Assembly (NCBI RefSeq): GCF_006716905.1
Contig: NZ_VFPV01000001.1
Coordinates: 239,501 to 303,500 of the forward strand
Reading direction: 5' to 3'
Length of the DNA: 64,000 nucleotides
DNA from: Acidovorax temperans
GTDB taxonomy: Bacteria > Pseudomonadota > Gammaproteobacteria > Burkholderiales > Burkholderiaceae_C
Position 1 is the stretch's first letter. Each line of letters starts with the position of its first letter. Below the pieces are notes generated by a model. It ran no database searches, was not told where the DNA came from, and saw only the letters and a list, made by a program, of their open reading frames with translations. Shown here in pieces: positions 1 to 64,000 of this stretch. Made by a program: the position numbers and the translations under genes.

Positions 1-809
1 CGCCACAGAATGCCCGCGTGCCGCACCATGGTGGGTGAGCGCAGTTCAATGGTGTGCAGATCACTCGCCTGCCGGGCCGCACGCTCGGGCGCAATGCAGG
101 CCAGGTCACCCCAGCGGCACACATCCAGCAGCCCTTCTACCGATTCCATTTCCACCCGCACCTGGGGCAACACCCCGGCGGCGCGCAGGCTGTCATCCAC
201 CAGCCGCCGGGTAGCGAAGGCACGCGGCAACATGGCCAGCGGCACCTGGGCGAGGTCTTTCACCGCCAGGCTCTTGCGCCGCGCCAGGGGGTGGGCGGGG
301 TTCACCACCAGCTGCATGCGCTCTTCAAACAAGGGCTCGGTGTCGATGTCCTCGCGTTCGGTGGGGTAGAAGGCAATGCCCACATCCAGCAAGCCCTCCA
401 CCAGTTGTTCTTCGATGGGCCCAGCGCGCAGGTCCCGCACCACCACGCTTACCCCCGGATAGGCCCGGCTGAAGGCCGCCACCGCCGCAGGCACCAGTGT
501 GTGCAAGAAGGTGGGGATGACCCCCACGGTCAGCGAGCCGGATCGCAGCGCCCCCAGATCGGCCAGCGCCATACGGCCTGCCTCAATCTCATGCAGCGCC
601 CGCGCCGCATACACCCGAAACGCCAGCCCGGCCTGCGAAAGCCGCAGCCGCCGTCCCACGCGGTCAAACAGATCCACGCCCAGCTCCTGCTCCAGTTGCC
701 GCAGTCCGTGCGACAAGGTGGACTGCGTGACGAACAGGTTGTGGGCCGACTGGGTCAGGTGCTCGGTGCGAGCGATGTCGAGAAAGTAGCGAAGCTGGCG
801 GATTTCCAT
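1..809 (-). CDS. LysR-family regulator, CatR/BenM-like (3' end outside window)
   Basis: Reading leftwards from the ATG at 809, the protein begins MEIRQLRYFLDIARTEH and shows the LysR winged helix-turn-helix in its first 60 residues (QSTLSHGLRQLEQELG as recognition region), followed by the periplasmic-binding-like effector domain (GVIPTFLHTLVPAAVAAF). About 269 residues are visible and the C-terminus lies beyond the window edge; family members are about 300 residues. It is transcribed divergently from catB, the classic arrangement of CatR, which activates muconate cycloisomerase genes in response to cis,cis-muconate. The specific inducer is inferred from the neighbour, not from the protein. 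Confidence 0.88.
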   Translation of the reverse strand, partial: MEIRQLRYFLDIARTEHLTQSAHNLFVTQSTLSHGLRQLEQELGVDLFDRVGRRLRLSQAGLAFRVYAARALHEIEAGRMALADLGALRSGSLTVGVIPTFLHTLVPAAVAAFSRAYPGVSVVVRDLRAGPIEEQLVEGLLDVGIAFYPTEREDIDTEPLFEERMQLVVNPAHPLARRKSLAVKDLAQVPLAMLPRAFATRRLVDDSLRAAGVLPQVRVEMESVEGLLDVCRWGDLACIAPERAARQASDLHTIELRSPTMVRHAGILW

Positions 810-1110
810 GGCAAGTGGGCGTGAAGGGCAAGGCAGACCGGCAGAGCAAGGCTTCAGGGGCGGCCATGTGGCCTACACACGGGCGCCTCGAATCATCGAT
901 GTTATCGAACGAACAGTTCCAAAGGAATCATTGGATTAGTTTCATTGCAAAAACTATCCTCGCGCGAACAAGCTGTCAAAGCACGTTGAAAAACGCAGCG
1001 CGACAGCCCCACCCATACCCCGCACTGGCTGCGAGCAACGCTTCATCCAGCAGAAGTCAGCCCCAGCCCTTGCCCCGCCCCTGGGCGGCCCGTTGAGAAC
1101 CTATACACGC
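810..1110. promoter_or_regulatory. Divergent LysR/catB intergenic promoter region
   Basis: These 300 bases separate two divergent starts and contain no convincing gene. The AT-rich stretch at about 925-960 is the likely promoter and LysR-binding zone, since the rest is GC-rich. No unambiguous T-N11-A operator was assigned. Confidence 0.45.
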
Positions 1111-2334
1111 ATGACTCTTTTGTCCTCCGCTCCAGATACACCCGCACACGATCTGACGGGCTTTGCCATTGAACGCATCGAAGCGCGCATTCTGGACATT
1201 CCCACCATTCGCCCGCACAAGCTGTCGTTCGGCTCCATCAGCCGGCAAAGCCCCGTCATCGTTCAGCTCTGGCTGAAGAACGGTGCCTGCGGTTTTGGCG
1301 AGGCGGCCACGATCGGCGGCCCTTCGTGGAACGAAGAATCGCCTGAGAGCATCCTCCACGCCATTACGCAGTACCTGGCACCCGCACTGCTCGGCGAGTT
1401 TGGCGGCGGCTTTGAAAGTGCCCTGGCACGCATGGACCGTGCCTGCAAGGGCAACGCCTTCGCCAAAAGCGCGGTGGAAATGGCGCTGGTGGACGCCCTA
1501 GCCCGCACCCTGAACATGCCTGCCTGGCAACTGCTGGGCGGCAAAGTGCACCAGAGCCTGCCCCTGGCCTGGACGCTGGCCAGTGGCGACGTGGCGCGCG
1601 ACCTGCAAGAGGCGCACCTGCGGCTGGAGCAAAAACGCCACCACATCTTCAAGATGAAAATTGGCGCCCGCGCACCCGAGGACGACGTGGCGCACGTAGC
1701 ACAAATCGCCCGCGGCCTGCAAGGCAAGGCCACGCTCACGGTGGATGTGAACCAGGCGTGGGACGGCAACACCGCCCGCCGCTATCTGCCCCCACTGGTG
1801 GAAGCCGGCGTGACGCTGATCGAACAGCCCGTGGCGCGCTGGAATGTGGAGGCGCTGCGCAGCCTCACCGCCACGCTGGACGGCGCACTCATCATGGCCG
1901 ACGAAACCGTGTGCACGCCGCAAGACGCGTTCATGCTGGCCAGCCTCAAGGCCAGCCATGTCTTCTCGCTCAAGGTGGCCAAGCATGGCGGCCTGGTGCG
2001 CACCCGCAAGATTGCTGCGGTGGCTGAAGCGGCCGACATCGGCTGGTATGGCGGCACCATGCTGGAGACATCGCTCGGCAGCGCCGCATCGGCCCATGTG
2101 TTCTCTACCCTGGGCGCACAACACCACGGCTGCGAGCTGTTTGGCCCGCAACTGCTGGTGGACGACATCGTGGAGCAGCAAATGCCCATCACCAACTTTG
2201 CACTGCAACTGCCCGACGGCCCGGGCTTTGGTGTCGAGGTGTCGCTTGCGCAGCTCAACCGCTTTGACCGCGCACGCCAGGGCCAGGCGCCAGTGCATGT
2301 CGATATGGCACCCACCACCCCAACCGTTGCCTGA
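1111..2334 (+). CDS. catB: Muconate cycloisomerase CatB
   Basis: This is an enolase-superfamily enzyme that converts cis,cis-muconate to muconolactone in the catechol branch of the beta-ketoadipate pathway. The barrel signatures are in order: FKMKIG (Lys181 and catalytic Lys183), DVNQAW (Asp212), IEQP (Glu238), ADE (Asp264), SLKVAKHGG (Lys288) and a late MLETS (Glu319). At 407 residues it is slightly longer than the usual 370-385, with the excess at both ends. The ATG at 1111 is preferred over a TTG six codons upstream. catC follows after a 44-base gap and the LysR gene is divergent. Confidence 0.93.
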   Translation: MTLLSSAPDTPAHDLTGFAIERIEARILDIPTIRPHKLSFGSISRQSPVIVQLWLKNGACGFGEAATIGGPSWNEESPESILHAITQYLAPALLGEFGGGFESALARMDRACKGNAFAKSAVEMALVDALARTLNMPAWQLLGGKVHQSLPLAWTLASGDVARDLQEAHLRLEQKRHHIFKMKIGARAPEDDVAHVAQIARGLQGKATLTVDVNQAWDGNTARRYLPPLVEAGVTLIEQPVARWNVEALRSLTATLDGALIMADETVCTPQDAFMLASLKASHVFSLKVAKHGGLVRTRKIAAVAEAADIGWYGGTMLETSLGSAASAHVFSTLGAQHHGCELFGPQLLVDDIVEQQMPITNFALQLPDGPGFGVEVSLAQLNRFDRARQGQAPVHVDMAPTTPTVA

Positions 2335-2378
2335 TGGGCAACGCGCCCCATTTTTCTGACCCCTTCAAGGAGCAAACC

Positions 2379-2654
2379 ATGCTGTTTCTGGTTCGTATGG
2401 ATGTGAACATCCCCCGAGACCTTCCCGAAGCCCAGGCCAACGAGATCAAGGCCCGCGAAAAGGCCTATTCGCAAGACCTGCAGCGCGATGGCCGCTGGAA
2501 GAGCATCTGGCGCGTGGTGGGCGAATACGCCAACTACAGCATCTTCGACGTGTCTTCCAACGACGAGCTGCACCAGCTGCTGCAGGGCCTGCCCCTGTTC
2601 CCGTTCATGAAGATCCACGTGACCCCCCTGGCCACGCACCCCTCGGCCATCTGA
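2379..2654 (+). CDS. catC: Muconolactone delta-isomerase CatC
   Basis: This 91-residue protein starts MLFLVRMDVNIPRDLP and matches CatC in length and sequence. The enzyme isomerises muconolactone to 3-oxoadipate enol-lactone and forms a decamer in characterised members. The start at 2379 has AAGGAG seven bases upstream, better than a longer in-frame reading from 2334. It directly follows catB. catA and catD are not in the window. Confidence 0.93.
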   Translation: MLFLVRMDVNIPRDLPEAQANEIKAREKAYSQDLQRDGRWKSIWRVVGEYANYSIFDVSSNDELHQLLQGLPLFPFMKIHVTPLATHPSAI

Positions 2655-2801
2655 TACGGCTTTGCCTTCAAACGCATAACGTCGTTGGTTCGCCCTGCCG
2701 TGCTACAGCACTGTCTGCGGCTTCCCGCCTGGTTATCCGATTGAATGCAAAACCGCATGAGCCCTGCCACACCCGCCACAACACCAACACGAGACAAAAC
2801 C

Positions 2802-3791
2802 ATGATGACGAAACGACAGACGCTGGCGCTGCTGGCCTGCGCCCTGGCCTCGGCCACCCTGCCTGCAGCCCGCGCCCAGGCACCTGCTGCCTCCTGGCCC
2901 AGCAAGCCCATCCGCTGGGTGGTGCCCTTCCCTCCGGGCGGCGCCATGGACGCCATTGCGCGCACGCTGGGCGAGAAGGCTGGCAAGACGCTGGGCCAGC
3001 CCTTCGTCATCGAGAACAAGCCCGGCGCGGGCGGCAACATTGGTGCCGACTTCGTGGCCAAGCAGCCGGGCGATGGCTACACGCTGATGATCACCTCCAT
3101 CGGCATGGCCACCAACAAGCCGTTGTACGGCAAGCTGAGTTACGACCCCATCAAGGACTTTGCCCCGGTGAGCCTGCTGGCCGTGGTGCCCAACGTGCTG
3201 GTGACCAACGCCACCCAGCCCGATGTGAAGACCGCCAAGGATGTGATTGCCGCCGCGCGCAAGGCGCCCGGTAAGCTCACCTACGCCTCGGCTGGCAACG
3301 GCACCTCCATCCACCTGGCGGGCGAAGTGTTCACCTCGCTGGCGCAGGTGGATATGCTGCATGTGCCCTACAAGGGAAGCGGCCCGGCCGTGTCCGACCT
3401 GCTGGGCGGTCAGGTCAACTACATGTTCGACAGCATCACCTCGGCCCGTCCGCACATCGAATCGGGCAAGCTGCGCGCTTTGGGCGTGACGACTGCCAAG
3501 CGCTCCAAGACCTTGCCCAACGTGCCCACGCTGGCCGAAGCGGGTCTGCCCGGCTACGAGGTCTCGCCCTGGTTTGCCGTATTCATGCCCGCCGCCACGC
3601 CCAAGGACATCGTGGCCAAGGTCAACTCCGCCTTGCTCGAAGCCATGAAAGACCCCGACGTGGTCAAGCGCTTTGAAACCATCGGCGCCGAACCCGTGGG
3701 CTCCACGCCCGAAGAAATGGCACAGCACCTGGCGCGCGAAAGCGAACGCTGGACCAAGCTGATCCAGGAACGCGGCATCAAGCTCGACTGA
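2802..3791 (+). CDS. Bug-family (TctC-like) periplasmic solute receptor
   Basis: The protein has 329 residues with a signal peptide in the first 26 (basic start, ALLACALASATL core, ARAQA cleavage region). The mature part shows the Bug fold signatures WPSKPIRWVVPFPPGG and ENKPGAGGNIGADFVAK, which line the carboxylate pocket. Bug proteins capture small carboxylates for tripartite tricarboxylate transporters; no TctA/TctB membrane genes are near. Its place after catBC suggests an aromatic-acid or related ligand, but that is inference. The start MMTKRQ at 2802 is chosen because it begins the signal peptide. Confidence 0.9.
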   Translation: MMTKRQTLALLACALASATLPAARAQAPAASWPSKPIRWVVPFPPGGAMDAIARTLGEKAGKTLGQPFVIENKPGAGGNIGADFVAKQPGDGYTLMITSIGMATNKPLYGKLSYDPIKDFAPVSLLAVVPNVLVTNATQPDVKTAKDVIAAARKAPGKLTYASAGNGTSIHLAGEVFTSLAQVDMLHVPYKGSGPAVSDLLGGQVNYMFDSITSARPHIESGKLRALGVTTAKRSKTLPNVPTLAEAGLPGYEVSPWFAVFMPAATPKDIVAKVNSALLEAMKDPDVVKRFETIGAEPVGSTPEEMAQHLARESERWTKLIQERGIKLD

Positions 3792-3920
3792 TTCGCCCTC
3801 CCCGCTGCTGGCAGGGCCGCCTGCGCCACGCCCCCCACAGCGGGGTGCTGGTGCGATGCGCCTGCGTGCCTGTGCACCAGCCGCAGCCTTCGACTTCCTT
3901 TTCTGCTCTCTCCTCTCACC

Positions 3921-4907
3921 ATGAAAAAACGCACCCTTGCCCACCTGGCCCTGTCGCTGGCCGCCACCCTCGCGCTGCCCTTGGCTCACGCACAAGCCCC
4001 TGCCTTCCCCTCAAAGCCTGTGAGCATCGTTGTGCCTTACGCCCCTGGCGGCCCGGTGGACAACCTCGCTCGCGTGCTGGCCACCCGCCTGGGCAAGGAA
4101 TGGGGCCAGTCCGTGCTGGTGGTCAACAAAACCGGCGCCAACGAAATCATCGGCGCGGAATTTGTGGCCAAGAGCCCCGCTGACGGCTACACACTGTTCG
4201 CCGCCACCGAGGCCGCGCTCACCATGAACCCGCACCTGTACAAGAAGCTGCCGTACAACCCCGAGAAGGACTTCACCCCCATCTCGCGCCTCATCAGCGT
4301 GCCCATGGTGTTCTTCGTGCCCAAGGCCTCCAAGGCCAACACCTTGAAGGAGTTCATCGAGCTGGCCAAAAACGCCAAGGGCACGCCACTGACTTATGGC
4401 TCCTCCGGCGCGGGCGGCATCGTCCACCTGCCCTTGGCGATGTTCGCCAAGCAAGAAGGCCTGGAAATGGTGCACGTGCCCTACAAGGGCGCCGCACCGC
4501 TGATTCCGGAAGTCATCTCCGGCCAGATCGACTCTGCCGTGCTGGGCGTGTCGGTGATCGAGCAGCACGTGAAGTCAGGCAAGCTCAAGGCCCTGGCCGT
4601 TTCATCAGAAGCACGCAGCCTGGCGCTGCCTGACGTACCTACGTTCAAGGAAGCTGGCGTGAAGGACATTGACGCCGTGTTCAACATCGGCCTCGTCGCC
4701 CCTGCTGGTACGCCCGCCGCCATCGTGGAAAAAATCGCCGCTGACGTGCGCCGCATCCTGATGGACCCCGAGTTCCGCAAGACCAACGTGGACGCCTACT
4801 CCTACGTGGCCGTGGCTTCCACCCCCGCCGAATACAAGGCCTTCCTGGCCCGCGACCTCAAGGTGCAGGGCGAACGCGTGAAGACCTCTGGCGCAACGCT
4901 GGACTGA
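3921..4907 (+). CDS. Second Bug-family periplasmic solute receptor
   Basis: This 328-residue protein carries a signal peptide (MKKRTLAHLALSLAATLALP, cleavage after AHA) and the Bug signatures FPSKPVSIVVPYAPGGPVDN and NKTGANEIIGAEFVAK. It is clearly a divergent paralogue of the receptor encoded just upstream, so the two arose by duplication or were collected together. The intervening 129 bases hold no gene. It probably binds a different carboxylate. A strong terminator follows at 4946. Confidence 0.9.
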   Translation: MKKRTLAHLALSLAATLALPLAHAQAPAFPSKPVSIVVPYAPGGPVDNLARVLATRLGKEWGQSVLVVNKTGANEIIGAEFVAKSPADGYTLFAATEAALTMNPHLYKKLPYNPEKDFTPISRLISVPMVFFVPKASKANTLKEFIELAKNAKGTPLTYGSSGAGGIVHLPLAMFAKQEGLEMVHVPYKGAAPLIPEVISGQIDSAVLGVSVIEQHVKSGKLKALAVSSEARSLALPDVPTFKEAGVKDIDAVFNIGLVAPAGTPAAIVEKIAADVRRILMDPEFRKTNVDAYSYVAVASTPAEYKAFLARDLKVQGERVKTSGATLD

Positions 4908-4945
4908 CCGATCGGCACCGCTGCCCCTGCGGCAGCAGCCCCGCA

Positions 4946-4973
4946 AGCCGCCTCACCAAGGCGGTTTTTTTTT
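4946..4973 (+). terminator. Rho-independent terminator after the Bug receptor
   Basis: The arms CCGCC and GGCGG enclose a 7-base loop and are followed by nine T residues. It lies 40 bases after the stop of the second Bug receptor gene. Confidence 0.85.
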
Positions 4974-5037
4974 GCCTTAAATGCTACTAATTTCATAGCG
5001 GCCTGCGCTTTAACGACGAGAGCTAGAAGGCTAAAGA

Positions 5038-5061
5038 GGCTCTTCTAGCGAATGCTACTGA
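5038..5061 (+). repeat. Solo copy of the terminal repeat of the 63.9-kb MITE
   Basis: The sequence GGCTCTTCTAGCGAATGCTA occurs here and again as the left end of the 106-bp inverted-repeat element at 63895. Only one end is present here, so it looks like a fragment left by a deleted or decayed element. A degenerate member of the AGCGCTT palindrome family lies just upstream (about 4981-5035). Confidence 0.6.
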
Positions 5062-5237
5062 CACTTTGATTTCCCATGGCCGCCTCCAGCACCAGTGCGG
5101 GCTGCAGCCCCCCTGGGGTCTGATCGGTCCAACAACCTGAACCAACCCAGAGACGAATCAAGGTATTTCGTCGCAACACCCTTGAATCGTTGCATCCACC
5201 CTCGCAGCCGGCTGACATAGGCATTAACCTTCTGCCC

Positions 5238-5744
5238 ATGCACAGCACCACCGCAAAGACGCTCATCGAACAACTGGCACTGGCCCGCCATCCCGAAGGA
5301 GGCTGGTTCAAGGAAACCTACCGCGCCAGCGACAAGCTTGCCGCACAAGCCCTGCCCGCGCGGTTTGGCGGAGACCGGTCTGCTTCCACCGCCATCTACT
5401 TCTTGCTGGAGGCGGGCGACATCTCGGCGCTGCACCGCATTCAGTCTGACGAGGTGTGGCACTTTTATGCAGGCTCCACACTGCGCGTGCACGGCATCTT
5501 TCCAGATGGCACGTACCAGGAGTGGAAACTCGGCGCCAACCTGGCTGCGGGCGAACACTTCCAGGCCGTGGTGCCTGCGGGCTGCTGGTTTGGCGCAGAG
5601 TTGGCCGAAGGCGACTTTGCCCTGGTGGGCTGCACGGTGGCACCCGGTTTTGACTTTGCTGACTTTGAATTGGCGCAAGCGAAGCAGCTTCTTGCCTGCT
5701 ACCCACAACACGCTGAACTGATCCATCGGCTGACCAGAGCGTGA
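5238..5744 (+). CDS. Cupin-superfamily protein (DUF985/cupin_5)
   Basis: The 168-residue protein has the DUF985 layout: LARHPEGGWFKETYRAS near the N-terminus, STAIYFLLEAGDISALHRI, then the cupin motif DEVWHFYAGSTLRVH and a second strand region VVPAGCWFGAELAEGDFALVG ending VAPGFDFADFELA. It is a small cytosolic beta-barrel of unknown substrate, sometimes compared with epimerases or sugar-binding cupins. The ATG at 5238 begins the conserved region. No operon partner is visible. Confidence 0.85.
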   Translation: MHSTTAKTLIEQLALARHPEGGWFKETYRASDKLAAQALPARFGGDRSASTAIYFLLEAGDISALHRIQSDEVWHFYAGSTLRVHGIFPDGTYQEWKLGANLAAGEHFQAVVPAGCWFGAELAEGDFALVGCTVAPGFDFADFELAQAKQLLACYPQHAELIHRLTRA

Positions 5745-5850
5745 CAACGCTGCTTGGTGCTGGTGCTGGGTAGCAGCGCCTGCCAGGGGAACCCGGCCAC
5801 TGAAGCCCTCTGCGCCTGAGCGACTGCAGAGCAGCAGACGCCGCAGGGCA

Positions 5851-5937
5851 TCAAAACCGACTGGCCGCCGTCAGGATGACTGTAGCAGCAGCCACCGCAA
5901 TGGCCTGCAAGCCCACAACCCAGAACCAGATCGGCAT
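5851..5937 (-). CDS. Putative 28-residue single-pass membrane peptide
   Basis: On the minus strand a near-perfect Shine-Dalgarno (AGGAGG) sits 7 bases before an ATG that opens a 28-codon frame, MPIWFWVVGLQAIAVAAA continuing to a TGA. The product would be almost entirely one transmembrane helix with aromatic residues at the N-terminal interface, like small accessory subunits such as CydX or KdpF, but no partner gene is adjacent. It stands alone in a 450-base intergenic stretch. The start signal is the main evidence; function is unknown. Confidence 0.55.
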   Translation of the reverse strand: MPIWFWVVGLQAIAVAAATVILTAASRF

Positions 5938-6097
5938 GATGCTTCCTCCTGTTGAAAACCGTGAGGATAGGTATCAATCCTCAAGGCATCAGCGGGACGA
6001 GTTCCTACGCTGGTGTCAGTCCTGTCTGACAGCGGCGGGCTGCCCCATCACGCGATGGGAGTGGCCCCTGAGCGGGGCTGCTCAAAACTCAAACCAA

Positions 6098-6137
6098 ATA
6101 GCTCTGCAGCGCTTATCTGATAAGCGCTAGCAGCTAT
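6098..6137. repeat. Dispersed palindrome (AGCGCTTAT family), best copy
   Basis: A 40-base near-perfect dyad: outer arms ATAGCT/AGCTAT and inner arms AGCGCTTAT/ATAAGCGCT around CTG, followed by a T/A-rich tail. Related copies are at about 4981, 11185, 15220, 19151 and 63851. All lie in the core-gene regions and none was seen between 21.9 and 58.3 kb. Confidence 0.75.
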
Positions 6138-6199
6138 CACTTTAATAGCATTCAGCACACTTTGCGGCTGCTCAGTAGTGGCAACGCAAAGGCAGATTC

Positions 6200-7264
6200 T
6201 TATGCTGCCGCAGTCTGCTCCGACACCCCTGCCGCTTCGAAGCTCGCCATCTCGCGCAGGATGGCGCAGGCCGAGGGCAGCAGGGGCCAGGCCAGCGCCG
6301 CGCCGGAGCCTTCGCCCAGGCGCAAGCCCAGGTCGAGCAACGGCTCGGCCTGCATCTGCGCCAGCATGAGTTGGTGGCCGCGTTCGCCCGAGCGGTGGGC
6401 AAACACACAGCGTTGCAGCACATGGGGCTGCAGGCGGCTGGCAACCAGCACGGCGGCGCTGGTGATGAAGCCGTCCACCAGGATCACACGGCGCTCAGCT
6501 GCGGCCTGCAGCACGGCACCCACCATGGTGGCGACTTCGTAGCCGCCGAGCGCTGCCAGCGCGTCGAGCGGCGTGGTGGCGGCGGCATTCACGTCCAGCG
6601 CCTGTTGCAGCACGGCGCGTTTGCGTTCAATGCCTGCGGCGTCCAGCCCGGTGCCCGCGCCGGTGCATTCGGCCAGTGAGAGGCCGCACAGGCGCGCCAG
6701 CAGCAGCGAGGCCACCGAGGTGTTGCCAATGCCCATTTCACCCAGCAGCAGCGCATTGCCCGGCAGGTCGCGCACCAGTTCCATTCCGTTGGTCAGCGCC
6801 TGCACGCATTGGTCGGTGCTCATGGCTGGGCCTTGGCTTGCGTCATTCGTGCCGGGGGCCACCTTGCGCAGCAGCAGGCTCGGCTGGCCGGGGGCGGCTT
6901 CGCGCGGAGCAATGTCGCGCGCCACGCCGCAGTCCACCACCGTGAGGGCCAGGCCATGCTGGCGCGCCAGCACGCTGACGGCGGCGCCACCGGCGAGGAA
7001 GTTCTCCACCATCTGCCAGGTCACGTCGCTCGGAAAGGCCGAGACGCCGCGCGCGGCCAGGCCGTGGTCGCCTGCGAAAACGACCATTTGCGGCTGCTCC
7101 AGCCGGGGGGATGCGGTGCCCTGGATCTGGCCCAGGCGCAGCGCAAGCTGCTCCAGGCGGCCCAGCGAACCGAGGGGTTTGGTCTTGTGGTCCAGCTTGT
7201 GTTGCAGGGCCTGGGTGAGTTGCGGGTCGGCGATGTCGGCAATCAGGGGCAGGTGGGCATTCAT
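6200..7264 (-). CDS. cobT: Nicotinate-nucleotide-dimethylbenzimidazole phosphoribosyltransferase CobT
   Basis: The enzyme makes alpha-ribazole phosphate from nicotinate mononucleotide and 5,6-dimethylbenzimidazole, the lower ligand of cobalamin. The 354-residue protein shows family hallmarks: KTKPLGSLGRLEQLALRLGQ, VVFAGDHGLAARGVSAFP, LLGEMGIGNTSVASLL and the C-terminal RLGEGSGAALA containing the catalytic glutamate. It lies 94 bases downstream of bluB, which makes dimethylbenzimidazole, so the two work in sequence and are probably under the same B12 riboswitch. Confidence 0.95.
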   Translation of the reverse strand: MNAHLPLIADIADPQLTQALQHKLDHKTKPLGSLGRLEQLALRLGQIQGTASPRLEQPQMVVFAGDHGLAARGVSAFPSDVTWQMVENFLAGGAAVSVLARQHGLALTVVDCGVARDIAPREAAPGQPSLLLRKVAPGTNDASQGPAMSTDQCVQALTNGMELVRDLPGNALLLGEMGIGNTSVASLLLARLCGLSLAECTGAGTGLDAAGIERKRAVLQQALDVNAAATTPLDALAALGGYEVATMVGAVLQAAAERRVILVDGFITSAAVLVASRLQPHVLQRCVFAHRSGERGHQLMLAQMQAEPLLDLGLRLGEGSGAALAWPLLPSACAILREMASFEAAGVSEQTAAA

Positions 7265-7358
7265 GGCTTTTCAACTTTCAACAGGGAAGCGCGGCCCGCA
7301 CTCGCAGGCCCGCGCAAATCAACGGCGTTGCGCGTCAAGCAAGGGCGCGGCGGCAAGG

Positions 7359-8120
7359 TCAGGCGATGGTTTCCCGCCCGCGCTGGGCGGCGGCCTGGTC
7401 ACGCTGCAAGTGCGCAATGAGCGGCTGTTGGTCGTCGCGCTGGCCCCATTGGTCGAAGTACACCAGGTCTTCGATGGGCAGGCGCGGCAGCCAGCCAGCG
7501 GTTTCCAGCTCGGGCTTGGCGTGGAAGTGGCTCACGTAGCCCACGCACAGGTAGGCAATGGGGGTGATGCCCTTGGGAATACCCAGCGCCTCTTGCAGGT
7601 CGGCCTGGTGGAAGATGCTGACCCAGCCCACACCCAACCCTTCGGCGCGCGCGGCCAGCCACAGGTTCTGCACGGCGCAGACACTGCTGTACAGGTCCAT
7701 GGTCTTCATGTGGGTGCGGCCCACCACCACGGGGCCGGTGCGCTCACGGTCGCAGGTGATGCAGATGCCGACGGGCGACTCGATGATGCCTTCGAGCTTG
7801 AGCTTTTGGTACGTGGAACGTTTGTCGCCCTCGAACATGCCGGCGGCCTCGGCGTGGGCCTTGGCAAAGGCACCCTGCACGCGGCGCTTGGTGTCTGGCG
7901 AACGCACCACGAGAAAGTTCCAGGGCTGCATGAAGCCCACCGAGGGCGCGTGGTGCGCGGCGGTGAGGATGCGGCTGAGCACCTCGTCAGGCACCGGCGT
8001 GGGCAAAAACTGCCCGCGCACGTCGCGGCGTGAAAAGATGGCGTGGTAGATGGCGTCGCGCGCTTGTTGCGTGAAGGCGTGCGCGCTGGGCGTGGCTTGC
8101 GCCACTGCGCTGGTATTCAT
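7359..8120 (-). CDS. bluB: 5,6-dimethylbenzimidazole synthase BluB
   Basis: BluB is a flavin-destroying nitroreductase-fold enzyme that cuts reduced FMN in the presence of oxygen to give dimethylbenzimidazole. The 253-residue protein has AIFSRRDVRGQFLPTPVPDE, AAHHAPSVGFMQPWNFLV, GRTHMKTMDLYSSVCAVQNL and ARAEGLGVGWVSIF, all typical of BluB rather than of general nitroreductases. Its presence implies aerobic cobalamin synthesis. A cobalamin riboswitch fills the 5' leader. Confidence 0.95.
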   Translation of the reverse strand: MNTSAVAQATPSAHAFTQQARDAIYHAIFSRRDVRGQFLPTPVPDEVLSRILTAAHHAPSVGFMQPWNFLVVRSPDTKRRVQGAFAKAHAEAAGMFEGDKRSTYQKLKLEGIIESPVGICITCDRERTGPVVVGRTHMKTMDLYSSVCAVQNLWLAARAEGLGVGWVSIFHQADLQEALGIPKGITPIAYLCVGYVSHFHAKPELETAGWLPRLPIEDLVYFDQWGQRDDQQPLIAHLQRDQAAAQRGRETIA

Positions 8121-8183
8121 GGCAGTCCCCTGTGCGTGAATAGTGGCAGCGCTGCCCGGCCTTGCAGCGCCAAAAATGGCTCA

Positions 8184-8343
8184 GGCCGGTCTTCTGGCTT
8201 GGAGTCATCTGGCCCCCGCACCTTCCCGGCCTTGGCGACCAGTGGCATTCAGCGGGCGGCATCGTCCTTACAGCGTTGGGCACGCGGCGGAGTTGCACCG
8301 CCTTCCCGATTCTCCCTTTGCGTCATCGCATTGGGCACCTGAG
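8184..8343 (-). promoter_or_regulatory. Cobalamin (B12) riboswitch upstream of bluB
   Basis: Read on the minus strand, the leader of bluB contains the conserved elements in order: GGTGCC, AAAGGGAGAATCGGGAA, the paired GGCGGTGCAACTCCGCC, GCCACTGG and the closing AGCCAGAAGACCGGCC. This is the RF00174 consensus. It is expected to shut off bluB-cobT when adenosylcobalamin is plentiful. The element sits inside the operon, after cobQ, so the upstream genes are not under it in cis. Confidence 0.93.
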
Positions 8344-8379
8344 GGCGGGGATGATAGCAGCCGGTGAACCGCGTATTTC

Positions 8380-10062
8380 TTACGCGATCAGCGCGTCCAG
8401 CACGCCCGGGTCGAAGTGCCGGGCCACCCCATCGGCCAGGCCGTCGAACACGGTATCGAGCGTGGGGGCCTGGGCGCCAAACAGGGCGTGCAGCACGGCG
8501 GCGTCCTCGAACAAACCGTGCAGGTACACGCCCAGCACATTGCCCGCCGGGTTCTGCCAGGCAATACCGGGCATGACCTCGCGCGCCACATCACCCTTGG
8601 CGGCCATGGCGGGGTGCTGGGCGGTCTGGCCGTGGTGGATTTCGTAGCCGCAGGCAGCCACGCCCGAGAGCGGCGCCCAGGCACCCGTGAGCTGCCCGAA
8701 GGCTGCGCTGGTGCGCTGCACGGTCTTGGCAGGCTCGAACACGGTGACCAGGGGCAGCAGGCCCAGGCCGGGAGCGTTGCCGTCGATGCCCTCGGGGTCG
8801 ATCAGCGCCTCGCCCAGCATCTGCAGGCCGCCGCACACACCCAGCACGGTGCCGCCCTGCCCCGCGTGCGCAGCGATGGACTGGTCCAGCCCCTGCGCGC
8901 GCAGCCAGGCCAGGTCGGCGGCGGTGGCTTTGGAGCCGGGCAGCACGATCCAGTCCGTTGGCCGCAGGCCTGCCACATCGGCCGGGCTGCGCACCCATTG
9001 CAGGCGCAGGCCGGGCACGTTTTTGAGCGGCTGGAATTCATCGAGGTTGCTGATGCGCGGGTAGGCCACCACGGCCACGGTGGTGTGCACGGCGCCGGGC
9101 GTGGTGTGCGGTCGATTGAGCGGCGACGGGCCGCCCCTAGCCGCGAGAGCCCCCTCGGGGGGCAGCGAGGACACGCCAGTGCCGAGCGTGGGGGTCATAT
9201 CAAACACACCGTCTTCCTCGGGCAGGCCGTGGTGCCACTGCATGGGAATGGTGGCCACGGTGGGCACGCCGGTGCGCTCCTGCAGGTGCTGCGGCGCGGG
9301 CGCGAGCAGGCTGGCATCGCCCCGGAACTTGTTGAGCACGAAGCCGTGGATCAGCGCCCGCTCGTCCTCGGGCAGTAGCGCCCAGGTGCCATACAGGTGG
9401 GCAAAAGCGCCGCCCCGGTCGATGTCGGTGACCAACAGGCAGCGCGCACCGGCGTGGCGCGCCACGCGCATGTTCACGATGTCGCTGGCGTGCAGGTTGG
9501 TCTCGGCGGGCGAACCCGCGCCCTCGATCACTACCACGTCGTTCTCGGCGCGCAGCGCATCAAGCGCGGCGGCAATCTGCGGCCACACCAGTTGGCTGCG
9601 GCCGCGCCAGGGCAGCGCGGTGAGCTCGGCGCTCACCTGACCCATCAGCACCACCTGGCTGCGCGTGTCGGCCTCGGGCTTGAGGAGGAGCGGGTTCATG
9701 CGCACTTCAGGCACGGCGCGCGCAGCCAAGGCCTGGAAATACTGCGCCGAGCCGATCTCGCCCCAGGCGCCTTCGATGCCTGCCACCCCGCCGCCGGGCC
9801 GCCCCAAGGCGGGGTGCGCCCCCTCGGGGGGCAGCGCAGCAGACGCAGTGGCAAGCGTGGGGGCAGCTACCACGCGGGCGTTGTTGCTCATGTTCTGCGC
9901 CTTGAACGGCGCCACCTTCAGGCCCAGGTTGCTGTAGTAGCGGCACAGCGCGGTGGTAAGCCAGCTTTTGCCGGCGCCGCTGGTGGTGCCCAGCACCATC
10001 ACGCAGCGGGCCAGCGGATGGGCGGGCGGAGCAGTCACGGGAGTGTTCATCGGTGCATTCAT
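8380..10062 (-). CDS. cobQ: Cobyric acid synthase CobQ with two repeat-derived insertions
   Basis: The enzyme amidates adenosylcobyrinate a,c-diamide at four positions using glutamine and ATP. The N-terminal dethiobiotin-synthetase-like domain is clear (VLGTTSGAGKSWLTTALCRY, FKAQNMSNN, EGAGSPAETNL) and the C-terminal glutamine amidotransferase has GVCGGLQMLGE with the catalytic Cys and GYEIHHGQT. At 560 residues it is about 70 longer than usual, because two in-frame insertions at about residues 66-90 and 289-312 derive from the same dispersed GC-rich repeat. Both fall at surface loops beside conserved motifs that remain intact. The ATG at 10062 has GGAA upstream. Confidence 0.93.
   Translation of the reverse strand: MNAPMNTPVTAPPAHPLARCVMVLGTTSGAGKSWLTTALCRYYSNLGLKVAPFKAQNMSNNARVVAAPTLATASAALPPEGAHPALGRPGGGVAGIEGAWGEIGSAQYFQALAARAVPEVRMNPLLLKPEADTRSQVVLMGQVSAELTALPWRGRSQLVWPQIAAALDALRAENDVVVIEGAGSPAETNLHASDIVNMRVARHAGARCLLVTDIDRGGAFAHLYGTWALLPEDERALIHGFVLNKFRGDASLLAPAPQHLQERTGVPTVATIPMQWHHGLPEEDGVFDMTPTLGTGVSSLPPEGALAARGGPSPLNRPHTTPGAVHTTVAVVAYPRISNLDEFQPLKNVPGLRLQWVRSPADVAGLRPTDWIVLPGSKATAADLAWLRAQGLDQSIAAHAGQGGTVLGVCGGLQMLGEALIDPEGIDGNAPGLGLLPLVTVFEPAKTVQRTSAAFGQLTGAWAPLSGVAACGYEIHHGQTAQHPAMAAKGDVAREVMPGIAWQNPAGNVLGVYLHGLFEDAAVLHALFGAQAPTLDTVFDGLADGVARHFDPGVLDALIA
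9128..9194. repeat. Dispersed GC-rich repeat, copy 1, inside cobQ
   Basis: It begins GGGCCGCCCC, contains CCCCCTCGGGGGGCAGCG and ends AGCGTGGGGG. On the cobQ strand it encodes PTLGTGVSSLPPEGA. The copy at 9796 has the same order of blocks. Confidence 0.75.
9796..9863. repeat. Dispersed GC-rich repeat, copy 2, inside cobQ
   Basis: Same block order as the copy at 9128 (GGGCCGCCCC, CCCCCTCGGGGGGCAGCG, AGCGTGGGGG) and the same orientation. It is read in the same frame by cobQ as PTLATASAALPPEGA. Confidence 0.75.
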
Positions 10063-10082
10063 GTTCGTTCCAAAGGTGCGGC

Positions 10083-11162
10083 CTACGGGCCTCCAACGTG
10101 CATCGCCTGCCACGCAGTCCGCAAGGCATCCTGCGACGCGGGCGGCAGTACACCCAGGCGCACGGCACCAGGCAAGCCAAACGAGGTGCAGTCGCGCAGC
10201 TTGATGCCATGTTGGCGCAGCGCGGCCAGCAGGCTGGCTGTTTGCGCGCTGGAGTCACCCGCGCACTGTGCTGTGGGCAAGGTGGCGACAAAGTAGTTGG
10301 CCAGGCTGCCGGGCACCACGGACCAGCCCAGTTGGGTACACAGGGCCATTTGCCGGTCTTTCCAGCTGCGCAGGGTAGGCAAGCAGTCTGCCACCCATTG
10401 CTGCACGGCCGGTGTGGCCCAGACCTCTAACAAGGCCACGCCATGTGCGCCCACGGGCCAGGATGCCGCCAGGCCTTGCAGCGCCAGCACTGTGCCCTCT
10501 GCGCCTGCAGGGGCCACGGCGTAGGCAGCACGCACGCCCGTCAAGCCCAGGGATTTGTTGGGCGACCACAGTTGCCACGCGGATGCAGGTAGCGCCGGAT
10601 CTGTGCTGTTGACCGCGAGCCGCAGCGGGCGGTAGGCACAGTCCAGCACCCGCACGCTGCCGGGCGGCGTGGGGCCGTGCCATGCAGACAGCACACCGTC
10701 CACCGTGCCCAGCGGGCTGGCGGGCTCGCAGGCCCAGTGCAAGGTGGCGGGTGCGGCAGCGTCCGTACCCTCCATGCCCACCAGAGCCTTGGCACTGCGT
10801 CGCAACACCGCCAGCCCATGGGCCTGGGCCGCCTGGGCGTAGTCACCGTAGCTGTGGGGCGGCAGCTGCACCTGGGTGCAGCCGTGCAGCCGTGCCCAGG
10901 TGGTGATACGGTGGATGAACTCAGACGCGCTACCCGCCACCACGATGCGATCGGGCGTCACACCATGCAGCGCGGCCAGCGCGGCGCGCAGGGCGGTGTA
11001 GGCGGGGTCGGGGTAGCGCGTGGCATCGGCCTGCTGCAGTGCATCCAGCACGGCAGGGCATGGGCCGCACGCATTGCTGTTGGTGGAAAAATCATGCACC
11101 GGCACGCCCAGCGCGTCCGGGCCACCATGCACGCCCAGCGGGATGGATGGAAGGGTCAGCAT
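10083..11162 (-). CDS. cobC: Threonine-phosphate decarboxylase (CobC; enteric CobD)
   Basis: This PLP-dependent fold-I enzyme (359 residues, HisC-like) supplies (R)-1-amino-2-propanol phosphate for the nucleotide loop of cobalamin. Seen are HGGPDALGVPVHDFSTNSNACGP near the N-terminus, ADATRYPDPAYTALRAALA, and the PLP-lysine segment SPNKSLGLTGVRAAY. It starts three bases after the cbiB stop and ends 20 bases before the cobQ start, so it is in the middle of a tight operon. Confidence 0.92.
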   Translation of the reverse strand: MLTLPSIPLGVHGGPDALGVPVHDFSTNSNACGPCPAVLDALQQADATRYPDPAYTALRAALAALHGVTPDRIVVAGSASEFIHRITTWARLHGCTQVQLPPHSYGDYAQAAQAHGLAVLRRSAKALVGMEGTDAAAPATLHWACEPASPLGTVDGVLSAWHGPTPPGSVRVLDCAYRPLRLAVNSTDPALPASAWQLWSPNKSLGLTGVRAAYAVAPAGAEGTVLALQGLAASWPVGAHGVALLEVWATPAVQQWVADCLPTLRSWKDRQMALCTQLGWSVVPGSLANYFVATLPTAQCAGDSSAQTASLLAALRQHGIKLRDCTSFGLPGAVRLGVLPPASQDALRTAWQAMHVGGP

Positions 11163-11165
11163 GCC

Positions 11166-12170
11166 TCAACCTCCGGCCATCGCTATTAAAACAAGAGCTG
11201 CCAGCGCTGATGGAATAAGCGTCAGAACCACTTTTTCCCCATAAGCTGCAGCGCGCTGCGTGTGCAGCGGGCCCGGCGCATGCCCGCCCGGGTGCAAGGT
11301 GTACACCCCCGGCTTGGCCAGCCGCACACCCAGCGCCAGGGCCATGGCGGCCATGGGCCAGCCGCTGTTGGGCGATGGGGTTTTGCGCGCCTCTTTGGCC
11401 AGCGCCCGGGCGGGCAAGCCGCCATGCAGTGCGGCCAGCAGCAGCGCGGTGATGCGCGCGGGCAGCCACGAGAGCACATCGTCAGCCCGTGCGGCCCACT
11501 TGCCTGCCCATTGCCAGTAGCGCGCGCCCCGACTGCCGGGGTAGCCCCACATGGCATCGGCCGTGTTGGCAAAACGGTAGATGGCCGCACCGGGCAGGCC
11601 CAGCAGCACGAACCAGAACACGGGCGCCACCACCGAATCGTTGAGGTTTTCGGCCAGCGATTCGATGGCCGATTCACGCACCTCGGCAGGGGTGAGCTGG
11701 CTCACGTCGCGGCTGACCAGGCGGGCCAGTTGTTCGCGCCCCTCGGGCAGCGAGCGGGCCAGCGCCCGTTCCACCGCCAAGACTTCATCGCGCAGCATGC
11801 GCCACGCCAGCAGGGGCTTGAGCAGCACTGCCAGCAAGGGAGCCGCCAGCCACCAGGGCGCTTGCTGCAACTGGCTTTGCAGCCACCAGGCCAACGCGCC
11901 TGTGGCACCGGCCCCGGTGCACCACGCCAGCGCGCCCAGCCAGAAAGAACGGCGTTTTTGTGCGTGGCGCGGGGGGTCCGCCGTGGTCAGCGGCGCAATG
12001 TGCGGCCCGGCCCAGCCCAGGTAGCGCCCCATCCACACCACAGGGTGCAGGCGCACCGGTGGCTCGCCCAGGTACCAATCCACCAGCAAGGCCAAGCCCA
12101 GCGCCAGCGCGCACACCAGCGCCCACGCCAGGCCCGGCGTGCCCCCAGCGCTGAGCCAACTACCTGCCAT
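11166..12170 (-). CDS. cbiB: Adenosylcobinamide-phosphate synthase CbiB/CobD
   Basis: This integral inner-membrane protein (334 residues) attaches the aminopropanol arm to adenosylcobyric acid. Typical are LLVDWYLGEPPVRLHPVVWMGRYL at the N-terminus, ARLVSRDVSQLTPAEVRESAIESLAEN and NDSVVAPVFWFVLLGLPGA. The start at 12170 overlaps the upstream MFS gene by 11 bases and has GGAGGG upstream. The last 15 or so residues (LIPSALAALVLIAMAGG) are encoded within a degenerate copy of the dispersed AGCGCT palindrome, so the C-terminus looks repeat-derived. Confidence 0.92.
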   Translation of the reverse strand: MAGSWLSAGGTPGLAWALVCALALGLALLVDWYLGEPPVRLHPVVWMGRYLGWAGPHIAPLTTADPPRHAQKRRSFWLGALAWCTGAGATGALAWWLQSQLQQAPWWLAAPLLAVLLKPLLAWRMLRDEVLAVERALARSLPEGREQLARLVSRDVSQLTPAEVRESAIESLAENLNDSVVAPVFWFVLLGLPGAAIYRFANTADAMWGYPGSRGARYWQWAGKWAARADDVLSWLPARITALLLAALHGGLPARALAKEARKTPSPNSGWPMAAMALALGVRLAKPGVYTLHPGGHAPGPLHTQRAAAYGEKVVLTLIPSALAALVLIAMAGG

Positions 12171-13344
12171 GCGCCCTGCCCTCCTCCACATTCATGCGCC
12201 ATGCGGTGCGTGCACATGCCCCCACAGTGGCACCCACCACCCAGAACACGCCCGCCACCCCAATGACGGCACCTGCCGTGCCGAACAGCATGGGCATGAC
12301 CACGCTGGACGCGTTGATGGCCATGAGCCGCAGGCCCAGGGCTTCGCCATGGCGATGCTCGGGCGTGATCTGGTGTAGCAGGCTCATGACCATGGGCTGC
12401 ACCGAGCCCAGCGCAAAGCCCAGCAGCACCGAGCACAAGCCCATCGCCAGGGCCGATGGCAAGACCGGGTACACCCCGAATAACACGGCCGTGACCACCA
12501 TGGCGCCCGCCACCACGGCGTGTTCACGCACATGCTTGGCCACCAGCGGCAGCAGCAGCCGCACCACGGCCGCGGCCACAGCGAACGCACCCAGGATGGA
12601 ACCGATGACCGAGGCCGACAGCCCCCGTTCGTGCCCGATGAGCGGCACCACAAAGGTGTGCACATCCCAGCAGGAAGAGAGCACCCAGTTCACGATGATG
12701 AGGCGGCGAAACGCAGGCTCGTTGAGCAGATCCCACGAGCGCTGGGGCGGGCCGCCGGCAGCGGCGATCACGGGCGGCAATTCTTCGGTGTGGCGCACCC
12801 AGAACCAGGTGGCTAAAGGCAGCACGGCCAGTAAGGCAAACGCGGCGCGGTACCCCTCGGTACTGCCCGCAGTGCTGCCCGCGTGGTCAATCATCAGCCC
12901 CGCAAAAAACGGCCCGATGAAGTTGGACACCGCCGGGCCAATGGCCAGCCAGCTGAACACCTGGCGCAACTGGGCGGTGTCGTGCGCAGCGCGGCCCACG
13001 TGGCGCTGCAGCGCAATGATGGCCAGGCCTGTGGCACCGCCCGTCATCAGAGCCGACAGGCACATCACCGAAAACACCGGAAAAATCAGCGAAAGCCCTG
13101 CCCCCGCACACGCCATGACCACCGCAATGCCCACGGAGCGCTTGAGGCCGTGCCGATCCGCGTAGCGCCCCGCAGGCAGCGCCAGAAACACCTGCGTGAG
13201 CGCAAACAGCGCCAGCAGCACCCCCACGGCAGCGGCGCTGTAGCCCTCGCGCAGGGCCAGCAGCGGCGTGGCCATGCGCATGCCCGTCATGCAGGCGTGC
13301 AGAAAAATCTGCCCGGCAATCAGGCGGGCCAGCGCCATGTTCAC
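12160..13344 (-). CDS. Major facilitator superfamily transporter
   Basis: The 394-residue protein has about twelve hydrophobic segments and the MFS loop 2-3 motif GRYADRHGLKRS. It sits between rmuC and cbiB with overlaps at both ends (GTGA overlap with rmuC, 11 bases with cbiB), so it is co-transcribed with the cobalamin genes and may move a cobalamin-related compound; that role is inference. The GTG at 13344 has GAGGA at good spacing; an ATG two codons later is possible. Confidence 0.85.
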   Translation of the reverse strand: MNMALARLIAGQIFLHACMTGMRMATPLLALREGYSAAAVGVLLALFALTQVFLALPAGRYADRHGLKRSVGIAVVMACAGAGLSLIFPVFSVMCLSALMTGGATGLAIIALQRHVGRAAHDTAQLRQVFSWLAIGPAVSNFIGPFFAGLMIDHAGSTAGSTEGYRAAFALLAVLPLATWFWVRHTEELPPVIAAAGGPPQRSWDLLNEPAFRRLIIVNWVLSSCWDVHTFVVPLIGHERGLSASVIGSILGAFAVAAAVVRLLLPLVAKHVREHAVVAGAMVVTAVLFGVYPVLPSALAMGLCSVLLGFALGSVQPMVMSLLHQITPEHRHGEALGLRLMAINASSVVMPMLFGTAGAVIGVAGVFWVVGATVGACARTAWRMNVEEGRAHGR

Positions 13345-15191
13345 GGGGCGTCGTCCTCCAGGCCCAGCAGCGATGCCGTGGCGCCAGGTACTGCGGAAGA
13401 CGTTGCGGCGTCGGGCGCGGGCAACTCCTGCACATCGCGCAGCTTGCGCTGGATGGCGCGGGTGCGCACGCCCACCTCGTCAAACTTTTTGGCGGCGGCG
13501 TCGATGGATTTTTTGGTGGCCTCCACCACATCGCCAAACTTGGCGAACTCGGTCTTGACCACGCCCAGCAGGCTCCACACCTCGGACGAACGCTTTTCAA
13601 TCGCCAGGGTCTTGAAGCCCATTTGCAAACTATTGAGCATGGCAGCCAGATTGGCCGGGCCAGTGATCATCACGCGGCACTCGTTCTGCACGGCTTCGAC
13701 CAGGCCGGGGCGGCGCATGACTTCGGCAAACAGGCCTTCGGTGGGCAGGTAGAGCACCGCAAAGTCGGTGGTGTGCGGTGGCGACACGTACTTGGCGAAG
13801 ATCTTCTTCGCTTCGAGCTTGATGGAGCTTTCAAACGCATTGCCTGCCGACTGGATGGCGGCTTTGTCTGCCACGTCTTGCGCATCGAGCAGGCGCTGGT
13901 ATTGCTCCACGGGATATTTGGAGTCGATGGGCAGCCACACGGGCTCTTCTTCGCGCTTGCCTGGCAGGCGGATGGCGAATTCCACCAGCTCATCGCTGCC
14001 CGGCACGGTCTTGACGTTGCGTGCGTACTGGTCGGGCGTGAGCACGTTGTCGATGATGGCACCCAACTGCATTTCGCCCCAGGTGCCGCGCGTTTTCACA
14101 TTGGTCATCACGCGCTTCAAGTCGCCCACGCTGCCCGCCAGGGTCTGCATTTCGCCCAGGCCCTTGTGCACTTGTTCGAGCCGGTCGCTGACGAGTTTGA
14201 AAGATTCGCCCAGGCGCTGCTCGAGCGTGGCGTGGAGCTTTTCGTCCACCGTGCGGCGCATTTCTTCGAGCTTGGTGGCGTTGTCGGCCTGGATGGCGGC
14301 GAGGCGTTCGTTGAGCGCGGTGCGCAGTTGCTCGGCGTTTTGCTGGCTGCCCTGCACCATGCCCACCAGTTGCTGCGACACGGCATCCTGCAGCACCGAG
14401 AACTGGTTCTTGATCTGAAAGCCGTTGGCTTCGAGCTGGTCCTTGAGCGCGGTGGACATGGCACCCAACTGCGTCTGGATGTCGCCCTTGAGCGAATCGA
14501 GCGTGAGCCGCGTGGCGGCCTGCAGGGCCTCAAAGCGCTCTTGAATGCGCTTTTCAAACAGCGCGGTGCTCTCGGCCATGGCTTCGCGGGACTTGACGCT
14601 TTCGGCCGCCAGCGCCGCCGTGGTAGTGGTCAGCTCGGTGCGGAAGCCGGTGAGCGTGTCCGACAGCTCCTTGCGCGCAGCCGCCGCATCGGCCTGCCCT
14701 TGCGCCAGGTGGGCCAGTAGCGCCTTGCTGCTTTCTTCCAGGCGGCTGGCCACAGCCAGTTGCAGGGCGTCAAAGCGCTGGGCCAGGGCGGCGTCTTGCG
14801 CGGCCTGGCGCTGGGTCAAGGCACTGTCAAACGCCGTGAAGCGCTGCTCCAGACGGCCCTCAAACCCGGTGAAGGCGGCAAGCAACTCAGAGCGGCCATT
14901 GCGCGATTCGGCCACGGCCTGCGCCAGGCGCTCGTCCACCGCGCCGCGCAGCCCTTCCAGCGTGGTCTGCGTGGTTTGCGTGAAGCCGCGCAGCTGCTGG
15001 CCCATGCCGTCCATCGCGCCATCGTTCTTGGCCACGGCAAGCTGGGTGGCTTGCGCCGTTTGCTCCAGCGCCTGCAGGCGGGCCAGCCATTCGGGCGGCA
15101 GATCGACCCGGGGGCGACGCAGCAGGATCAGCACCAGCAAAACCAGCACCAGGGCCACAGCGGCCAGCAAAACGAGGGTATCGGTAGTCAA
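13341..15191 (-). CDS. rmuC: DNA recombination protein RmuC
   Basis: RmuC limits inversions at short inverted repeats and carries a nuclease-like core. The 616-residue protein has an N-terminal membrane anchor (LVLLAAVALVLVLLVLILL), a long coiled-coil of about 300 residues, then the conserved core (TNVKTRGTWGEMQLGAIIDN, LPIDSKYPVEQYQRL, KYVSPPHTTDFAVLYLPTEGL). It is longer than many homologues because of the extended coiled-coil. It is first in the run of overlapping minus-strand genes leading to cobalamin synthesis. Confidence 0.93.
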   Translation of the reverse strand: MTTDTLVLLAAVALVLVLLVLILLRRPRVDLPPEWLARLQALEQTAQATQLAVAKNDGAMDGMGQQLRGFTQTTQTTLEGLRGAVDERLAQAVAESRNGRSELLAAFTGFEGRLEQRFTAFDSALTQRQAAQDAALAQRFDALQLAVASRLEESSKALLAHLAQGQADAAAARKELSDTLTGFRTELTTTTAALAAESVKSREAMAESTALFEKRIQERFEALQAATRLTLDSLKGDIQTQLGAMSTALKDQLEANGFQIKNQFSVLQDAVSQQLVGMVQGSQQNAEQLRTALNERLAAIQADNATKLEEMRRTVDEKLHATLEQRLGESFKLVSDRLEQVHKGLGEMQTLAGSVGDLKRVMTNVKTRGTWGEMQLGAIIDNVLTPDQYARNVKTVPGSDELVEFAIRLPGKREEEPVWLPIDSKYPVEQYQRLLDAQDVADKAAIQSAGNAFESSIKLEAKKIFAKYVSPPHTTDFAVLYLPTEGLFAEVMRRPGLVEAVQNECRVMITGPANLAAMLNSLQMGFKTLAIEKRSSEVWSLLGVVKTEFAKFGDVVEATKKSIDAAAKKFDEVGVRTRAIQRKLRDVQELPAPDAATSSAVPGATASLLGLEDDAP

Positions 15192-15219
15192 GGCAGATTT
15201 ACTATGTTTTTAATAGCTG

Positions 15220-15244
15220 CCAGCGCTTGATACATAAGCGCTGG
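15220..15244. repeat. Dispersed palindrome copy upstream of rmuC
   Basis: The arms CCAGCGCTT and AAGCGCTGG enclose GATACAT. It is preceded by TTTTTAATAGCTG and followed by GAGGCCAATTT, as in the other family members. Confidence 0.75.
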
Positions 15245-15267
15245 AGGCCAATTTCACTCAAAACAGC

Positions 15268-16257
15268 TCAGACACGCAGGCCGGGCACGGGCTGGTTGAC
15301 GGGGGTGAGCGGGCCGCGCCCATCAAAGAACGCGATCAGGTTGTCTGCCGCCAGATTGGCCATGGCGCGGCGCGTGGGCACCGTGGCGCTGGCAATGTGC
15401 GGGGTAAGCACCACGTTGGGCACGGTGAGCAGATCGGGGTGAACGCTGGGCTCGCCTTCAAACACATCCAGGCCGGCTGCGGCAATGCGCTGCTCACGCA
15501 ACGCCACGGCTAGCGCCGCATCGTCCACGATGCCGCCGCGCGCAATGTTGATGAGGGTGGCCGTGGGCTTCATCAGCGCCAGCTCGGCAGCGCCAATGGT
15601 GTGGTGCGATGCCGCGCTGTAGGGCACCACCAGCATGACGTGATCTGCCGTGCGCAACAGTTCTTCCTTGCCCACGTAGGTGGCCTTGCATTCGGCCTCC
15701 AGAGCGGGCGCGAGGCGTGAGCGGTTGTGATAGATCACCCTCATGCCAAAACCGTGCGCGCCGCGCTTGGCAATGCCCTGCCCGATGCGGCCCATGCCGA
15801 TGATGCCCAGCGTGCTGCCGTGGATGTCGCTGCCCGCAAACATGTCGTAGCTCCACTTGGTCCATTGGCCAGCGCGCAGGAAATGCTCGCTCTCGGTCAA
15901 GCGGCGGGCCGTGGCCATGAGCAATGCAAAGCCGAAGTCGGCCGTGGTCTCGGTCAGCACATCGGGCGTATTGGTGCCCTGCACGCCAGCGGCGGTCATG
16001 GCGTCCACATCAAAGTTGTTGTAGCCCACGGCCATGTTGGCGCAGATTTTGAGGCGCGGCGCAGCAGCCAGCAGCGCGGCATCCACGCGCTGGCTGCCAG
16101 TGGTCAGCACGCCGTCTTTGTCAGCCAGGCGCTCGGCTAGCTCTTGCTGCGTCCAGATCACGTCGTCGGGATTGGCTTCCACGTCGAAGTGCTCGCGCAG
16201 ACGGTCCACGATGTCAGGGAAGATCGCACGGGCGACCAGGATGCGGGGTTTGCTCAT
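15268..16257 (-). CDS. D-2-hydroxyacid dehydrogenase (glyoxylate/hydroxypyruvate reductase type)
   Basis: The 329-residue NAD(P)-dependent enzyme has the family order: NMAVGYNNFDVDAMTAAGV, the Rossmann motif GIIGMGRIGQGIAKR, then NIARGGIVDD with the catalytic Arg and LTPHIASAT with the catalytic His. GhrB-like enzymes reduce glyoxylate, hydroxypyruvate or 2-ketogluconate. It starts 4 bases after the NhaD-like antiporter gene stop, so the two are an operon. The exact substrate cannot be read from sequence. Confidence 0.9.
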   Translation of the reverse strand: MSKPRILVARAIFPDIVDRLREHFDVEANPDDVIWTQQELAERLADKDGVLTTGSQRVDAALLAAAPRLKICANMAVGYNNFDVDAMTAAGVQGTNTPDVLTETTADFGFALLMATARRLTESEHFLRAGQWTKWSYDMFAGSDIHGSTLGIIGMGRIGQGIAKRGAHGFGMRVIYHNRSRLAPALEAECKATYVGKEELLRTADHVMLVVPYSAASHHTIGAAELALMKPTATLINIARGGIVDDAALAVALREQRIAAAGLDVFEGEPSVHPDLLTVPNVVLTPHIASATVPTRRAMANLAADNLIAFFDGRGPLTPVNQPVPGLRV

Positions 16258-16261
16258 GGTG

Positions 16262-17680
16262 TTACTTGAACCAGATGAACGTCATCACGATGAACAGCGG
16301 CACCAAAATGCCGCCCGACCACAGCATGTAGCCGAAGAAGCTCGGCATCTTCACACCCCGGTCTTCGGCAATGGCCTTGACCATGAGGTTGGGTGCATTG
16401 CCGATGTAGGTGTTGGCGCCCATGAACACGGCCCCGGCGGAGATGGCGGCCAGCGTGGGGGCCAGGGTGGTCATCAGCGCGGCAGGGTCGCCGCCGGCGG
16501 TGTTGAAGAACACGAGGTAGGTGGGCGCGTTGTCGAGGAACGAGCTGAGTGCGCCTGTGGCCCAGAAGTACATGGCCGGGTCGGGCGAACCATCGGGCCG
16601 CGTGACGGCCGCCACGATGGCACCGAAGGGGCCGTTGACGCCGGCCTTGAGCATGGCGATGACGGGGATGATGGTGAGGAAGATGCCAGCAAACAGCTTG
16701 GCCACTTCCTGCATGGGCCCCCAGCCGAACTGGTTGTCTTCATGCACCTGCTTGGGCGTGAGCCACAGCGACGCAAAAGTCACCAAGACCAAGCCCACAT
16801 CGCGCACGATGCCGGGCAGGCCCACTTCGGTGCCCGCAATGTTGAACACCACGGGTGATTTCCAGAAGCCGCTGAGCAGCACCAGCCCCACCACCGCGCC
16901 CAGCAGCGCAAAGTTGACCTTGCCGTCAAAGCCAATCGAGCGGCTGTCGGGCGTGGGGTCGGTGTTGAGCACCTCTTCGCGGCGGTGGTAATACCAGCTG
17001 TCCAGCACAAAGAAGATGACCAGCAGCGCGCCGATGAGGAACAGGCTTTCAGGGAAGATGTGGCGCACCGTCCAGAAAAAGTCCACGCCCTTCAGGAAGC
17101 CTAGGAACAGCGGCGGGTCGCCCAGCGGTGTGAGCGAGCCTCCGGCGTTGGAGACGATGAAGATGAAGAACACCACCACATGGGCCACATGCTTGCGGTT
17201 GTCGTTGGCGCGGATCAGCGGGCGAATGAGCAGCATGGACGCGCCCGTGGTGCCCATGAAGCTGGCCAGCACCGCACCAATCGCCAGGATGGCCGTGTTG
17301 AGCCCCGGGCTGCCGTGCAGGTTGCCCCGAATGAAGATGCCGCCCGCCACAGTGAACAGCGCCGTCAGCAGGATCACGAACGGGATGTATTCGGCCAACA
17401 GCGCATGCACCAGGCTCACGCCCGCCACCGCGGGCCCGAAGGTGATGGCAAAGGGCAGCAAAAACGCCAGGCCCCAGGCCGCAGCCACCTTGCCAAAGTG
17501 GTGGTGCCAGAAGATGGGGGCCAAGAGCGGCATGAGCGCAATCGACAGCAGGATGCCCGCGAACGGCACACCCCACAGCACCGAGAGCGTGCTGCCATCC
17601 ATGTCGGCAGCCATGCACAGGCCAGGCAACAGGGCCCCGGCGGCGGCCACCCAAGGCGCAGCGCGGCGAGAAATTTTCAT
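16262..17680 (-). CDS. NhaD/CitM-like sodium:proton antiporter
   Basis: The 472-residue membrane protein has about twelve hydrophobic segments. The ion-transporter signature is visible as IVSNAGGSLTPLGDPPLFLGFLKG, together with SFMGTTGASMLLIRPLIRAN and a C-terminal MGANTYIGNAPNLMVKAIAE. This places it in the ArsB/NhaD (citrate-transporter) superfamily, in the subgroup annotated as sodium:proton antiporter. An N-terminal signal-like segment ends GLCMAAD. It is co-transcribed with the hydroxyacid dehydrogenase. Confidence 0.87.
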   Translation of the reverse strand: MKISRRAAPWVAAAGALLPGLCMAADMDGSTLSVLWGVPFAGILLSIALMPLLAPIFWHHHFGKVAAAWGLAFLLPFAITFGPAVAGVSLVHALLAEYIPFVILLTALFTVAGGIFIRGNLHGSPGLNTAILAIGAVLASFMGTTGASMLLIRPLIRANDNRKHVAHVVVFFIFIVSNAGGSLTPLGDPPLFLGFLKGVDFFWTVRHIFPESLFLIGALLVIFFVLDSWYYHRREEVLNTDPTPDSRSIGFDGKVNFALLGAVVGLVLLSGFWKSPVVFNIAGTEVGLPGIVRDVGLVLVTFASLWLTPKQVHEDNQFGWGPMQEVAKLFAGIFLTIIPVIAMLKAGVNGPFGAIVAAVTRPDGSPDPAMYFWATGALSSFLDNAPTYLVFFNTAGGDPAALMTTLAPTLAAISAGAVFMGANTYIGNAPNLMVKAIAEDRGVKMPSFFGYMLWSGGILVPLFIVMTFIWFK

Positions 17681-17759
17681 AGTGTTGTCTCCATCAATGC
17701 GTTATGTCATCGGGCAGGCCCCGGCGCGTTGCGCTGCGGGGCAAAAAATCACTGGGGTT

Positions 17760-18980
17760 TCACTGGGGTGCAGGGATATCGAACACCTGGCGCAGGTAGG
17801 CCAGGTATTTTTCGTCGTCGCACATGCCCTTGCCGGGGGTGTCTGACAGCTTGGCCACCGGCTGGCCGTTGCAGCGGGTCATCTTGATGACGACCTGCAA
17901 CGGCTCGTGCGCGGGCGGGTCGCCCAGGTCGTTGGTGAGGTTGGTGCCAATGCCAAAGGCCAGTTGGCAGCGCCCACGGAACTGGTTGTACAGCTCGATG
18001 ATGCGCGGAATGGTGAGCCCGTCGCTGAAGATCAGGGTCTTGGTGAGCGGGTCCACGCGGTTGGTGCGGTAATGCTCCAGCAAGCGCTCGCCCCAGGCAA
18101 AGGGGTCGCCGCTGTCGTGGCGTGCGCCATCGAACAGCTTGCAGAAATACAGGTCGAAGTCGCGCAGGAAGGCGCTCATGCCGTACACGTCCGACAGCGC
18201 AATGCCCAGGTCACCCCTGTATTCCTTGGCCCACATTTCAAAACCGAACACCTGGCTGTCGCGCAAGCGCGGGCCCAGGGCCTGGCAAGCCTGCAGATAT
18301 TCATGGGCCATCGTGCCCAGGGGCGTCACACCCAGCTTCATGGCGTACAGCACATTGCTGGTGCCCGCAAACTGCCCCGGCCCTTGCGGCGAGCCGGGGC
18401 GGCGGTCGCCCGTACCCAGGCGGGCCACCAGCACGCGCAGCACTTCTTCATGCCAGGCACGGGAAAAGCGGCGGCGGGTGCCGTAGTCGGCAATTTTCAG
18501 ATCGCCCAGGCCATCGGCCTGCAGGGCGGCAATCTTGGCGTCCAGCCGACGGCGGCCTTCGGGGAAGTCGGGCACCTTTTGCGTGTTGCGGAAGTACACC
18601 TCGTTGATGATCGCCAGCACCGGAATCTCGAACAAGATGGTGTGCAGCCAGGGCCCACGGATAACGATCTCGATCTCGCCCGAGGGCTGGGGGGTGATGG
18701 TGATGTACTTTTCGTTGAGCCGGAACAGCCCCAGAAAATCCACAAAATCGCTCTTGATGAACCGCAGCGAGCGCAGGTAAGCCAGTTCGGCATCTTGAAA
18801 CTGCAGGCTGCACAGCGAGCGTATCTCGTCCCGGATCTCGCCCACAAACGGCGCCAGTTGCACGCCAGGGTTGCGGCACTTGAAGCGGTATTCGACCTGG
18901 GCACTCGGAAACTGGTGCAGCACCACTTGCATCATGGTGAACTTGTACAGGTCGGTATCGAGCAGGCTGGTGATGATCAT
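17760..18980 (-). CDS. pncB: Nicotinate phosphoribosyltransferase PncB
   Basis: This enzyme converts nicotinate and PRPP to nicotinate mononucleotide in NAD salvage; the product is also a CobT substrate. The 406-residue protein starts [18 protein letters not shown] and contains [38 protein letters not shown] with the phosphorylated-His region, and [17 protein letters not shown]. The ATG at 18980 starts the conserved region, so a longer in-frame reading to 19142 is rejected. Confidence 0.95.
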
Positions 18981-19150
18981 GGACGGTGCGGAGCCCTTGC
19001 AAAAGCCCCGAAGTACGGCACGGCACGTGCGCTCAGGAACGAAGCGCCAAAGTGTAGCCCTTGCAGAACAACCGACATGGCTGCAGGCCAGCATTTGCCT
19101 GACGACTTTCACCGCCGCGCCGCCAGCGAGAACCTCAAGCAAAAACTGCC

Positions 19151-19182
19151 TCTAGCGCTTATCTGGCAAGCGCTGGCAGCTA
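19151..19182. repeat. Dispersed palindrome copy between pncB and the thioesterase gene
   Basis: It reads TCTAGCGCTTATCTGGCAAG and continues CGCTGGCAGCTAT, then CTTTTTGATG. It fits the AGCGCTTAT family. The rest of the 215-base gap holds no gene. Confidence 0.7.
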
Positions 19183-19195
19183 TGCTTTTTGATGT

Positions 19196-19681
19196 TTATT
19201 GGGCGGGAACCAGCAGTTTTTCCAGCACCGCCCGCAGGGGCGCGGGCACCGGGACCGGGCGGCGGGTGTCACGGTCAACGTACACGTGCACAAAATGGCC
19301 GGCCGCCGCAGTCATCGCCTCGCCTTGCGCAAACAGCCCTACTTCGTAACGCACGCTGGAGCCACCGAGCTTCGCTACCCGAATGCCAGCCTCCACCGTC
19401 TGCGGAAAGGCCAGCGGTGCAAAGTAGTTGCACTGGGTTTCGATCACCAGCCCAATCGTGCCGCCCGCGTGGATGTCGAGCACACCCTGCTCAATTAAAT
19501 GGGCGTTCACGGCGGTGTCGAACCAGCTGTAGTACACGACGTTGTTTACATGGCCGTACACATCGTTGTCGGCCCAGCGGGTGCTGATGGAGCGGAAGGC
19601 CCGGTAGGCGCTGCGCGGCTGTGGTGCGGGGCGGGCTGGCGCCTGGCTGGGCGCGGCAGAGGAAGGGGTTGGCGTGCTCAT
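19196..19681 (-). CDS. Acyl-CoA thioesterase, 4-hydroxybenzoyl-CoA thioesterase family (YbgC-like)
   Basis: The 161-residue hotdog-fold protein has the YbgC/4HBT active-site segment [21 protein letters not shown], with the catalytic Asp in DNDVYGH. It begins with about 25 Pro/Ala/Ser-rich residues not expected in the fold. Its ATG overlaps the stop of the deacetylase-like gene (ATGA), so they form an operon. Acyl chain preference is unknown. Confidence 0.88.
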
Positions 19682-20616
19682 GGCGCTGCATTCTGCCAGC
19701 GGCTGTGGTATTGCAGTGCCACGCGCCAGGTGTTCAGTTGGGCTTGCACGGTCGTGGCGATGTCATGCCCATATCCTCCGGCCATGGAAAACGCCAGCGG
19801 CACCCGCCGCTGCCACGCCCAGTCGAACACCCTGCGGTCCCGTGCTTCCAGCCCGTCGTAGCTCAAGGCCAGGCGCCCCAGCCGGTCGCCTTCGTGCGGG
19901 TCGGCGCCCGCCAGGTACAGCACCAGGCCGGGCTCGAAGCGCTGCTCCAGAGTCTGCAGTGCATGTTCCAGCGCATCCAGGTATTGCGCGTCGCCACATC
20001 CATCCGGCAGCGGCACATCCAGGTCGCTGTCTTCCTTGCGGAACGGAAAGTTGCGCTCGCCGTGCAATGACAGGGTGAACACACTGGCATCGCCTTGAAA
20101 GATGTGCGCAGTGCCATTGCCCTGGTGCACGTCCAGATCAATCACGGCCACCTGCAAGGGCTGCGCGCGACCTGGGTGGGCCTGGGCCCATTCCGCCTGC
20201 ATGCAACGCGCCGCCACTGCCACATCGTTGAACACGCAAAAGCCACTGCCTTTGCCGGCATAGGCATGGTGTGTTCCCCCCGCCAGGTTGCCTGCCAGGC
20301 CGTGGCGCAGGGCCGAGCGGGCCGCAGCCAGCGTAGCCCCCACCGAGCGGCGCGCGCGCTCGGCCATGGCCTCACTCCAGGGGAAACCGATTTCCCGCTG
20401 CGCAGCGGGCTCCAGCGTGCCCTGGGCAATGGCGGCGATGTATTCAGGCGAATGCACGCGCGCCAAATCCTCGTCTTCTGCCGTGGGCGCTATATGCAGA
20501 CGGGTTTCAGGCAACTCCTCGGCAATGCGGTCGCGCAACAGGCGGTACTTCGCCATGGGAAAGCGATGCCCCTCGGGCAACGGCAGCACAAATTCATCGG
20601 CGTAATAGGCATCCAT
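19678..20616 (-). CDS. Histone-deacetylase-superfamily amidohydrolase
   Basis: The 312-residue protein shows the HDAC fold motifs: [19 protein letters not shown] with the paired histidines, [16 protein letters not shown] with zinc ligands Asp and His, [17 protein letters not shown] with the second Asp ligand, and a C-terminal AGGYG. Bacterial members deacetylate acetylpolyamines, acetoin-pathway enzymes or other small amides; the substrate is not known here. It is the first gene of a two-gene operon with the thioesterase. Confidence 0.88.
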
Positions 20617-20664
20617 GATGTGATTGTGGCAACTCGGGCATTTCCTGGAGGGTTGCCTCTAATT

Positions 20665-20738
20665 TGCTGCATTGCAACAAAAAACACTTGCAATCACACC
20701 ATAGCTGCCTAAAATTCAACCCATGCTGCACTGCAACA
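20665..20738 (+). promoter_or_regulatory. phaP promoter with two PhaR-like operator boxes
   Basis: Two nearly identical 15-mers, TGCTGCATTGCAACA (20665-20679) and TGCTGCACTGCAACA (20724-20738), flank a sigma-70-type promoter with TTGCAA at 20688 and TAAAAT at 20710 (16-base spacer). TGC-rich boxes like these are the known kind of site for PhaR, the PHB-sensing repressor of phasin genes. One box precedes the -35 and the other covers the start site, a layout suited to repression. PhaR itself is not encoded in the window. Confidence 0.75.
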
Positions 20739-20819
20739 TGATTCATCCGAATCACAACGTCAGCGCAGATGTCTGTAAGTACCCGGTCTTTCGAGACCCA
20801 CCTTTTTAGGAGATATCAC

Positions 20820-21368
20820 ATGACGCTGACCGCAGAACAAATCCTGGCATCCCACAAAGCCAACATCGAAACCCTGTTCGGCCTGACCACCAAGGCATTC
20901 GAAGGCGTGGAAAAGCTGGTCGAATTGAACGTGACCGCTTCACGTGCAGCCCTGACTGAAGCCGCCAGCCACACACAAGCCGTGCTGGGCGTGAAGGACG
21001 CGCAAGAGCTGCTGGCCCTGCAAGCCAGCCTGTTCCAGCCCCTGGCGGAAAAGACTGCCGCTTACAGCCGCCACCTGTACGACATCGCCTCGGGCACCGG
21101 CGCTGAATTCGGCAAGGCTTTCGAAGCCAAGACCGCTGACGCACAAAAGGCCTTCACCAACTTGGTGGACAGCGCTGCAAAGAACGCTCCTGCCGGCTCC
21201 GAAACCGCTGTCGCCATGATGAAGAGCGCCGTCTCTGCTGCCAACAACGCTTTTGAATCGGTCCAGAAGGCCGTCAAGCAAGCCAGCGACATGGCCGAAG
21301 CCAACTTCAACGCCGTGACCAACACCGCCGTGAACGCAGCCAAGACAGCTGCACCACGCAAGCGCTAA
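20820..21368 (+). CDS. phaP: Phasin (polyhydroxyalkanoate granule protein)
   Basis: The 182-residue protein begins [20 protein letters not shown], has the phasin_2 pattern ([41 protein letters not shown]) and an Ala/Lys-rich helical C-terminus. Phasins coat PHA granules and control their number and size. The ATG at 20820 has AGGAG 8 bases upstream. The gene has its own promoter with PhaR-like boxes and its own terminator. Confidence 0.95.
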
Positions 21369-21458
21369 GCACGCCCAGAAATCGGCAGACCTCCGCCGGT
21401 TTCACTCCAGTTGTCTCCTTGGATCCTCTCGAAACACGGGTTTCACGGATCCACTTCA

Positions 21459-21484
21459 AGCCCGGCTCTGCCGGGCTTTTTTTG
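21459..21484 (+). terminator. Rho-independent terminator of phaP
   Basis: AGCCCGGC-TCT-GCCGGGCT is followed by T7. It lies 90 bases beyond the phasin stop. Confidence 0.9.
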
Positions 21485-21664
21485 TTTCAGGGACGGGGCG
21501 ATCTTCTCCGGCCCTCAACATCCATCCTGGACAGTGTTATGGCTGCGAGGCAAGTGGCCTTGTATGCAGACACGATTAGAGCGCGTGTTGCCGCATCCAG
21601 ATGACCCGTGTGAATTCGATGTGAAATCAGTGTGAATATCAGGACACCACACGACACCGAGACA

Positions 21665-21708
21665 CAAAGAAAAACCGCCACAGACTGGGGTTTCCAGTGT
21701 GTGGCGGT
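21665..21708 (-). terminator. Terminator of the hsd defence operon
   Basis: On the minus strand the arms at 21694-21708 and 21674-21688 pair over 14 of 15 positions around a 5-base loop and are followed by TTTTTCTTT. This is the first strong terminator after hsdR and marks the core/island border. The flanking ACCACAC and GTGTGGT segments extend the dyad. Confidence 0.75.
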
Positions 21709-21795
21709 GTCTTGTGTGGTGGCGGACAGTTGACCATGTGCCGACTGGCCTCCCGAGCTCATGAGCACTGGCGCGGGTTGCTGCGGGTTCGCGCG

Positions 21796-21929
21796 CAGTT
21801 ATCCGAAATTTCAGGACAACTGACTTCTATCGCCCATCGTTGATGTTGATGTCACCACTCGTTCAACAGCGATCCTGACTGTTTGAGTACCAAGCTTGCA
21901 GGCAGTTATTCGAAAATTTCGAACAACTG
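21796..21929. repeat. Two related 27-bp palindromes downstream of hsdR
   Basis: Copies at about 21797-21823 and 21902-21929 share GCAGTTAT, a central AAATTT and terminal ACAACTG. The second is nearly perfect (CAGTT-A-TTCGAAA-A-TTTCGAA-C-AACTG). They lie 105 bases apart at the island border. Protein-binding or recombination sites are possible. The remainder of 21485-21984 holds no gene I can support. Confidence 0.55.
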
Positions 21930-21984
21930 TCCAGCATTCGCCTTTTTGAGCATAGAGGTTGATGTACCACGTAGCCGTTTTCCC

Positions 21985-24900
21985 TCAGTGGTAAACCGGC
22001 GTCCCCCCGCCCAGGCCGGCGCTGTAGATGTGTGCGAACACGGCGCCCGCCTTGATGTTGATTTCGTCAGGGTCATAGGCGCTGGCTGGCAGGTGGGCAT
22101 ACAAGTGCTTGATGATCTCTGCCTTCATTTGCGCCTGCACGGTCGCCATACTGCGCAAGCGCTCCAGCGCGAAACGTTGATCGGCCAATTTGCCCAGTAA
22201 GTCCTTGGCGACTTTCTTGATCGCTTCACGATCACCCTTGGTGAGTGAATCCTTCTGAAGCAAGTCGAACACGGCCAGTTCAGTTTCGCTATCGAGCCCT
22301 TCGCGCAGGTAGCGTTTTTCCTCTTCGCTGCAATCGTCATTGAAGGCAAACAGGTCGTCCATCACCTTCTGTATTTCTGCCGCATCCTTGTCTTTGTTGT
22401 ATTCCTGAACGATTTCCTGATAACGCTCATAGAGGTCCACACGAGTGGGGTTGCGCGCCACCATCGCAGCCAGGCGTTCCTCGATCTTCTCCATCAAGTT
22501 CATCGCCACGACATTCTTGAAGGGCGACTTCTCGAATTCGGCACGCAGGCGAGAAAAATCGATGTTGGAAAGGTCATACCGGGCTGTAGGTTCGCGCACT
22601 GATGGAGCGTCAGTTGCTACTGCCACATCTACCACGTCGTACAAATCTTGTAGCAAGCTACTGACATCCGGTGATACACGCGCATCCTGCATCTTGTTGT
22701 AGATGGCAGTGACAGCACTCTCCACCGCATCGAAATCAAACAGACCCGGATGCGGGAACAGGCCGCGATGGCGCGCTTGCACATCCTCAACAATCACCTG
22801 ATAGGTCTTGCGGCGCTCGTCACTTTCGCAGAGAAGGTTGACTGCCACCAAGATCTGCTTTTGTTTATCGAAGCCTTTGGCATTGACCAATTCGTCAACA
22901 TCAAAACCCAGATCCATCAGGAACTCCGTCGCAGCCTTGAGGCTATCGGCATATTCCGCCAGAGCCTCCGCATCGTCCCGCACCGTATCCTGTTCGGCCT
23001 CTCCCTTGCCCGTGCCAGCACGATCACCCTGGGCAAAAGTCGCCAGTGCCCGTCGCAGGCTTTTGATCATGCCGTTGTAATCGATGATCAGTCCATGCTT
23101 CTTGCCACCGCCAACCCGATTAACGCGGGCGATGGCCTGCATCAGGGTATGGCCCTGCATCGGCTTGTCCAGATACAGAGTGGCCAGGCATTTGACGTCG
23201 AAGCCGGTCAACCACATCGCGCAAACAATCGCGATGCGGAACGGGTTGTCTGCCTTCTTGAACTCCTTTTCCAGGTCGCGTTTGACCATCTTTTCGCGGT
23301 GCGGCGTGATATCCAGCGGCTCATCACGGAAATTCTTCCACTTGGCAAACTCCGCGATCTCGCCTTGCTCCTGTGAGACCACCACACAGCACTCGGTGGC
23401 TTTCATCCACTCCACGTGCTCCCGTCGCTGCTTGAGGAGTCCGGTAGGTGCTTTGCCCTTTGCTGCGAACAAGGCTTCTTCGGCCGCCACCGCCGTTTCC
23501 AACTGGGCGGCTTTCTCCTGCCACTTGGCCACGATCAGATCGTGCATCTTCACGCAGGTGATCTTGTCCAGGCACACCATCAAGGCCTTGCCACCCCCGT
23601 TTTCGACCACGCGCCAGCGCTGGTGAAAGTGGTCAACAAAGTCTTGCGCCACCTTGTCCAGTCGCGTGGGTGATGTCAGGATGGGGTAATCACGTGCCAA
23701 TTCCCGGTAGAGCTTTTCCTCTTTTTCGTCAGTCCACGGATCATCCAGCGTGGCCGCCTGCTTTGCCGCTTCGATGTGCTGCGCGATGCGTTCACTCACC
23801 TTGGGATCGATGATCTTCAGCTTTTCGCCAGCGTTCTCATAGAACAAGGGCAGCGTCGCACCATCGGCCACCGCACGCTGGAAATCGTAGATCGAGACAT
23901 AGTCACCGAATACCTCCCGGGTCAGTTGCTTCTCGCCGGCGTCGATCAACGGGGTGCCCGTGAAGCCCAGGAACTTGGCGTTTGGCAGTCCTTTGCGCAT
24001 ATTCAGCGCCAGCCGTCCATACTGCGTCCGGTGTGCCTCGTCGCTGATGACGATAATGTCATCACGGTCGGAATAAGCCTCCGTGACGCGCTCCCGATAT
24101 TTTTGGATCAGGCCGAACACATAGCGGCGGTTCTGGTCGCGCAACATCGACCTCAACGCAGCACCATTCTTGGCTTGATCGGTTTTGCTATTGGCACGCC
24201 CGCAGTTGGTGTAGGTCGATGCAATCTGATCATCCAGCTCGGTACGGTCGGTGATGACCACGAACGACCACGATGCCGACAGTTTGCGATGGATTTTTTC
24301 GGTCAAAAACACCATCGAATACGACTTGCCCGAACCCTGGGTATGCCAGAACACGCCCAACTGCCCGGCGGCGACCTCTGCCTGAATCTTGGGGTCGGTG
24401 GAGGTCAGCCGGTCGATCACGCGATTCACCCCGAGGTACTGGTGGTTGCGTGCCACGATCTTGTGCGTGCTGCCCTCAGAGGCATCAAACAGGATGAAGT
24501 TCTCAACGATATCCAGCAGGCGTTGCTGCTGCAGCATGCCCTGCAAGAGAAACGGCAGCAGGGGCTGGTCCTTGCCGGGTTCCGGATCGTCCTCGTCGAG
24601 TCGCTTCCAGCGATAGAAATGCTCCTTGCTGGAGGTCAACGAGCCGTACTGCGCGTCGTGGCCGTTGGAAATGATGACCAGCGCGTTCCAGTGAAACAGA
24701 TGCGGGATGGTGTCCAGGTAATCGGCGTAGTTTTTCTTGTACGCGCTGTCGATGTGCACCTCGAACCGCTTGAGCTCGATGAACACAAGGGGCAAGCCGT
24801 TGACGAAGCCGATCACATCCGGGCGACGCAGCCACAATTTGCCACGTACCCACAACTCACGCACCGCCAGGTAGCGATTGTTCTTGGGCTCATCAAAATC

Positions 24901-25278
24901 GATCAAGCGCAAGCGTTTGTCGACCAGCCGACCCGCAGCGTCGCGGTATTTCACCGGCACGCCATCGCGCAACAGCTTGTACTTTTCCTCGTTTTGCGCG
25001 ATCAACGATTTGGTGATGTCATCCTGAACCACCAGCGCCAAGGCATCCTGATAGGCCGCATCGGGCAAGCCCGGGTTCAAGCGCTTGAGTGCTGCCAGTA
25101 CATCCCGGGTGAGCACAACTTCCGCATCCGATGCACGGCCCAGCAGACTATCTGGCCCCCATCCACCTTTGGCACCTTCATCCTGCGCAAACACGCTCTC
25201 CCAGCCGAGCTGTTGTTCCAGCAGTTCCGCCGTGGGTGCCTGAATCAACAGGTCTTCGGAATAATCCTTCTTGGCCAT
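21985..25278 (-). CDS. hsdR: Type I restriction enzyme motor/nuclease subunit HsdR
   Basis: HsdR translocates DNA and cuts it when the HsdMS methylase meets unmethylated sites. The 1097-residue protein has the PD-(D/E)xK nuclease at about residues 130-175 (RPDVIGFVNGLPLVFIELKR), the Walker A FWHTQGSGKSYS near 316, DEAH in VISDEAHRTQYG near 412, motif III FTGTP and motif VI QAIARVNR. Length and motifs appear intact. It is last in the minus-strand defence operon, 18 bases after the Abi gene. Confidence 0.95.
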   Translation of the reverse strand: MAKKDYSEDLLIQAPTAELLEQQLGWESVFAQDEGAKGGWGPDSLLGRASDAEVVLTRDVLAALKRLNPGLPDAAYQDALALVVQDDITKSLIAQNEEKYKLLRDGVPVKYRDAAGRLVDKRLRLIDFDEPKNNRYLAVRELWVRGKLWLRRPDVIGFVNGLPLVFIELKRFEVHIDSAYKKNYADYLDTIPHLFHWNALVIISNGHDAQYGSLTSSKEHFYRWKRLDEDDPEPGKDQPLLPFLLQGMLQQQRLLDIVENFILFDASEGSTHKIVARNHQYLGVNRVIDRLTSTDPKIQAEVAAGQLGVFWHTQGSGKSYSMVFLTEKIHRKLSASWSFVVITDRTELDDQIASTYTNCGRANSKTDQAKNGAALRSMLRDQNRRYVFGLIQKYRERVTEAYSDRDDIIVISDEAHRTQYGRLALNMRKGLPNAKFLGFTGTPLIDAGEKQLTREVFGDYVSIYDFQRAVADGATLPLFYENAGEKLKIIDPKVSERIAQHIEAAKQAATLDDPWTDEKEEKLYRELARDYPILTSPTRLDKVAQDFVDHFHQRWRVVENGGGKALMVCLDKITCVKMHDLIVAKWQEKAAQLETAVAAEEALFAAKGKAPTGLLKQRREHVEWMKATECCVVVSQEQGEIAEFAKWKNFRDEPLDITPHREKMVKRDLEKEFKKADNPFRIAIVCAMWLTGFDVKCLATLYLDKPMQGHTLMQAIARVNRVGGGKKHGLIIDYNGMIKSLRRALATFAQGDRAGTGKGEAEQDTVRDDAEALAEYADSLKAATEFLMDLGFDVDELVNAKGFDKQKQILVAVNLLCESDERRKTYQVIVEDVQARHRGLFPHPGLFDFDAVESAVTAIYNKMQDARVSPDVSSLLQDLYDVVDVAVATDAPSVREPTARYDLSNIDFSRLRAEFEKSPFKNVVAMNLMEKIEERLAAMVARNPTRVDLYERYQEIVQEYNKDKDAAEIQKVMDDLFAFNDDCSEEEKRYLREGLDSETELAVFDLLQKDSLTKGDREAIKKVAKDLLGKLADQRFALERLRSMATVQAQMKAEIIKHLYAHLPASAYDPDEINIKAGAVFAHIYSAGLGGGTPVYH

Positions 25279-25296
25279 CGGCCCCCCTGTTTCTTG

Positions 25297-26208
25297 TTAT
25301 GGCGTGCCTGGCTTTGGGTCCTGCCAGATGGGCAGGTTTTGCCGGTTGGCGGGAAAGTCCATGGCCGCTACGGACACACCGTGCCGGGCGATCAGACCTT
25401 TCAGACGACTACGCCAATGATGCTGTGGCGCGATCACATCCATGCAATGCAGCAGGATGACCAGTGCGTTGTAAAGCTTGCGCGAACCACCATGGAACTG
25501 CGCCGCCAAACCGGCCGGCTTGTTGCGCGGCAGCAGCGGTGTGATGGTGAACTCGCGGTTCCACAAACGGCTGTGATGCGCGCAGGTATTGCGCACCAGT
25601 GAGAGGTGCCGCAGCCAGGATTCGAGCACCTTCTCGTCCACGCCATAGGCAGCAGCGATGGCGCGGCGCGTGGGCATCGGCTTGAGATTGTTGTACCAGC
25701 GCGAGAGCAATCCCAGCGACATCACCTCACACACGGCCCACACCGGCGGCAGGCTTTCCGAGTAGGTGTTCTGCAAATGCTTGATGAAAGCCTCGTCAGA
25801 GCGGCCCACTTCATCGCTCAGCTTGTCGAGGTTGGTTTGCCAGAGATGCGGCTTGAAGGCCAGCGTGACATCCAGGTGGGCATGTGGGCCATGCTGGTGT
25901 GCCAATTGATAAGCCCACTGGCTACGCACCGACACCTCCACGCGCTCGATGGCGTCCAGCACCAACAGGCGCAGCTCCCGGTCGAACACGTAGAGGTCCA
26001 GCACCTGCGCAAAGTGGGTGCCGGGCTTGAAAGTGTGCGTGGCGTGGTCGGCTTCGAAGGGCAGCCAGTAGGCCCCAAGCCGGTAGTAGTTGAGGTGCTG
26101 CAGGTAGAACTCGGCGGCGGCCGGGTCCTCGATGACCATGCCACGCTGCTGAAGCAGCGCCACTTGTTGGGCGTGGGTGGTGGCAGGCTTGGCGAAGGGG
26201 CGCTTCAT
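25297..26208 (-). CDS. Abi_2-family (AbiD/AbiF-like) HEPN protein, putative abortive-infection RNase
   Basis: The 303-residue protein opens with the Abi_2 pattern [20 protein letters not shown] and [15 protein letters not shown], then [24 protein letters not shown]. The HEPN RNase motif R-x4-H is present as R206-NTCA-H211 within [18 protein letters not shown], so catalytic function is expected. Members of this family arrest growth or degrade RNA on phage infection. AbiF-type members have been reported to pair with a small structured RNA, and such an RNA appears directly upstream here. The RBS GGGGAG lies inside a nested hairpin. The gene is embedded in a type I restriction operon between DUF4411 and hsdR. 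Confidence 0.88.
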
Positions 26209-26209
26209 C

Positions 26210-26252
26210 GTGCGCTCCCCAACCCGCAGTGGGTTGCTGATTTCGGGCGCAC
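26210..26252 (-). promoter_or_regulatory. Nested hairpin enclosing the Abi ribosome-binding site
   Basis: Immediately before the Abi ATG the outer arms GTGCGC/GCGCAC (26247-26252 with 26210-26215) enclose an inner hairpin CAACCC-ACTGC-GGGTTG (26220-26236). The Shine-Dalgarno GGGGAG sits between the two stems. Folding would hide the start, so translation may be controlled. Confidence 0.6.
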
Positions 26253-26313
26253 AAAAAAGTAACCCGCCGGTTTGAGGATACGCTCGCGCGCATAGCCTTG
26301 GCGGGTTTTGTTA
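26250..26313 (-). ncRNA. Candidate structured RNA (possible RNA antitoxin) upstream of the Abi HEPN gene
   Basis: A transcript of about 64 bases is predicted from the strong promoter at 26320-26349. It has a perfect 8-bp stem, AACCCGCC (26300-26307) with GGCGGGTT (26261-26268), an inner hairpin formed by GGCTATGC and GCGTATCC, and then TTTTTT, which looks like an intrinsic terminator. There is no ribosome-binding site or reading frame of note. Position, size and compactness resemble RNAs reported beside AbiF-type HEPN proteins; function is inferred. Confidence 0.6.
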
Positions 26314-26319
26314 GGGCGC

Positions 26320-26349
26320 AGTATACGCGCAATGCGCGCGTTTTGGCAA
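26320..26349 (-). promoter_or_regulatory. Strong sigma-70 promoter for the candidate Abi RNA
   Basis: TTGCCA (26344-26349) and TATACT (26320-26325) are separated by 18 bases on the minus strand. It is one of the best promoter matches in the window, and it lies inside an otherwise co-transcribed operon, giving the Abi segment independent expression. Confidence 0.72.
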
Positions 26350-26410
26350 CCCAACCGGCTGGCAGTGGGTAGAAGGTCGGGGGCAAACGGGGCGGTATGC
26401 AGGGCTTCGA

Positions 26411-26908
26411 TCACGGCTGTCCGCCTCCCAGAACGAACTTGGCTTTTTCCACACGCAGCATCTCGTAGGGCGTCATGAAGCGCAGCCCCAGTCCGATGCA
26501 CACATTGGGAATCTTGATGCGCTTGACCGAATTCGCGGCCACCTCGTGGGTCACCACGATATGCCCGCCTGCAAGGGCATGTGCCACCAGGTAGAAATCG
26601 GCCACCTGCAAAAAGGTGTTGATGGCCGCAGGTTCGTACTGCTGGCCAGTCACCCAGGTGCTCACCTTGCCGAACTGGGCGGCCACAGCGGCATCCGTTT
26701 TGCGGAACAGGCCATTGCCGTGGTCGTGCATCCACTGGGTCAGCTCGTCCGCGCCGGCGGCGATCTCATCGGCCACCTTGTCGATGCTGAACACCCGCCC
26801 GTCGGCGTGGCCGTCGATCAACCACTGCCAGAACGCCGGGCAGAAATCCAGACCGTAGTGCAGGTTCTTTGCCTGGATGAAGACGTTGGCGTCCAGCAAA
26901 TAGCTCAT
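26411..26908 (-). CDS. DUF4411-family PIN-like protein (putative toxin RNase)
   Basis: The 165-residue protein begins MSYLLDANVFIQAKNLHYG, with the first PIN acidic residue in LLDAN, then FSIDKVADEI and [20 protein letters not shown], the expected spacing of PIN-like acidic residues. DUF4411 proteins are predicted metal-dependent RNases and are commonly found next to a COG2856 (ImmA/IrrE) gene, as here. Its ATG is reached by the upstream gene with a 4-base overlap. Confidence 0.85.
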   Translation of the reverse strand: MSYLLDANVFIQAKNLHYGLDFCPAFWQWLIDGHADGRVFSIDKVADEIAAGADELTQWMHDHGNGLFRKTDAAVAAQFGKVSTWVTGQQYEPAAINTFLQVADFYLVAHALAGGHIVVTHEVAANSVKRIKIPNVCIGLGLRFMTPYEMLRVEKAKFVLGGGQP

Positions 26909-28056
26909 GCCATCACCCCCAGCTCGCGCGCCGCTTCATAGAAGGTGGCGGTTTTGCGCACGCCCAGCATGCGGAAAGCATCCTGGAACAGGGTCTGCCC
27001 CTCCAGTGTGCTGGTCACAATCGCGCGGGCAAAACGCTTGCTGGTGCGTGCGCTCAAGGTGCGGTAGAAGTCGCCACCGCCGGTACCGTGCCGCTCCAGT
27101 GCACGCAAGCGGGCATGTTCATCGCGGTAGTGCTGCCACAGCCGGGCCTGATCCAGAAATCCGGCATCGAACAAGCGCCGCAGGGCCACCAAGGTGCTGA
27201 CCTTGAATTCCCGTGCCAGCCGCTGGATTTCATCCGGCACAGGCGTGCCGGGTTGGTAGGCCACACGCAGCGCCTCCAGCGGCATCAGCAGTTCGGCAGC
27301 CACCTGGTTGCACCAGCGCTCAATGCCCTGCTCGGGCACCTGGCCTGCCTCGGTGTCCGATACGCCGGTCGCGCCCAGCCACAGGTGGGCCAGCTCGTGT
27401 GCCAGGGTGAACATCTGCGCGGCCTTGCTGTCCGCACCGTTCAGGAATACTAACGGGGCCAGATCATCGGCCAGCGCAAAGCCGCGAAACTCCCCCACAT
27501 CCAGCTTGCGGTGGCTGTTGCTGCCCACGATGCCACTGGCCATCACCATCACCCCGGCCTCTTCGGCCTTGGCGATCAACTGCCGCAGCGCGTCCGTCCA
27601 GGTGGGCAATTGGCGTCGTTCTTGGGTGGAAAGCTTGAGCTCCACACGCATGCGCTCGGCCACGGCCTGCGGCGCTTCGTTCACCTGCGCGCTGCCAACA
27701 AAGGCCAGACGGGCAAGGCCGTGCACACGGGCATAGTCGCGGTACCAATCTTGCCGCTGCTGGCACAGATACAGCGTGTCCAGCAAGGCGCTGCTCGGCT
27801 CGCGCAGTTCCTCGTCGCGCAGGGTGCGGAAATCCGGCACCGGCAAAGCCAGCGCGGGCGGCTCGGGCAGAAAGAAATAGCCGATGGCGGTGTGGGTCAG
27901 CCGCGCGAAGTCTTCCAACTGCTTGAGCGTGGGCTGGGCCTCGCCGGTTAACCACAGGGGCCACTTGCGAAAGCGCGCCGACAAATCTTCGTCGTGCAGA
28001 CGTGCCCGCTGCACGGCCCAGCGCAGCACCGGGATGGAAGCCGCGACTGTGGTCAC
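26905..28056 (-). CDS. ImmA/IrrE-family zinc metallopeptidase (putative antitoxin/regulator)
   Basis: The 383-residue protein has the gluzincin motif HELAH in MFTLAHELAHLWLGATG near residue 220 and the downstream region of the COG2856 family. The N-terminal 100 residues (QPTLKQLEDFARLTHTAIGYFFLPEPPALALPVPDFRTL) are typical of this group. These peptidases regulate by cleaving partner repressors or form toxin-antitoxin-like pairs with DUF4411 proteins. It overlaps the DUF4411 gene and hsdS by 4 bases each, so translation is coupled. Confidence 0.88.
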   Translation of the reverse strand: MTTVAASIPVLRWAVQRARLHDEDLSARFRKWPLWLTGEAQPTLKQLEDFARLTHTAIGYFFLPEPPALALPVPDFRTLRDEELREPSSALLDTLYLCQQRQDWYRDYARVHGLARLAFVGSAQVNEAPQAVAERMRVELKLSTQERRQLPTWTDALRQLIAKAEEAGVMVMASGIVGSNSHRKLDVGEFRGFALADDLAPLVFLNGADSKAAQMFTLAHELAHLWLGATGVSDTEAGQVPEQGIERWCNQVAAELLMPLEALRVAYQPGTPVPDEIQRLAREFKVSTLVALRRLFDAGFLDQARLWQHYRDEHARLRALERHGTGGGDFYRTLSARTSKRFARAIVTSTLEGQTLFQDAFRMLGVRKTATFYEAARELGVMA

Positions 28057-29309
28057 GCTGCGACCTCAGCAGGCAAGGCGATACCGGAGACATCAAGCTG
28101 ACCGGACATCAGTTTGGGGAGCAGACGGTCGCGTGCTTTGGTCAATTCTTGATTCTGTTTCTTGATCAATCGAACCTGCTGAATCAAGGGGTACGTTTTA
28201 TCCTCATAAAATTTCAAGAGAGCATCGGTTGGCCATAGCACTGGCAGTGCCCGGAAAGTCTTTTTCGAGAGCTCTTTGAAGGTCGCTCCCGTTGCCAATC
28301 CGATCATTTCTTCGACTCGGTCCAGCAAATTGAACAGCAGGAACATCCGAGCACTATCTTGCTTGGGCAATACAGAAATAAACCCTTGGTTCGTGCAGGC
28401 GGGCTTGTCCATCAGCGCGAAGAAACCAATCGATGCGCGACTGGTCATCAGGATCGTTTCAGGTGGCACCAGTTTGGCCGACGAGTTGGCAAGACCGGCT
28501 TCGGTGATTTTCTTTTCCGAGTCGAGCATCACGAGGCAATCGTTCCGGGTCACGTCGGTAGGCGTCACCCATGTCACATCACCACCCCAATACTCAGGGC
28601 GCGCCGTGGATGGTGTTCCACCGCCCACTGCGTCACAGACATCACCCAAAGTCAGCGATAACCACCCCGCCGGCACCCCATCCTTCACCGGCACCGATTC
28701 ATGGCCGGGAAAGCGCAGGTGCACGAACCACTCGCGGTAGAGGCGGCGGGCGGCGTCTTCGAGCAAGGCGATGCGGCGCTGGTTGGTGGCGATCAGGTCG
28801 TCGTACAGGGCAACAACTTGGCGAATCGCGATCTGCTCGTCAAGTGGTGGCACATGCACCTTAATCAATTTCAAGTCGCTGCCACGAATCCCTTTTACGG
28901 CAGCACCTCCAACGATTGCTCGAATTCTCGATCGCCCGATTGGGGAACGAAAGTAGTTAAAGAAAAACTCGGGGTCGGCAATCGCTCTATCGAGACGAAC
29001 TCGAATGATGGACGATTCAAAGGTCAGTGGCCCGGCTGGCTTGTAAACGATGGAGCACTTGCCCGCACCTTCTTCAACAAGTGAACGGCGGCCGAATAGC
29101 AAATCGCCATCGATGAGGCCACTTTTGTCCATTTCTGCATCGGACATCCGAATCAGAGACATTGGCTGATTGCCTATCCGGTTAAACGCAAACAGCTCCC
29201 CCATGTTGACGATGGGCACCCCCGAACCGTGGTGATCCTTGCTCTTGTAAACACCATTACGACTTGGTGCTGCGAAGAGGGATTCAAAGTCAACTTCGGG
29301 CCAGCTCAT
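28053..29309 (-). CDS. hsdS: Type I restriction-modification specificity subunit HsdS
   Basis: The 418-residue protein has the two-fold HsdS layout: a first target-recognition domain (about residues 1-160), a conserved helical spacer (LDEQIAIRQVVALYDDLIATNQRRIALLEDAARRLYREWF), a second recognition domain (LGDVCDAVGGGTPSTARPEYWGG) and a C-terminal helix region ending LMSGQLDVSG. It determines the DNA target for methylation and cleavage. It overlaps hsdM by 4 bases. The target sequence cannot be read from this. Confidence 0.93.
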   Translation of the reverse strand: MSWPEVDFESLFAAPSRNGVYKSKDHHGSGVPIVNMGELFAFNRIGNQPMSLIRMSDAEMDKSGLIDGDLLFGRRSLVEEGAGKCSIVYKPAGPLTFESSIIRVRLDRAIADPEFFFNYFRSPIGRSRIRAIVGGAAVKGIRGSDLKLIKVHVPPLDEQIAIRQVVALYDDLIATNQRRIALLEDAARRLYREWFVHLRFPGHESVPVKDGVPAGWLSLTLGDVCDAVGGGTPSTARPEYWGGDVTWVTPTDVTRNDCLVMLDSEKKITEAGLANSSAKLVPPETILMTSRASIGFFALMDKPACTNQGFISVLPKQDSARMFLLFNLLDRVEEMIGLATGATFKELSKKTFRALPVLWPTDALLKFYEDKTYPLIQQVRLIKKQNQELTKARDRLLPKLMSGQLDVSGIALPAEVAA

Positions 29310-31483
29310 CCCAACAACTCCTCAAAGTTGCCGGCAATTCGCCCTGCCAGTTCCACCGCCTTGTCGTTCAGTTCCGCCAGTTCGGCATGGATGCCGCGCA
29401 GGGTTTCCGCAAAGTCTTCTTCATCGTGCTCTGCGGCGGCTGCCACGCCCACATAACGCCCCGGCGTGAGCGAGTAATCGTTGGCGGCGATGTCCTCCAC
29501 GCTGACGGCCTTGCACAGGCCGGCCACATCTTCAAACAAAGCCTGTGGAAAGCGGCTGTGCAGCCAGTGCACCTGATGGATGAAGTAGGCGGCCTGCTTG
29601 AGGGCGTCGAGCACCGCGTCGCGCACGGTGGGGGCTTCGTTCTTTTTGCTGTCGGCGGCCAGCAGGGCGCGCTTGGCGTCGCGGGCGGCTTTGCCGTCGA
29701 AGGCTTTGCTCTGACGGGCGCGCAGCTGTTTTTCTGCCGTGTCTAAGAGCTTTAACCATTGCTTGTGGCGGGCTTCGAGCAGCTTGGCCGTCGCTTTGAG
29801 TTGCGGGGCCAGGGCATCGAGCGTGGCTTGCAGTGCCACTTGTGCGGCGTGGTCGCTCAAGTCTGCCTGCGCAATGGCGGCGCGGCTCTGGGTGCAGGCG
29901 GTGAGCAGCGCGGCAATGCTGTCCGCCACGTGCGTGTCGGCCTGGGCTGCGGCCAGCTCGGCTTTGAAAGCATCAAGCTGGGCCTGAGAAATCTGCGCGT
30001 CCTCGGCTTGGTCGGCGTTCAATTCAGCAAGCGTGGCCTGGCTGGCAAAGGCTTGCAGCGGCACAGCCAAGGCCTGCACGGCGGCGGTGTCGGCCTCGAT
30101 GCGTTCGGGAATGGCGGCCAGCCAGTCATCCACTTGCCGCTGGTAGCGGGCCACCAAGGCGACGAATTTCTCGCGCTCGCCCCGGTACAGCCAAACGATG
30201 GCGTTGAGGTTGGCGAGTTGCTCATCGGTGAATACATGGGAGCGCGCCGAGACCACGTGGTAGACGTTGCGCGCGTCGATCATCAGCACCTGGTCTTGCA
30301 GATCCTGCGGCTTGCCTTTGTCGAAGAACCACAGGGTGCAGGGCAGGCTGCGGGTGTAGAAGAACTTGTTGCCAATGGCCATCATCACATCGACGTGGCC
30401 GGTTTTGACCAGTTGCTCGCGGATGTCGCGGTCTTTGTTGCCGGCGTCCGAGGCACTGGAGGCCATGACGAAACCGGCGCGGCCAGTTTCGTTCAGGTAG
30501 GCGTAGAAGTACTGAATCCACAGGCTGTTGGCGTTGCTGATGGCACCTGTTTTGGCATTGGTGCCGGGCAGGCCAAAGGGCAAGCGCCCGGCCTCATCCA
30601 CCTGGGCTTCCACCTTTTTGGTATCCACCCCGTCCACGTTGAAGGGTGGGTTGGCCATGACGAAATCGCACTGGCCGATCAGGTGTTCAGCCTGGTCGTA
30701 GAAGGTGTTGCCCTGGCGGATGTTGGAGGCATCCAGCCCGTGCACCACCAGGTTCATGCGTGCCAGTTTGGTGTTGGTGTCGCTTTTTTCCTGACCGTGA
30801 AAGGTGACGGAATCGTTGACCACGGCATGACGCACATCTTCGATGAAATGGCCGGTCTGCACGAACATGCCCGCCGAGCCGCAGGCCGGATCGAGCACGA
30901 GGCCGTGATCGGGCTCGATGACGTTGACGATCATGCGCACCAGCGACGGTGGCGTGAAAAATTCGCCGCCTTCCTGCGCGCCGCTCATGGCGAACTTGTT
31001 GAGGAAGTATTCGTAAATGCGCCCGAAAACATCGCCGGTGGCGGCCTTGATGGCGGGGCGGTCGAAAATCTTGACCAGTTCGGCCAGCAGATCAGGCTCG
31101 AAGGCGGCATAGCCACGCGGCAAGGCACCGGACAACACCGGGTACTCGGCCTCGACCGCGTCCATGGCGGCGTCGATGATTTCGCCCACCTTGGCCCCTT
31201 GCGGCAGGCTGACGATGCGGTCAAAACGCGCCACCTCGGGCAGATAGATGGCGGCTTTGCCTTGAAAGCCGAGTTTGATCAGTGCTTCGCGCTGGGCGGC
31301 GGGTACTTGCGGCGGGATGTCGGATTCGATTGCGGGCAGGTAGGCCTTGAATCGGTTATCGGCGTGGCGCAGGAAGATCAGGCCCAGCACCGGCATCGAG
31401 TATTCGGCGGCGGTGAGCTTGGAGTTGGCGCGCAGCTGGTCAGCGGCTTCCCACAGTTCGTTTTCGAGTTGCTGCACGTTCAT
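29306..31483 (-). CDS. hsdM: Type I restriction-modification methyltransferase subunit HsdM
   Basis: This N6-adenine methyltransferase subunit has 725 residues. The SAM-binding motif VLDPACGSAGMFVQT is near residue 198 and the catalytic NPPF is in DFVMANPPFNVDG near 278. The N-terminal HsdM_N helical domain begins MNVQQLENELWEAADQLRAN. It is longer than the usual 500-550 because of a C-terminal coiled extension of about 200 residues. It overlaps the HTH gene upstream and hsdS downstream. Confidence 0.95.
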   Translation of the reverse strand: MNVQQLENELWEAADQLRANSKLTAAEYSMPVLGLIFLRHADNRFKAYLPAIESDIPPQVPAAQREALIKLGFQGKAAIYLPEVARFDRIVSLPQGAKVGEIIDAAMDAVEAEYPVLSGALPRGYAAFEPDLLAELVKIFDRPAIKAATGDVFGRIYEYFLNKFAMSGAQEGGEFFTPPSLVRMIVNVIEPDHGLVLDPACGSAGMFVQTGHFIEDVRHAVVNDSVTFHGQEKSDTNTKLARMNLVVHGLDASNIRQGNTFYDQAEHLIGQCDFVMANPPFNVDGVDTKKVEAQVDEAGRLPFGLPGTNAKTGAISNANSLWIQYFYAYLNETGRAGFVMASSASDAGNKDRDIREQLVKTGHVDVMMAIGNKFFYTRSLPCTLWFFDKGKPQDLQDQVLMIDARNVYHVVSARSHVFTDEQLANLNAIVWLYRGEREKFVALVARYQRQVDDWLAAIPERIEADTAAVQALAVPLQAFASQATLAELNADQAEDAQISQAQLDAFKAELAAAQADTHVADSIAALLTACTQSRAAIAQADLSDHAAQVALQATLDALAPQLKATAKLLEARHKQWLKLLDTAEKQLRARQSKAFDGKAARDAKRALLAADSKKNEAPTVRDAVLDALKQAAYFIHQVHWLHSRFPQALFEDVAGLCKAVSVEDIAANDYSLTPGRYVGVAAAAEHDEEDFAETLRGIHAELAELNDKAVELAGRIAGNFEELLG

Positions 31484-31716
31484 GCGTTGTTCTCATTGTT
31501 CTGTTCAGCGGATGCGCTGCTGTCTTCATCCGCGCCCCCGGCACGCACCCATTCATCCACCTCGGAGAGCTGGAATTTCCACAGCCGCCCGATCTTGTGC
31601 GCGGGCAGTCCTTTGCGTTCACGCCAGCGGTAGACGGTGTCTTTCACCACGCCCAAATGCCGGGCGACATCGATGGCAGTGACCCACGGTTCGGCGTTCA
31701 TGGCATTGGCGCTCAC
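31480..31716 (-). CDS. MerR/excisionase-type helix-turn-helix protein, first gene of the hsd operon
   Basis: The 78-residue protein contains one winged HTH of the excisionase type (VTAIDVARHLGVVKDTVYRWRERKGLPAHKIGRLWKF, residues about 11-47) and an acidic tail. It overlaps hsdM by 4 bases and may regulate the operon through the GGGGTAA boxes upstream. The start may be the GTG at 31716 or the ATG at 31701; neither has a strong RBS. Confidence 0.8.
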   Translation of the reverse strand: MSANAMNAEPWVTAIDVARHLGVVKDTVYRWRERKGLPAHKIGRLWKFQLSEVDEWVRAGGADEDSSASAEQNNENNA

Positions 31717-31810
31717 AGAGGCATCAAAGTCGTTTTAAGTCGTCATCAGTCTACCAGACGGCCGCGGTGGCGGCCACCTTGAAATGGCTGTGATTGACGG
31801 TGTGGCGATT

Positions 31811-31857
31811 GGGGTAATGGCTGGCACCGTTACCCCATTTTTGATGGTTATTACCCC
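31811..31857. promoter_or_regulatory. GGGGTAA operator-like triplet upstream of the hsd operon
   Basis: GGGGTAAT (31811), GTTACCCC (31829) and ATTACCCC (31850) form one inverted and one direct repeat within 47 bases. They lie 95-140 bases upstream of the HTH gene, where the operon promoter is expected. The HTH protein is the natural candidate ligand. Confidence 0.5.
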
Positions 31858-31923
31858 TATCGCTTGGCTTCTTGATCGTTCAGCGCGTGAATGGTGGCGT
31901 CATCAATCAACCCGGAGCCCACC

Positions 31924-32127
31924 ATGAACACCCAGACCACCGCCATCGACGCCTACCTCGCCCGCGCCGCAGACATCCACATCAAGTTCGCCCGGCTGCA
32001 GCAATTGGCCGACGATCACTTCGGCCACGACCCGGAGGCCATCCACTGGGGCCACGTCGGTGACCTTGGCCGGGTGGATCAGGCGCTGGATGACCTGCTG
32101 GCGATCTTTGACGGCCAGGCCAAGTGA
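31924..32127 (+). CDS. Small acidic protein of unknown function
   Basis: This 67-residue protein (MNTQTTAIDAYLARAADIHI at the start) has no domain I recognise; it looks helical and acidic. Its stop overlaps the GTG/ATG zone of the DUF3489 gene, and such a pair is typical of serine-recombinase elements. The start has GGAG upstream. Confidence 0.7.
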   Translation: MNTQTTAIDAYLARAADIHIKFARLQQLADDHFGHDPEAIHWGHVGDLGRVDQALDDLLAIFDGQAK

Positions 32128-32135
32128 CGGAGGCC

Positions 32136-32624
32136 ATGATGGAGACCCTGCTCAAACTCTCCCCAGCGCAAAGCCTGCTACTGCGTACTGCGGCCCGCCG
32201 TGCCGATGGGCGTGTGATTCCGCCTCACACCCTGCGCGGCGGCGCTCGGGCCAAGGTGCTGACTGCACTGCTGCAGCGCGGGTGGATCGAGCCAGCCGGC
32301 GGCGGCCACGTGCTGACCGACGCGGGCTACGCGGCCATCGGCCAGCAACGCCCCATGCCGCCGGATGATGTCCAGCCGATGGACACCACCGACGACCTCC
32401 AACTTCTGGATGGCATCCCGGTGCGCCCCGGCTCCAAGCTCGCCGCGCTGGTGGTGGCGCTGCGCCGCCCGCAGGGGTCGACCAGCCTGCAACTGATGCT
32501 GGCCACGGGCTGGCAGCCCCACACCGTGCGTGGAGCCATTTCCGGAATGCTGCGCAAGAAACTTGGCCTGAACGTGGTGCTGGCGCACAACAAATCCGGC
32601 GAGCGGGTGTATCGCGTGGTCTGA
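32136..32624 (+). CDS. DUF3489-domain protein
   Basis: The C-terminal half (PVRPGSKLAALVVALRRPQG, then STSLQLMLATGWQPHTVRGA and SGMLRKKLGLNVV) is the DUF3489 domain, a winged-helix-like fold. The N-terminal half repeats a similar helical pattern. Members are usually encoded near DUF2924 and large serine recombinases, as here (38760 and 39218). The ATG at 32136 or 32139 follows GGAGG; a GTG at 32124 overlaps the upstream stop. Confidence 0.82.
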   Translation: MMETLLKLSPAQSLLLRTAARRADGRVIPPHTLRGGARAKVLTALLQRGWIEPAGGGHVLTDAGYAAIGQQRPMPPDDVQPMDTTDDLQLLDGIPVRPGSKLAALVVALRRPQGSTSLQLMLATGWQPHTVRGAISGMLRKKLGLNVVLAHNKSGERVYRVV

Positions 32625-33247
32625 TCGGCGGCCAAGGGTGTCCAGTTTCTGGAGGTCCTTGCCGATACCAAGGTCTGACGCAGTTCCACGTAACTCTCTA
32701 CACGCGTGCGCGTGTGCGCGCCTCACGGAAAGTTATGACAACCTGTGTCCGATGCGTCAGACGTTGCGCAAAGGCTCGTGGGCCGATTTCTGCAATCCAG
32801 CCAACGAATCGACTGCAAACCCGCGCCAGCATTGAGTTTTCTATCCTGGCCGTTTTTCGTTTCGCCTGGGTGCAAACCTGCGAGCCGGGTACGCACGAAG
32901 GTTCGCACCTTCCGCGTTGCCGCCATCCCGCACAGGCGCGCGCTGACCGGGCTTTCGGCCCGCTTGCCCACACTGCCAGGTGCGAACCGCAAACCCTGCA
33001 AACCTTGTTTCCTGGCCAGACGGTGGCGAGATGCTGCGCTTGCGCCCTCCGTATTGGAATATCGCCAGTAAGGACCCCTTTTACCTGGGGCATATGTGCA
33101 TGCGCCGACCATAACAATGGCGGTGACCATCACTACCGTCACAACCATCACGGTCGATGGCCCGCTGTGACAGTGGTGATGGTTGTGATGGTCGTCGCTT
33201 ATTGTTTACACAGGCGAAAGCGCAGATATCTCCCGGCGGTCCGACCA
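32625..33247. other. 620-base non-coding region with inverted repeats and ACCATCAC octamers
   Basis: No gene is supported here. The right half holds four ACCATCAC octamers (33126, 33144 on plus; 33176, 33185 on minus), with a fifth at 33244 overlapping the parE stop. The pair CACAACCATCAC/GTGATGGTTGTG makes a 12-bp stem. The left half holds GGTTCGCACC (about 32898) and GGTGCGAACC (about 32979) as an inverted pair. It could be an origin, a regulator-binding area or an untranslated RNA. Confidence 0.5.
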
Positions 33248-33577
33248 TCACACTGCGTCGGGCTCCTGCATCCACGCCGGGATGTCGCGCTGGCCGTGAA
33301 GTACGCGCCAGACGTCGATGTGATCGGGACGCTCGACGTAGAAGATGATGTACGGGTAGCGCGTCAGCGGCCAGGCGCGCAGGCCGGGCAAGTTGAGTTC
33401 GTGTGCGTAGCGGGGAGAACCCGTTGCCGGATGGCGGGCAATGTGGCCGTAGGCCTTCTCCAGCGCATCGATGAAGCCAAGCGCCACGGCCTCATTTGCT
33501 TCAGTCAGATAGTAGGTAACGGCCTCGTCAACATCCCGGTTGGCCTGCTCACGCGGGATGACTGGCTTGGCCTTCAC
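33248..33577 (-). CDS. parE: ParE/RelE-family toxin
   Basis: The 109-residue protein shows the ParE fold: REQANRDVDEAVTYYLTEAN, FIDALEKAYGHIARHPATGSPRY, LPGLRAWPLTRYPYIIFYVE and VWRVLHGQRDIPAWMQ. ParE toxins poison DNA gyrase. Its GTG start overlaps the parD stop (GTGA), the standard antitoxin-first order. Confidence 0.9.
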   Translation of the reverse strand: MKAKPVIPREQANRDVDEAVTYYLTEANEAVALGFIDALEKAYGHIARHPATGSPRYAHELNLPGLRAWPLTRYPYIIFYVERPDHIDVWRVLHGQRDIPAWMQEPDAV

Positions 33578-33825
33578 GCCTTGGCAGCGGGCTTGCCGGC
33601 CTTGCGCACCCGATCCCGCAGGTCTTCGAAGTAGCTGGCATCGGCATGGGCCGCCGGGGCCGAGGCTGCTCCGGCCAGCAGCAGGTTGCGCAGTTGCAGG
33701 CGGTCTTGATCCTTGCGGATCAACTCGCGCACGTACTCGCTGCTCGTGCCGTAGCCGCGCTGGCTGACCTGTTCATCCACGAAGGACTTCAGGGTGTCGG
33801 GGAGAGAGATGTTCATCGTGCTCAT
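33574..33825 (-). CDS. parD: ParD-family antitoxin
   Basis: The 83-residue protein begins MSTMNISLPDTLKSFVDEQV, a ribbon-helix-helix, then GYGTSSEYVRELIRKDQDRL, and ends in an Ala/Lys tail that would bind the toxin. Direct repeats TTTGGCAA lie just upstream (about 33843-33860) in the divergent promoter shared with the next gene and are a likely autoregulatory operator. Confidence 0.9.
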   Translation of the reverse strand: MSTMNISLPDTLKSFVDEQVSQRGYGTSSEYVRELIRKDQDRLQLRNLLLAGAASAPAAHADASYFEDLRDRVRKAGKPAAKA

Positions 33826-33894
33826 GGCGCAAGCGTAGGTTCTTTGGCAAAATTTGGCAAGACGAAAATTCCACCATACCGAAAAAAGGCATCC

Positions 33895-34506
33895 ATGCCC
33901 AACCCAAACAACTGCCTGCGCTACTGGGACCTGGCCGACCACATCCGCATTGATGACGCGATTGCCCTGTGGTGCGGCGTGGAGCCTGCCGAGCTCGCCA
34001 GTCTGAATTTCGAGACCCAGTGCATGAGCGCCAAGCGGGCCGCGCTGGTCACAGCCCTGCGCACGGAGCACCTCGAATATGAAGACCTGGGTATCCTCAC
34101 CGCGCGTGGCCAAGTGTTCAAGGGCGCTCCCATCGACGAGTTGCTAGAGAAGGATCGTCTGGTGATCGACAAGGCCAGCCTGCGCCGGTGGTTCGAGCAA
34201 CTGCCGTTCGAGGATCGCCCAGCCTTCCTGTTTGACGAGGCCCGCCAAGCCGTTCTGCCTGATGGCAGCGAGGCAGCCGAGATGAACAGCCTGAAGGCCA
34301 TCGCGCTCATGGCGCATCTTTTGGCCAAGTCCGCCAGCAAATACCAAGTGGGCAACCGCCCAAACGCCTCTGCCATCAGCGAGGCCGTCATCCAGGCGGC
34401 CGAAGAGCTGATGCCCAGTGACACGCGCGGCCTGCTGTCCTTCAACAAGAAGCTGGGCGAGGCGCTCAAGCTGTTCGGGCCGGAGATCAATCGGCACCGG
34501 ACCTGA
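33895..34506 (+). CDS. Conserved element protein of unknown function
   Basis: The 203-residue protein starts MPNPNNCLRYWDLADHIRID. It is mixed alpha-helical with no known catalytic motif; IALWCGVEP and LAKSASKYQVGNRPNASAI stand out, the latter a possible DNA-contact helix. It is divergent from parD and is the first plus-strand gene of the run leading to the recombinase. I cannot assign a function. Confidence 0.7.
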   Translation: MPNPNNCLRYWDLADHIRIDDAIALWCGVEPAELASLNFETQCMSAKRAALVTALRTEHLEYEDLGILTARGQVFKGAPIDELLEKDRLVIDKASLRRWFEQLPFEDRPAFLFDEARQAVLPDGSEAAEMNSLKAIALMAHLLAKSASKYQVGNRPNASAISEAVIQAAEELMPSDTRGLLSFNKKLGEALKLFGPEINRHRT

Positions 34507-34518
34507 CGATGGATTTTT

Positions 34519-34545
34519 GAAGTTCAGAAAACCTTTCTGAACTTC
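34519..34545. repeat. Perfect 12-bp-arm palindrome
   Basis: GAAGTTCAGAAA and TTTCTGAACTTC are separated by ACC, 12 bases after the preceding stop codon. No T-run follows, so it is either a transcript-stabilising hairpin or an operator. Confidence 0.65.
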
Positions 34546-34575
34546 CTGTTCGCCAAGTTCGAGGCGAACCACGAT

Positions 34576-34610
34576 GGCGGCATTCCAAATGAACCCGAAG
34601 GAATGCCGCC
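34576..34610 (+). promoter_or_regulatory. Hairpin ending at the start codon of the HTH pseudogene
   Basis: GGCGGCATTCC (34576-34586) pairs perfectly with GGAATGCCGCC (34600-34610), and the ATG at 34611 follows directly. The AAGGAA ribosome-binding site spans the loop and the start of the right arm, so folding should limit translation. Confidence 0.6.
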
Positions 34611-34889
34611 ATGCCCAAACGGGCCCGAACATCACACATTGCCAGCACCGCTGATCTGCGTGCTGAATTCTGGCAAGCGCCCGTCGAGGCCTTGCTCGAC
34701 CGTAAAACAGCCGCCGCTGGCATGGGCTACACCGTCGGCTAGCTGGAGTGGTCTGCCACCCACGGCGGCGGCCCCATCCTCACCAAGATCGGACGTACCG
34801 TCCGCTATCGCAAGGCCGATGTGCTGGCTTGGCTGGAGGCCAACAGCCGCCGCATTGAGCGCACCTCCGAACTGGCGGAACGGGGGTGA
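34611..34889 (+). pseudogene. AlpA/excisionase-like HTH gene with internal amber codon
   Basis: A 92-codon frame is interrupted by a TAG at 34740. Before it the product reads LLDRKTAAAGMGYTVG; after it LEWSATHGGGPILTKIGRTV and RYRKADVLAWLEANSRR, the typical second half of a small HTH DNA-binding protein. One base change (from a Tyr codon) would restore it. It is therefore called a pseudogene, although readthrough is not excluded. Its stop overlaps the start of the ATPase gene. Confidence 0.7.
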
Positions 34890-36714
34890 TGGTGAGCGCG
34901 TCCATCCCTTCGCCGGACGGAGCAGTAGAGAACGACCATCACCACCATCACGACCATCACACGGTCGAGGTGGATGCTGCGGCAACTCTGGCACCGACAC
35001 CTGACACCGATCCCGTTGGTGTGATCGAGGCGGCGCTGGTCCGTCTGGTCGATGACGTGGGCGTGTTGGCCAAGGAAGACGTGGTGCGCGCCTTCGCGAT
35101 CCTCAAGGCCACGGACCTGCCCAGCTACTTGCGTTTGCGCCACGCCGCCAAGAAGACCAACCGCGATTGCTCGGTGACGGTGCTCGACAAACTGGTGCGT
35201 GACGAACTGCCGGGCAGCGACGACGATGCCAGCGCGCTCGATGAACTGGTCACCCTGGCCCGGGCGCAATGCCAGTTGCACCCGACGCGGATCGCAATGC
35301 GGTCGCCGTGATCCCGATGCCCAGTCGGCGCGAAGTGTGGCGGGTGTATTCCTCCGGCTTCGAAGACTGGCTGCGCGCCGCCTACTGGCGCGCCAAGGAA
35401 ATGGGCGTGCCGGAAACCACAATGAAATCGGCCCTGGCCACGCTCGCCGCTGCAGGCGTCAACGATGGCGACGAGATTGAAGTCCACGTCCGCGCCGCCC
35501 GCTGCGACGACGGCTACCTGATCGATCTGGCCGATGAGCAGTGGCAGGCCATCCACGTCACACCCCAGGGCTGGCGGGTGGTGAACGAGTCGCCGGTGTA
35601 TTTCACCCGCACGCCTTCGATGCGCCCGCTGCCTATGCCGGTGCCGACAAGGATGACCCATGGCGATGTCGGGCTGCTCTGGCAGCACACCAACGTCCCG
35701 ACGCACAGCCGCGTGATGGTGCTGGCGTGGCTGCTGGACTGCTTCCGTCCGGACACCCCTTTCCCGGCGCTGGAGCTGGTGGGCGAGCAAGGCTCGGCCC
35801 AGTCGACCACGCAGTCCGTGCTGCGCAGCCTGGTCGATCCCAACAAGGTGATGCTGCGGGGGCGGCCCAAGACGGTGGAGGACGTGTTCGTCGCCGCAGC
35901 CAACAACTGGCTGGTCAGCTACGAGAACCTGTCCGGCCTCACGCCCGAGCAACAGGATGCCTTTTGCACCCTGGCCACCGGCGGCGGCTTTGCCTCGCGC
36001 CAGCTCTACACCAACGGCGAAGAGCATGTCATGGAGACTAAACGACCGGTGGTGCTCAACGGCATCGCCGTGGTCGCCACGCGCCCCGACTTGATCGACC
36101 GGGTCATTCACGTCGATCTGCCGACCATCCCCGCAGATGCCCGGCGTGACGATGCAGATACCCACGCGGGCTGGGAACGTGATCAACCCAAGGTCTTCGC
36201 GGGTCTGCTGGATCTGTTCTCGGCGGCGCTGGCCATCCTTCCGACGGTCAAGCTGACCCAGAAACAGCGCATGGCCGATTACGAGCGCCTGGGCGAGGCA
36301 GTAGCCCGCGCCCTGGGCTTTGCCCCGGGTGAATTCCAGCAGCAGTACGCCGAGCTCGTGCGCGCGGGCATCGACCGGGCCTTGGAAAGCAACGCCGTCG
36401 CGCAAGCCCTGGACAAGTACCTCGCCGAGCGCGTGCTGCCCATCAACTGGCAAGGCACCGCAGGCCAGCTCTACGACCTGCTGAACACCCACAGCATCCC
36501 CGACCGCAGCAGTTGGCCGCGCTCACCTAAGGGCCTGTCGGATCAGTTGCGCCGCATCGCCCCGGCCTACCGCGCCAAGGGCATCGACATCACCCACCTC
36601 GGCCACAGCCGGGAGGGGGCGCGCTGGCGCATTGCCCAGACCCGTTCCCAAACCAATCCTGCCACGCCACCCGGCATCGAGGGTGGCACTCGATATGGAG
36701 CTCACCGTGAGTAA
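34889..36714 (+). pseudogene. Element-encoded P-loop ATPase (helicase-like), frameshifted
   Basis: Two frames join into one gene: codons from 34889 to about 35285 (IEAALVRLVDDVGVLAKEDV, KKTNRDCSVTVLDKLVRDEL) continue in another frame (APDADRNAVAVI onward) to 36714. One missing C in the CCC run near 35282 would restore continuity. The C-terminal part has the ATPase layout LELVGEQGSAQSTTQSVLRS, NWLVSYENLSGLTPEQQDAF and RPVVLNGIAVVATRPDLIDR. The Walker A lysine is replaced by Gln (codon 35800-35802). The N-terminus carries a His-rich stretch encoded by three ACCATCAC repeats. The intact gene was probably a replication helicase or similar of the element. Confidence 0.72.
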
Positions 36715-36982
36715 TCCCAACTTGCATCCCATCTGGGCCAAGGTTCTCAGCATCACGCCGCAGACCACCAGCCCATCCACCTCTGCCGAAACGCAGCTGT
36801 CCCCGCTGGCTGCCGCGATTGCGGCGATGACCGGGCAAACCAACTCCCACCAGGGTTGGCAGGCCACTGGTCATCCGCATCGCCCCGGCGGGCCGGTCGG
36901 CATCAAGAAACAGGTCGGCCCAGGCCTTTGGGTCAGCACCGTTGCGCGGCCCGGCGACACCCATTACCCCGTCCATCCCTGA
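36707..36982 (+). CDS. Small element protein of unknown function
   Basis: The 91-residue product begins at a GTG (GGAG six bases upstream) overlapping the ATPase stop: SNPNLHPIWAKVLSITPQTT. An ATG four codons upstream is an alternative. The C-terminal half is Gly/Pro-rich and likely unstructured. No domain is recognised. Confidence 0.6.
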   Translation: MSNPNLHPIWAKVLSITPQTTSPSTSAETQLSPLAAAIAAMTGQTNSHQGWQATGHPHRPGGPVGIKKQVGPGLWVSTVARPGDTHYPVHP

Positions 36983-37003
36983 TCAAACCCGGAGACCACC
37001 ACC

Positions 37004-37849
37004 ATGAAACTGAACCCGTTCAGCAAGAAGTCCAACCCCTACCTCGACAAGATCAAGTCTGAGCACGACGCGCTCAACTTGGAACTCGCGCCCCTCAAGG
37101 CCGAATTGGCGGAGGCGGAAGCCGAGCACGCCGCGGCACGCGAGAAGCAAAACCGGCTGCGTGATGCCGCTGGCTCTCTGTCGATGAACACGCCACCGGC
37201 CGCCAAAGCCCACTGGCCCATCCTGTGCGAGGCCAATCAGCGGATGGAAAGGCTCAAGTCGAAGGTGTCCAACCTGGAGAGCCAACTGCGTCCGCTGCAG
37301 CAGGTCCTGGCCACCCCCGAGCGCTTCGCAGTGGCACGCAAACAACTTGACGATCTGATGGCACAACGCAAGGCGCTCACCGCTGAAGCGCAGACGGTTG
37401 ATGGCCAACTGGGCAAGATCGCCAAGCGGCTGGAGGACCTCGACGCGCGCATTGCTGTCGAAACGAAGTCGGCATCTCGGGCGCTGCTGGATACCGAAGC
37501 GGAATTCGTGGTGCCTGAAACCTTGACCAAGCTGGAGGTGGAGCTGCGCATTACCCGGGCATCGCAGGCCGAGCTTGAGCGCCAGCGTGATGCGATTCAA
37601 GTTCAACTGGCTGGCCTGCCCGATGCCGTGCGCAAGGCGCGGGACCACTTCATCCACTGCCGTGCGGCAATGGCCGAAATCGAGCTGCACGAACAGCTGA
37701 TGCCGGTGATGAACGCATTGGCTCGCGCCTCGGCAGCCCGGCGCCAGATCAACTACCACCACGACGAAAGTCGCTTCCCGGTTGAGATTCCTCGAGCGTT
37801 GATCGAAGCCGCTGGCGATGCACTGGCGGCAGAAATGCCAGCGGCTTGA
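37004..37849 (+). CDS. Coiled-coil protein of the serine-recombinase element
   Basis: The 281-residue protein is dominated by heptad-rich helices (LELAPLKAELAEAEAEHAAA, RMERLKSKVSNLESQLRPLQ, LGKIAKRLEDLDARIAVETK) with a short globular C-terminus. It has no signal or membrane segment. It follows the ATPase by 20 bases after an intervening small gene and may be a structural or accessory factor. No function can be stated. Confidence 0.78.
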   Translation: MKLNPFSKKSNPYLDKIKSEHDALNLELAPLKAELAEAEAEHAAAREKQNRLRDAAGSLSMNTPPAAKAHWPILCEANQRMERLKSKVSNLESQLRPLQQVLATPERFAVARKQLDDLMAQRKALTAEAQTVDGQLGKIAKRLEDLDARIAVETKSASRALLDTEAEFVVPETLTKLEVELRITRASQAELERQRDAIQVQLAGLPDAVRKARDHFIHCRAAMAEIELHEQLMPVMNALARASAARRQINYHHDESRFPVEIPRALIEAAGDALAAEMPAA

Positions 37850-37952
37850 TCGTCACGCCACCTGCCCACAGGCGAATTGGGTCCTTCCTCGCCATCAAGC
37901 AATACGGGGGGCGCGAGCGCGCTGCCTCGCCAGTGACAGGCCCCGAAACGGG

Positions 37953-38001
37953 GTTACCAGTTACCACCTCGGTTACCACCCGGCGATGCGCCGGGTTACC
38001 A
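37953..38001. promoter_or_regulatory. Four GTTACCA direct repeats with hairpins
   Basis: GTTACCA occurs at 37953, 37960, 37972 and 37995 in the 170-base gap between two element genes. A hairpin CCCGGC-GATGC-GCCGGG separates the last two, and CCCCG-AAA-CGGGG precedes the first. The cluster resembles an operator or iteron site. Confidence 0.5.
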
Positions 38002-38018
38002 GCCTTCAAGGAAATGAA

Positions 38019-38447
38019 ATGACCACCACGATCAACAACAACGACACCATCCCCGGCCAGCCACTGGCCCACTACGACCCGGAGGTCGCGCAGCGCGTGC
38101 AGTGCTGGCTCGCCAGCGGGCAGCTGTTAGCCTGGATTCCGATCCTCGGCCAAGAAAACTTCCCCGGCACACCGCCAGAGATTCTGCAGTTTGCCGACCG
38201 ACATCAGGAGTCGATGCGCTGGCCGATCCACGCGCCGGAGGACCTGCTGCATCTGCCCGAGGGCATCACCGGCTGGTTGCTGCCCGCCGACTCTGAAGAC
38301 ACCGACGTGGCCTGCGGGGTCTGGAACGGCGAGGTCTACATCCTGGGTGTCAAGGACAAACGCACCGGGCGTGCGAAGACCCTGCTGGGCGGGCGTTTCG
38401 ATGTAGCGACAGGTCAGGTCGATGACGTTGAACAGAGCGCGGTTTGA
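38019..38447 (+). CDS. Conserved element protein of unknown function
   Basis: The 142-residue protein begins MTTTINNNDTIPGQPLAHYD. It contains GQENFPGTPPEILQFADRHQ and GVWNGEVYILGVKDKRTGRA, suggesting a small beta-rich domain. The start has AAGGAA at 8 bases. No known motif is recognised. Confidence 0.68.
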   Translation: MTTTINNNDTIPGQPLAHYDPEVAQRVQCWLASGQLLAWIPILGQENFPGTPPEILQFADRHQESMRWPIHAPEDLLHLPEGITGWLLPADSEDTDVACGVWNGEVYILGVKDKRTGRAKTLLGGRFDVATGQVDDVEQSAV

Positions 38448-38508
38448 CTTGGCTTCTGGTCGCCACAGCGCGTTCATGGAGGTCCGCAAACCCCTCTCGG
38501 AGAAAGCA

Positions 38509-38757
38509 ATGAGCACCCACCAAACCCTGCGCGTACAGGTTACCGACACCAACCAGCGCCCGCGCGGCGTGATGACCATCGAGGCCGATTTCGATCACCT
38601 CGGGCCCTACCGCGTACAGCACGATGGCCAAGCCTACTGGTTCACCGGCAAATCCGGCACCCACCGCGCCAGTGGCGTGGCAACCCGCGAAATGGCAACC
38701 GCTGACGATGCCCGCCTATGGATCACGCTCGGTGGCACCGCAATCTGGGAGGACTGA
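38509..38757 (+). CDS. Small element protein of unknown function
   Basis: The 82-residue protein (MSTHQTLRVQVTDTNQRPRG at the start) looks like a small beta-sheet domain. GGAGAAAGCA precedes the ATG. It ends two bases before the DUF2924 start, so it belongs to the same transcript. Confidence 0.68.
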   Translation: MSTHQTLRVQVTDTNQRPRGVMTIEADFDHLGPYRVQHDGQAYWFTGKSGTHRASGVATREMATADDARLWITLGGTAIWED

Positions 38758-38759
38758 GG

Positions 38760-39221
38760 ATGGCCGCCGAACAGCAACACACCATCGCTGCGCAGCTGGC
38801 CTCGCTGCCCTCCCTGCCCATGGCCGAGCTCTGGGCGCTGTGGGACCAGCACTTCCCTCGGCGGCCCAGCCATCGCAACCGCAACTACGTCGAATCCCGA
38901 TTGGCGTACCGTATTCAGGAACTGTCCTACGGCGCATTGCCCACCAACGTGCGCAAGATGCTGGTCGAGGCTGGCGCCAAGCATTCCAAGATCAAGTCAG
39001 CCGCCGGGCGCAGCGCGCAGACCCTGCTGATGCCCGGCACCACGCTGATTCGGGAATGGAACGAGCGCGAGTACCGCGTGACGGTCACGCCAGATGGTCT
39101 GTATGCCCTGGATGGCCAGGTGTTCAAGAGCCTGTCGGCGGCGGCCCGCCACATCACCGGCACGCACTGGAACGGGCCGAAGTTCTTTGGTCTGCGGGGC
39201 GCCAAGGGGGAAGCTCAATGA
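38760..39221 (+). CDS. DUF2924-family protein
   Basis: The 153-residue protein has the DUF2924 order: LPMAELWALWDQHFPRRPSH, YVESRLAYRIQELSYGAL, GTTLIREWNEREYRVTVTPD and FKSLSAAARHITGTHWNGPK, the last a RAMA-like DNA-binding motif. DUF2924 genes nearly always precede a large serine recombinase; here the stop overlaps the recombinase ATG (ATGA). It may bind DNA and assist integration or excision. Confidence 0.88.
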   Translation: MAAEQQHTIAAQLASLPSLPMAELWALWDQHFPRRPSHRNRNYVESRLAYRIQELSYGALPTNVRKMLVEAGAKHSKIKSAAGRSAQTLLMPGTTLIREWNEREYRVTVTPDGLYALDGQVFKSLSAAARHITGTHWNGPKFFGLRGAKGEAQ

Positions 39222-40567
39222 ACGCGCCGTTGCTCGTGCCACCGAAACGCTGCGCGGTGTACTGCCGCGTCTCCAGCGACGAAAGGCTGGACCAGTCCTT
39301 CAATTCCATCGATGCCCAGAAGGAAGCCGGGCACGCATTCATCAAGAGCCAGAGCCACGAGGGCTGGATCGCCGTGGCCGATGATTACGAAGATGGCGGT
39401 TTCTCCGGCGGGAACATGGATCGGCCTGCCTTGAAGCGCTTGATGGCCGACATCCAGATGGGCAAGGTCGACATCGTGGTGGTTTACAAGATCGACCGGC
39501 TGTCACGCTCGCTGGCCGATTTTGCGCGTATGGTCGATGTGTTCGACCGCCATCGAGTCAGCTTCAGCGCCGTCACGCAGCAGATCAACTCGGCCACCTC
39601 GATGGGGCGGCTGATGCTCAACGTGCTGCTGTCGTTTGCCCAGTTCGAACGCGAGGTGACGGGGGAACGCATCCGCGACAAGATCGCGGCCAGCAAGGCC
39701 AAGGGGATGTGGATGGGCGGGCCGCTGCCACTGGGGTACGACGTGCGCGACCGATTGCTGGTTATCAATGAAACCGAGGCTGCGCTGGTGCGCCACATCT
39801 TCGACGACTTCGTGACGATGCGCTCGGCCACACTGATGGTGAAGGCCTACGACGCGGAAGGCGTGGTCACCAAGGGTGGCAAGTCTTTCACGAAGCAGAC
39901 CATCTACAAGATGCTGCACAACCGGATGTACCTGGGAGACATCGTGCACAAGGGGCAGGCTTTTCCGGGTCAGCATCAGGCCATCATCACCCAGACGCAG
40001 TGGGATGCTGTGCACACCCTGATCGCCACCGATGGCATCGAGCGGCGGCGCGAGACCAACGACCGCCAGCGTGACCCGGTATTGCTGCGCGGCTTGCTGT
40101 TCACGCCCGACGGCGAACGGTTGGTGCCCAGCTACACGGTCAAGAAGGGCAAGACATATCGGTACTACACACCCGTCAAACACCGGCGCTTCGGCGCGTG
40201 GGCCAGCAGCCACGGACCTCTGCCAGCGGCGCCCATTGAGGAATTGGTAACCCAGCAAATCGTAGCAGCGCTGTCAGCCCCGCACGTCGTGCAGTCGGTG
40301 TGGGATCGGATGCAGCAGATTCGGCCTGATCTGACCGAACCCCAAGTGGTGCTGCCGATGCGCAATCTGGCTGCGATGTGGCAGCAGCTTTTCCCCGCCG
40401 AACAATGCCGACTGGCGCAGTTGCTGATCGAGCGTGCGGTAATTGCCGATGGCGGGCTGGAAATCATCTGGCGCGATCAGGGCTGGCAGGAACTGGCCGG
40501 CGAGTTGGTGCCCGGCACCATAGGCGCAGAATTGCAAGAATGGGAGCAGATGGAGGAGTTGGCATGA
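39218..40567 (+). CDS. Large serine recombinase (resolvase/integrase)
   Basis: The 449-residue enzyme has the N-terminal resolvase domain with catalytic Ser19 in AVYCRVSSDE, DDYEDGGFSGGNMDRPALKR and VYKIDRLSRSLADFARM, the recombinase domain (PLPLGYDVRDRLLVINETEA, FTKQTIYKMLHNRMYLGDIV) and a C-terminal helical part. It lacks the usual cysteines of a zinc ribbon. It is intact and is the likely integrase of the element from about 31.8 to 41.8 kb. Confidence 0.93.
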   Translation: MNAPLLVPPKRCAVYCRVSSDERLDQSFNSIDAQKEAGHAFIKSQSHEGWIAVADDYEDGGFSGGNMDRPALKRLMADIQMGKVDIVVVYKIDRLSRSLADFARMVDVFDRHRVSFSAVTQQINSATSMGRLMLNVLLSFAQFEREVTGERIRDKIAASKAKGMWMGGPLPLGYDVRDRLLVINETEAALVRHIFDDFVTMRSATLMVKAYDAEGVVTKGGKSFTKQTIYKMLHNRMYLGDIVHKGQAFPGQHQAIITQTQWDAVHTLIATDGIERRRETNDRQRDPVLLRGLLFTPDGERLVPSYTVKKGKTYRYYTPVKHRRFGAWASSHGPLPAAPIEELVTQQIVAALSAPHVVQSVWDRMQQIRPDLTEPQVVLPMRNLAAMWQQLFPAEQCRLAQLLIERAVIADGGLEIIWRDQGWQELAGELVPGTIGAELQEWEQMEELA

Positions 40568-41016
40568 AACTCAAGGTCAGTGCCACCGGCACGCCAGTCG
40601 CTCGCGAACGCCGGGATGGCGGACGGGTCAAGCTCTCAACATTCATCCCGCTGAAGATCCGGAAACGCGGTGCCAGCAAGGTGGTGGTGCGGCCCGATGG
40701 GCAAGTCGAGACACCGGGGAAAGTGGCGACCCAGATCGACCAGCCCTTGCTGGTGGCACTGACGCGGGCCTTCTACTGGCAGCAACTGTTGGACGAAGGC
40801 GTGGTCGGCAGCGGCAGCGAAATCGCCCAACGCGAAAGCCTGCACCACTCGACGGTGAACGAACTGCTGCGTCTGACCTTGCTGGAGCCCGCCATCATCC
40901 AGAGCATCCTGGCCGGGCAGCAGCCCAAATGCATGAGCCTGCTGTGGTTCCAGCGGAATCCGCTGCCAACCGACTGGGTGGCGCAGCGGGAGGCGGTGGC
41001 CGCCTTCGATTCGTAA
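40564..41016 (+). CDS. Recombinase-coupled HTH-like protein
   Basis: The 150-residue protein overlaps the recombinase stop (ATGA). Its core LVALTRAFYWQQLLDEGVVG then SGSEIAQRESLHHSTVNELL and RLTLLEPAIIQSILAGQQPK has a ParB/KorB-like helix-turn-helix pattern. Homologous proteins follow the recombinase remnant at 45509 and 45877, so the gene is a regular partner and could be a directionality or regulatory factor; that is inference. Confidence 0.78.
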   Translation: MKLKVSATGTPVARERRDGGRVKLSTFIPLKIRKRGASKVVVRPDGQVETPGKVATQIDQPLLVALTRAFYWQQLLDEGVVGSGSEIAQRESLHHSTVNELLRLTLLEPAIIQSILAGQQPKCMSLLWFQRNPLPTDWVAQREAVAAFDS

Positions 41017-41042
41017 CCAGGACCGCCGTTCGTCAGCCCGCT

Positions 41043-41417
41043 TCAATCGCTGGATGCGGGCAGCCACTTGATACCTGCCACCCCCAGGTTTTTCTGGCTG
41101 ATGTGGTCACTGAGGATGGGCAGGAGGGTCTGCACATTGATCTCAAAGCTGTGCCGCCACATGGCCTGCAGCTTTTTCAACGCGTTTTCATTCCGGTAGA
41201 TGCTGCCATCCCAGTCGATGACCATCATCGCCACGTCACCGTCGTCGGCCAGCATACACAGCAGGGCGTCATCGGCGTCCTTGTCCAGCGAGGCTTTGAG
41301 TTCGTCCTCGTACTCGGCCAGAACTTCCACATACAGATCGATGCTCAGTGGGCTCTGCCCAGACAACGCAGACTGCAGATCGGCGGCGATTTTCGTCTTG
41401 TTGGTCATCGTCGACAT
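41043..41417 (-). CDS. Hypothetical protein at the element border
   Basis: The 124-residue acidic protein (MSTMTNKTKIAADLQSALSG at the start) contains DLYVEVLAEYEDELKASLDK and MVIDWDGSIYRNENALKKLQ. No family is recognised. It faces the recombinase operon and ends 26 bases after it. Confidence 0.62.
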   Translation of the reverse strand: MSTMTNKTKIAADLQSALSGQSPLSIDLYVEVLAEYEDELKASLDKDADDALLCMLADDGDVAMMVIDWDGSIYRNENALKKLQAMWRHSFEINVQTLLPILSDHISQKNLGVAGIKWLPASSD

Positions 41418-41700
41418 TTTCGCTTCAAGGGTCCGATTCACTCGCTGACCACCGGCTGGGGGTGCTGCGGGAGATGCTCTGACTGTGTTCGATGCCTGAC
41501 CGGTGGTCATGGTTGACGGTGAACCGCCACGCGTAAGTTGTTGATTTTGCAAGACCACCATCTGCGCCTACCCGCAGGCCAAACGGAGAACAGAGACAGC
41601 TCTGGCCGAGAAAGTGGCCGATTTCGGGCGTTTCGGCCGGTGGTCACCCGCAGCACAGGTGGCCGGAACCCCGCGTGGCGCGGGGATTTCGGGCAAGAAA

Positions 41701-41727
41701 AAGGGCCCGGAGAGTATCCGAGCCCTT
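41701..41727 (-). terminator. Hairpin terminator-like site at the right end of the recombinase element
   Basis: AAGGGC-c-CGGA and TCCG-a-GCCCTT pair around five bases, and on the minus strand the hairpin is followed by TTTTTC. It would stop transcripts entering from the right. A very similar arrangement ends the second element at 47929. The rest of 41418-41870 holds no gene. Confidence 0.55.
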
Positions 41728-41733
41728 CAATTT

Positions 41734-41767
41734 GGTGGCGGAATACGGAACCGAACCCGCGCCCGCA
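41734..41767. repeat. Direct repeat A bounding the higBA cassette
   Basis: It contains ACGGAACCGAACCCGCG and CCGCA. A copy with 26 of 28 matches lies at 43289, and the two enclose higB, higA and an HTH gene. The core GAACCCGCG-CCG also resembles the 3' end of ssrA. Confidence 0.6.
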
Positions 41768-41870
41768 TATGAGGTTCTTTAGAAAAGCACTGATCTTGAG
41801 GGTGCTCGCCTCTATCAAATGGCCGTTTTGCATCGTGGGAACCCCCTGTTGGGCCAGCCTGCCGTTGCAA

Positions 41871-41889
41871 TAGTCCCAAAATGGGACTA
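41871..41889. promoter_or_regulatory. higBA operator
   Basis: TAGTCCCA-AAA-TGGGACTA is a perfect 8-bp-arm palindrome 11 bases before the higB start. TTGCAA lies at 41865, so the palindrome falls between -35 and -10. HigA-type antitoxins repress their own promoters through such sites. Confidence 0.7.
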
Positions 41890-41900
41890 AACTCCGACCA

Positions 41901-42203
41901 ATGCGAGTGATTGCTGTGTCCACCCTTCGAGCCTTCTGGGAGCGCCATCCCGACGCCGAGCAGCCGCTGAAGGCTTGGTATGAGGAAGCAACGAATGCGA
42001 CCTGGACTCAGCCCGCAGACATCAAGGCGCTGTACCGCAGCGCCAGCGTGCTGAAGAACCGTCGCGTGGTCTTCAACATCAAAGGCAATGATTACCGGCT
42101 GATCGTGGCCGTTGCGTACAAGTTGCAGATCGTCTACGTGAAGTTCGTCGGCACCCACAAGGAGTACGACGCAGTGGACGCAGAAACCGTTGGAATGGCC
42201 TGA
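41901..42203 (+). CDS. higB: HigB-family mRNA interferase toxin
   Basis: The 100-residue protein matches HigB: STLRAFWERHPDAEQPLKAW, ADIKALYRSASVLKNRRVVF, then NIKGNDYRLIVAVAYKLQIV and VKFVGTHKEYDAVD. HigB toxins cleave ribosome-bound mRNA. The toxin-first order with higA 18 bases downstream is characteristic of hig loci. Confidence 0.92.
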   Translation: MRVIAVSTLRAFWERHPDAEQPLKAWYEEATNATWTQPADIKALYRSASVLKNRRVVFNIKGNDYRLIVAVAYKLQIVYVKFVGTHKEYDAVDAETVGMA

Positions 42204-42221
42204 CCGGCCACGGAGGAAAAC

Positions 42222-42593
42222 ATGGACATCCGCCCTATCCACACCGAAACAGACTACAAGGCCACGCTTAAAGAGATTTCGGCCTTGATGGAGTCCGACC
42301 CTGATCTGGGCACGCCGGAGGGGGATCGCCTGGATATCCTCGCCACGCTGGTGCAAGCCTACGAGGCCAAGCACGTGCCCATCACTGCGCCTGATCCAGT
42401 AGAAGCCATCAAATTCCGGATGGATCAAAGCGGTCTGTCCGTTAAAGATCTCGAGCCGATGATTGGCAAAAGCAACCGCGTCTACGAAGTCCTGAGCCGC
42501 AAGCGCCCGTTGACGCTGGCCATGATCCGCAGGCTGCACAAGAGCCTGGGCATCCCGGCCGACGTGCTGATTGCGGAGACGGCCGCAGGGTAA
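42222..42593 (+). CDS. higA: HigA-family antitoxin
   Basis: The 123-residue protein has an N-terminal toxin-binding region (MDIRPIHTETDYKATLKEIS) and a C-terminal XRE-type HTH (IKFRMDQSGLSVKDLEPMIG then KSNRVYEVLSRKRPLTLAMI). It neutralises HigB and should autorepress through the palindrome at 41871. AGGA precedes the ATG. Confidence 0.92.
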   Translation: MDIRPIHTETDYKATLKEISALMESDPDLGTPEGDRLDILATLVQAYEAKHVPITAPDPVEAIKFRMDQSGLSVKDLEPMIGKSNRVYEVLSRKRPLTLAMIRRLHKSLGIPADVLIAETAAG

Positions 42594-42663
42594 TCATCGA
42601 ACACTGAGCTTGGCTTCTACAAGGAACAGCGTTGTCATGGGGGCATCAGTCTTGGAGAAGAAG

Positions 42664-43227
42664 ATGCATTACCCCGTGATGACCGAAAGGCAGCTTGCCG
42701 CCCGCTGGAAGATCAGCCTGAAAACCTTGCGACGCTGGCGTTCTGACAACGAAGGGCCCACCTGGCACAAATTGTTCCAGTATGTCCGTTACCACGAAGC
42801 CGACATCCTCGGCTTCGAGCGACAGAGCGCGCAGCACTGGTCAGCGATTCTTGGTGACGGTGAACGCGTGCCCAAAGTCGTGACTCGGCCGCAGGAACAG
42901 CCTGAAACGGAAGAAGATGCCGGGGCGTTCTACGTCACGGCCCAGGATGTGATTGAGGCGACCGGACTGCCCAAACACTGGTTCACAACCCCGGAATACC
43001 GTGCCAGGAAGCAGGTTCCACATCTGGCCTTGGTTGGCAGCATCCGCTTCTCGCTGCAAGCCCTCTGGGAATGGGAGCAAAACCACAGCACTGTCGGTCG
43101 GCCGCCGGAGCCCAAAGCACCCCGACAACCAGATACGGAGCCAGAGCCTGCACCGCCATCGCGCGTGCCACTATGGCATGAACTCGCCCGGGAACTGGAC
43201 AGAGAACAGTTCGATTCCACTTCGTAG
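42664..43227 (+). CDS. HTH DNA-binding protein of the higBA cassette
   Basis: The 187-residue protein opens MHYPVMTERQLAARWKISLK with an excisionase/MerR-type HTH, and a second HTH-like segment follows (FYVTAQDVIEATGLPKHWFT). The C-terminus is Pro/Glu-rich. The ATG at 42664 has GGAG six bases upstream and is preferred over one at 42637. It is in the same unit as higBA and ends just before direct repeat B. Confidence 0.75.
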   Translation: MHYPVMTERQLAARWKISLKTLRRWRSDNEGPTWHKLFQYVRYHEADILGFERQSAQHWSAILGDGERVPKVVTRPQEQPETEEDAGAFYVTAQDVIEATGLPKHWFTTPEYRARKQVPHLALVGSIRFSLQALWEWEQNHSTVGRPPEPKAPRQPDTEPEPAPPSRVPLWHELARELDREQFDSTS

Positions 43228-43288
43228 TCCGAACAAATGTCCCCGGTTTTGGCCCAAAGTCCACCGTTTCGGCCATTTGTCCCTTGAC

Positions 43289-43319
43289 GGTGGAACACGG
43301 AACCGAACCCGCGTCCGCA
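43289..43319. repeat. Direct repeat B bounding the higBA cassette
   Basis: It repeats the core of 41734 (ACGGAACCGAACCCGCG, then CCGCA), 1.55 kb away in the same orientation. Compared with the ssrA 3' end (58382-58407), 18 of 20 positions match over GGAA..GAACCCGCGTCCG. Confidence 0.6.
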
Positions 43320-43378
43320 ATCCGAGCCAGATGGTAACGCCTTGGCCTTGAGGGCGTGGATTCAACGATTTGGCCAAA

Positions 43379-44494
43379 TCACCCCGCCAACTCGTAACCC
43401 GTACTGCGGCCCCCACCCGGTGTTTTCTGTAGCACCCCAAGATCCAACAGCTGCGTGATGTCGCGCAGCGCAGTATCGGGCGAGCACTTGGCGATCGCCG
43501 CCCATTTGCTGCTGGTCAACTTGCCGTCGAAACCGTCGAGCAGACGGTTGAGCAATTTCACCTGGCGTTCATTCAGCGGCTGACCCGCCCAGCGTTGCCA
43601 GAAACGCGCCTTGACCAACACCGCGTCCAGGGTGGTCTGAGAACTGGCTACCGCGCGGCCCAGGGTGCCCAGGAACCAAGACAGCCAGCCTGTCACGTCG
43701 AGCGAGCCTTTCTGGGTTCGCTCGAGCACTTCGTAGTAGTCCTTGCGCTCCCGCTGGATTTGGGCCGACAGGCTGTAAAAGCGCTGCGGGCTGCCATCAG
43801 CTCGGGCCAGGAACAGGTCGCCCACGGCGCGGGCGATGCGTCCGTTGCCATCGTCAAACGGATGGAGAGTCACGAACCAGAGATGCGCCAACCCCGCTTT
43901 GATCAGCATAGGCTCCCCCGTCTCGGCATTGGCCCAGGCCAGAAAGCGGTCGATCTCGGCGGCCAGCGCCTGCGCAGGCGGGGCCTGAAAGTGCACCTTG
44001 CGCCGCCCCATATGCCCTGACACCACTTGCATGGGCCCCTCGGCATCGGTTCGCCACTGTCCCACCTCAATCCGGGTCATACCGGAGTAGCCGGTGGGAA
44101 ACAAAGCGGCGTGCCAGCCAAACAAGCGCTCGGCCGTCAGAGGGTCGGTGGCACGGGTGGTCGCATCCAGCACCATCTCCACCACCCCCTCCACATGCCG
44201 GTCCACAGGCGCCACTGCGCCGATATCCACGCCCATGCGGCGGGCGATGGAAGATCGCACCGATTGCACGTTGAGGACTTCGCCTTCGATCTCGCTGGTC
44301 TTGACCACGTCTTCGGTCAACGCCGCCAGACTGGCCTGGTCCCGCAACGCCATCCCCACATCCGCCAATCGCCCGAGCAACAATCCCTGAGAACGGCTGA
44401 CGTCTGTCAATGGACCGGCGAGCGCCGCCAGGTCGTAGCGCCACTGCGGCCAAACGTCTGCCTGCCAGATGTAGAGTTTTTCTCCGTCATTCAT
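43379..44494 (-). CDS. Fic-domain AMP-transferase with N-terminal inhibitory helix
   Basis: Fic enzymes transfer AMP from ATP to target proteins. The 371-residue protein has the inhibitory motif (S/T)xxxE(G/N) as TSEIEG in LTEDVVKTSEIEGEVL, a class II arrangement in which the inhibitory helix lies in the same chain. The Fic core HPFDDGNGRIARAV has the catalytic His, with FPTGYSGMTRIEVGQWR as flap. The last 80 residues form a winged helix (LTSSKWAAIAKCSPDTALRD), so it may also bind DNA. Repeats at its promoter support autoregulation. Confidence 0.92.
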   Translation of the reverse strand: MNDGEKLYIWQADVWPQWRYDLAALAGPLTDVSRSQGLLLGRLADVGMALRDQASLAALTEDVVKTSEIEGEVLNVQSVRSSIARRMGVDIGAVAPVDRHVEGVVEMVLDATTRATDPLTAERLFGWHAALFPTGYSGMTRIEVGQWRTDAEGPMQVVSGHMGRRKVHFQAPPAQALAAEIDRFLAWANAETGEPMLIKAGLAHLWFVTLHPFDDGNGRIARAVGDLFLARADGSPQRFYSLSAQIQRERKDYYEVLERTQKGSLDVTGWLSWFLGTLGRAVASSQTTLDAVLVKARFWQRWAGQPLNERQVKLLNRLLDGFDGKLTSSKWAAIAKCSPDTALRDITQLLDLGVLQKTPGGGRSTGYELAG

Positions 44495-44512
44495 GCGGAG
44501 ATTACACGCCCA

Positions 44513-44575
44513 ATTCGCCGCATAGGCAATACATTCTGCACATTAAATGCGGCGAATAAACACCCATTCGCCGCA
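44513..44575. promoter_or_regulatory. fic promoter operator repeats
   Basis: ATTCGCCGCA occurs at 44513 and 44566, and its complement TGCGGCGAAT at 44548. The first and second form an inverted pair with an ATTAAA-containing spacer. They begin 19 bases upstream of the fic ATG. Confidence 0.65.
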
Positions 44576-44640
44576 CGCCTGGGTGCACCGAATCGCTTAT
44601 TCATCAGGTCCAGTCGCCTGAGAGGTGTTGGCCACTGGGT

Positions 44641-44662
44641 TCCATACGAATTTTCGTATGGA
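44641..44662. promoter_or_regulatory. Perfect 22-bp palindrome
   Basis: TCCATACGAA and TTCGTATGGA face each other across TT. It ends at the GGAG that precedes a possible small gene at 44671. It may be an operator. Confidence 0.6.
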
Positions 44663-44670
44663 GAAATTTG

Positions 44671-44940
44671 ATGCCCACCAAGATCTGCGCCTGGTGCGGC
44701 CAACCGTTCACAACACATGTCCATCAAACGCTGCAAATGGCTGGCGTGTTCGGACGGAACAGTCAACGTGAGCATTCCACCAGCGACAGCCTCCCTCCCA
44801 CACCCAAGGAGGTGCACGTGCTGAGTCAGTTGGCGTTGATTGCTAAAACCGCCCGACGTCAGAAAACTGAAATGTGCACACGGAAGGGGCATGCATACCG
44901 AGGTCAGTCGGAGCATGCCGCCCCCCCCTGTACGCGATGA
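44671..44940 (+). CDS. Doubtful small zinc-knuckle-like reading frame
   Basis: An 89-codon frame begins MPTKICAWCGQPFTTHV after GGAGAAATTTG. The CxxC in CAWCGQPF resembles a half zinc finger, but the rest is low in structure and basic. It may be the start of a gene truncated by the decay of the neighbouring recombinase element. Confidence 0.3.
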   Translation: MPTKICAWCGQPFTTHVHQTLQMAGVFGRNSQREHSTSDSLPPTPKEVHVLSQLALIAKTARRQKTEMCTRKGHAYRGQSEHAAPPCTR

Positions 44941-45039
44941 ACTCGTCGCCCCCAGTACAACCCGAGTCTCGAAAACGGTCCCACCTGTCGCTGGGCAAGA
45001 CAACCAGACCACACCACAAAGCCACTGCGGCGCAATTAC

Positions 45040-45509
45040 AGGCCCTCGACCTCTGGGGCAACCTACTGCGTCACACCTACTCGCGCAAGAACGGGCGCAA
45101 GTACCACTACTACGTGTCCAAGTCGGAAAGCCGGTTCGGAGCACCCGGCAAGAGCTACGAGCGCTTACCTGCGCCGGAGATTGAGGCTGCAGTGGTGGCT
45201 CAGATCCGCACGGTGCTGACCAGCCCGGAATCCATCGCATCGGTGGTACGCCACATCCAGCGCAACGGCGGTCAGATCGACGAGGCCACCACGGTGATGG
45301 CGATGGGACGGCTCAACGACGTGTGGGATCAGTTGTTCCCGGTCGAGCGTCACCGCATCGCCAACCTGATGATCGAGCGCATCGACCTCGTCCACGTTGG
45401 CGAGGTGCAGGGCATCAAGGTGAAGTGGCGGGAACTGGGCTGGGACGCCCTGATCGGTGAGTTCGCCCCGAGGGGCATCGGCGCGGAGCTGGTGGAGGTT
45501 GAGGCCTGA
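45040..45509 (+). pseudogene. C-terminal remnant of a large serine recombinase
   Basis: The frame reads LWGNLLRHTYSRKNGRKYHY, LPAPEIEAAVVAQIRTVLTS, DVWDQLFPVERHRIANLMIE and ELGWDALIGEFAPRGIGAEL. This parallels the last 170 residues of the recombinase encoded at 39218 (MWQQLFPAEQCRLAQLLIER, GWQELAGELVPGTIGAEL). The catalytic N-terminal domain is missing, so it is inactive. Its stop overlaps the ATG of the next gene, as in the intact locus. Confidence 0.8.
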
Positions 45510-45880
45510 TGGACGACACACTGGAAACCTTCGTGCCCCTGACGTTTCGCCGCCGGGGCGCGCGGCGGGTGGCCGCCGACGACCGCCACGTTCACGATGT
45601 GACGCTGCTGGAGGGGGTGGCACGCGGTTTCTACTGGCAGCACCTCGTGGACACCGGCGTGATGAAGAGTGGGTCAGACATTGCCCGGGCCGAAGGACTG
45701 CACCCCTCGGTGCCCAACGAGCTGATGCGCCTGACCCTGCTCGCGCCCGACATCCTCGAACTGCTGATGGCCGGGCGGCAGCCCCGCCGGATGAACCTGA
45801 TCTGGTTCCAGCGCAACCCGCTGCCGGTGGATTGGGAGGCGCAACGCCAGATCGTGAAGCGCTTTGAGGAGGACGCATGA
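45509..45880 (+). CDS. Recombinase-coupled HTH-like protein, second copy
   Basis: The 123-residue protein is a clear paralogue of the one at 40564: VARGFYWQHLVDTGVMKSGS, EGLHPSVPNELMRLTLLAPD and RRMNLIWFQRNPLPVDWEAQ align throughout. It overlaps the recombinase remnant and the next gene by one and four bases. It seems intact although its recombinase is broken. Confidence 0.75.
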   Translation: MDDTLETFVPLTFRRRGARRVAADDRHVHDVTLLEGVARGFYWQHLVDTGVMKSGSDIARAEGLHPSVPNELMRLTLLAPDILELLMAGRQPRRMNLIWFQRNPLPVDWEAQRQIVKRFEEDA

Positions 45881-46353
45881 GCAAGAAGCACCGGGGCCGG
45901 TTCAAGGGTGATCCGGTCACCTATCAACTGCCGAACCCGGCAGGCGGCGTGCAACTGGAAACCTTCGTGCCCTGGACGCTGGTGAAGCGGGGGCTGAAGA
46001 AGCAGGTCATCACGCCCTTGGACGCGCCGCAGGAATTCCTGGACGAGGCCCGCCGCGAGCGATTGATGAAGGCGGCCGCGCAGGACACGCCTTTGATGCG
46101 CGCGCTCGGCCTCGCGCACCACTGGCAAAGGCTGATGGACGAAGGACGCTTCGCATCGATCACTGAGATCGCCGAAGCTGAAGGTCTCGATCTGGGTCGT
46201 GCCAGCCGGATCGCCCGATTGGCGCAGTTGGCACCCAGCATCGTTGAAGCCTGCGCAATCGGCGCGGCTGCGGGCGTGACACTGGAAAGCGTCAGCCGTC
46301 GTGCCATTCCCCAACGGTGGGACGAGCAGCGTGAACGACTGCGCCTAGCGTGA
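45877..46353 (+). CDS. Recombinase-coupled HTH-like protein, third divergent copy
   Basis: The 158-residue protein has the same plan: ALGLAHHWQRLMDEGRFASI, TEIAEAEGLDLGRASRIARL and AQLAPSIVEACAIGAAAGVT. The helix-turn-helix is clearer here than in its paralogues. It ends facing the mer-related genes with no space, marking a junction. Confidence 0.72.
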   Translation: MSKKHRGRFKGDPVTYQLPNPAGGVQLETFVPWTLVKRGLKKQVITPLDAPQEFLDEARRERLMKAAAQDTPLMRALGLAHHWQRLMDEGRFASITEIAEAEGLDLGRASRIARLAQLAPSIVEACAIGAAAGVTLESVSRRAIPQRWDEQRERLRLA

Positions 46354-46575
46354 TCAGCTGCCGCAGCAACGGTCCTTGCCACGCTCCTGTATCGGCGGAC
46401 AAGGCACTGTGCCGTAGGAGCAATACACGCAGCAGTCACCCGGCTTGGGCTTGAGCACGGAGTGACACTGCTCGCACTCGTAGAACCACTGGCAGGCGTC
46501 CGTGGGCATCGTCTCGGCCTTGGCGTGGCCGCACTCGGGACAGGTCAGCGTCGATTCCAGGATCACCACCGTCAC
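46354..46575 (-). CDS. GDCCVxC-domain protein, mer-associated
   Basis: The 73-residue protein carries two CxxC-type pairs (CPECGH, CEQCHS) and the signature [19 protein letters not shown] ending in CCGS, which gives the family its name. It is a cysteine-rich, probably metal-binding cytosolic protein that follows merP (4-base overlap). It has been seen beside mercury and other metal genes; its role is unknown. Confidence 0.82.
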
Positions 46576-46856
46576 TTGGCGGCTCCCACCACGGTCGAGG
46601 GATAACCCGCGTCCTTGGTGGCGCGTGTGAGGGCCTCGACATTCGCCTTCGCATCATCGAATGTCACCCTGGCCTCGCGTCGATCCAGGTTCACGTCGAT
46701 CTTGCTGACGCCGGAGACCTTCGTCAGCGCTTTCTTGACCGTGATCGGGCAGGTGGCGCAGTTCATGCCCGGCACGGACAGCGTGACGCTCTGGGTGGCA
46801 GCCCAGAGGGGCGAGGTCATCGCTGCCAACGCGGCCAGGGCGACGAGTTTTTTCAT
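46572..46856 (-). CDS. merP: Periplasmic mercury-binding protein MerP
   Basis: MerP binds Hg(II) in the periplasm and hands it to MerT. The 94-residue protein has a signal peptide ([20 protein letters not shown]) and the heavy-metal-associated motif [17 protein letters not shown] with both metal-binding cysteines. It lies 12 bases after merT. Confidence 0.93.
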
Positions 46857-46868
46857 GGCAGTTTCCTT

Positions 46869-47240
46869 TCAGTAGAACCAGGGCGCGATCAGCGGGAATG
46901 CGAGTGCAGCGATAACCAGCGCCACCACGATCCAGAACAAGGCCTTGTAGCTGCGGTTGACCTGCGGCAGCGCGCAGACCTGCCCAGGCTCACAGGCTGC
47001 AACGGGGCGCCAGATGCGCCTGTACGCGAAAAACAGTGCCACGAGCGCCGCACCGATGAAGTAGGGTTGATACGGTTCGAGCAGAGTCAGGTTACTGATC
47101 CACGCGCCGGAGACACCCAGCGTGATCAGCACCAATGGGCCGAGACAGCAGGTGGACGCGAGGATGGCCGCCAGACCGCCGGTCAACAGCGCACCACGCC
47201 CACCGCTGGGTCGAGGTTCGGTTGGGGAATCTGCATTCAT
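46869..47240 (-). CDS. merT: Mercuric ion transporter MerT
   Basis: The 123-residue inner-membrane protein has three hydrophobic segments, the paired cysteines in [16 protein letters not shown] in the first, and the cytoplasmic [10 protein letters not shown] pair. It imports Hg(II) for reduction by MerA. It is the first gene of the operon under the mer operator. Confidence 0.93.
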
Positions 47241-47246
47241 GGCGTA

Positions 47247-47277
47247 AGCTTACTTCCGTACTTAAGTACGGAGTCAA
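47247..47277 (-). promoter_or_regulatory. mer operator-promoter
   Basis: TTGACT (47272-47277) and TAAGCT (47247-47252) are separated by 19 bases, the overlong spacer that MerR corrects by twisting DNA. The spacer carries the dyad CTCCGTAC-TTAA-GTACGGAA. It drives merT leftwards and merR rightwards. Confidence 0.92.
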
Positions 47278-47282
47278 GCGCC

Positions 47283-47690
47283 ATGAACGAACTACCCGAA
47301 ACCCTGACCATCGGTGTGCTGGCCGAGGCCGCCGGGGTCAACGTCGAAACGATCCGCTTCTACCAGCGCAAGGGTTTGATGCAGGAGCCCGACCGCCCGC
47401 TGGGCGGCATCCGCCGCTATGGCGAGACGGATCGGGGGCGCGTGCGCTTCATCAAGTCCGCTCAGCGCCTAGGCTTCAGCCTCGACGAGATCGGGGATTT
47501 GCTCAAGCTCGAGGATGGGTCGCATTGCACCGAGGCTCGCGAGCAGGCAGAGCACAAACTAGCAGACGTGCGCGCCCGGCTTGCCGATCTGCAAAGGATT
47601 GAGGGTGCGCTGCAGGGGCTTGTCGAGCGCTGCTGCGCGACGAGCGGGCAGGTGCAGTGTCCGCTGATCGCGGCGTTGCAGGCGGCGTGA
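47283..47690 (+). CDS. merR: Mercury-responsive regulator MerR
   Basis: The 135-residue protein has the MerR winged helix ([20 protein letters not shown]), a long coiled helix and the three Hg-binding cysteines as in [20 protein letters not shown]. It represses and activates the divergent merT promoter. Length and ligands are complete. Confidence 0.95.
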
Positions 47691-48241
47691 ACATCCAGGC
47701 CGGTTGCTCTGCGTTCTCGGTCGCCGTCTCCTGAGCAGACGAAAACCGCAACCGCCTGCTCTCAAACCCGCGAAAACAGTGGACTTGGGCACTTGGACGG
47801 TCAAGAGGCCAACAGAGAACGGAGAGAGAAAACCGGCGATGTCGAGGCCGAAAGTCGGCGGCCCGGCAAGGGCGCGCTCAAGAGGCAGGTGTCCGGAACC
47901 GCGCCAACAATGGCGTTTCGGGCAGAAAAAAGCCCAACCGATAAGGGTTGGGCTTTGAGTAAATGGGCTGGCGTCTACTGAATGAACGCCGTAAGTGATT
48001 GATTTTCAATGACTTTGCCAATGCAGTTTTGAAATTTGTTCCCCGATTTGTTCCCCGGTGCCGGTCGTGATACCCCGATTTCTGGGGCCAACCTGTGCCA
48101 TCAAAACCTGCTCATCCTTCGTTGCATATTTTCTACTCTCTGTTGCATTTTCCCGACTCTGTGCCCCCCAGCCCCGCGCCATGTTTTTGATCCTCGCGCG
48201 CGCGTGCGTACTGTTCGGAAAACTCCCCCGCCCGCGATTAG
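47691..48241. other. Intergenic junction between mer genes and the tandem IS
   Basis: No gene is supported in these 550 bases. They contain a segment (about 47760-47960) resembling the right end of the first recombinase element (41560-41760), a terminator at 47929, and GTTCCCC repeats at about 48038-48060 like those before the integrase at 58.2 kb. Confidence 0.5.
47929..47956 (-). terminator. Rho-independent terminator
   Basis: AAGCCCAACC and GGTTGGGCTT pair around a short loop; on the minus strand T6 follows. It ends the second recombinase-type element in the same way as 41701 ends the first. Confidence 0.75.
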
Positions 48242-49868
48242 CCCGGATATTTCACGCATGTAGGCAACGGCCTGCGCAGCGGGGCATCGCGGCGCGGATT
48301 TGAGCGAGCAAGGCCACGATGTTGGCCGCAGCCATGGGTGTGATGGTTGGCATGCGCAATGCGGTCGCACTGACCCCCACCCCGGCTTGGGTTGCGGGCC
48401 GTTTTTGTTTCATCGCGCCGGCCAGGCGCTGCTGGTGTGTTCAGGGTGAGCGCAGCTGGCTCATGGCGTGCGCGAAGGTCTGCGCACTGGGCCAGTTGGA
48501 GGCCAGGTACAGGCGGATGCGCCGCGTGTTGCGCGTCACCACTGCCGCCACCTTGAGCAGCTTCATGCGCAGCGTGTCGATCTGCGCCGTGGCCAGCTCT
48601 GTGCCCTGCAACGCCAACGCGCGCAGCCTCTCTACCAGCACGTAGCCCAGCGCGGCCAGCAGCATGCGCAGTTGGTTGGAGCGCAGCACATGGCAGCTCG
48701 TGCGCGTGGCGAACAGCCCTACCTGCGCTTCCTTGATCCGGTTCTCCGCCTCGCCGCGCTGGCAGTACACGCCGTCGTACAGCGCCTGGGGATCACCGGC
48801 AAGGTTTGTCACGATGAAGCGCGGGTTGCAGCCTTGCGCGCCCCATTCAAGCCGCGTGATCACGCGCCGCTCGTGCGGCCAGCTCTGTGCGGCGTAGTCG
48901 AATTCATCGACCATGCGCTGTTTGGCCCCGCTGCGCTCGTATTCGTCTTTCATTGAGAGTTCGGCAAACGCCACGCGCGCCTGCAGCCGTGCATTGCGCG
49001 CCAGACCCACGATGTAGTGCACGCCGGCGCGCTCGCACCAGTTCAGGATGCGTTGGCGGCAGAACCCGGAGTCGGCCCGAAACACGATGCGCACCTGCGG
49101 CCAACTCTGGCGCAGTCGGCGCACCAGCAGCTTGAGGATAGCCCCAGCGTGCTGCGCCGCATCGATGTTGCTGGGCCGCAAGTAGGCGCACAGCAGTTGC
49201 TGGCCGCAGAACACGTACAGGGGCAGGTAGCAGTAGCTGTCGTAGTAACCATGGAAGAAGCGTGCCTCCTGCTGGCCGTGCAACGGGTTGTCGGTGGCAT
49301 CAAAGTCCAGCACCAACTCTTCGGGCGCGCTCTCGAAGCTGGCGATGAACTGATTGACCAACACCTCGTGCAGCCGCCACGCCGTGGCACGGTCGGCCCA
49401 TTTCTCCAGTCGGCAAAGCGTAGGCGCGCTGGCAATCTCGTGGTCCACGCCAACAGCCGTCTGCACAGCCACGTCACAGCGCAGAGCACCGTGGTCGTTG
49501 AGGTCTTCCCAGCCCAGCGCCAGGCCGTACACCCGCTGGCGCAACATGTCGCGCACGTCGTGCGTGATCAGTAGCGGATTGCGCGGATCGGCGATGCAGC
49601 GCGCCGCCGCATCCATCAAGCCCAGCTTGCGATCGACCTGGCCAAGCAGCATCACGCCACCATCGCTGGTCATGCTGCCGCCGTCAAAACACCCCTGCAC
49701 CACGCGCCGGCCCAACCGGCCAAAGTCCATGCTCCCAACGTCAATTTCTTCGGTACAGTTTGGCTTCGGCATTGCCCGCTCGTTGATCAAGATTCGACAC
49801 CTGGATTTTCGGGCACACAAGGGCAATGCCGTCCTCGTTTGTGGCTCTACTACGGTGAAATATCCGGG
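48242..49868 (-). mobile_element. IS1380-family insertion sequence, copy 1
   Basis: The 1627-bp element has 14-bp terminal repeats CCCGGATATTTCAC and one transposase gene. It is flanked by TTAG on both sides, consistent with a 4-base target duplication. The sequence is repeated at a distance of 1631 bases. Confidence 0.93.
48441..49772 (-). CDS. IS1380-family transposase, copy 1
   Basis: The 443-residue DDE transposase begins MPKPNCTEEIDVGSMDFGRL and has the acidic residues in LVLDFDATDNPLHGQQ, IVFRADSGFCRQRIL and YCQRGEAENRIKEAQ (the IS4/IS1380 Y-x-R-E-x-E type signature). A TTG-started extension to 49826 is less likely. The copy appears intact. Confidence 0.93.
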   Translation of the reverse strand: MPKPNCTEEIDVGSMDFGRLGRRVVQGCFDGGSMTSDGGVMLLGQVDRKLGLMDAAARCIADPRNPLLITHDVRDMLRQRVYGLALGWEDLNDHGALRCDVAVQTAVGVDHEIASAPTLCRLEKWADRATAWRLHEVLVNQFIASFESAPEELVLDFDATDNPLHGQQEARFFHGYYDSYCYLPLYVFCGQQLLCAYLRPSNIDAAQHAGAILKLLVRRLRQSWPQVRIVFRADSGFCRQRILNWCERAGVHYIVGLARNARLQARVAFAELSMKDEYERSGAKQRMVDEFDYAAQSWPHERRVITRLEWGAQGCNPRFIVTNLAGDPQALYDGVYCQRGEAENRIKEAQVGLFATRTSCHVLRSNQLRMLLAALGYVLVERLRALALQGTELATAQIDTLRMKLLKVAAVVTRNTRRIRLYLASNWPSAQTFAHAMSQLRSP

Positions 49869-49872
49869 TTAG

Positions 49873-51499
49873 CCCGGATATTTCACGCATGTAGGCAACG
49901 GCCTGCGCAGCGGGGCATCGCGGCGCGGATTTGAGCGAGCAAGGCCACGATGTTGGCCGCAGCCATGGGTGTGATGGTTGGCATGCGCAATGCGGTCGCA
50001 CTGACCCCCACCCCGGCTTGGGTTGCGGGCCGTTTTTGTTTCATCGCGCCGGCCAGGCGCTGCTGGTGTGTTCAGGGTGAGCGCAGCTGGCTCATGGCGT
50101 GCGCGAAGGTCTGCGCACTGGGCCAGTTGGAGGCCAGGTACAGGCGGATGCGCCGCGTGTTGCGCGTCACCACTGCCGCCACCTTGAGCAGCTTCATGCG
50201 CAGCGTGTCGATCTGCGCCGTGGCCAGCTCTGTGCCCTGCAACGCCAACGCGCGCAGCCTCTCTACCAGCACGTAGCCCAGCGCGGCCAGCAGCATGCGC
50301 AGTTGGTTGGAGCGCAGCACATGGCAGCTCGTGCGCGTGGCGAACAGCCCTACCTGCGCTTCCTTGATCCGGTTCTCCGCCTCGCCGCGCTGGCAGTACA
50401 CGCCGTCGTACAGCGCCTGGGGATCACCGGCAAGGTTTGTCACGATGAAGCGCGGGTTGCAGCCTTGCGCGCCCCATTCAAGCCGCGTGATCACGCGCCG
50501 CTCGTGCGGCCAGCTCTGTGCGGCGTAGTCGAATTCATCGACCATGCGCTGTTTGGCCCCGCTGCGCTCGTATTCGTCTTTCATTGAGAGTTCGGCAAAC
50601 GCCACGCGCGCCTGCAGCCGTGCATTGCGCGCCAGACCCACGATGTAGTGCACGCCGGCGCGCTCGCACCAGTTCAGGATGCGTTGGCGGCAGAACCCGG
50701 AGTCGGCCCGAAACACGATGCGCACCTGCGGCCAACTCTGGCGCAGTCGGCGCACCAGCAGCTTGAGGATAGCCCCAGCGTGCTGCGCCGCATCGATGTT
50801 GCTGGGCCGCAAGTAGGCGCACAGCAGTTGCTGGCCGCAGAACACGTACAGGGGCAGGTAGCAGTAGCTGTCGTAGTAACCATGGAAGAAGCGTGCCTCC
50901 TGCTGGCCGTGCAACGGGTTGTCGGTGGCATCAAAGTCCAGCACCAACTCTTCGGGCGCGCTCTCGAAGCTGGCGATGAACTGATTGACCAACACCTCGT
51001 GCAGCCGCCACGCCGTGGCACGGTCGGCCCATTTCTCCAGTCGGCAAAGCGTAGGCGCGCTGGCAATCTCGTGGTCCACGCCAACAGCCGTCTGCACAGC
51101 CACGTCACAGCGCAGAGCACCGTGGTCGTTGAGGTCTTCCCAGCCCAGCGCCAGGCCGTACACCCGCTGGCGCAACATGTCGCGCACGTCGTGCGTGATC
51201 AGTAGCGGATTGCGCGGATCGGCGATGCAGCGCGCCGCCGCATCCATCAAGCCCAGCTTGCGATCGACCTGGCCAAGCAGCATCACGCCACCATCGCTGG
51301 TCATGCTGCCGCCGTCAAAACACCCCTGCACCACGCGCCGGCCCAACCGGCCAAAGTCCATGCTCCCAACGTCAATTTCTTCGGTACAGTTTGGCTTCGG
51401 CATTGCCCGCTCGTTGATCAAGATTCGACACCTGGATTTTCGGGCACACAAGGGCAATGCCGTCCTCGTTTGTGGCTCTACTACGGTGAAATATCCGGG
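49873..51499 (-). mobile_element. IS1380-family insertion sequence, copy 2 (tandem)
   Basis: This is a second copy in the same orientation. It has the same 14-bp ends and is separated from copy 1 by only TTAG (49869-49872), with another TTAG at 51500. I found no difference from copy 1 in the parts I compared, and the predicted proteins are identical. Confidence 0.93.
50072..51403 (-). CDS. IS1380-family transposase, copy 2
   Basis: The protein is identical to the one at 48441, with the same start and DDE residues. Two intact identical copies imply recent duplication. The element could mobilise both units. Confidence 0.93.
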   Translation of the reverse strand: MPKPNCTEEIDVGSMDFGRLGRRVVQGCFDGGSMTSDGGVMLLGQVDRKLGLMDAAARCIADPRNPLLITHDVRDMLRQRVYGLALGWEDLNDHGALRCDVAVQTAVGVDHEIASAPTLCRLEKWADRATAWRLHEVLVNQFIASFESAPEELVLDFDATDNPLHGQQEARFFHGYYDSYCYLPLYVFCGQQLLCAYLRPSNIDAAQHAGAILKLLVRRLRQSWPQVRIVFRADSGFCRQRILNWCERAGVHYIVGLARNARLQARVAFAELSMKDEYERSGAKQRMVDEFDYAAQSWPHERRVITRLEWGAQGCNPRFIVTNLAGDPQALYDGVYCQRGEAENRIKEAQVGLFATRTSCHVLRSNQLRMLLAALGYVLVERLRALALQGTELATAQIDTLRMKLLKVAAVVTRNTRRIRLYLASNWPSAQTFAHAMSQLRSP

Positions 51500-51724
51500 T
51501 TAGCCCCGCGCCAGCTTGTTAATCCGTCGCATCTCTGCCAGCTCGGCATTCAGCGCCTGGGTCAGCTCCCGCAGTTGCGCCCGGTGCCCGCCCTGCCAGG
51601 CGTTGCGTGATGACGCGGCCTTACCCTCGGGTGTTCGTGGGCCGGTGCTTTGCTTCCACGGTTGCCATTGCCGGATCAGCTCGGCCTGCCGTTGCCGTCG
51701 CTCCAATGTCCAGGGTGTTGCCAT
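51500..51724 (-). CDS. Small conserved protein of the ssrA-linked element
   Basis: The 74-residue protein begins MATPWTLERRQRQAELIRQW and contains STGPRTPEGKAASSRNAWQG, a pattern seen in many short proteobacterial island proteins. Its TAA overlaps the TTAG target of the IS, so the insertion did not change the protein. Its first 104 bases overlap the neighbouring gene in another frame. Confidence 0.72.
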   Translation of the reverse strand: MATPWTLERRQRQAELIRQWQPWKQSTGPRTPEGKAASSRNAWQGGHRAQLRELTQALNAELAEMRRINKLARG

Positions 51725-52259
51725 GCTGGTGCTCCAATAGTTCGTTTGGTGGACTTTGATTTTTCCCCGCGCTCGTGGGAGTGCCGTTGTTGACCTGCTG
51801 GGGGCCATGGGCAATGTTGGCTTGCCGGATGTAGGGCATGGGGTTCTTCATCAGTGCCAGGGTCTCCGCCGTTGCGCGTGCCTGGGACTGCGCCTTCAGG
51901 GCCAGCCGCATCAGCACCTCAATGCCCTTGAAAGATTCCTGCCGCCCTGAGCGTTGCGCCAGGTTGTTGAACAGCGCGTCCAGGGTCAGAAACTGGTTCG
52001 TCAGTACGCGCTCAAACCGGCCCATGTCTCCGGCCACGGTCTCGTCCCCGGCCTTGCGCATGGCGGCCAATAGCTCCGTCACTCCCAGCGCTTCGCCTGC
52101 GTCTGTGTAGGTGTGCATCGTTGCCGCAGTGAATGCGCCAGCGGTTGCCATCGCGGCCAGCTTTTCGGAACGGTTGTCATCCGGCTGCACTTCAACCCGC
52201 AATGCATTGGGATCAGGCGGGGTCTTGTCCTTGCCCTTGGTGTTTTTGGTGGTTGCCAT
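51621..52259 (-). CDS. Conserved island protein of unknown function
   Basis: The 212-residue protein (MATTKNTKGKDKTPPDPNAL at the start) is helical in the middle (VLTNQFLTLDALFNNLAQRS, EVLMRLALKAQSQARATAET) and ends with a disordered tail including ANIAHGPQQVNNGT, a signature of this family. It overlaps the downstream gene by 104 bases. Function is unknown. Confidence 0.75.
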   Translation of the reverse strand: MATTKNTKGKDKTPPDPNALRVEVQPDDNRSEKLAAMATAGAFTAATMHTYTDAGEALGVTELLAAMRKAGDETVAGDMGRFERVLTNQFLTLDALFNNLAQRSGRQESFKGIEVLMRLALKAQSQARATAETLALMKNPMPYIRQANIAHGPQQVNNGTPTSAGKNQSPPNELLEHQHGNTLDIGATATAGRADPAMATVEAKHRPTNTRG

Positions 52260-52262
52260 GGT

Positions 52263-52979
52263 TTATTCCTTCAAGTCTGAATTCATGTTGCTGTACGCCG
52301 CCCAAAGCTCAAAGCCCGTAGCGCAGCGCTGCCCGTAGCCCCGGCCTGCACACTGGCAGACACTGCATTGCTGGTGGTGCGCCAGATAGGCGCGATCCAG
52401 TTCCCGCCAGGATGGGCCGGATGGCGTGCGGGGTGGTTCGGTCGCTGGCGCTGCTGTCGGTGGTGCCGCGTCAACCATCACCCCCATGGGCAAGCGTGCA
52501 TCGTCATACCCATGGCAGCGCTGCAATATCAGCACCAGGCCACGGGCCAGGTCAGCATGCACGCCAGCCGCCCGTGCATTGCCGCAGCGGTAGGGGCCAG
52601 CACCGTGCAGGTGTCGGCACTCCAGGCACAGCCGCCGGTCGTCGTCGTCACGATCCCGGTTCACCAGACTGTCGGCCAGGCGCTCGGCATCTTGGGGCGC
52701 TGCACCACGCTGGCAGAACAGGGCCTGCCGCGCCATGAAGGTGTCGAGTTCCTGCCCGTTCATGGCGCTGCTGTGCGGCCAGGCCCAGCGGTCGGGGTCG
52801 GTGGTGGGTGCGTTCGCAGCCGGGGTTTCGGGGTTCGCCACAGCCCCGTCGAATTTCTGAAACTCCCCGGCGGGTAGGCTACGAAAACTACAAAAACCCT
52901 CCCTTGGGGTTTCCGTAGTTTTTGTAGTGTGGGTGCTGGGGGCTTTTAGATTTTTCAGCCGTGCAAGCCAGGTGCTCAT
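52263..52979 (-). CDS. Island protein with a palindrome-encoded N-terminal segment
   Basis: The 238-residue protein begins MSTWLARLKNLKAPSTHTTK. Residues about 18-38 (TTKTTETPREGFCSFRSLPA) are encoded by a large imperfect palindrome. The C-terminal half has conserved Cys/His clusters (CLECRHLHGAGPYRC, CSVCQCAGRGYGQRC), suggesting zinc binding. Its ATG overlaps the primase stop (ATGA). Function is unknown. Confidence 0.75.
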   Translation of the reverse strand: MSTWLARLKNLKAPSTHTTKTTETPREGFCSFRSLPAGEFQKFDGAVANPETPAANAPTTDPDRWAWPHSSAMNGQELDTFMARQALFCQRGAAPQDAERLADSLVNRDRDDDDRRLCLECRHLHGAGPYRCGNARAAGVHADLARGLVLILQRCHGYDDARLPMGVMVDAAPPTAAPATEPPRTPSGPSWRELDRAYLAHHQQCSVCQCAGRGYGQRCATGFELWAAYSNMNSDLKE

Positions 52980-55441
52980 GCTTGCCCCCCTGCCAGCAGC
53001 GCCGGATGGATCATGTAGCGGTCGCTGGGCCTGCCCCTGCCCATGGTGTCGCCCGATGGAACGGTCTCCCGTGCCAGCCAGCCGTAATCGGCCAGCAGTT
53101 CCGCCGCCTTGCGCACGCTGTCCACTGAATTCAATCCGGCCCAGCTTTTGACGGCTACCAGCCGGGGTGTGAACGACTCCCACAGCACCCCGTCGCCGTC
53201 GCACAGCTTGCCGCCCTTGATCTTCACCAGCAGCGCATGCGCCCCCGTGGTCTCCGGGATCAGTGCCGCCGCATACAGCCGCTCGGCATGGGTGCGCAGG
53301 TACTCGGCCCACGCCAGTGCCCGGATCAACTCGCCCTCATGGATCACGCCGTTGGTGTCGGGTGTGTCCACCAATGCAAAGATCAGCGCCAACGCCGGAA
53401 TCAGCTTGCGCCACTTGGCAAGGTGCGACACCAGCGCCGGATGCAAATCATCCCCCCGGATGCCGGTCTCGAACGGGATCAGCCATTCATAAAAAATGGC
53501 CTGCGCCTCGGGACTGAATCGCCATTCCTGGGGATCATCGTCGGTGGCTGGCAGCAGTCCATTCAGGCGCTCGAACACGGCCCATGCCGCTTGCTTCGCC
53601 GGTGTGTCGGGCCACCGATCTACCAGCTTGAATTCCTGCTGAATGTCGGGCCATACCGCCAGGCCAAAGCGCTGCAACAGGCCATCGTCGCCCGCGCCGC
53701 CGTTCACGGCTTCGCGCACATAGCTCTGCACCTTGCCCGGTTGAATGCCGCCCAGCATCGCCATGCAGACACGGGGCACATAGCTGTGCCCGCGCCCGAT
53801 CCGATCCACCGCATGGCCTTGATTGCCGTCGTAGCCTGTCAGGTAGAAACCGCGTGCGCCTTCCTGCCCCTGCCGATCCATGCTGCACAGCAGGCCGTGG
53901 ACTTCATCGCGGTATACCAGCAGGCCCCATGGGTTTTCTACCAACAGGTCGGCCAGTGCCTCCACCGTGCTGTCGTTGACCACGTAGCGCCGCATCGTCG
54001 GCTCGGTGGGCTGTTCGGTGGGGGCCAGCAGCGCCCGTGCCTTATCGGGGTCTTTTGCCGCAACAGCCGCTGCTTGCTTCTCGTTCGCCTTGCCTGCCAG
54101 TTCGGCCACCTTGGTGTCGAGTTCCCATGCTTCATGCGCGGCCTGCCATTGCTCGCGCTCGGTCGATTCCAGCCGGTGCAGCGGCTTCAGGACTTCACCC
54201 AGCGCCGGGGACTTCATCACGCCTGGGCGGCCCACGATCAGCCCCCACAGGTTGGGCACTACGCGCCAATCATCGTGCTGCTTGGGCGCCACCACGGCAC
54301 GCGCACCGATCAGGCCAGACAGCGCCGTGATGACACCTACAGCCGGAAAATCCGGCGGGCACTGCATGCGCTCGGCAATGTCCACGATCCAGCCGCGCAG
54401 CGCGTGGGGCAACAGCTCGGCATCAAACGGGGCCACGGGTGGCAGGGCGTCGGGCAGGGGCGTGGGGTCAGGCCATGCGCCGCCGTCGCCCGCACCCTCC
54501 AATGGCGGGAATGCAGGCTCTTGCGCCACGGGCGCAGCCGCTTCAATACATGCCTTCACAGCGTCCAATCCGGCCTGCTGGTGCAAGTCGTTGAAGTCGG
54601 TTTCCTTGTCGTTACGCTCGCCGGAAAAGTGAGGTTTTGTGAGGTAGCCACCTACGGCCTTTGCCGCCTCGGTGGCCTTGGTGATACCCGGATTGCCGTC
54701 GGTAAACGCATCATCGTCCGCTGCCAGGATCAAGCGCAGCCTGGGGTACTTGCTGTGCAGTGCCTGGGCCACTTCCCGTAGATTGCCAGCGTTGAAAGCC
54801 ACGGCAACGGCATCGCCGGTAGCCTCATGGATAGATGCGCCCGTAGCGAAACCCTCGCATACGATCAGCACGCCCTTGGGCTTGCCAATCGAGTAATACA
54901 GGCCGGTGCGCCGTCCTCCAAGCAATCCCTTCTTGTCCTTGAAGTTCGCTGGGTTGATGCGCTCGATGTTCCACAGCTTGCCGTTTGTGTCGCGCATGGG
55001 GACGATCAGAAAACCATCCGACTCAACCCTTGTTCCGTGGGCATGCACGCCCTTTTTTGCCAGATACGGATGATCTGCTGGGGCAGGTTCAGCAGCTTCC
55101 CAGCGCTGCGCCGCCGCCGTCGCTGCATCGTGCTGGCGCTGGGCCTTGTCGGCTTCGCGCTGCTGGGCAATGGCCTGCATGCGCTGCTGGTGGGCGCTGC
55201 GCTCGGCCTGGGTCATTGCCTGGGTGTCCTTGCTGCACCAGGTCTGAGATAGACCGCTGCGCCAGCAGCCAAAAGCGCCCGCCGGAACGTCGCCATCGTC
55301 GTGCAAGACATACCAGCCCGATTGATCCATGCGCTTGCCGTTGGTGCTGAATCGGTACAGCGTGCCGTCGCCGTGGATCACCTCGGGCACGGGCAGGCCA
55401 GCACCTGCAATGGCTTGTTGGAATTGTTCGGATGCGATCAC
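52976..55441 (-). CDS. Toprim/DUF3987 primase-helicase-like protein
   Basis: The 821-residue protein has a Toprim-type domain (GVLIVCEGFATGASIHEATG, LRLILAADDDAFTDG) and a C-terminal DUF3987 ATPase with Walker A LIVGRPGVMKSPALGEVLKP and YRDEVHGLLCSMDRQGQEG. It resembles the alpha-type replication proteins of P4-like satellites. The GTG start at 55441 overlaps the upstream gene (GTGA). A 20-bp-period repeat array 880 bases upstream could be its origin. Confidence 0.87.
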   Translation of the reverse strand: MIASEQFQQAIAGAGLPVPEVIHGDGTLYRFSTNGKRMDQSGWYVLHDDGDVPAGAFGCWRSGLSQTWCSKDTQAMTQAERSAHQQRMQAIAQQREADKAQRQHDAATAAAQRWEAAEPAPADHPYLAKKGVHAHGTRVESDGFLIVPMRDTNGKLWNIERINPANFKDKKGLLGGRRTGLYYSIGKPKGVLIVCEGFATGASIHEATGDAVAVAFNAGNLREVAQALHSKYPRLRLILAADDDAFTDGNPGITKATEAAKAVGGYLTKPHFSGERNDKETDFNDLHQQAGLDAVKACIEAAAPVAQEPAFPPLEGAGDGGAWPDPTPLPDALPPVAPFDAELLPHALRGWIVDIAERMQCPPDFPAVGVITALSGLIGARAVVAPKQHDDWRVVPNLWGLIVGRPGVMKSPALGEVLKPLHRLESTEREQWQAAHEAWELDTKVAELAGKANEKQAAAVAAKDPDKARALLAPTEQPTEPTMRRYVVNDSTVEALADLLVENPWGLLVYRDEVHGLLCSMDRQGQEGARGFYLTGYDGNQGHAVDRIGRGHSYVPRVCMAMLGGIQPGKVQSYVREAVNGGAGDDGLLQRFGLAVWPDIQQEFKLVDRWPDTPAKQAAWAVFERLNGLLPATDDDPQEWRFSPEAQAIFYEWLIPFETGIRGDDLHPALVSHLAKWRKLIPALALIFALVDTPDTNGVIHEGELIRALAWAEYLRTHAERLYAAALIPETTGAHALLVKIKGGKLCDGDGVLWESFTPRLVAVKSWAGLNSVDSVRKAAELLADYGWLARETVPSGDTMGRGRPSDRYMIHPALLAGGQA

Positions 55442-55689
55442 AGCCGCCCCCCAATCTGCGCCAGGAACAGCGCGGCATCGTGCAGGCTGGGCAGGTAGCG
55501 CACCAGCCCCCAGCGCTCGGCCCAATAGGTGGTTGCGCCGTCCTTGGACGTGACGCTGTGCAGGTGGTGGCCTTGCTGGGCAAAGGCACTGCGCAGGGCG
55601 TGAAAATCCTTGCCGGTAGCGATAGACTGCGCGGTGTTCGGCGCGCTCGATTCTGCTTTGGTGGGGTCGGGCGTTTTCTTTGGTGTCAT
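55438..55689 (-). CDS. Small protein upstream of the primase
   Basis: The 83-residue protein begins MTPKKTPDPTKAESSAPNTA and ends LVRYLPSLHDAALFLAQIGG. It overlaps both neighbours by 4 bases and appears translationally coupled. No domain is recognised. Confidence 0.68.
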   Translation of the reverse strand: MTPKKTPDPTKAESSAPNTAQSIATGKDFHALRSAFAQQGHHLHSVTSKDGATTYWAERWGLVRYLPSLHDAALFLAQIGGRL

Positions 55690-55973
55690 TGCACGCCCTC
55701 CCACTGCTTTGCCAGCGCCAGCAGTTTTTGCTGTGAACGTCGCTCGCGGCTTTTGGCATTGCGCAGGTGCTGGTATTCGCCAGCCGTTGCGGCCATCATG
55801 GCTTTCCAGTTGGCATCGCCCCGCGCAAGGTCGGTGTGCTGGTGACCGGTGGAATTGCGCCAGGCGATGTACCCGCCGCGCAGCAGCTCTTTGCAGTGCT
55901 GGGTGTGGGCCACGGCCTGGGCGTAGTGAATGGCGGCTTGCGCCAGTGCGAGAAGGGTTTGGGGCGTGGTCAT
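55686..55973 (-). CDS. Small helical protein of unknown function
   Basis: The 95-residue protein (MTTPQTLLALAQAAIHYAQA at the start) is helical and basic. It overlaps the next gene by ATGA and follows the AlpA gene by 10 bases. No function is known. Confidence 0.65.
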   Translation of the reverse strand: MTTPQTLLALAQAAIHYAQAVAHTQHCKELLRGGYIAWRNSTGHQHTDLARGDANWKAMMAATAGEYQHLRNAKSRERRSQQKLLALAKQWEGVQ

Positions 55974-55983
55974 GGTCGCCCCT

Positions 55984-56232
55984 TCAAACCGTCGCCAGTT
56001 GATCTACCCGCTTGGCATGCAGGCGGTTCACCAGTTCGCGGATTTCATCGTCGGACTGGCCTGCAATGCGGGCACGGGTGATGGCCTTCACCTCGTAGTC
56101 AGGCCATGCCTTTGCACGCTGCCCAATGGCTACTGGCCGTGTGAAAAGCCCCGCCCGGATTGCGTTGTAGATGCTGGTGTTGCTGCGGTCGCCTGTTTCA
56201 GCCTTGCAGGCGTCGATTCTCCAAAGTGCCAT
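55984..56232 (-). CDS. AlpA-family phage regulator
   Basis: The 82-residue protein has the AlpA-like HTH (ALWRIDACKAETGDRSNTSI, then YNAIRAGLFTRPVAIGQRAK) and ends in a helical tail. AlpA proteins activate integrase or excision genes in P4-like elements. The ATG at 56232 is preferred over one six codons upstream. The repeat array lies just upstream and could be its operator. Confidence 0.82.
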   Translation of the reverse strand: MALWRIDACKAETGDRSNTSIYNAIRAGLFTRPVAIGQRAKAWPDYEVKAITRARIAGQSDDEIRELVNRLHAKRVDQLATV

Positions 56233-56318
56233 TGCTGCCCATCCTTTCACGGCATTGGTTGCCGGTGTTGCGATGGATGGCAGTTTGTTTTTTGGGGCTT
56301 GCTATTTGAAGCCTGTCA

Positions 56319-56398
56319 GCCGGTACAGTGCAGGGTCTGCCGGTAGAACCTACAGCCTGCCCGCAGGGCCTACGGTGTGCCGGTAGAGTGTAGTTTTT
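56319..56398. repeat. Four-unit, 20-bp-period iteron array
   Basis: Units begin GCCGGTA at 56319, 56339 and 56379, with a degenerate GCCCGCA at 56359, so all fall on a strict 20-base period. Units share T/A..AC.G toward the end (TAC at about +13). The array lies between the AlpA gene and the stop of the next gene. It may be a replication origin or operator. Confidence 0.65.
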
Positions 56399-56825
56399 CC
56401 CACTCGTTCACCCACTTCAGGGCAGTAGTAAAAACCACGGGCGCAACCTTCCCGGCAATTGCAGTTGCTGCCGCAGACTTGCCCCTGGGCTTGGGCGGAT
56501 TGGCATCCAGCCATGCGAAAACATCTTGCTTGATGGCGCGGTTCTCAGTGTGACGGCCAGCAGCGCCAACACGCCCCGCATCCTTTGCTTGGCTTCTTTT
56601 CGCCAGTGCAACAAGCTCTGCAATCACATATGAGGACGGTTGGAATGTCTGGATTTCTTCGTAAAAATCAGAAGGGTCACTCCCTTGGCAAAGCTCCAAA
56701 AGGTATAACGCCTGCTGCTTGTGGAATGACACAGCAACGCCCGCAAGCGCTTTTGTTCGCTCCCGAAATTCTGGGTCATTCTTGAAGCGCCAAACCGAAA
56801 CCGCTATGTCCATCGGCTCTTCCAT
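56370..56825 (-). CDS. Hypothetical protein of the ssrA-linked element
   Basis: The 151-residue protein (MEEPMDIAVSVWRFKNDPEF at the start) is helical and resembles none of the families I know. AAAGGGG precedes the ATG at 56825; a GTG at 56846 is possible. Its last codons lie in the iteron array. Confidence 0.62.
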   Translation of the reverse strand: MEEPMDIAVSVWRFKNDPEFRERTKALAGVAVSFHKQQALYLLELCQGSDPSDFYEEIQTFQPSSYVIAELVALAKRSQAKDAGRVGAAGRHTENRAIKQDVFAWLDANPPKPRGKSAAATAIAGKVAPVVFTTALKWVNEWEKLHSTGTP

Positions 56826-56926
56826 CGCGTCCCCTTTCTCGCTCACCTGAAAAGAAAGGCCAGCGCCGCCGGTTCAGGGTGTCCCGGTTGTCCCCCGTCG
56901 GGTAAGGCGTGGCGTCAAACTGTTGT

Positions 56927-58165
56927 CTATGCCCGCTTGAGTTGCACCACGTCAGCACCAGCGGCCAGCTTGTCCAGGTAGTCCGCCCAGCGCTGCATCA
57001 TCGTCTGGCGCTGCTTCAGGTAGGTGGTGCGGTTGTAGGCGCGTCCGTTGGCATCGCGCACGGCATGGGCCAATTGCGCCTCGATCACCAGCGGGTCGCA
57101 TTCCAGCCGTTCGGCCAGCATGGTGCGTGCCGTCGCCCTGAACCCGTGCCAGGTCTGAATGTCGGGTGTGTAGCCCATGGATATCAGCGCCGTGCGCACT
57201 GAGTTTTCAGATATAGGCTTGCTGCGCTGGCGCTCGCCGGGGAACACCAGCCCGGTTGATTCGGTGTAGGGCTTCAAGACTTCCAGAATCTGCACGGCCT
57301 GGGTGGGCAGGGGGACAAGGTGAGGCTGTCCGTTTTCCTTGCCGTCCTTGGTGCGCTTCATGCGCGCAGCGGGGATCGTCCACAGCGCTGCCTCCAGGTC
57401 GATTTCTGCCCAGCTCGCGCCGCGCAGTTCGCCGGGGCGCTGGAACAGTAGGGGGGCCAGCCGCAGCGCTGCCCGCACTACAGGGCCGCCCTTGTAGCCC
57501 TTGATGGCGCGCAGCAACTCGCCCAGCCGCTCGGGGTCGGTGATAGCAGCGAAGTGAGTTCCCCGGTAGGGGGCCAGTGCGCCTTTCAGGTCGCCGGTAA
57601 TGTCCCGGTTCACTCTGCCCGTGGCTACCCCGTAGCGCCACACTTGCCGCGCCAGCATCAGGCCACGGTCGGCAGTCTCTACAGCGCCGCGTTCCTCGAT
57701 CTTGCGCAGCGTTGCCAGCAGCTCCACGGGTTCGATATCGGCCAGCCGCCGATCCCCCAGCCACGGGAACAGGTCACGCTCAAACTGGCGCTTTGCCCGC
57801 ACTGCATGGGCTTCGCTCCATTGGGGTTCCTGCTTTTCGTACCACTCCAGGGCCACCACTTTGAAGCTGTCGCCTGCCGGGTTCATTGCTTTGAGCTTTT
57901 CCACCTTGCGCGCTTGAATGGGGTCTTGTCCCTCGGCTTTTTGCAACTTGGCAGCATCCCGCGCCCGCCGCGCCGCAGTCAGCCCTACAGCCGGGTAGCT
58001 GCCCAGCGCCAGCCGTGTTTCCTTGCCTTCCCGGTAAATTTTCTGGAACCAGCGCTTGGAACCCGCCGGACTGATTTCCAGGTACAGCCCCGCGCCGTCG
58101 GTCAGGCGCTCCCTTTTCTTGTCGGGTGGGCAGGTGGCATTTCGGCACTGGGCGTCGGTCAGCAT
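56927..58165 (-). CDS. P4-type tyrosine integrase
   Basis: The 412-residue protein has the N-terminal DUF4102 arm-binding domain (ERLTDGAGLYLEISPAGSKR), a core-binding domain and the catalytic residues in FQRPGELRGASWAEID (Arg), HGFRATART (His-x-x-Arg) and the C-terminal Tyr in RAYNRTTYLKQRQTMM. It lies 210 bases from the 3' end of ssrA and points away from it, so tmRNA is the likely attachment site. The ATG at 58165 starts the conserved part. Confidence 0.93.
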   Translation of the reverse strand: MLTDAQCRNATCPPDKKRERLTDGAGLYLEISPAGSKRWFQKIYREGKETRLALGSYPAVGLTAARRARDAAKLQKAEGQDPIQARKVEKLKAMNPAGDSFKVVALEWYEKQEPQWSEAHAVRAKRQFERDLFPWLGDRRLADIEPVELLATLRKIEERGAVETADRGLMLARQVWRYGVATGRVNRDITGDLKGALAPYRGTHFAAITDPERLGELLRAIKGYKGGPVVRAALRLAPLLFQRPGELRGASWAEIDLEAALWTIPAARMKRTKDGKENGQPHLVPLPTQAVQILEVLKPYTESTGLVFPGERQRSKPISENSVRTALISMGYTPDIQTWHGFRATARTMLAERLECDPLVIEAQLAHAVRDANGRAYNRTTYLKQRQTMMQRWADYLDKLAAGADVVQLKRA

Positions 58166-58204
58166 GGGGCGTTTCCTGGGGGTGTTCCCCGCTCTTGGCA
58201 GGGC

Positions 58205-58262
58205 AGTTGTTCCCCGCCTACCGGGGTAAAACAGGTTTTGTTCCCCGATATGTTCCCCGCTC
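58205..58262. repeat. GTTCCCCG repeats before the integrase
   Basis: GTTCCCC occurs four times between the integrase start and ssrA (about 58175, 58209, 58238, 58251). The pair TGTTCCCCGATATGTTCCCC is mirrored at 48040 (TGTTCCCCGATTTGTTCCCC). They may be integrase arm sites or an operator. Confidence 0.5.
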
Positions 58263-58327
58263 ACGGTTTGGCTGTCAATGGTTGCCCCTGTCTATCCCTG
58301 CTGTGTAAGCTCTTGATTTACCAATGA

Positions 58328-58363
58328 AAAAGGCCGCCAGGTGGTGTTCCTTGGCGGCCTTTG
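58328..58363 (-). terminator. Terminator of ssrA (bidirectional)
   Basis: AAGGCCGCCA and TGGCGGCCTT pair around a loop with T runs on both sides (TTTTT leftwards, TTTGTTTT rightwards). It lies 12 bases from the tmRNA 3' end. Confidence 0.85.
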
Positions 58364-58373
58364 TTTTGGTGGA

Positions 58374-58760
58374 TGGTGGAGCTGGCGGGAATTGAACCCG
58401 CGTCCGTCAGCCTTCATCGAGCAGATCTACATGTTTAGCGGTCTGTTTTAAATCTCGCCATGAATATCGCGCAGTCGCACGCTACACCCACAGCCAGCAC
58501 CCTATTTTCTTACCTCGACCCAAGGTACCCGGATCAAGGCCAGCCCATGTAATTATCCTTGCAGCCGGGAGGCACTGATTGCTCAGAACCCCCTTGCCCA
58601 GCCCATCGGCCAACTGTTGCAAGGCTCACTGGCAATTAAGCAGCGAGTGCGAAACGTTCGTCGTTTGCAGTTAGTTTTTTAAATCGAGATTTACGAGCGT
58701 GACTCAAGCTCGACATGCACCACACCGATTCCGAACCCACGTCGAAACCAGGACAGCCCC
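58374..58760 (-). ncRNA. ssrA: Transfer-messenger RNA (tmRNA)
   Basis: tmRNA rescues stalled ribosomes and tags the nascent protein. The 387-base gene begins GGGGCTGTCCTGGTTTCGAC, ends in the T arm GGACGCGGGTTCAATTCC and CCACCA, and encodes the tag frame at 58636-58668 (ANDERFALAA then TAA), preceded by the usual resume signal. It is one-piece. The 3' end is the likely attachment site for the adjacent integrase. Confidence 0.96.
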
Positions 58761-58772
58761 ATGCGTCCTATT

Positions 58773-59438
58773 TTAGGCCACAGCGATCCATTGCAAGAGC
58801 TCGACTGGAGAATTAATTGAAGCATGCGCATTCCAGCTGGAAACATCGGAATGCGCACCCAAGTAGCCGTATGTTGCGCTCACAGTAGACATGCCCGCAG
58901 CATGCCCTGCCACGATGTCTCTCTCATCATCACCGACGTAGACACAGCGGATAGGCTCCACTCCCAGGCGCCTAGCCGCTTCCAGTAGCGGAGCCGGATG
59001 CGGTTTGGCGTGGGGTGTCGTGTCACCACTGATCACCACACCAGCGGATGCAAACAGCGCAGTGGCCCGCACCAGCGGATCAGTAAAGCGGGCAGATTTG
59101 TTGGTAACGATGCCCCAAGGCAAACCTCGGGCCTGAAGAGATTGCAACAAATGCTCCACACCGTCGAATACCGAGGTCAACTCGGTCAACCGGTTCTCAT
59201 AATTGACGAAGAACTCTTCACGCATGGCGGGAAAGTCGGGGTGCTCGGGCGTCATATCAAACGCCTTGTACAACATGCCCCGCGCCCCAGCGCCAGCCAT
59301 GGGCCGGTAGTGATCCAAGGAATAAGACGTCAAGCCTCGATCCGTTCGCATCTTGTCAGCCGCAGCCCCAAGATCGGGCGCGCTGTCCACCAAGGTTCCA
59401 TCCAAGTCAAACAGGACGGCCGCAACGTTTTTGAACAT
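58773..59438 (-). CDS. gph: Phosphoglycolate phosphatase (HAD family)
   Basis: The 221-residue HAD hydrolase has motif I LFDLDGTLVDSAPDLG (nucleophile Asp), motif II IVTNKS, motif III lysine in HAKPHPAPLL and motif IV YVGDDERDI. It removes phosphate from 2-phosphoglycolate produced by DNA repair or oxygenation. The neighbour ubiG is 10 bases upstream in the same orientation, an arrangement common in beta-proteobacteria. Confidence 0.92.
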   Translation of the reverse strand: MFKNVAAVLFDLDGTLVDSAPDLGAAADKMRTDRGLTSYSLDHYRPMAGAGARGMLYKAFDMTPEHPDFPAMREEFFVNYENRLTELTSVFDGVEHLLQSLQARGLPWGIVTNKSARFTDPLVRATALFASAGVVISGDTTPHAKPHPAPLLEAARRLGVEPIRCVYVGDDERDIVAGHAAGMSTVSATYGYLGAHSDVSSWNAHASINSPVELLQWIAVA

Positions 59439-59448
59439 AGCGTGGATT

Positions 59449-60159
59449 TCAGGAAAACTTGCGTGCTGCCAGCATATAGTTGATGCTGGTGTCTGTAGTC
59501 AGGGCATACCGCTTCGTGATCGGGTTGTATTCCATCCCTTTTATGCCAACCAGGTCCAACCCAGCCTCACGGCAGCTAGCGGCCAACTCACTGGGTCGAA
59601 TCATCTTGGCATATTCGTGGGTGCCGCGGGGCAGCATGTTGAGAACATATTCCGCCCCCACGATAGCAAGCATGAAAGCCTTGGCACTGCGGTGCAAAGT
59701 CGAGAAAAACACCCATCCGTCGGGTTTCACCAATTCAGCGCAAGCCCGCACCACAGAGCCGGGATCTGGAACATGCTCCAGCATTTCCATGCAAGTCACC
59801 ACATCAAAGCTGGCGGGCTGCTCTTGCGCGAGCGCCTCGACACTGATTTCCCGGTATTGAATATTCGGAGTGCCTGTTTCCAAGGCATGTAACTGCGCAA
59901 CCCTAAGTGACTTGGATGCCAGGTCAATCCCGGTGACATTTGCTCCTTTGCGCGCCATGGAGTCTGCCAATATCCCGCCCCCACAGCCAACGTCCAGAAC
60001 TCGTTTCTGGTTCAGGTCAGCAAGGGCGTGAATCCAGTCCAAGCGAAGAGGATTGATTTGGTGCAGAGGCTTGAATTCGCTCTCTGGGTCCCACCAGTGG
60101 TGGGCCAAGTCTGAGAACTTGGCCAATTCTGCAGGGTCTGCGTTGAGTGCTTCAGTCAT
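59449..60159 (-). CDS. ubiG: Ubiquinone biosynthesis O-methyltransferase UbiG
   Basis: UbiG carries out both O-methylations in ubiquinone synthesis. The 236-residue SAM enzyme has [20 protein letters not shown], the SAM motif [33 protein letters not shown] and [12 protein letters not shown]. The ATG at 60159 starts the conserved region. It is upstream of gph in the same operon. Confidence 0.95.
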
Positions 60160-60218
60160 ATCGCCATTTTCCCCCAAGGACCTATGCCCTATCGAGGATG
60201 TACAAATCATCTGGACAT

Positions 60219-60248
60219 AAAAAAAGCCCCGTCACCGGGGCTTTTTTT
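60219..60248. terminator. Bidirectional terminator between ompA-like and ubiG genes
   Basis: AAAAAAAGCCCC-GTCACC-GGGGCTTTTTTT has a strong stem and runs of A and T on each side. It sits 14 bases after the OmpA-family stop. Confidence 0.9.
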
Positions 60249-60262
60249 GGAGTAATCAGAGA

Positions 60263-60907
60263 TTACTTGGTAGCACGGGTGCCGACCACTTCGATTTCCA
60301 CGCGACGGTTCTTGGCGCGGCCTTCGGCAGTCTTGTTGTCAGCCACAGGTTGCTTTTCGCCCTTGCCTTCGGTGTACACGCGGTTCTTTTCGATGCCCTT
60401 GGACACCAAGTAAGCCTTCACAGCTTCGGAACGACGCACAGACAGCTTTTGGTTGTAAGCATCGGAACCCACGGAGTCAGTGTGACCCACAGCGATGATC
60501 ACTTCCAGGTTGATACCCTTGACCTTGGAGACCAGATCGTCCAACTTGGCCTTGCCTTCTGCCTTCAGGACAGACTTGTCGAAGTCGAAGAATGCGTCAG
60601 CAGCGTAGGTAACCTTTTGAGCGGCAACAGCGGGAGCTGCTACGGCAGGAGCTGCTGCGGCGGGAGCTGCAGGAGCTGCCGCGGGTGCGGCGGCAGGAGC
60701 TGCTGCCTTGGCAGCGATAGCGCCGTCGCAGCCAGGAGCTGCAGTAGCAGGCGTCCAGTTGGCATCGCGCCAGCACAGTTCGTTGGTGCCGTTCTTCCAG
60801 ACCAGATCGCCGGAACCGTTCTTCCAGTTGTCTACAGTTTGTGCGCCAGCGGCGGTTGCGAGCGCTGCAGAGGCAAACAACATCGCCACTTTGTTCAGTT
60901 TCTTCAT
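60263..60907 (-). CDS. OmpA-family outer-membrane/peptidoglycan-associated protein
   Basis: The 214-residue protein has a signal peptide (MKKLNKVAMLFASAALATAA), a short N-terminal domain with WKNGSGDLVWKNGTNELCWR, an Ala/Pro-rich linker (residues about 62-95) and an OmpA-like C-terminal domain (FFDFDKSVLKAEGKAKL, VGHTDSVGSDAYNQKLSVRR, GRAKNRRVEIEV) that binds peptidoglycan. It lacks the full eight-strand barrel of OmpA. The AGAGGAG RBS is strong. Confidence 0.9.
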   Translation of the reverse strand: MKKLNKVAMLFASAALATAAGAQTVDNWKNGSGDLVWKNGTNELCWRDANWTPATAAPGCDGAIAAKAAAPAAAPAAAPAAPAAAAPAVAAPAVAAQKVTYAADAFFDFDKSVLKAEGKAKLDDLVSKVKGINLEVIIAVGHTDSVGSDAYNQKLSVRRSEAVKAYLVSKGIEKNRVYTEGKGEKQPVADNKTAEGRAKNRRVEIEVVGTRATK

Positions 60908-61130
60908 GGTTCTCCTCTTGGGGAAAAAGCCGCAGCCGCGCTGCGAATCAGGACGCTTAGGGTGACCACCACCAAAAACGTTGAAACGATTGTGCCATAC
61001 GTAACAGGCGAAAAGCGGCTCTACTTCATAAGGCACCGTAGGACAAAACCGCAATAGCCCTCATATGTTGCTCGGGCGCTACAAGCATCTAAGCCTAAAA
61101 TGGCTCTCCTTTGCTGCCTCCGCCGTCCAA

Positions 61131-63797
61131 ATGACCCAGTTTGCCAAAGAAACCCTGCCGATCAGTCTTGAAGAAGAAATGCGGCGCAGTTACCTCGATT
61201 ACGCGATGAGCGTGATCGTAGGCCGGGCCTTGCCTGACGCACGAGACGGCTTGAAGCCGGTGCACCGGCGCGTGCTTTACGCAATGCACGAACTCAACAA
61301 CGATTGGAATCGACCCTATAAAAAGTCGGCCCGTATCGTTGGCGACGTGATTGGTAAGTACCACCCCCACGGAGACTCGGCGGTGTACGACACCATCGTG
61401 CGGATGGCGCAAGACTTCTCATTGCGTCACATGCTGGTGGACGGTCAGGGCAACTTCGGCTCGGTGGACGGCGACAACGCCGCTGCCATGCGGTACACCG
61501 AAATCCGCCTGGCAAAAATTGCTCACGAAATGCTGGGCGACATCGACAAGGAAACGGTCGATTTCGGCCCCAACTACGACGGCAGCGAAAAAGAGCCGCT
61601 GGTATTGCCCAGCAAGCTGCCCAACCTGCTGGTCAATGGCTCCGCAGGCATTGCGGTGGGCATGGCCACCAATATTCCACCGCACAACCTGAACGAAGTG
61701 GTGGATGCCTGCCTGCACATGCTGCGCAACCCGGATGCTTCCATTGATGAGCTGATGGAGATCATTCCCGCGCCTGACTTCCCCACGGCCGGGATCATCT
61801 ACGGCATCAATGGTGTGAAGGATGGCTATCGCACCGGCCGCGGCAAGGTGGTGATGCGCGCCAAGTGCCACTTCGAGGACATCGACCGCGGCCAGCGCCA
61901 GGCGATCATCGTGGACGAGCTGCCCTACCAGGTCAACAAGAAGACCCTGCAGGAGCGCATGGCCGAGCTGGTGCACGAGAAGAAAATCGAAGGCATCAGC
62001 CACATCCAGGACGAGTCGGACAAATCCGGCATGCGCCTGGTGATCGAACTCAAGCGCGGCGAAGTGCCCGAGGTGGTGCTGAACAACCTGTACAAGCAGA
62101 CGCAGCTGCAGGACACATTCGGCATGAACATGGTGGCGCTGATTGACGGCCAACCCCGCCTGTGCAACCTCAAGGACCTGATCAGCGTCTTCCTGCAGCA
62201 CCGCCGCGAAGTGGTGACACGCCGCACGGTGTTCGAGCTGCGCAAAGCCCGTGATCGCGGGCACGTACTCGAAGGCTTGGCCGTGGCATTGGCCAACATT
62301 GACGATTTCATTGCCATCATCCGCAACGCCCCAACCCCCCCAGTGGCCAAGGCTGAGCTGATGACCCGCTCTTGGGACAGCAAACTGGTGCGCGAGATGC
62401 TGACCCGCACGCGCGCCGATGGCGGCGTGATCAACGCCGACGACTACCGCCCTGAAGGCCTGGAAAAAGAATTCGGCATGGGCCAGGACGGCCTGTACCG
62501 ACTGTCTGAAACGCAGGCCCAGGAAATCCTGCAGATGCGCCTGCAGCGCCTCACGGGCCTGGAGCAAGACAAGATCGTGGCCGAGTACAAGGAAGTCATG
62601 GCGGTCATCGAAGACCTGCTGGACATCCTGGCCAAGCCCGAGCGTGTCTCGACCATCATTGGCGAAGAGCTCACTTCCATCAAGCAGGAGTTCGGCCAGC
62701 ACAAGCTGGGCGCACGCCGCTCGATCGTTGAATACAGTGCACAGGACCTCTCCACCGAAGACCTGATCACCCCCACCGACATGGTGGTGACGCTCAGCCA
62801 CACCGGCTACATCAAGAGCCAGCCGCTGTCCGAATACCGCGCCCAAAAGCGTGGCGGCCGCGGCAAGCAGGCTACGGCTACGAAAGAAGACGACTGGATC
62901 GACCAGCTCTTCATCGCCAACACGCACGACTACATCCTGTGCTTTTCCAATCGCGGCCGCCTGTACTGGCTCAAGGTGTGGGAAGTGCCAGCGGGCTCGC
63001 GCGGATCGCGTGGCCGCCCCATCGTCAACATGTTCCCCCTGCAGGACGGCGAGAAGATCAACGTGGTGCTGCCGCTCACCGGCGACATGCGCAGCTTCCC
63101 AGCCGACCGCTTCGTGTTCATGGCGACAAGCATGGGCACAGTCAAGAAAACGGCGCTGGACGAGTTCAGCAACCCGCGCAAGGGCGGCATCATTGCCGTG
63201 AACCTGGATGACGGCGACTACCTGATCGGCGCGGCCCTCACCGATGGCAAACATGACGTGATGCTGTTCAGCGACGGCGGCAAGGCCGTGCGCTTTGACG
63301 AAAACGATGTGCGTCCGCTGGGCCGTGCGGCGCGCGGTGTGCGCGGCATGATGCTGGAAGAAGGCCAGAGCGTGATCGCCATGCTGGTGGCCGAAGACGA
63401 AAGCCAAAGCGTGCTCACCGCCACCGAAAACGGCTATGGCAAACGCACCAGCATCGTCGAATACACGCGCCACGGCCGTGGCACCAAGGGCATGATCGCC
63501 ATCCAGCAAAGCGAGCGCAATGGCAAGGTCGTTGCCGCCACGCTGGTGCATGCTGAAGACGAGATCATGCTGATCACCGACAAGGGCGTGCTGGTGCGCA
63601 CCCGTGTGAGCGAGATCCGCGAACTGGGCCGCGCCACGCAGGGCGTGACGCTGATTGCACTGGACGAAGGCTCCAAGCTCAGCGGCCTGCAGCGCATTGT
63701 GGAAAACGATGCCAACGCTCCGGATTCAGCCACAGAGGCTGGTGATGAATCTGAAGGCGGTAACGCCAGCGAAGGCCGCACAACGCCTGAGGCTTGA
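61131..63797 (+). CDS. gyrA: DNA gyrase subunit A
   Basis: GyrA breaks and rejoins DNA with catalytic Tyr122 in [10 protein letters not shown]. The 888-residue protein matches the standard length. The quinolone region [17 protein letters not shown] retains Ser83 and Asp87, so no classical resistance mutation is present. The C-terminal beta-pinwheel includes the GyrA box (QKRGGRGKQ). The ATG at 61131 ([20 protein letters not shown]) is preferred to one 22 codons upstream. Confidence 0.97.
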
Positions 63798-63850
63798 CCG
63801 CCAAGCCGCAGCCACGGCTTTGAGCCTTGGCTGCACTTGCTATCAAAATC

Positions 63851-63889
63851 AGAGCTTCTGCCGCTTACTCAGCAAGCGCTGGAAGCTCT
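63851..63889. repeat. Dispersed palindrome copy after gyrA
   Basis: AGAGCTTCTGCCGCTTACTC and the following half pair via AGAGCTTC/GAAGCTCT and CGCTT/AAGCG; CTTTTT follows. It abuts the MITE. Confidence 0.65.
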
Positions 63890-63894
63890 TTTTA

Positions 63895-64000
63895 GGCTCT
63901 TCTAGCGAATGCTAGTGATGCACTCGATAAATGTCGTACGTCGAAATCGTCGTTTACAGACGTGCGGCGATTTCCATCACTACTATTCGCTAGAAGAGCC
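63895..64000. mobile_element. MITE-like 106-bp inverted-repeat element
   Basis: The left 26 bases (GGCTCTTCTAGCGAATGCTA then GTGATG) and the last 26 bases of the window are inverted repeats with 24 of 26 positions matching. No reading frame fits between them. The right flank lies outside the window, so a target duplication cannot be checked. A solo end is at 5038. Confidence 0.65.

Follow-up and report, generated by a model that had tools for sequence, protein, structure and literature searches.

The locus described here is very probably a module of an AbiF toxin and its RNA antitoxin that has entered a type I restriction-modification (R-M) operon as a cassette. In the 64-kb window, by which we mean the whole stretch of DNA that was analysed, a promoter, a small structured RNA and an AbiF gene all lie on the minus strand, within an operon that holds hsdM, hsdS and hsdR on the same strand (Pfam, PADLOC) and runs, entirely on the minus strand, in the order HTH - hsdM - hsdS - M78 - DUF4411 - [RNA - abiF] - hsdR. 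The initial annotation, which named no strand, had suggested that an AbiF-type HEPN protein and a small antitoxin RNA form a pair within an hsd operon that also has other toxin-antitoxin genes; the gene order bears out the nesting, and the pair is supported by the RNA family, the protein family, the conserved promoter, covariation and the structure 8VZ6. The separability of the pair as a cassette, the occurrence of related cassettes in several R-M types and the RNA carried alone by phages go beyond that annotation. On sequence grounds, it is well supported that the window pair belongs to the known AbiF/RNA toxin-antitoxin kind, with AbiF as the predicted toxin and the RNA as the predicted antitoxin. 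The features of the locus are as follows.

31480-31716, minus strand: small HTH_17 protein, first in the operon (PADLOC mad1-like, 7e-11)
29306-31483, minus strand: HsdM (Pfam; PADLOC)
28053-29309, minus strand: HsdS (Pfam; PADLOC)
26905-28056, minus strand: M78/ImmA-type peptidase protein, RmrA-like, putative DUF4411 partner (Pfam; PADLOC)
26411-26908, minus strand: DUF4411 protein, putative toxin of a second toxin-antitoxin pair (Pfam)
25278-26415, minus strand: promoter-RNA-AbiF cassette, about 1.14 kb, at the DUF4411/hsdR junction (no counterpart in the relative L126)
26320-26349, minus strand: sigma-70-like promoter, TTGCCA (26349-26344), 18 nt, TATACT (26325-26320), 10/12 matches
26253-26312, minus strand: abiF-type RNA, 60 nt, predicted antitoxin, with the RF03085 core at 26305-26262 (RF03085, homologues, covariation)
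26300-26307, minus strand: outer stem, 5' arm, pairing with 26261-26268 (fold; homologue alignments)
26275-26298, minus strand: inner helix (26298-26296 with 26277-26275) and apical hairpin (26293-26288 with 26283-26278) (fold; covariation)
26261-26268, minus strand: outer stem, 3' arm (fold; homologue alignments)
26253-26258, minus strand: T6 run, RNA 3' end and probable termination point (sequence)
25297-26208, minus strand: AbiF (Abi_2/AbiD-F HEPN RNase), 303 aa, predicted toxin (Pfam Abi_2, 8vz6_A, PADLOC AbiD)
25576-25593, minus strand: HEPN catalytic motif R206-N-T-C-A-H211 (alignment to 8vz6_A)
21985-25278, minus strand: HsdR (Pfam; PADLOC REase_I)

The same hsd operon holds a second putative toxin-antitoxin pair, M78 (RmrA-like) with DUF4411 (26411-28056, minus strand). 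Elsewhere in the window, a ParDE-like pair (33248-33815), a Fic-domain protein (43379-44494) and a DDE transposase with a nearby second ORF of the same length (48441-51457) were noted by eye, and a cobalamin riboswitch scores 112.9 bits at 8167-8357 on the minus strand. An integrase gene adjoins the tmRNA gene, ssrA (56927-58760), which points to an island at ssrA that may hold the hsd operon; a direct repeat of ssrA as the island's other end was looked for within the window, and zero exact repeats of at least 15 nt were found.

Most of AbiF, which starts at 26208 on the minus strand, is covered by Pfam Abi_2 (6.6e-59, residues 35-217), the only domain that it shows, and the protein aligns with PbAbiF (PDB 8vz6_A) over residues 3-296 (3.2e-61) and with PADLOC AbiD (8.3e-72). 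The HEPN R-x4-H motif reported in the initial annotation is present as R206-NTCA-H211, which aligns with 8vz6_A and corresponds to R210/H215 of PbAbiF. According to the accessible text of PMC12373285, the R210/H215 double mutant of PbAbiF is inactive, and changes at the equivalent residues likewise inactivate AbiFCd. The same text shows toxicity, RNA binding and neutralisation for relatives of the window pair, which may by analogy behave alike: AbiFCd is toxic, the RNA RCd22 neutralises it in cis and in trans via direct binding, and mutations that break the RCd22 stem abolish binding/neutralisation, whereas compensated mutations do not.

Upstream of abiF, the near-consensus promoter claimed in the initial annotation (TTGCCA-18-TATACT) stands, as one promoter-like site was found against a mean of 0.1 (sd 0.3) in 50 shuffles; its -10 element lies seven bases from the RNA start. 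The annotation had also described a transcript of roughly 64 bases with an 8-bp stem, an inner hairpin and a T6 tail. Its fold holds up: the 64-nt segment 26313-26250, with these elements, folds at -22.7 kcal/mol (z -2.95) and beats 197 of 200 shuffles in stability, the other 3/200 being equally good. The outermost pair of the outer stem is not kept in homologues. After the apical hairpin and stem, the 3' end of the RNA reads TTACTTTTTT; the T6 tail is seen there, yet it goes unscored as a terminator because the terminator scan of 26100-26500, which takes loops of 3-8 only, gave 0 sites versus 0.5 in shuffles. The absence of a reading frame from the RNA region agrees with the ORF list: no plausible gene occurs among ORFs of at least 60 aa in the 202 nt before AbiF, where such ORFs run off-frame from DUF4411 or into AbiF, or are antisense (25606-26262, plus strand).

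The RNA shares with Rfam family RF03085 the outer stem and the core CCCGCC-AAG...CTCAAA-GGCGGGT, and this core and stem lie directly upstream of abiF. At the curated Rfam threshold no abiF RNA was found in the window; a permissive search matches 26305-26262 with 29.2 bits (E 0.0019 in 311 nt), under the gathering cut-off of 37 bits, which is a curation threshold and not a biological feature. This low score comes alongside an apical hairpin that differs from the RF03085 model in being 7 nt longer. Across the 4.65-Mb genome from which the window comes, a search at E<=10 that scored 150 of 2758 first-look candidates reported 26305-26262 as the sole RF03085 match (E 0.0066), and the genome's one Abi_2/AbiF-type protein adjoins it; at the same E<=10, 6/14 control genomes also gave matches, none above the cut-off. 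Among the 14 closest homologues (L023-L036), 13 score 27.1-29.6 bits with RF03085 and L033 scores 59.9. The homologue search took in 40 of the 80 named genomes (L023-L062) and, at E<=1, found a match in 28/40 versus 0/14 controls; 24 of these matches lie just upstream of AbiF and 4 elsewhere (L042, L049, L057, L058). Only five of the 40 genomes exceed the cut-off, in four cases with the match at the AbiF locus; the Rfam abiF family may need a broader seed to represent this clade.

Homologous loci were taken from a protein-alignment scan of genome contigs, in which the best 80 of at least 578 loci (45-82% identity) were kept; they are therefore the nearest relatives of the window AbiF, near-copies included. 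In 78 of these best 80, the RNA upstream of AbiF scores above the best of 100 mononucleotide-shuffled controls, the two exceptions being L068, which is cut by a contig end, and L100, a variant seen by eye. Nine of the 19 own-family loci outside the 80 also score above shuffled controls. The promoter can be followed through the same loci: over 75 distinct upstream rows, the -35 signal (TTGACA, at least 4/6) peaks at -36/-35 before the RNA start, in 16 and 18 rows against 0-5 elsewhere, and the -10 signal (TATAAT, at least 4/6) at -13/-12, in 30 and 20 rows against 1-10 elsewhere. Both the promoter and the order of RNA then toxin thus appear to be conserved in homologues. Two tandem abiF-like RNAs before a single AbiF, as in RCd22, were observed in L033 (4624-4740) and L003 (1320-1460).

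The stem, too, is conserved in the upstream regions of Abi_2 homologues, with compensatory changes. In the main alignment of 68 RNAs, from which L053 and L058 were left out for their long loops, 99.3% of cells are paired, 8/10 pairs change on both sides and none of 500 shuffles reaches any of five covariation measures. The fairest covariation evidence is that of the inner helix, because the outer six pairs helped to pick the sequences; here 97.5% of cells are paired and two of the three pairs switch (C-G to A-U, C-G to G-C), dividing the RNAs of the loci into two subtypes within the RF03085 kind, AAGG..CCTCAAA and ACGC..GCGCACC. Among the 21 closest RNAs, 5/16 pairs change on both sides, a count as high in 1/500 shuffles, and the number of further pair types is reached by 128/500. 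A covariance model built from the 68 homologue RNAs (R1) recovers the RNA in 6 of 20 family loci (E<=1.4e-5), each time just upstream of AbiF; the 20 lie outside its training set, apart from L103, which copies a training locus. Weak but rightly placed matches occur in L110, L111 and L115 (E 0.25-0.58), and at E<=1 the RNA was not found at the right place in 11 of the 20 family AbiF loci (ten with none; L122 misplaced). The 74.5 bits that R1 gives the window RNA are no independent evidence, as this RNA was in the model.

It could be argued that the RNA is a cis leader or attenuator of abiF only, and not a trans antitoxin. The T6 run and the position before abiF would suit such a role, and RCd22 does repress abiF through early termination (PMC12373285, in excerpt), yet RCd22 also works in trans through protein binding, and the solved structure of PbAbiF includes its RNA (PDB 8VZ6; Zilberzwige-Tal et al., in excerpt). 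Conserved unpaired core letters and the orphan phage copies described below are likewise unexpected for a mere leader, and we regard this explanation as very unlikely. Preferring a toxin with an RNA antitoxin, we infer all regulation and triggering at the window locus along the following lines. The cassette's own promoter would make the short stem-loop RNA continuously, with most transcripts stopping at the U-run and a minority reading through into abiF. The RNA would bind the AbiF HEPN dimer and hold the RNase off; infection would then lower or deplete the short-lived RNA, AbiF would cut RNA, growth would arrest and the phage could not finish. Within the hsd operon, the module would perhaps add a second line of defence and also make loss of the R-M locus costly.

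The boundaries of the cassette are drawn from relatives of HsdR, which at E<=1e-100 are present in 12 of 299 family genomes, the window's own included. No sequence upstream of hsdR is shared with the window in the 1.5-kb flank of the nearest, L125 (89%). In the next (L126, 85%), the stop of DUF4411 directly adjoins the start of HsdR, and in the window about 1.14 kb separates the two; the promoter-RNA-AbiF pair is a separable cassette of that length with a clean empty site in L126. Cassettes also lie beside a carbamoyl-phosphate synthase gene (L088) and between nrdA and nrdB, the latter an RNA-AbiF cassette between the genes for the ribonucleotide reductase large and small chains in a Burkholderiales MAG (L081, 6866-12256).

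Placement among R-M genes is recurrent. In 29 of the best 80 of at least 578 loci, type I genes lie on both sides of AbiF and on its strand, 21 times with AbiF between hsdM and hsdS and 8 times between hsdS and hsdR; a further 7 loci have type I genes on one side, 4 type III-like mod-res genes (L054, L056, L058, L075), 2 MmeI-like genes and 3 a helicase only, and 35 have no R-M label nearby, some of these being short contigs. The corresponding counts for the 20 family loci are 5, 2, 0, 0, 1 and 12. This census is an undercount, 27/100 loci being short on one side, and some of its labels are putative (L087 MmeI, L058 mod, L060 HsdS). Within the 37 loci with full flanks, R-M ORFs number 30, 13, 19, 4 and 2 per 2-kb bin from AbiF; they occur within 2 kb in 19/37 loci and at 8-10 kb in 2/37, and all 30 within 2 kb share AbiF's strand. 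A quick AbiF tree of 101 rows requires at least 29 changes between R-M and none, and starred branches force at least 13 of these. Of the five nearest AbiF rows, L024 has an R-M label and four (L023, L025-L027) do not; the module can therefore do without R-M. Embedding in R-M operons is itself already known, as Abi2/AbiF/AbiD are listed there in Table 1 of Anantharaman 2013 (PMC3710099, accessible part); the present analysis adds counts per slot and R-M type, the linkage to the RNA and the empty site.

The accessible part of the same paper suggests that R-M-linked HEPN clades are released in a PrrC-like manner (PMC3710099). Applied to the window, this would mean that the Hsd complex also gates AbiF, and that AbiF is set free by phage anti-restriction proteins or when HsdR is lost. 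Such guarding would suit the type I sandwiches (29/80 and 5/20), the same-strand clustering of R-M ORFs close to AbiF, and the neighbours of type III-like mod-res and MmeI (L063) type. We nevertheless consider it unlikely, given that 35/80 loci carry no R-M label nearby, that the association switches so often on the tree and that the RNA already supplies a control; moreover, the insertion slot and the type of R-M system vary, and therefore argue against one fixed protein contact. Or, perhaps R-M operons are simply permissive landing sites for a passenger or addiction cassette that stabilises an island and has little role against phages. The clean empty site in L126, the cassettes by nrdA/nrdB and the carbamoyl-phosphate synthase gene, and the integrase gene beside ssrA, which may mark an island with the operon, are in keeping with this idea; the same-strand R-M linkage near AbiF is not, and the copies of the RNA in phages suggest encounters of phages with AbiF, so that we hold a mere passenger to be rather doubtful. 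A defensive AbiF-RNA module, carried as a cassette, remains our preferred reading.

The phage-borne copies were collected by three exact-pattern scans of IMG/VR, which gave 67 contigs (1 + 10 + 56), and are listed here with the named phages and the bacterial matches discussed below.

L123, 7118-7177, minus strand: orphan phage RNA without an AbiF gene
L123, L137-L202, L223-L233: phage records with abiF RNAs
L211, L212, L214-L222, about 1501-1557: weaker bacterial RNA matches without AbiF nearby, same family

All 67 viral contigs match R1 at E<=0.1 (28.5-71.1 bits), the lowest, L140, being cut in its slice and reaching 52.9 bits in its record. Over the whole records, Abi_2 is above the cut-off in six (L154, L158, L183, L184, L189, L191) and none was found above it in the other 61, which hold 43 distinct RNAs and include two with sub-threshold partial matches (L165, L199). 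Five of the 61 end within 1 kb downstream of the RNA (L141, L144, L175, L181, L202), leaving 56, and no viral record is rated 90% complete. Among 10 ORFs beside viral RNAs, 7 are terminase/portal/head-tail genes, 1 is a regulator and 2 are without a match. With RF03085, which was run on four viral contigs, L192 scores 53.2 bits and alone passes the cut-off, L139 scores 32.0, and no match was found at E<=0.1 in L123 and L142. Named phages above 37 bits with RF03085 are S-SZBM1 (55.7), S-CREM1 (52.2), Aeromonas PZL-Ah8 (50.1), Salicola CGphi29 (50.1), Aeromonas PT2 (44.4), ctMEh928 (40.0) and Rhizobium RHEph21 (38.0); SNW-1 reaches 33.3 bits and has no R1 match, and Pasto, Gabriela and Pan2 have R1 matches only (22-27 bits). 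Abi_2 was found at E<=0.01 in 0/11 named phage records. In S-SZBM1, S-CREM1, RHEph21, Gabriela and L181/L187 the RNA has tRNA genes around it; in PZL-Ah8 and PT2 it lies between genes for the connector and for capsid assembly, in Pasto it precedes the major capsid gene, and in CGphi29 and L123 it is located upstream of terminase genes. The abiF sRNA of S-CREM1 has already been reported and called possibly functional in infection (PMC9964418, in excerpt).

Phage PhiTE evades ToxIN through RNA copies of ToxIN's antitoxin (PMC3475682, in excerpt), and by this logic the orphan abiF RNAs would be AbiF decoys. We tentatively entertain, while stopping short of calling it probable, that they keep host AbiF off as an RNA counter-defence in several phage groups. 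The stems hold up in 52 phage matches, where 98.6% of cells are paired and both-side changes affect 37 cells versus 8.0 in shuffles (0/500), but the number of both-side-changing pairs is reached by 57/500 shuffles, and the alignment was fitted to the model. Tandem copies (four in L141, two in L193), conserved core letters outside the stem and the spread over several phage families and genome positions also argue for decoys. It is just as conceivable, and again something less than probable, that the orphan RNAs are leftovers, unrelated terminators or RNAs with another role. The -10 signal before phage RNAs shows no enrichment (15/44 versus a shuffled mean of 9.6 and maximum of 17 in 200 shuffles), and a phage-borne promoter signal like the chromosomal one was rejected as not above shuffles. 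In L147 (432-560; same RNA in L156, L161 and L176), a few residues that resemble the N-terminus of AbiF (KFAKPAL) come after the RNA, before the sequence becomes unrelated, and such copies look like remnants of a truncated module that has lost its toxin. The fragmentary viral records, the single pass (L192) among the four contigs given to Rfam, and 11 weaker R1 matches in bacterial genomes, also without AbiF within 1.5 kb, point the same way.

These bacterial matches come from the 299 family genomes, in which R1 matches of at least 37 bits are AbiF-linked in 7/7 cases, the link in G070 being an AbiF N-terminus on its short contig. Of 12 weaker matches (27-36.5 bits), whose 1.5-kb flanks were searched for AbiF, one is linked (G183, 34.8 bits) and 11 are not; three of the latter (L214, L216, L217) keep the core letters, and bacterial orphan RNAs or a very distant AbiF are possible. 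The contrast between viral and bacterial sets is indicative only, because the search methods differ. A region of the lactococcal phage sk1 reportedly protects phage 712 from AbiF (Rince 2000, cited in PMC12737573); sk1 was considered as a carrier of abiF RNA and has no RF03085 or R1 match at E<=1. A decoy role was not found proposed in the accessible parts of PMC9964418, PMC12197685 and PMC12373285, nor by searches of an open-access library, and may be in print elsewhere.

The nested place of the module is recurrent and partly known; the surprise, and the lead to follow, lies in the orphan RNAs of phages. AbiF belongs to the toxin family proposed as ancestral to Cas13. The locus joins a relative of this proposed ancestor to its RNA, in a small cassette within a restriction operon and with an empty site for comparison, and the orphan RNAs raise a directly testable question: do phages disarm AbiF with its own RNA? 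If they do, the decoys would be another natural mimicry of a type III antitoxin, like the pseudo-ToxI of PhiTE, and would parallel rAcrVIA1, an RNA inhibitor of Cas13 (PMC12948488, in excerpt).

Among known systems, PhiTE pseudo-ToxI resembles the orphan RNAs in being phage RNA in repeated copies that is like a type III antitoxin; the RNA and the toxin family differ, and function was shown for PhiTE and is proposed for abiF RNAs (PMC3475682, in excerpt). PrrC in EcoprrI is likewise an HEPN RNase gene among hsdMSR, but PrrC carries an ABC NTPase of its own and is kept in check by the R-M complex, whereas AbiF shows the Abi_2 domain only and has an RNA (PMC3710099, in excerpt). The neighbouring M78 protein matches PADLOC RmrA models and so recalls RosmerTA (RmrA/RmrT; PMC10440598, in excerpt), but M78/DUF4411 is a second toxin-antitoxin candidate, separate from AbiF and its RNA. 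The AbiFCd-RCd22 system of C. difficile phi027 shares with the window an own promoter, an RF03085-type RNA before abiF and the R-x4-H motif; RCd22, in a prophage lysis module, contains two motifs plus a separate terminator, whereas the window RNA has one motif and lies in an hsd operon (PMC12373285, in excerpt). PbAbiF-AbiFr (8VZ6, in excerpt) offers a homologous AbiF (3.2e-61) with the catalytic R and H aligned and a cis-encoded antitoxin RNA, which is a predicted antitoxin here; the sequence comparison covers the protein, and the window pair differs by sitting in a type I R-M operon.
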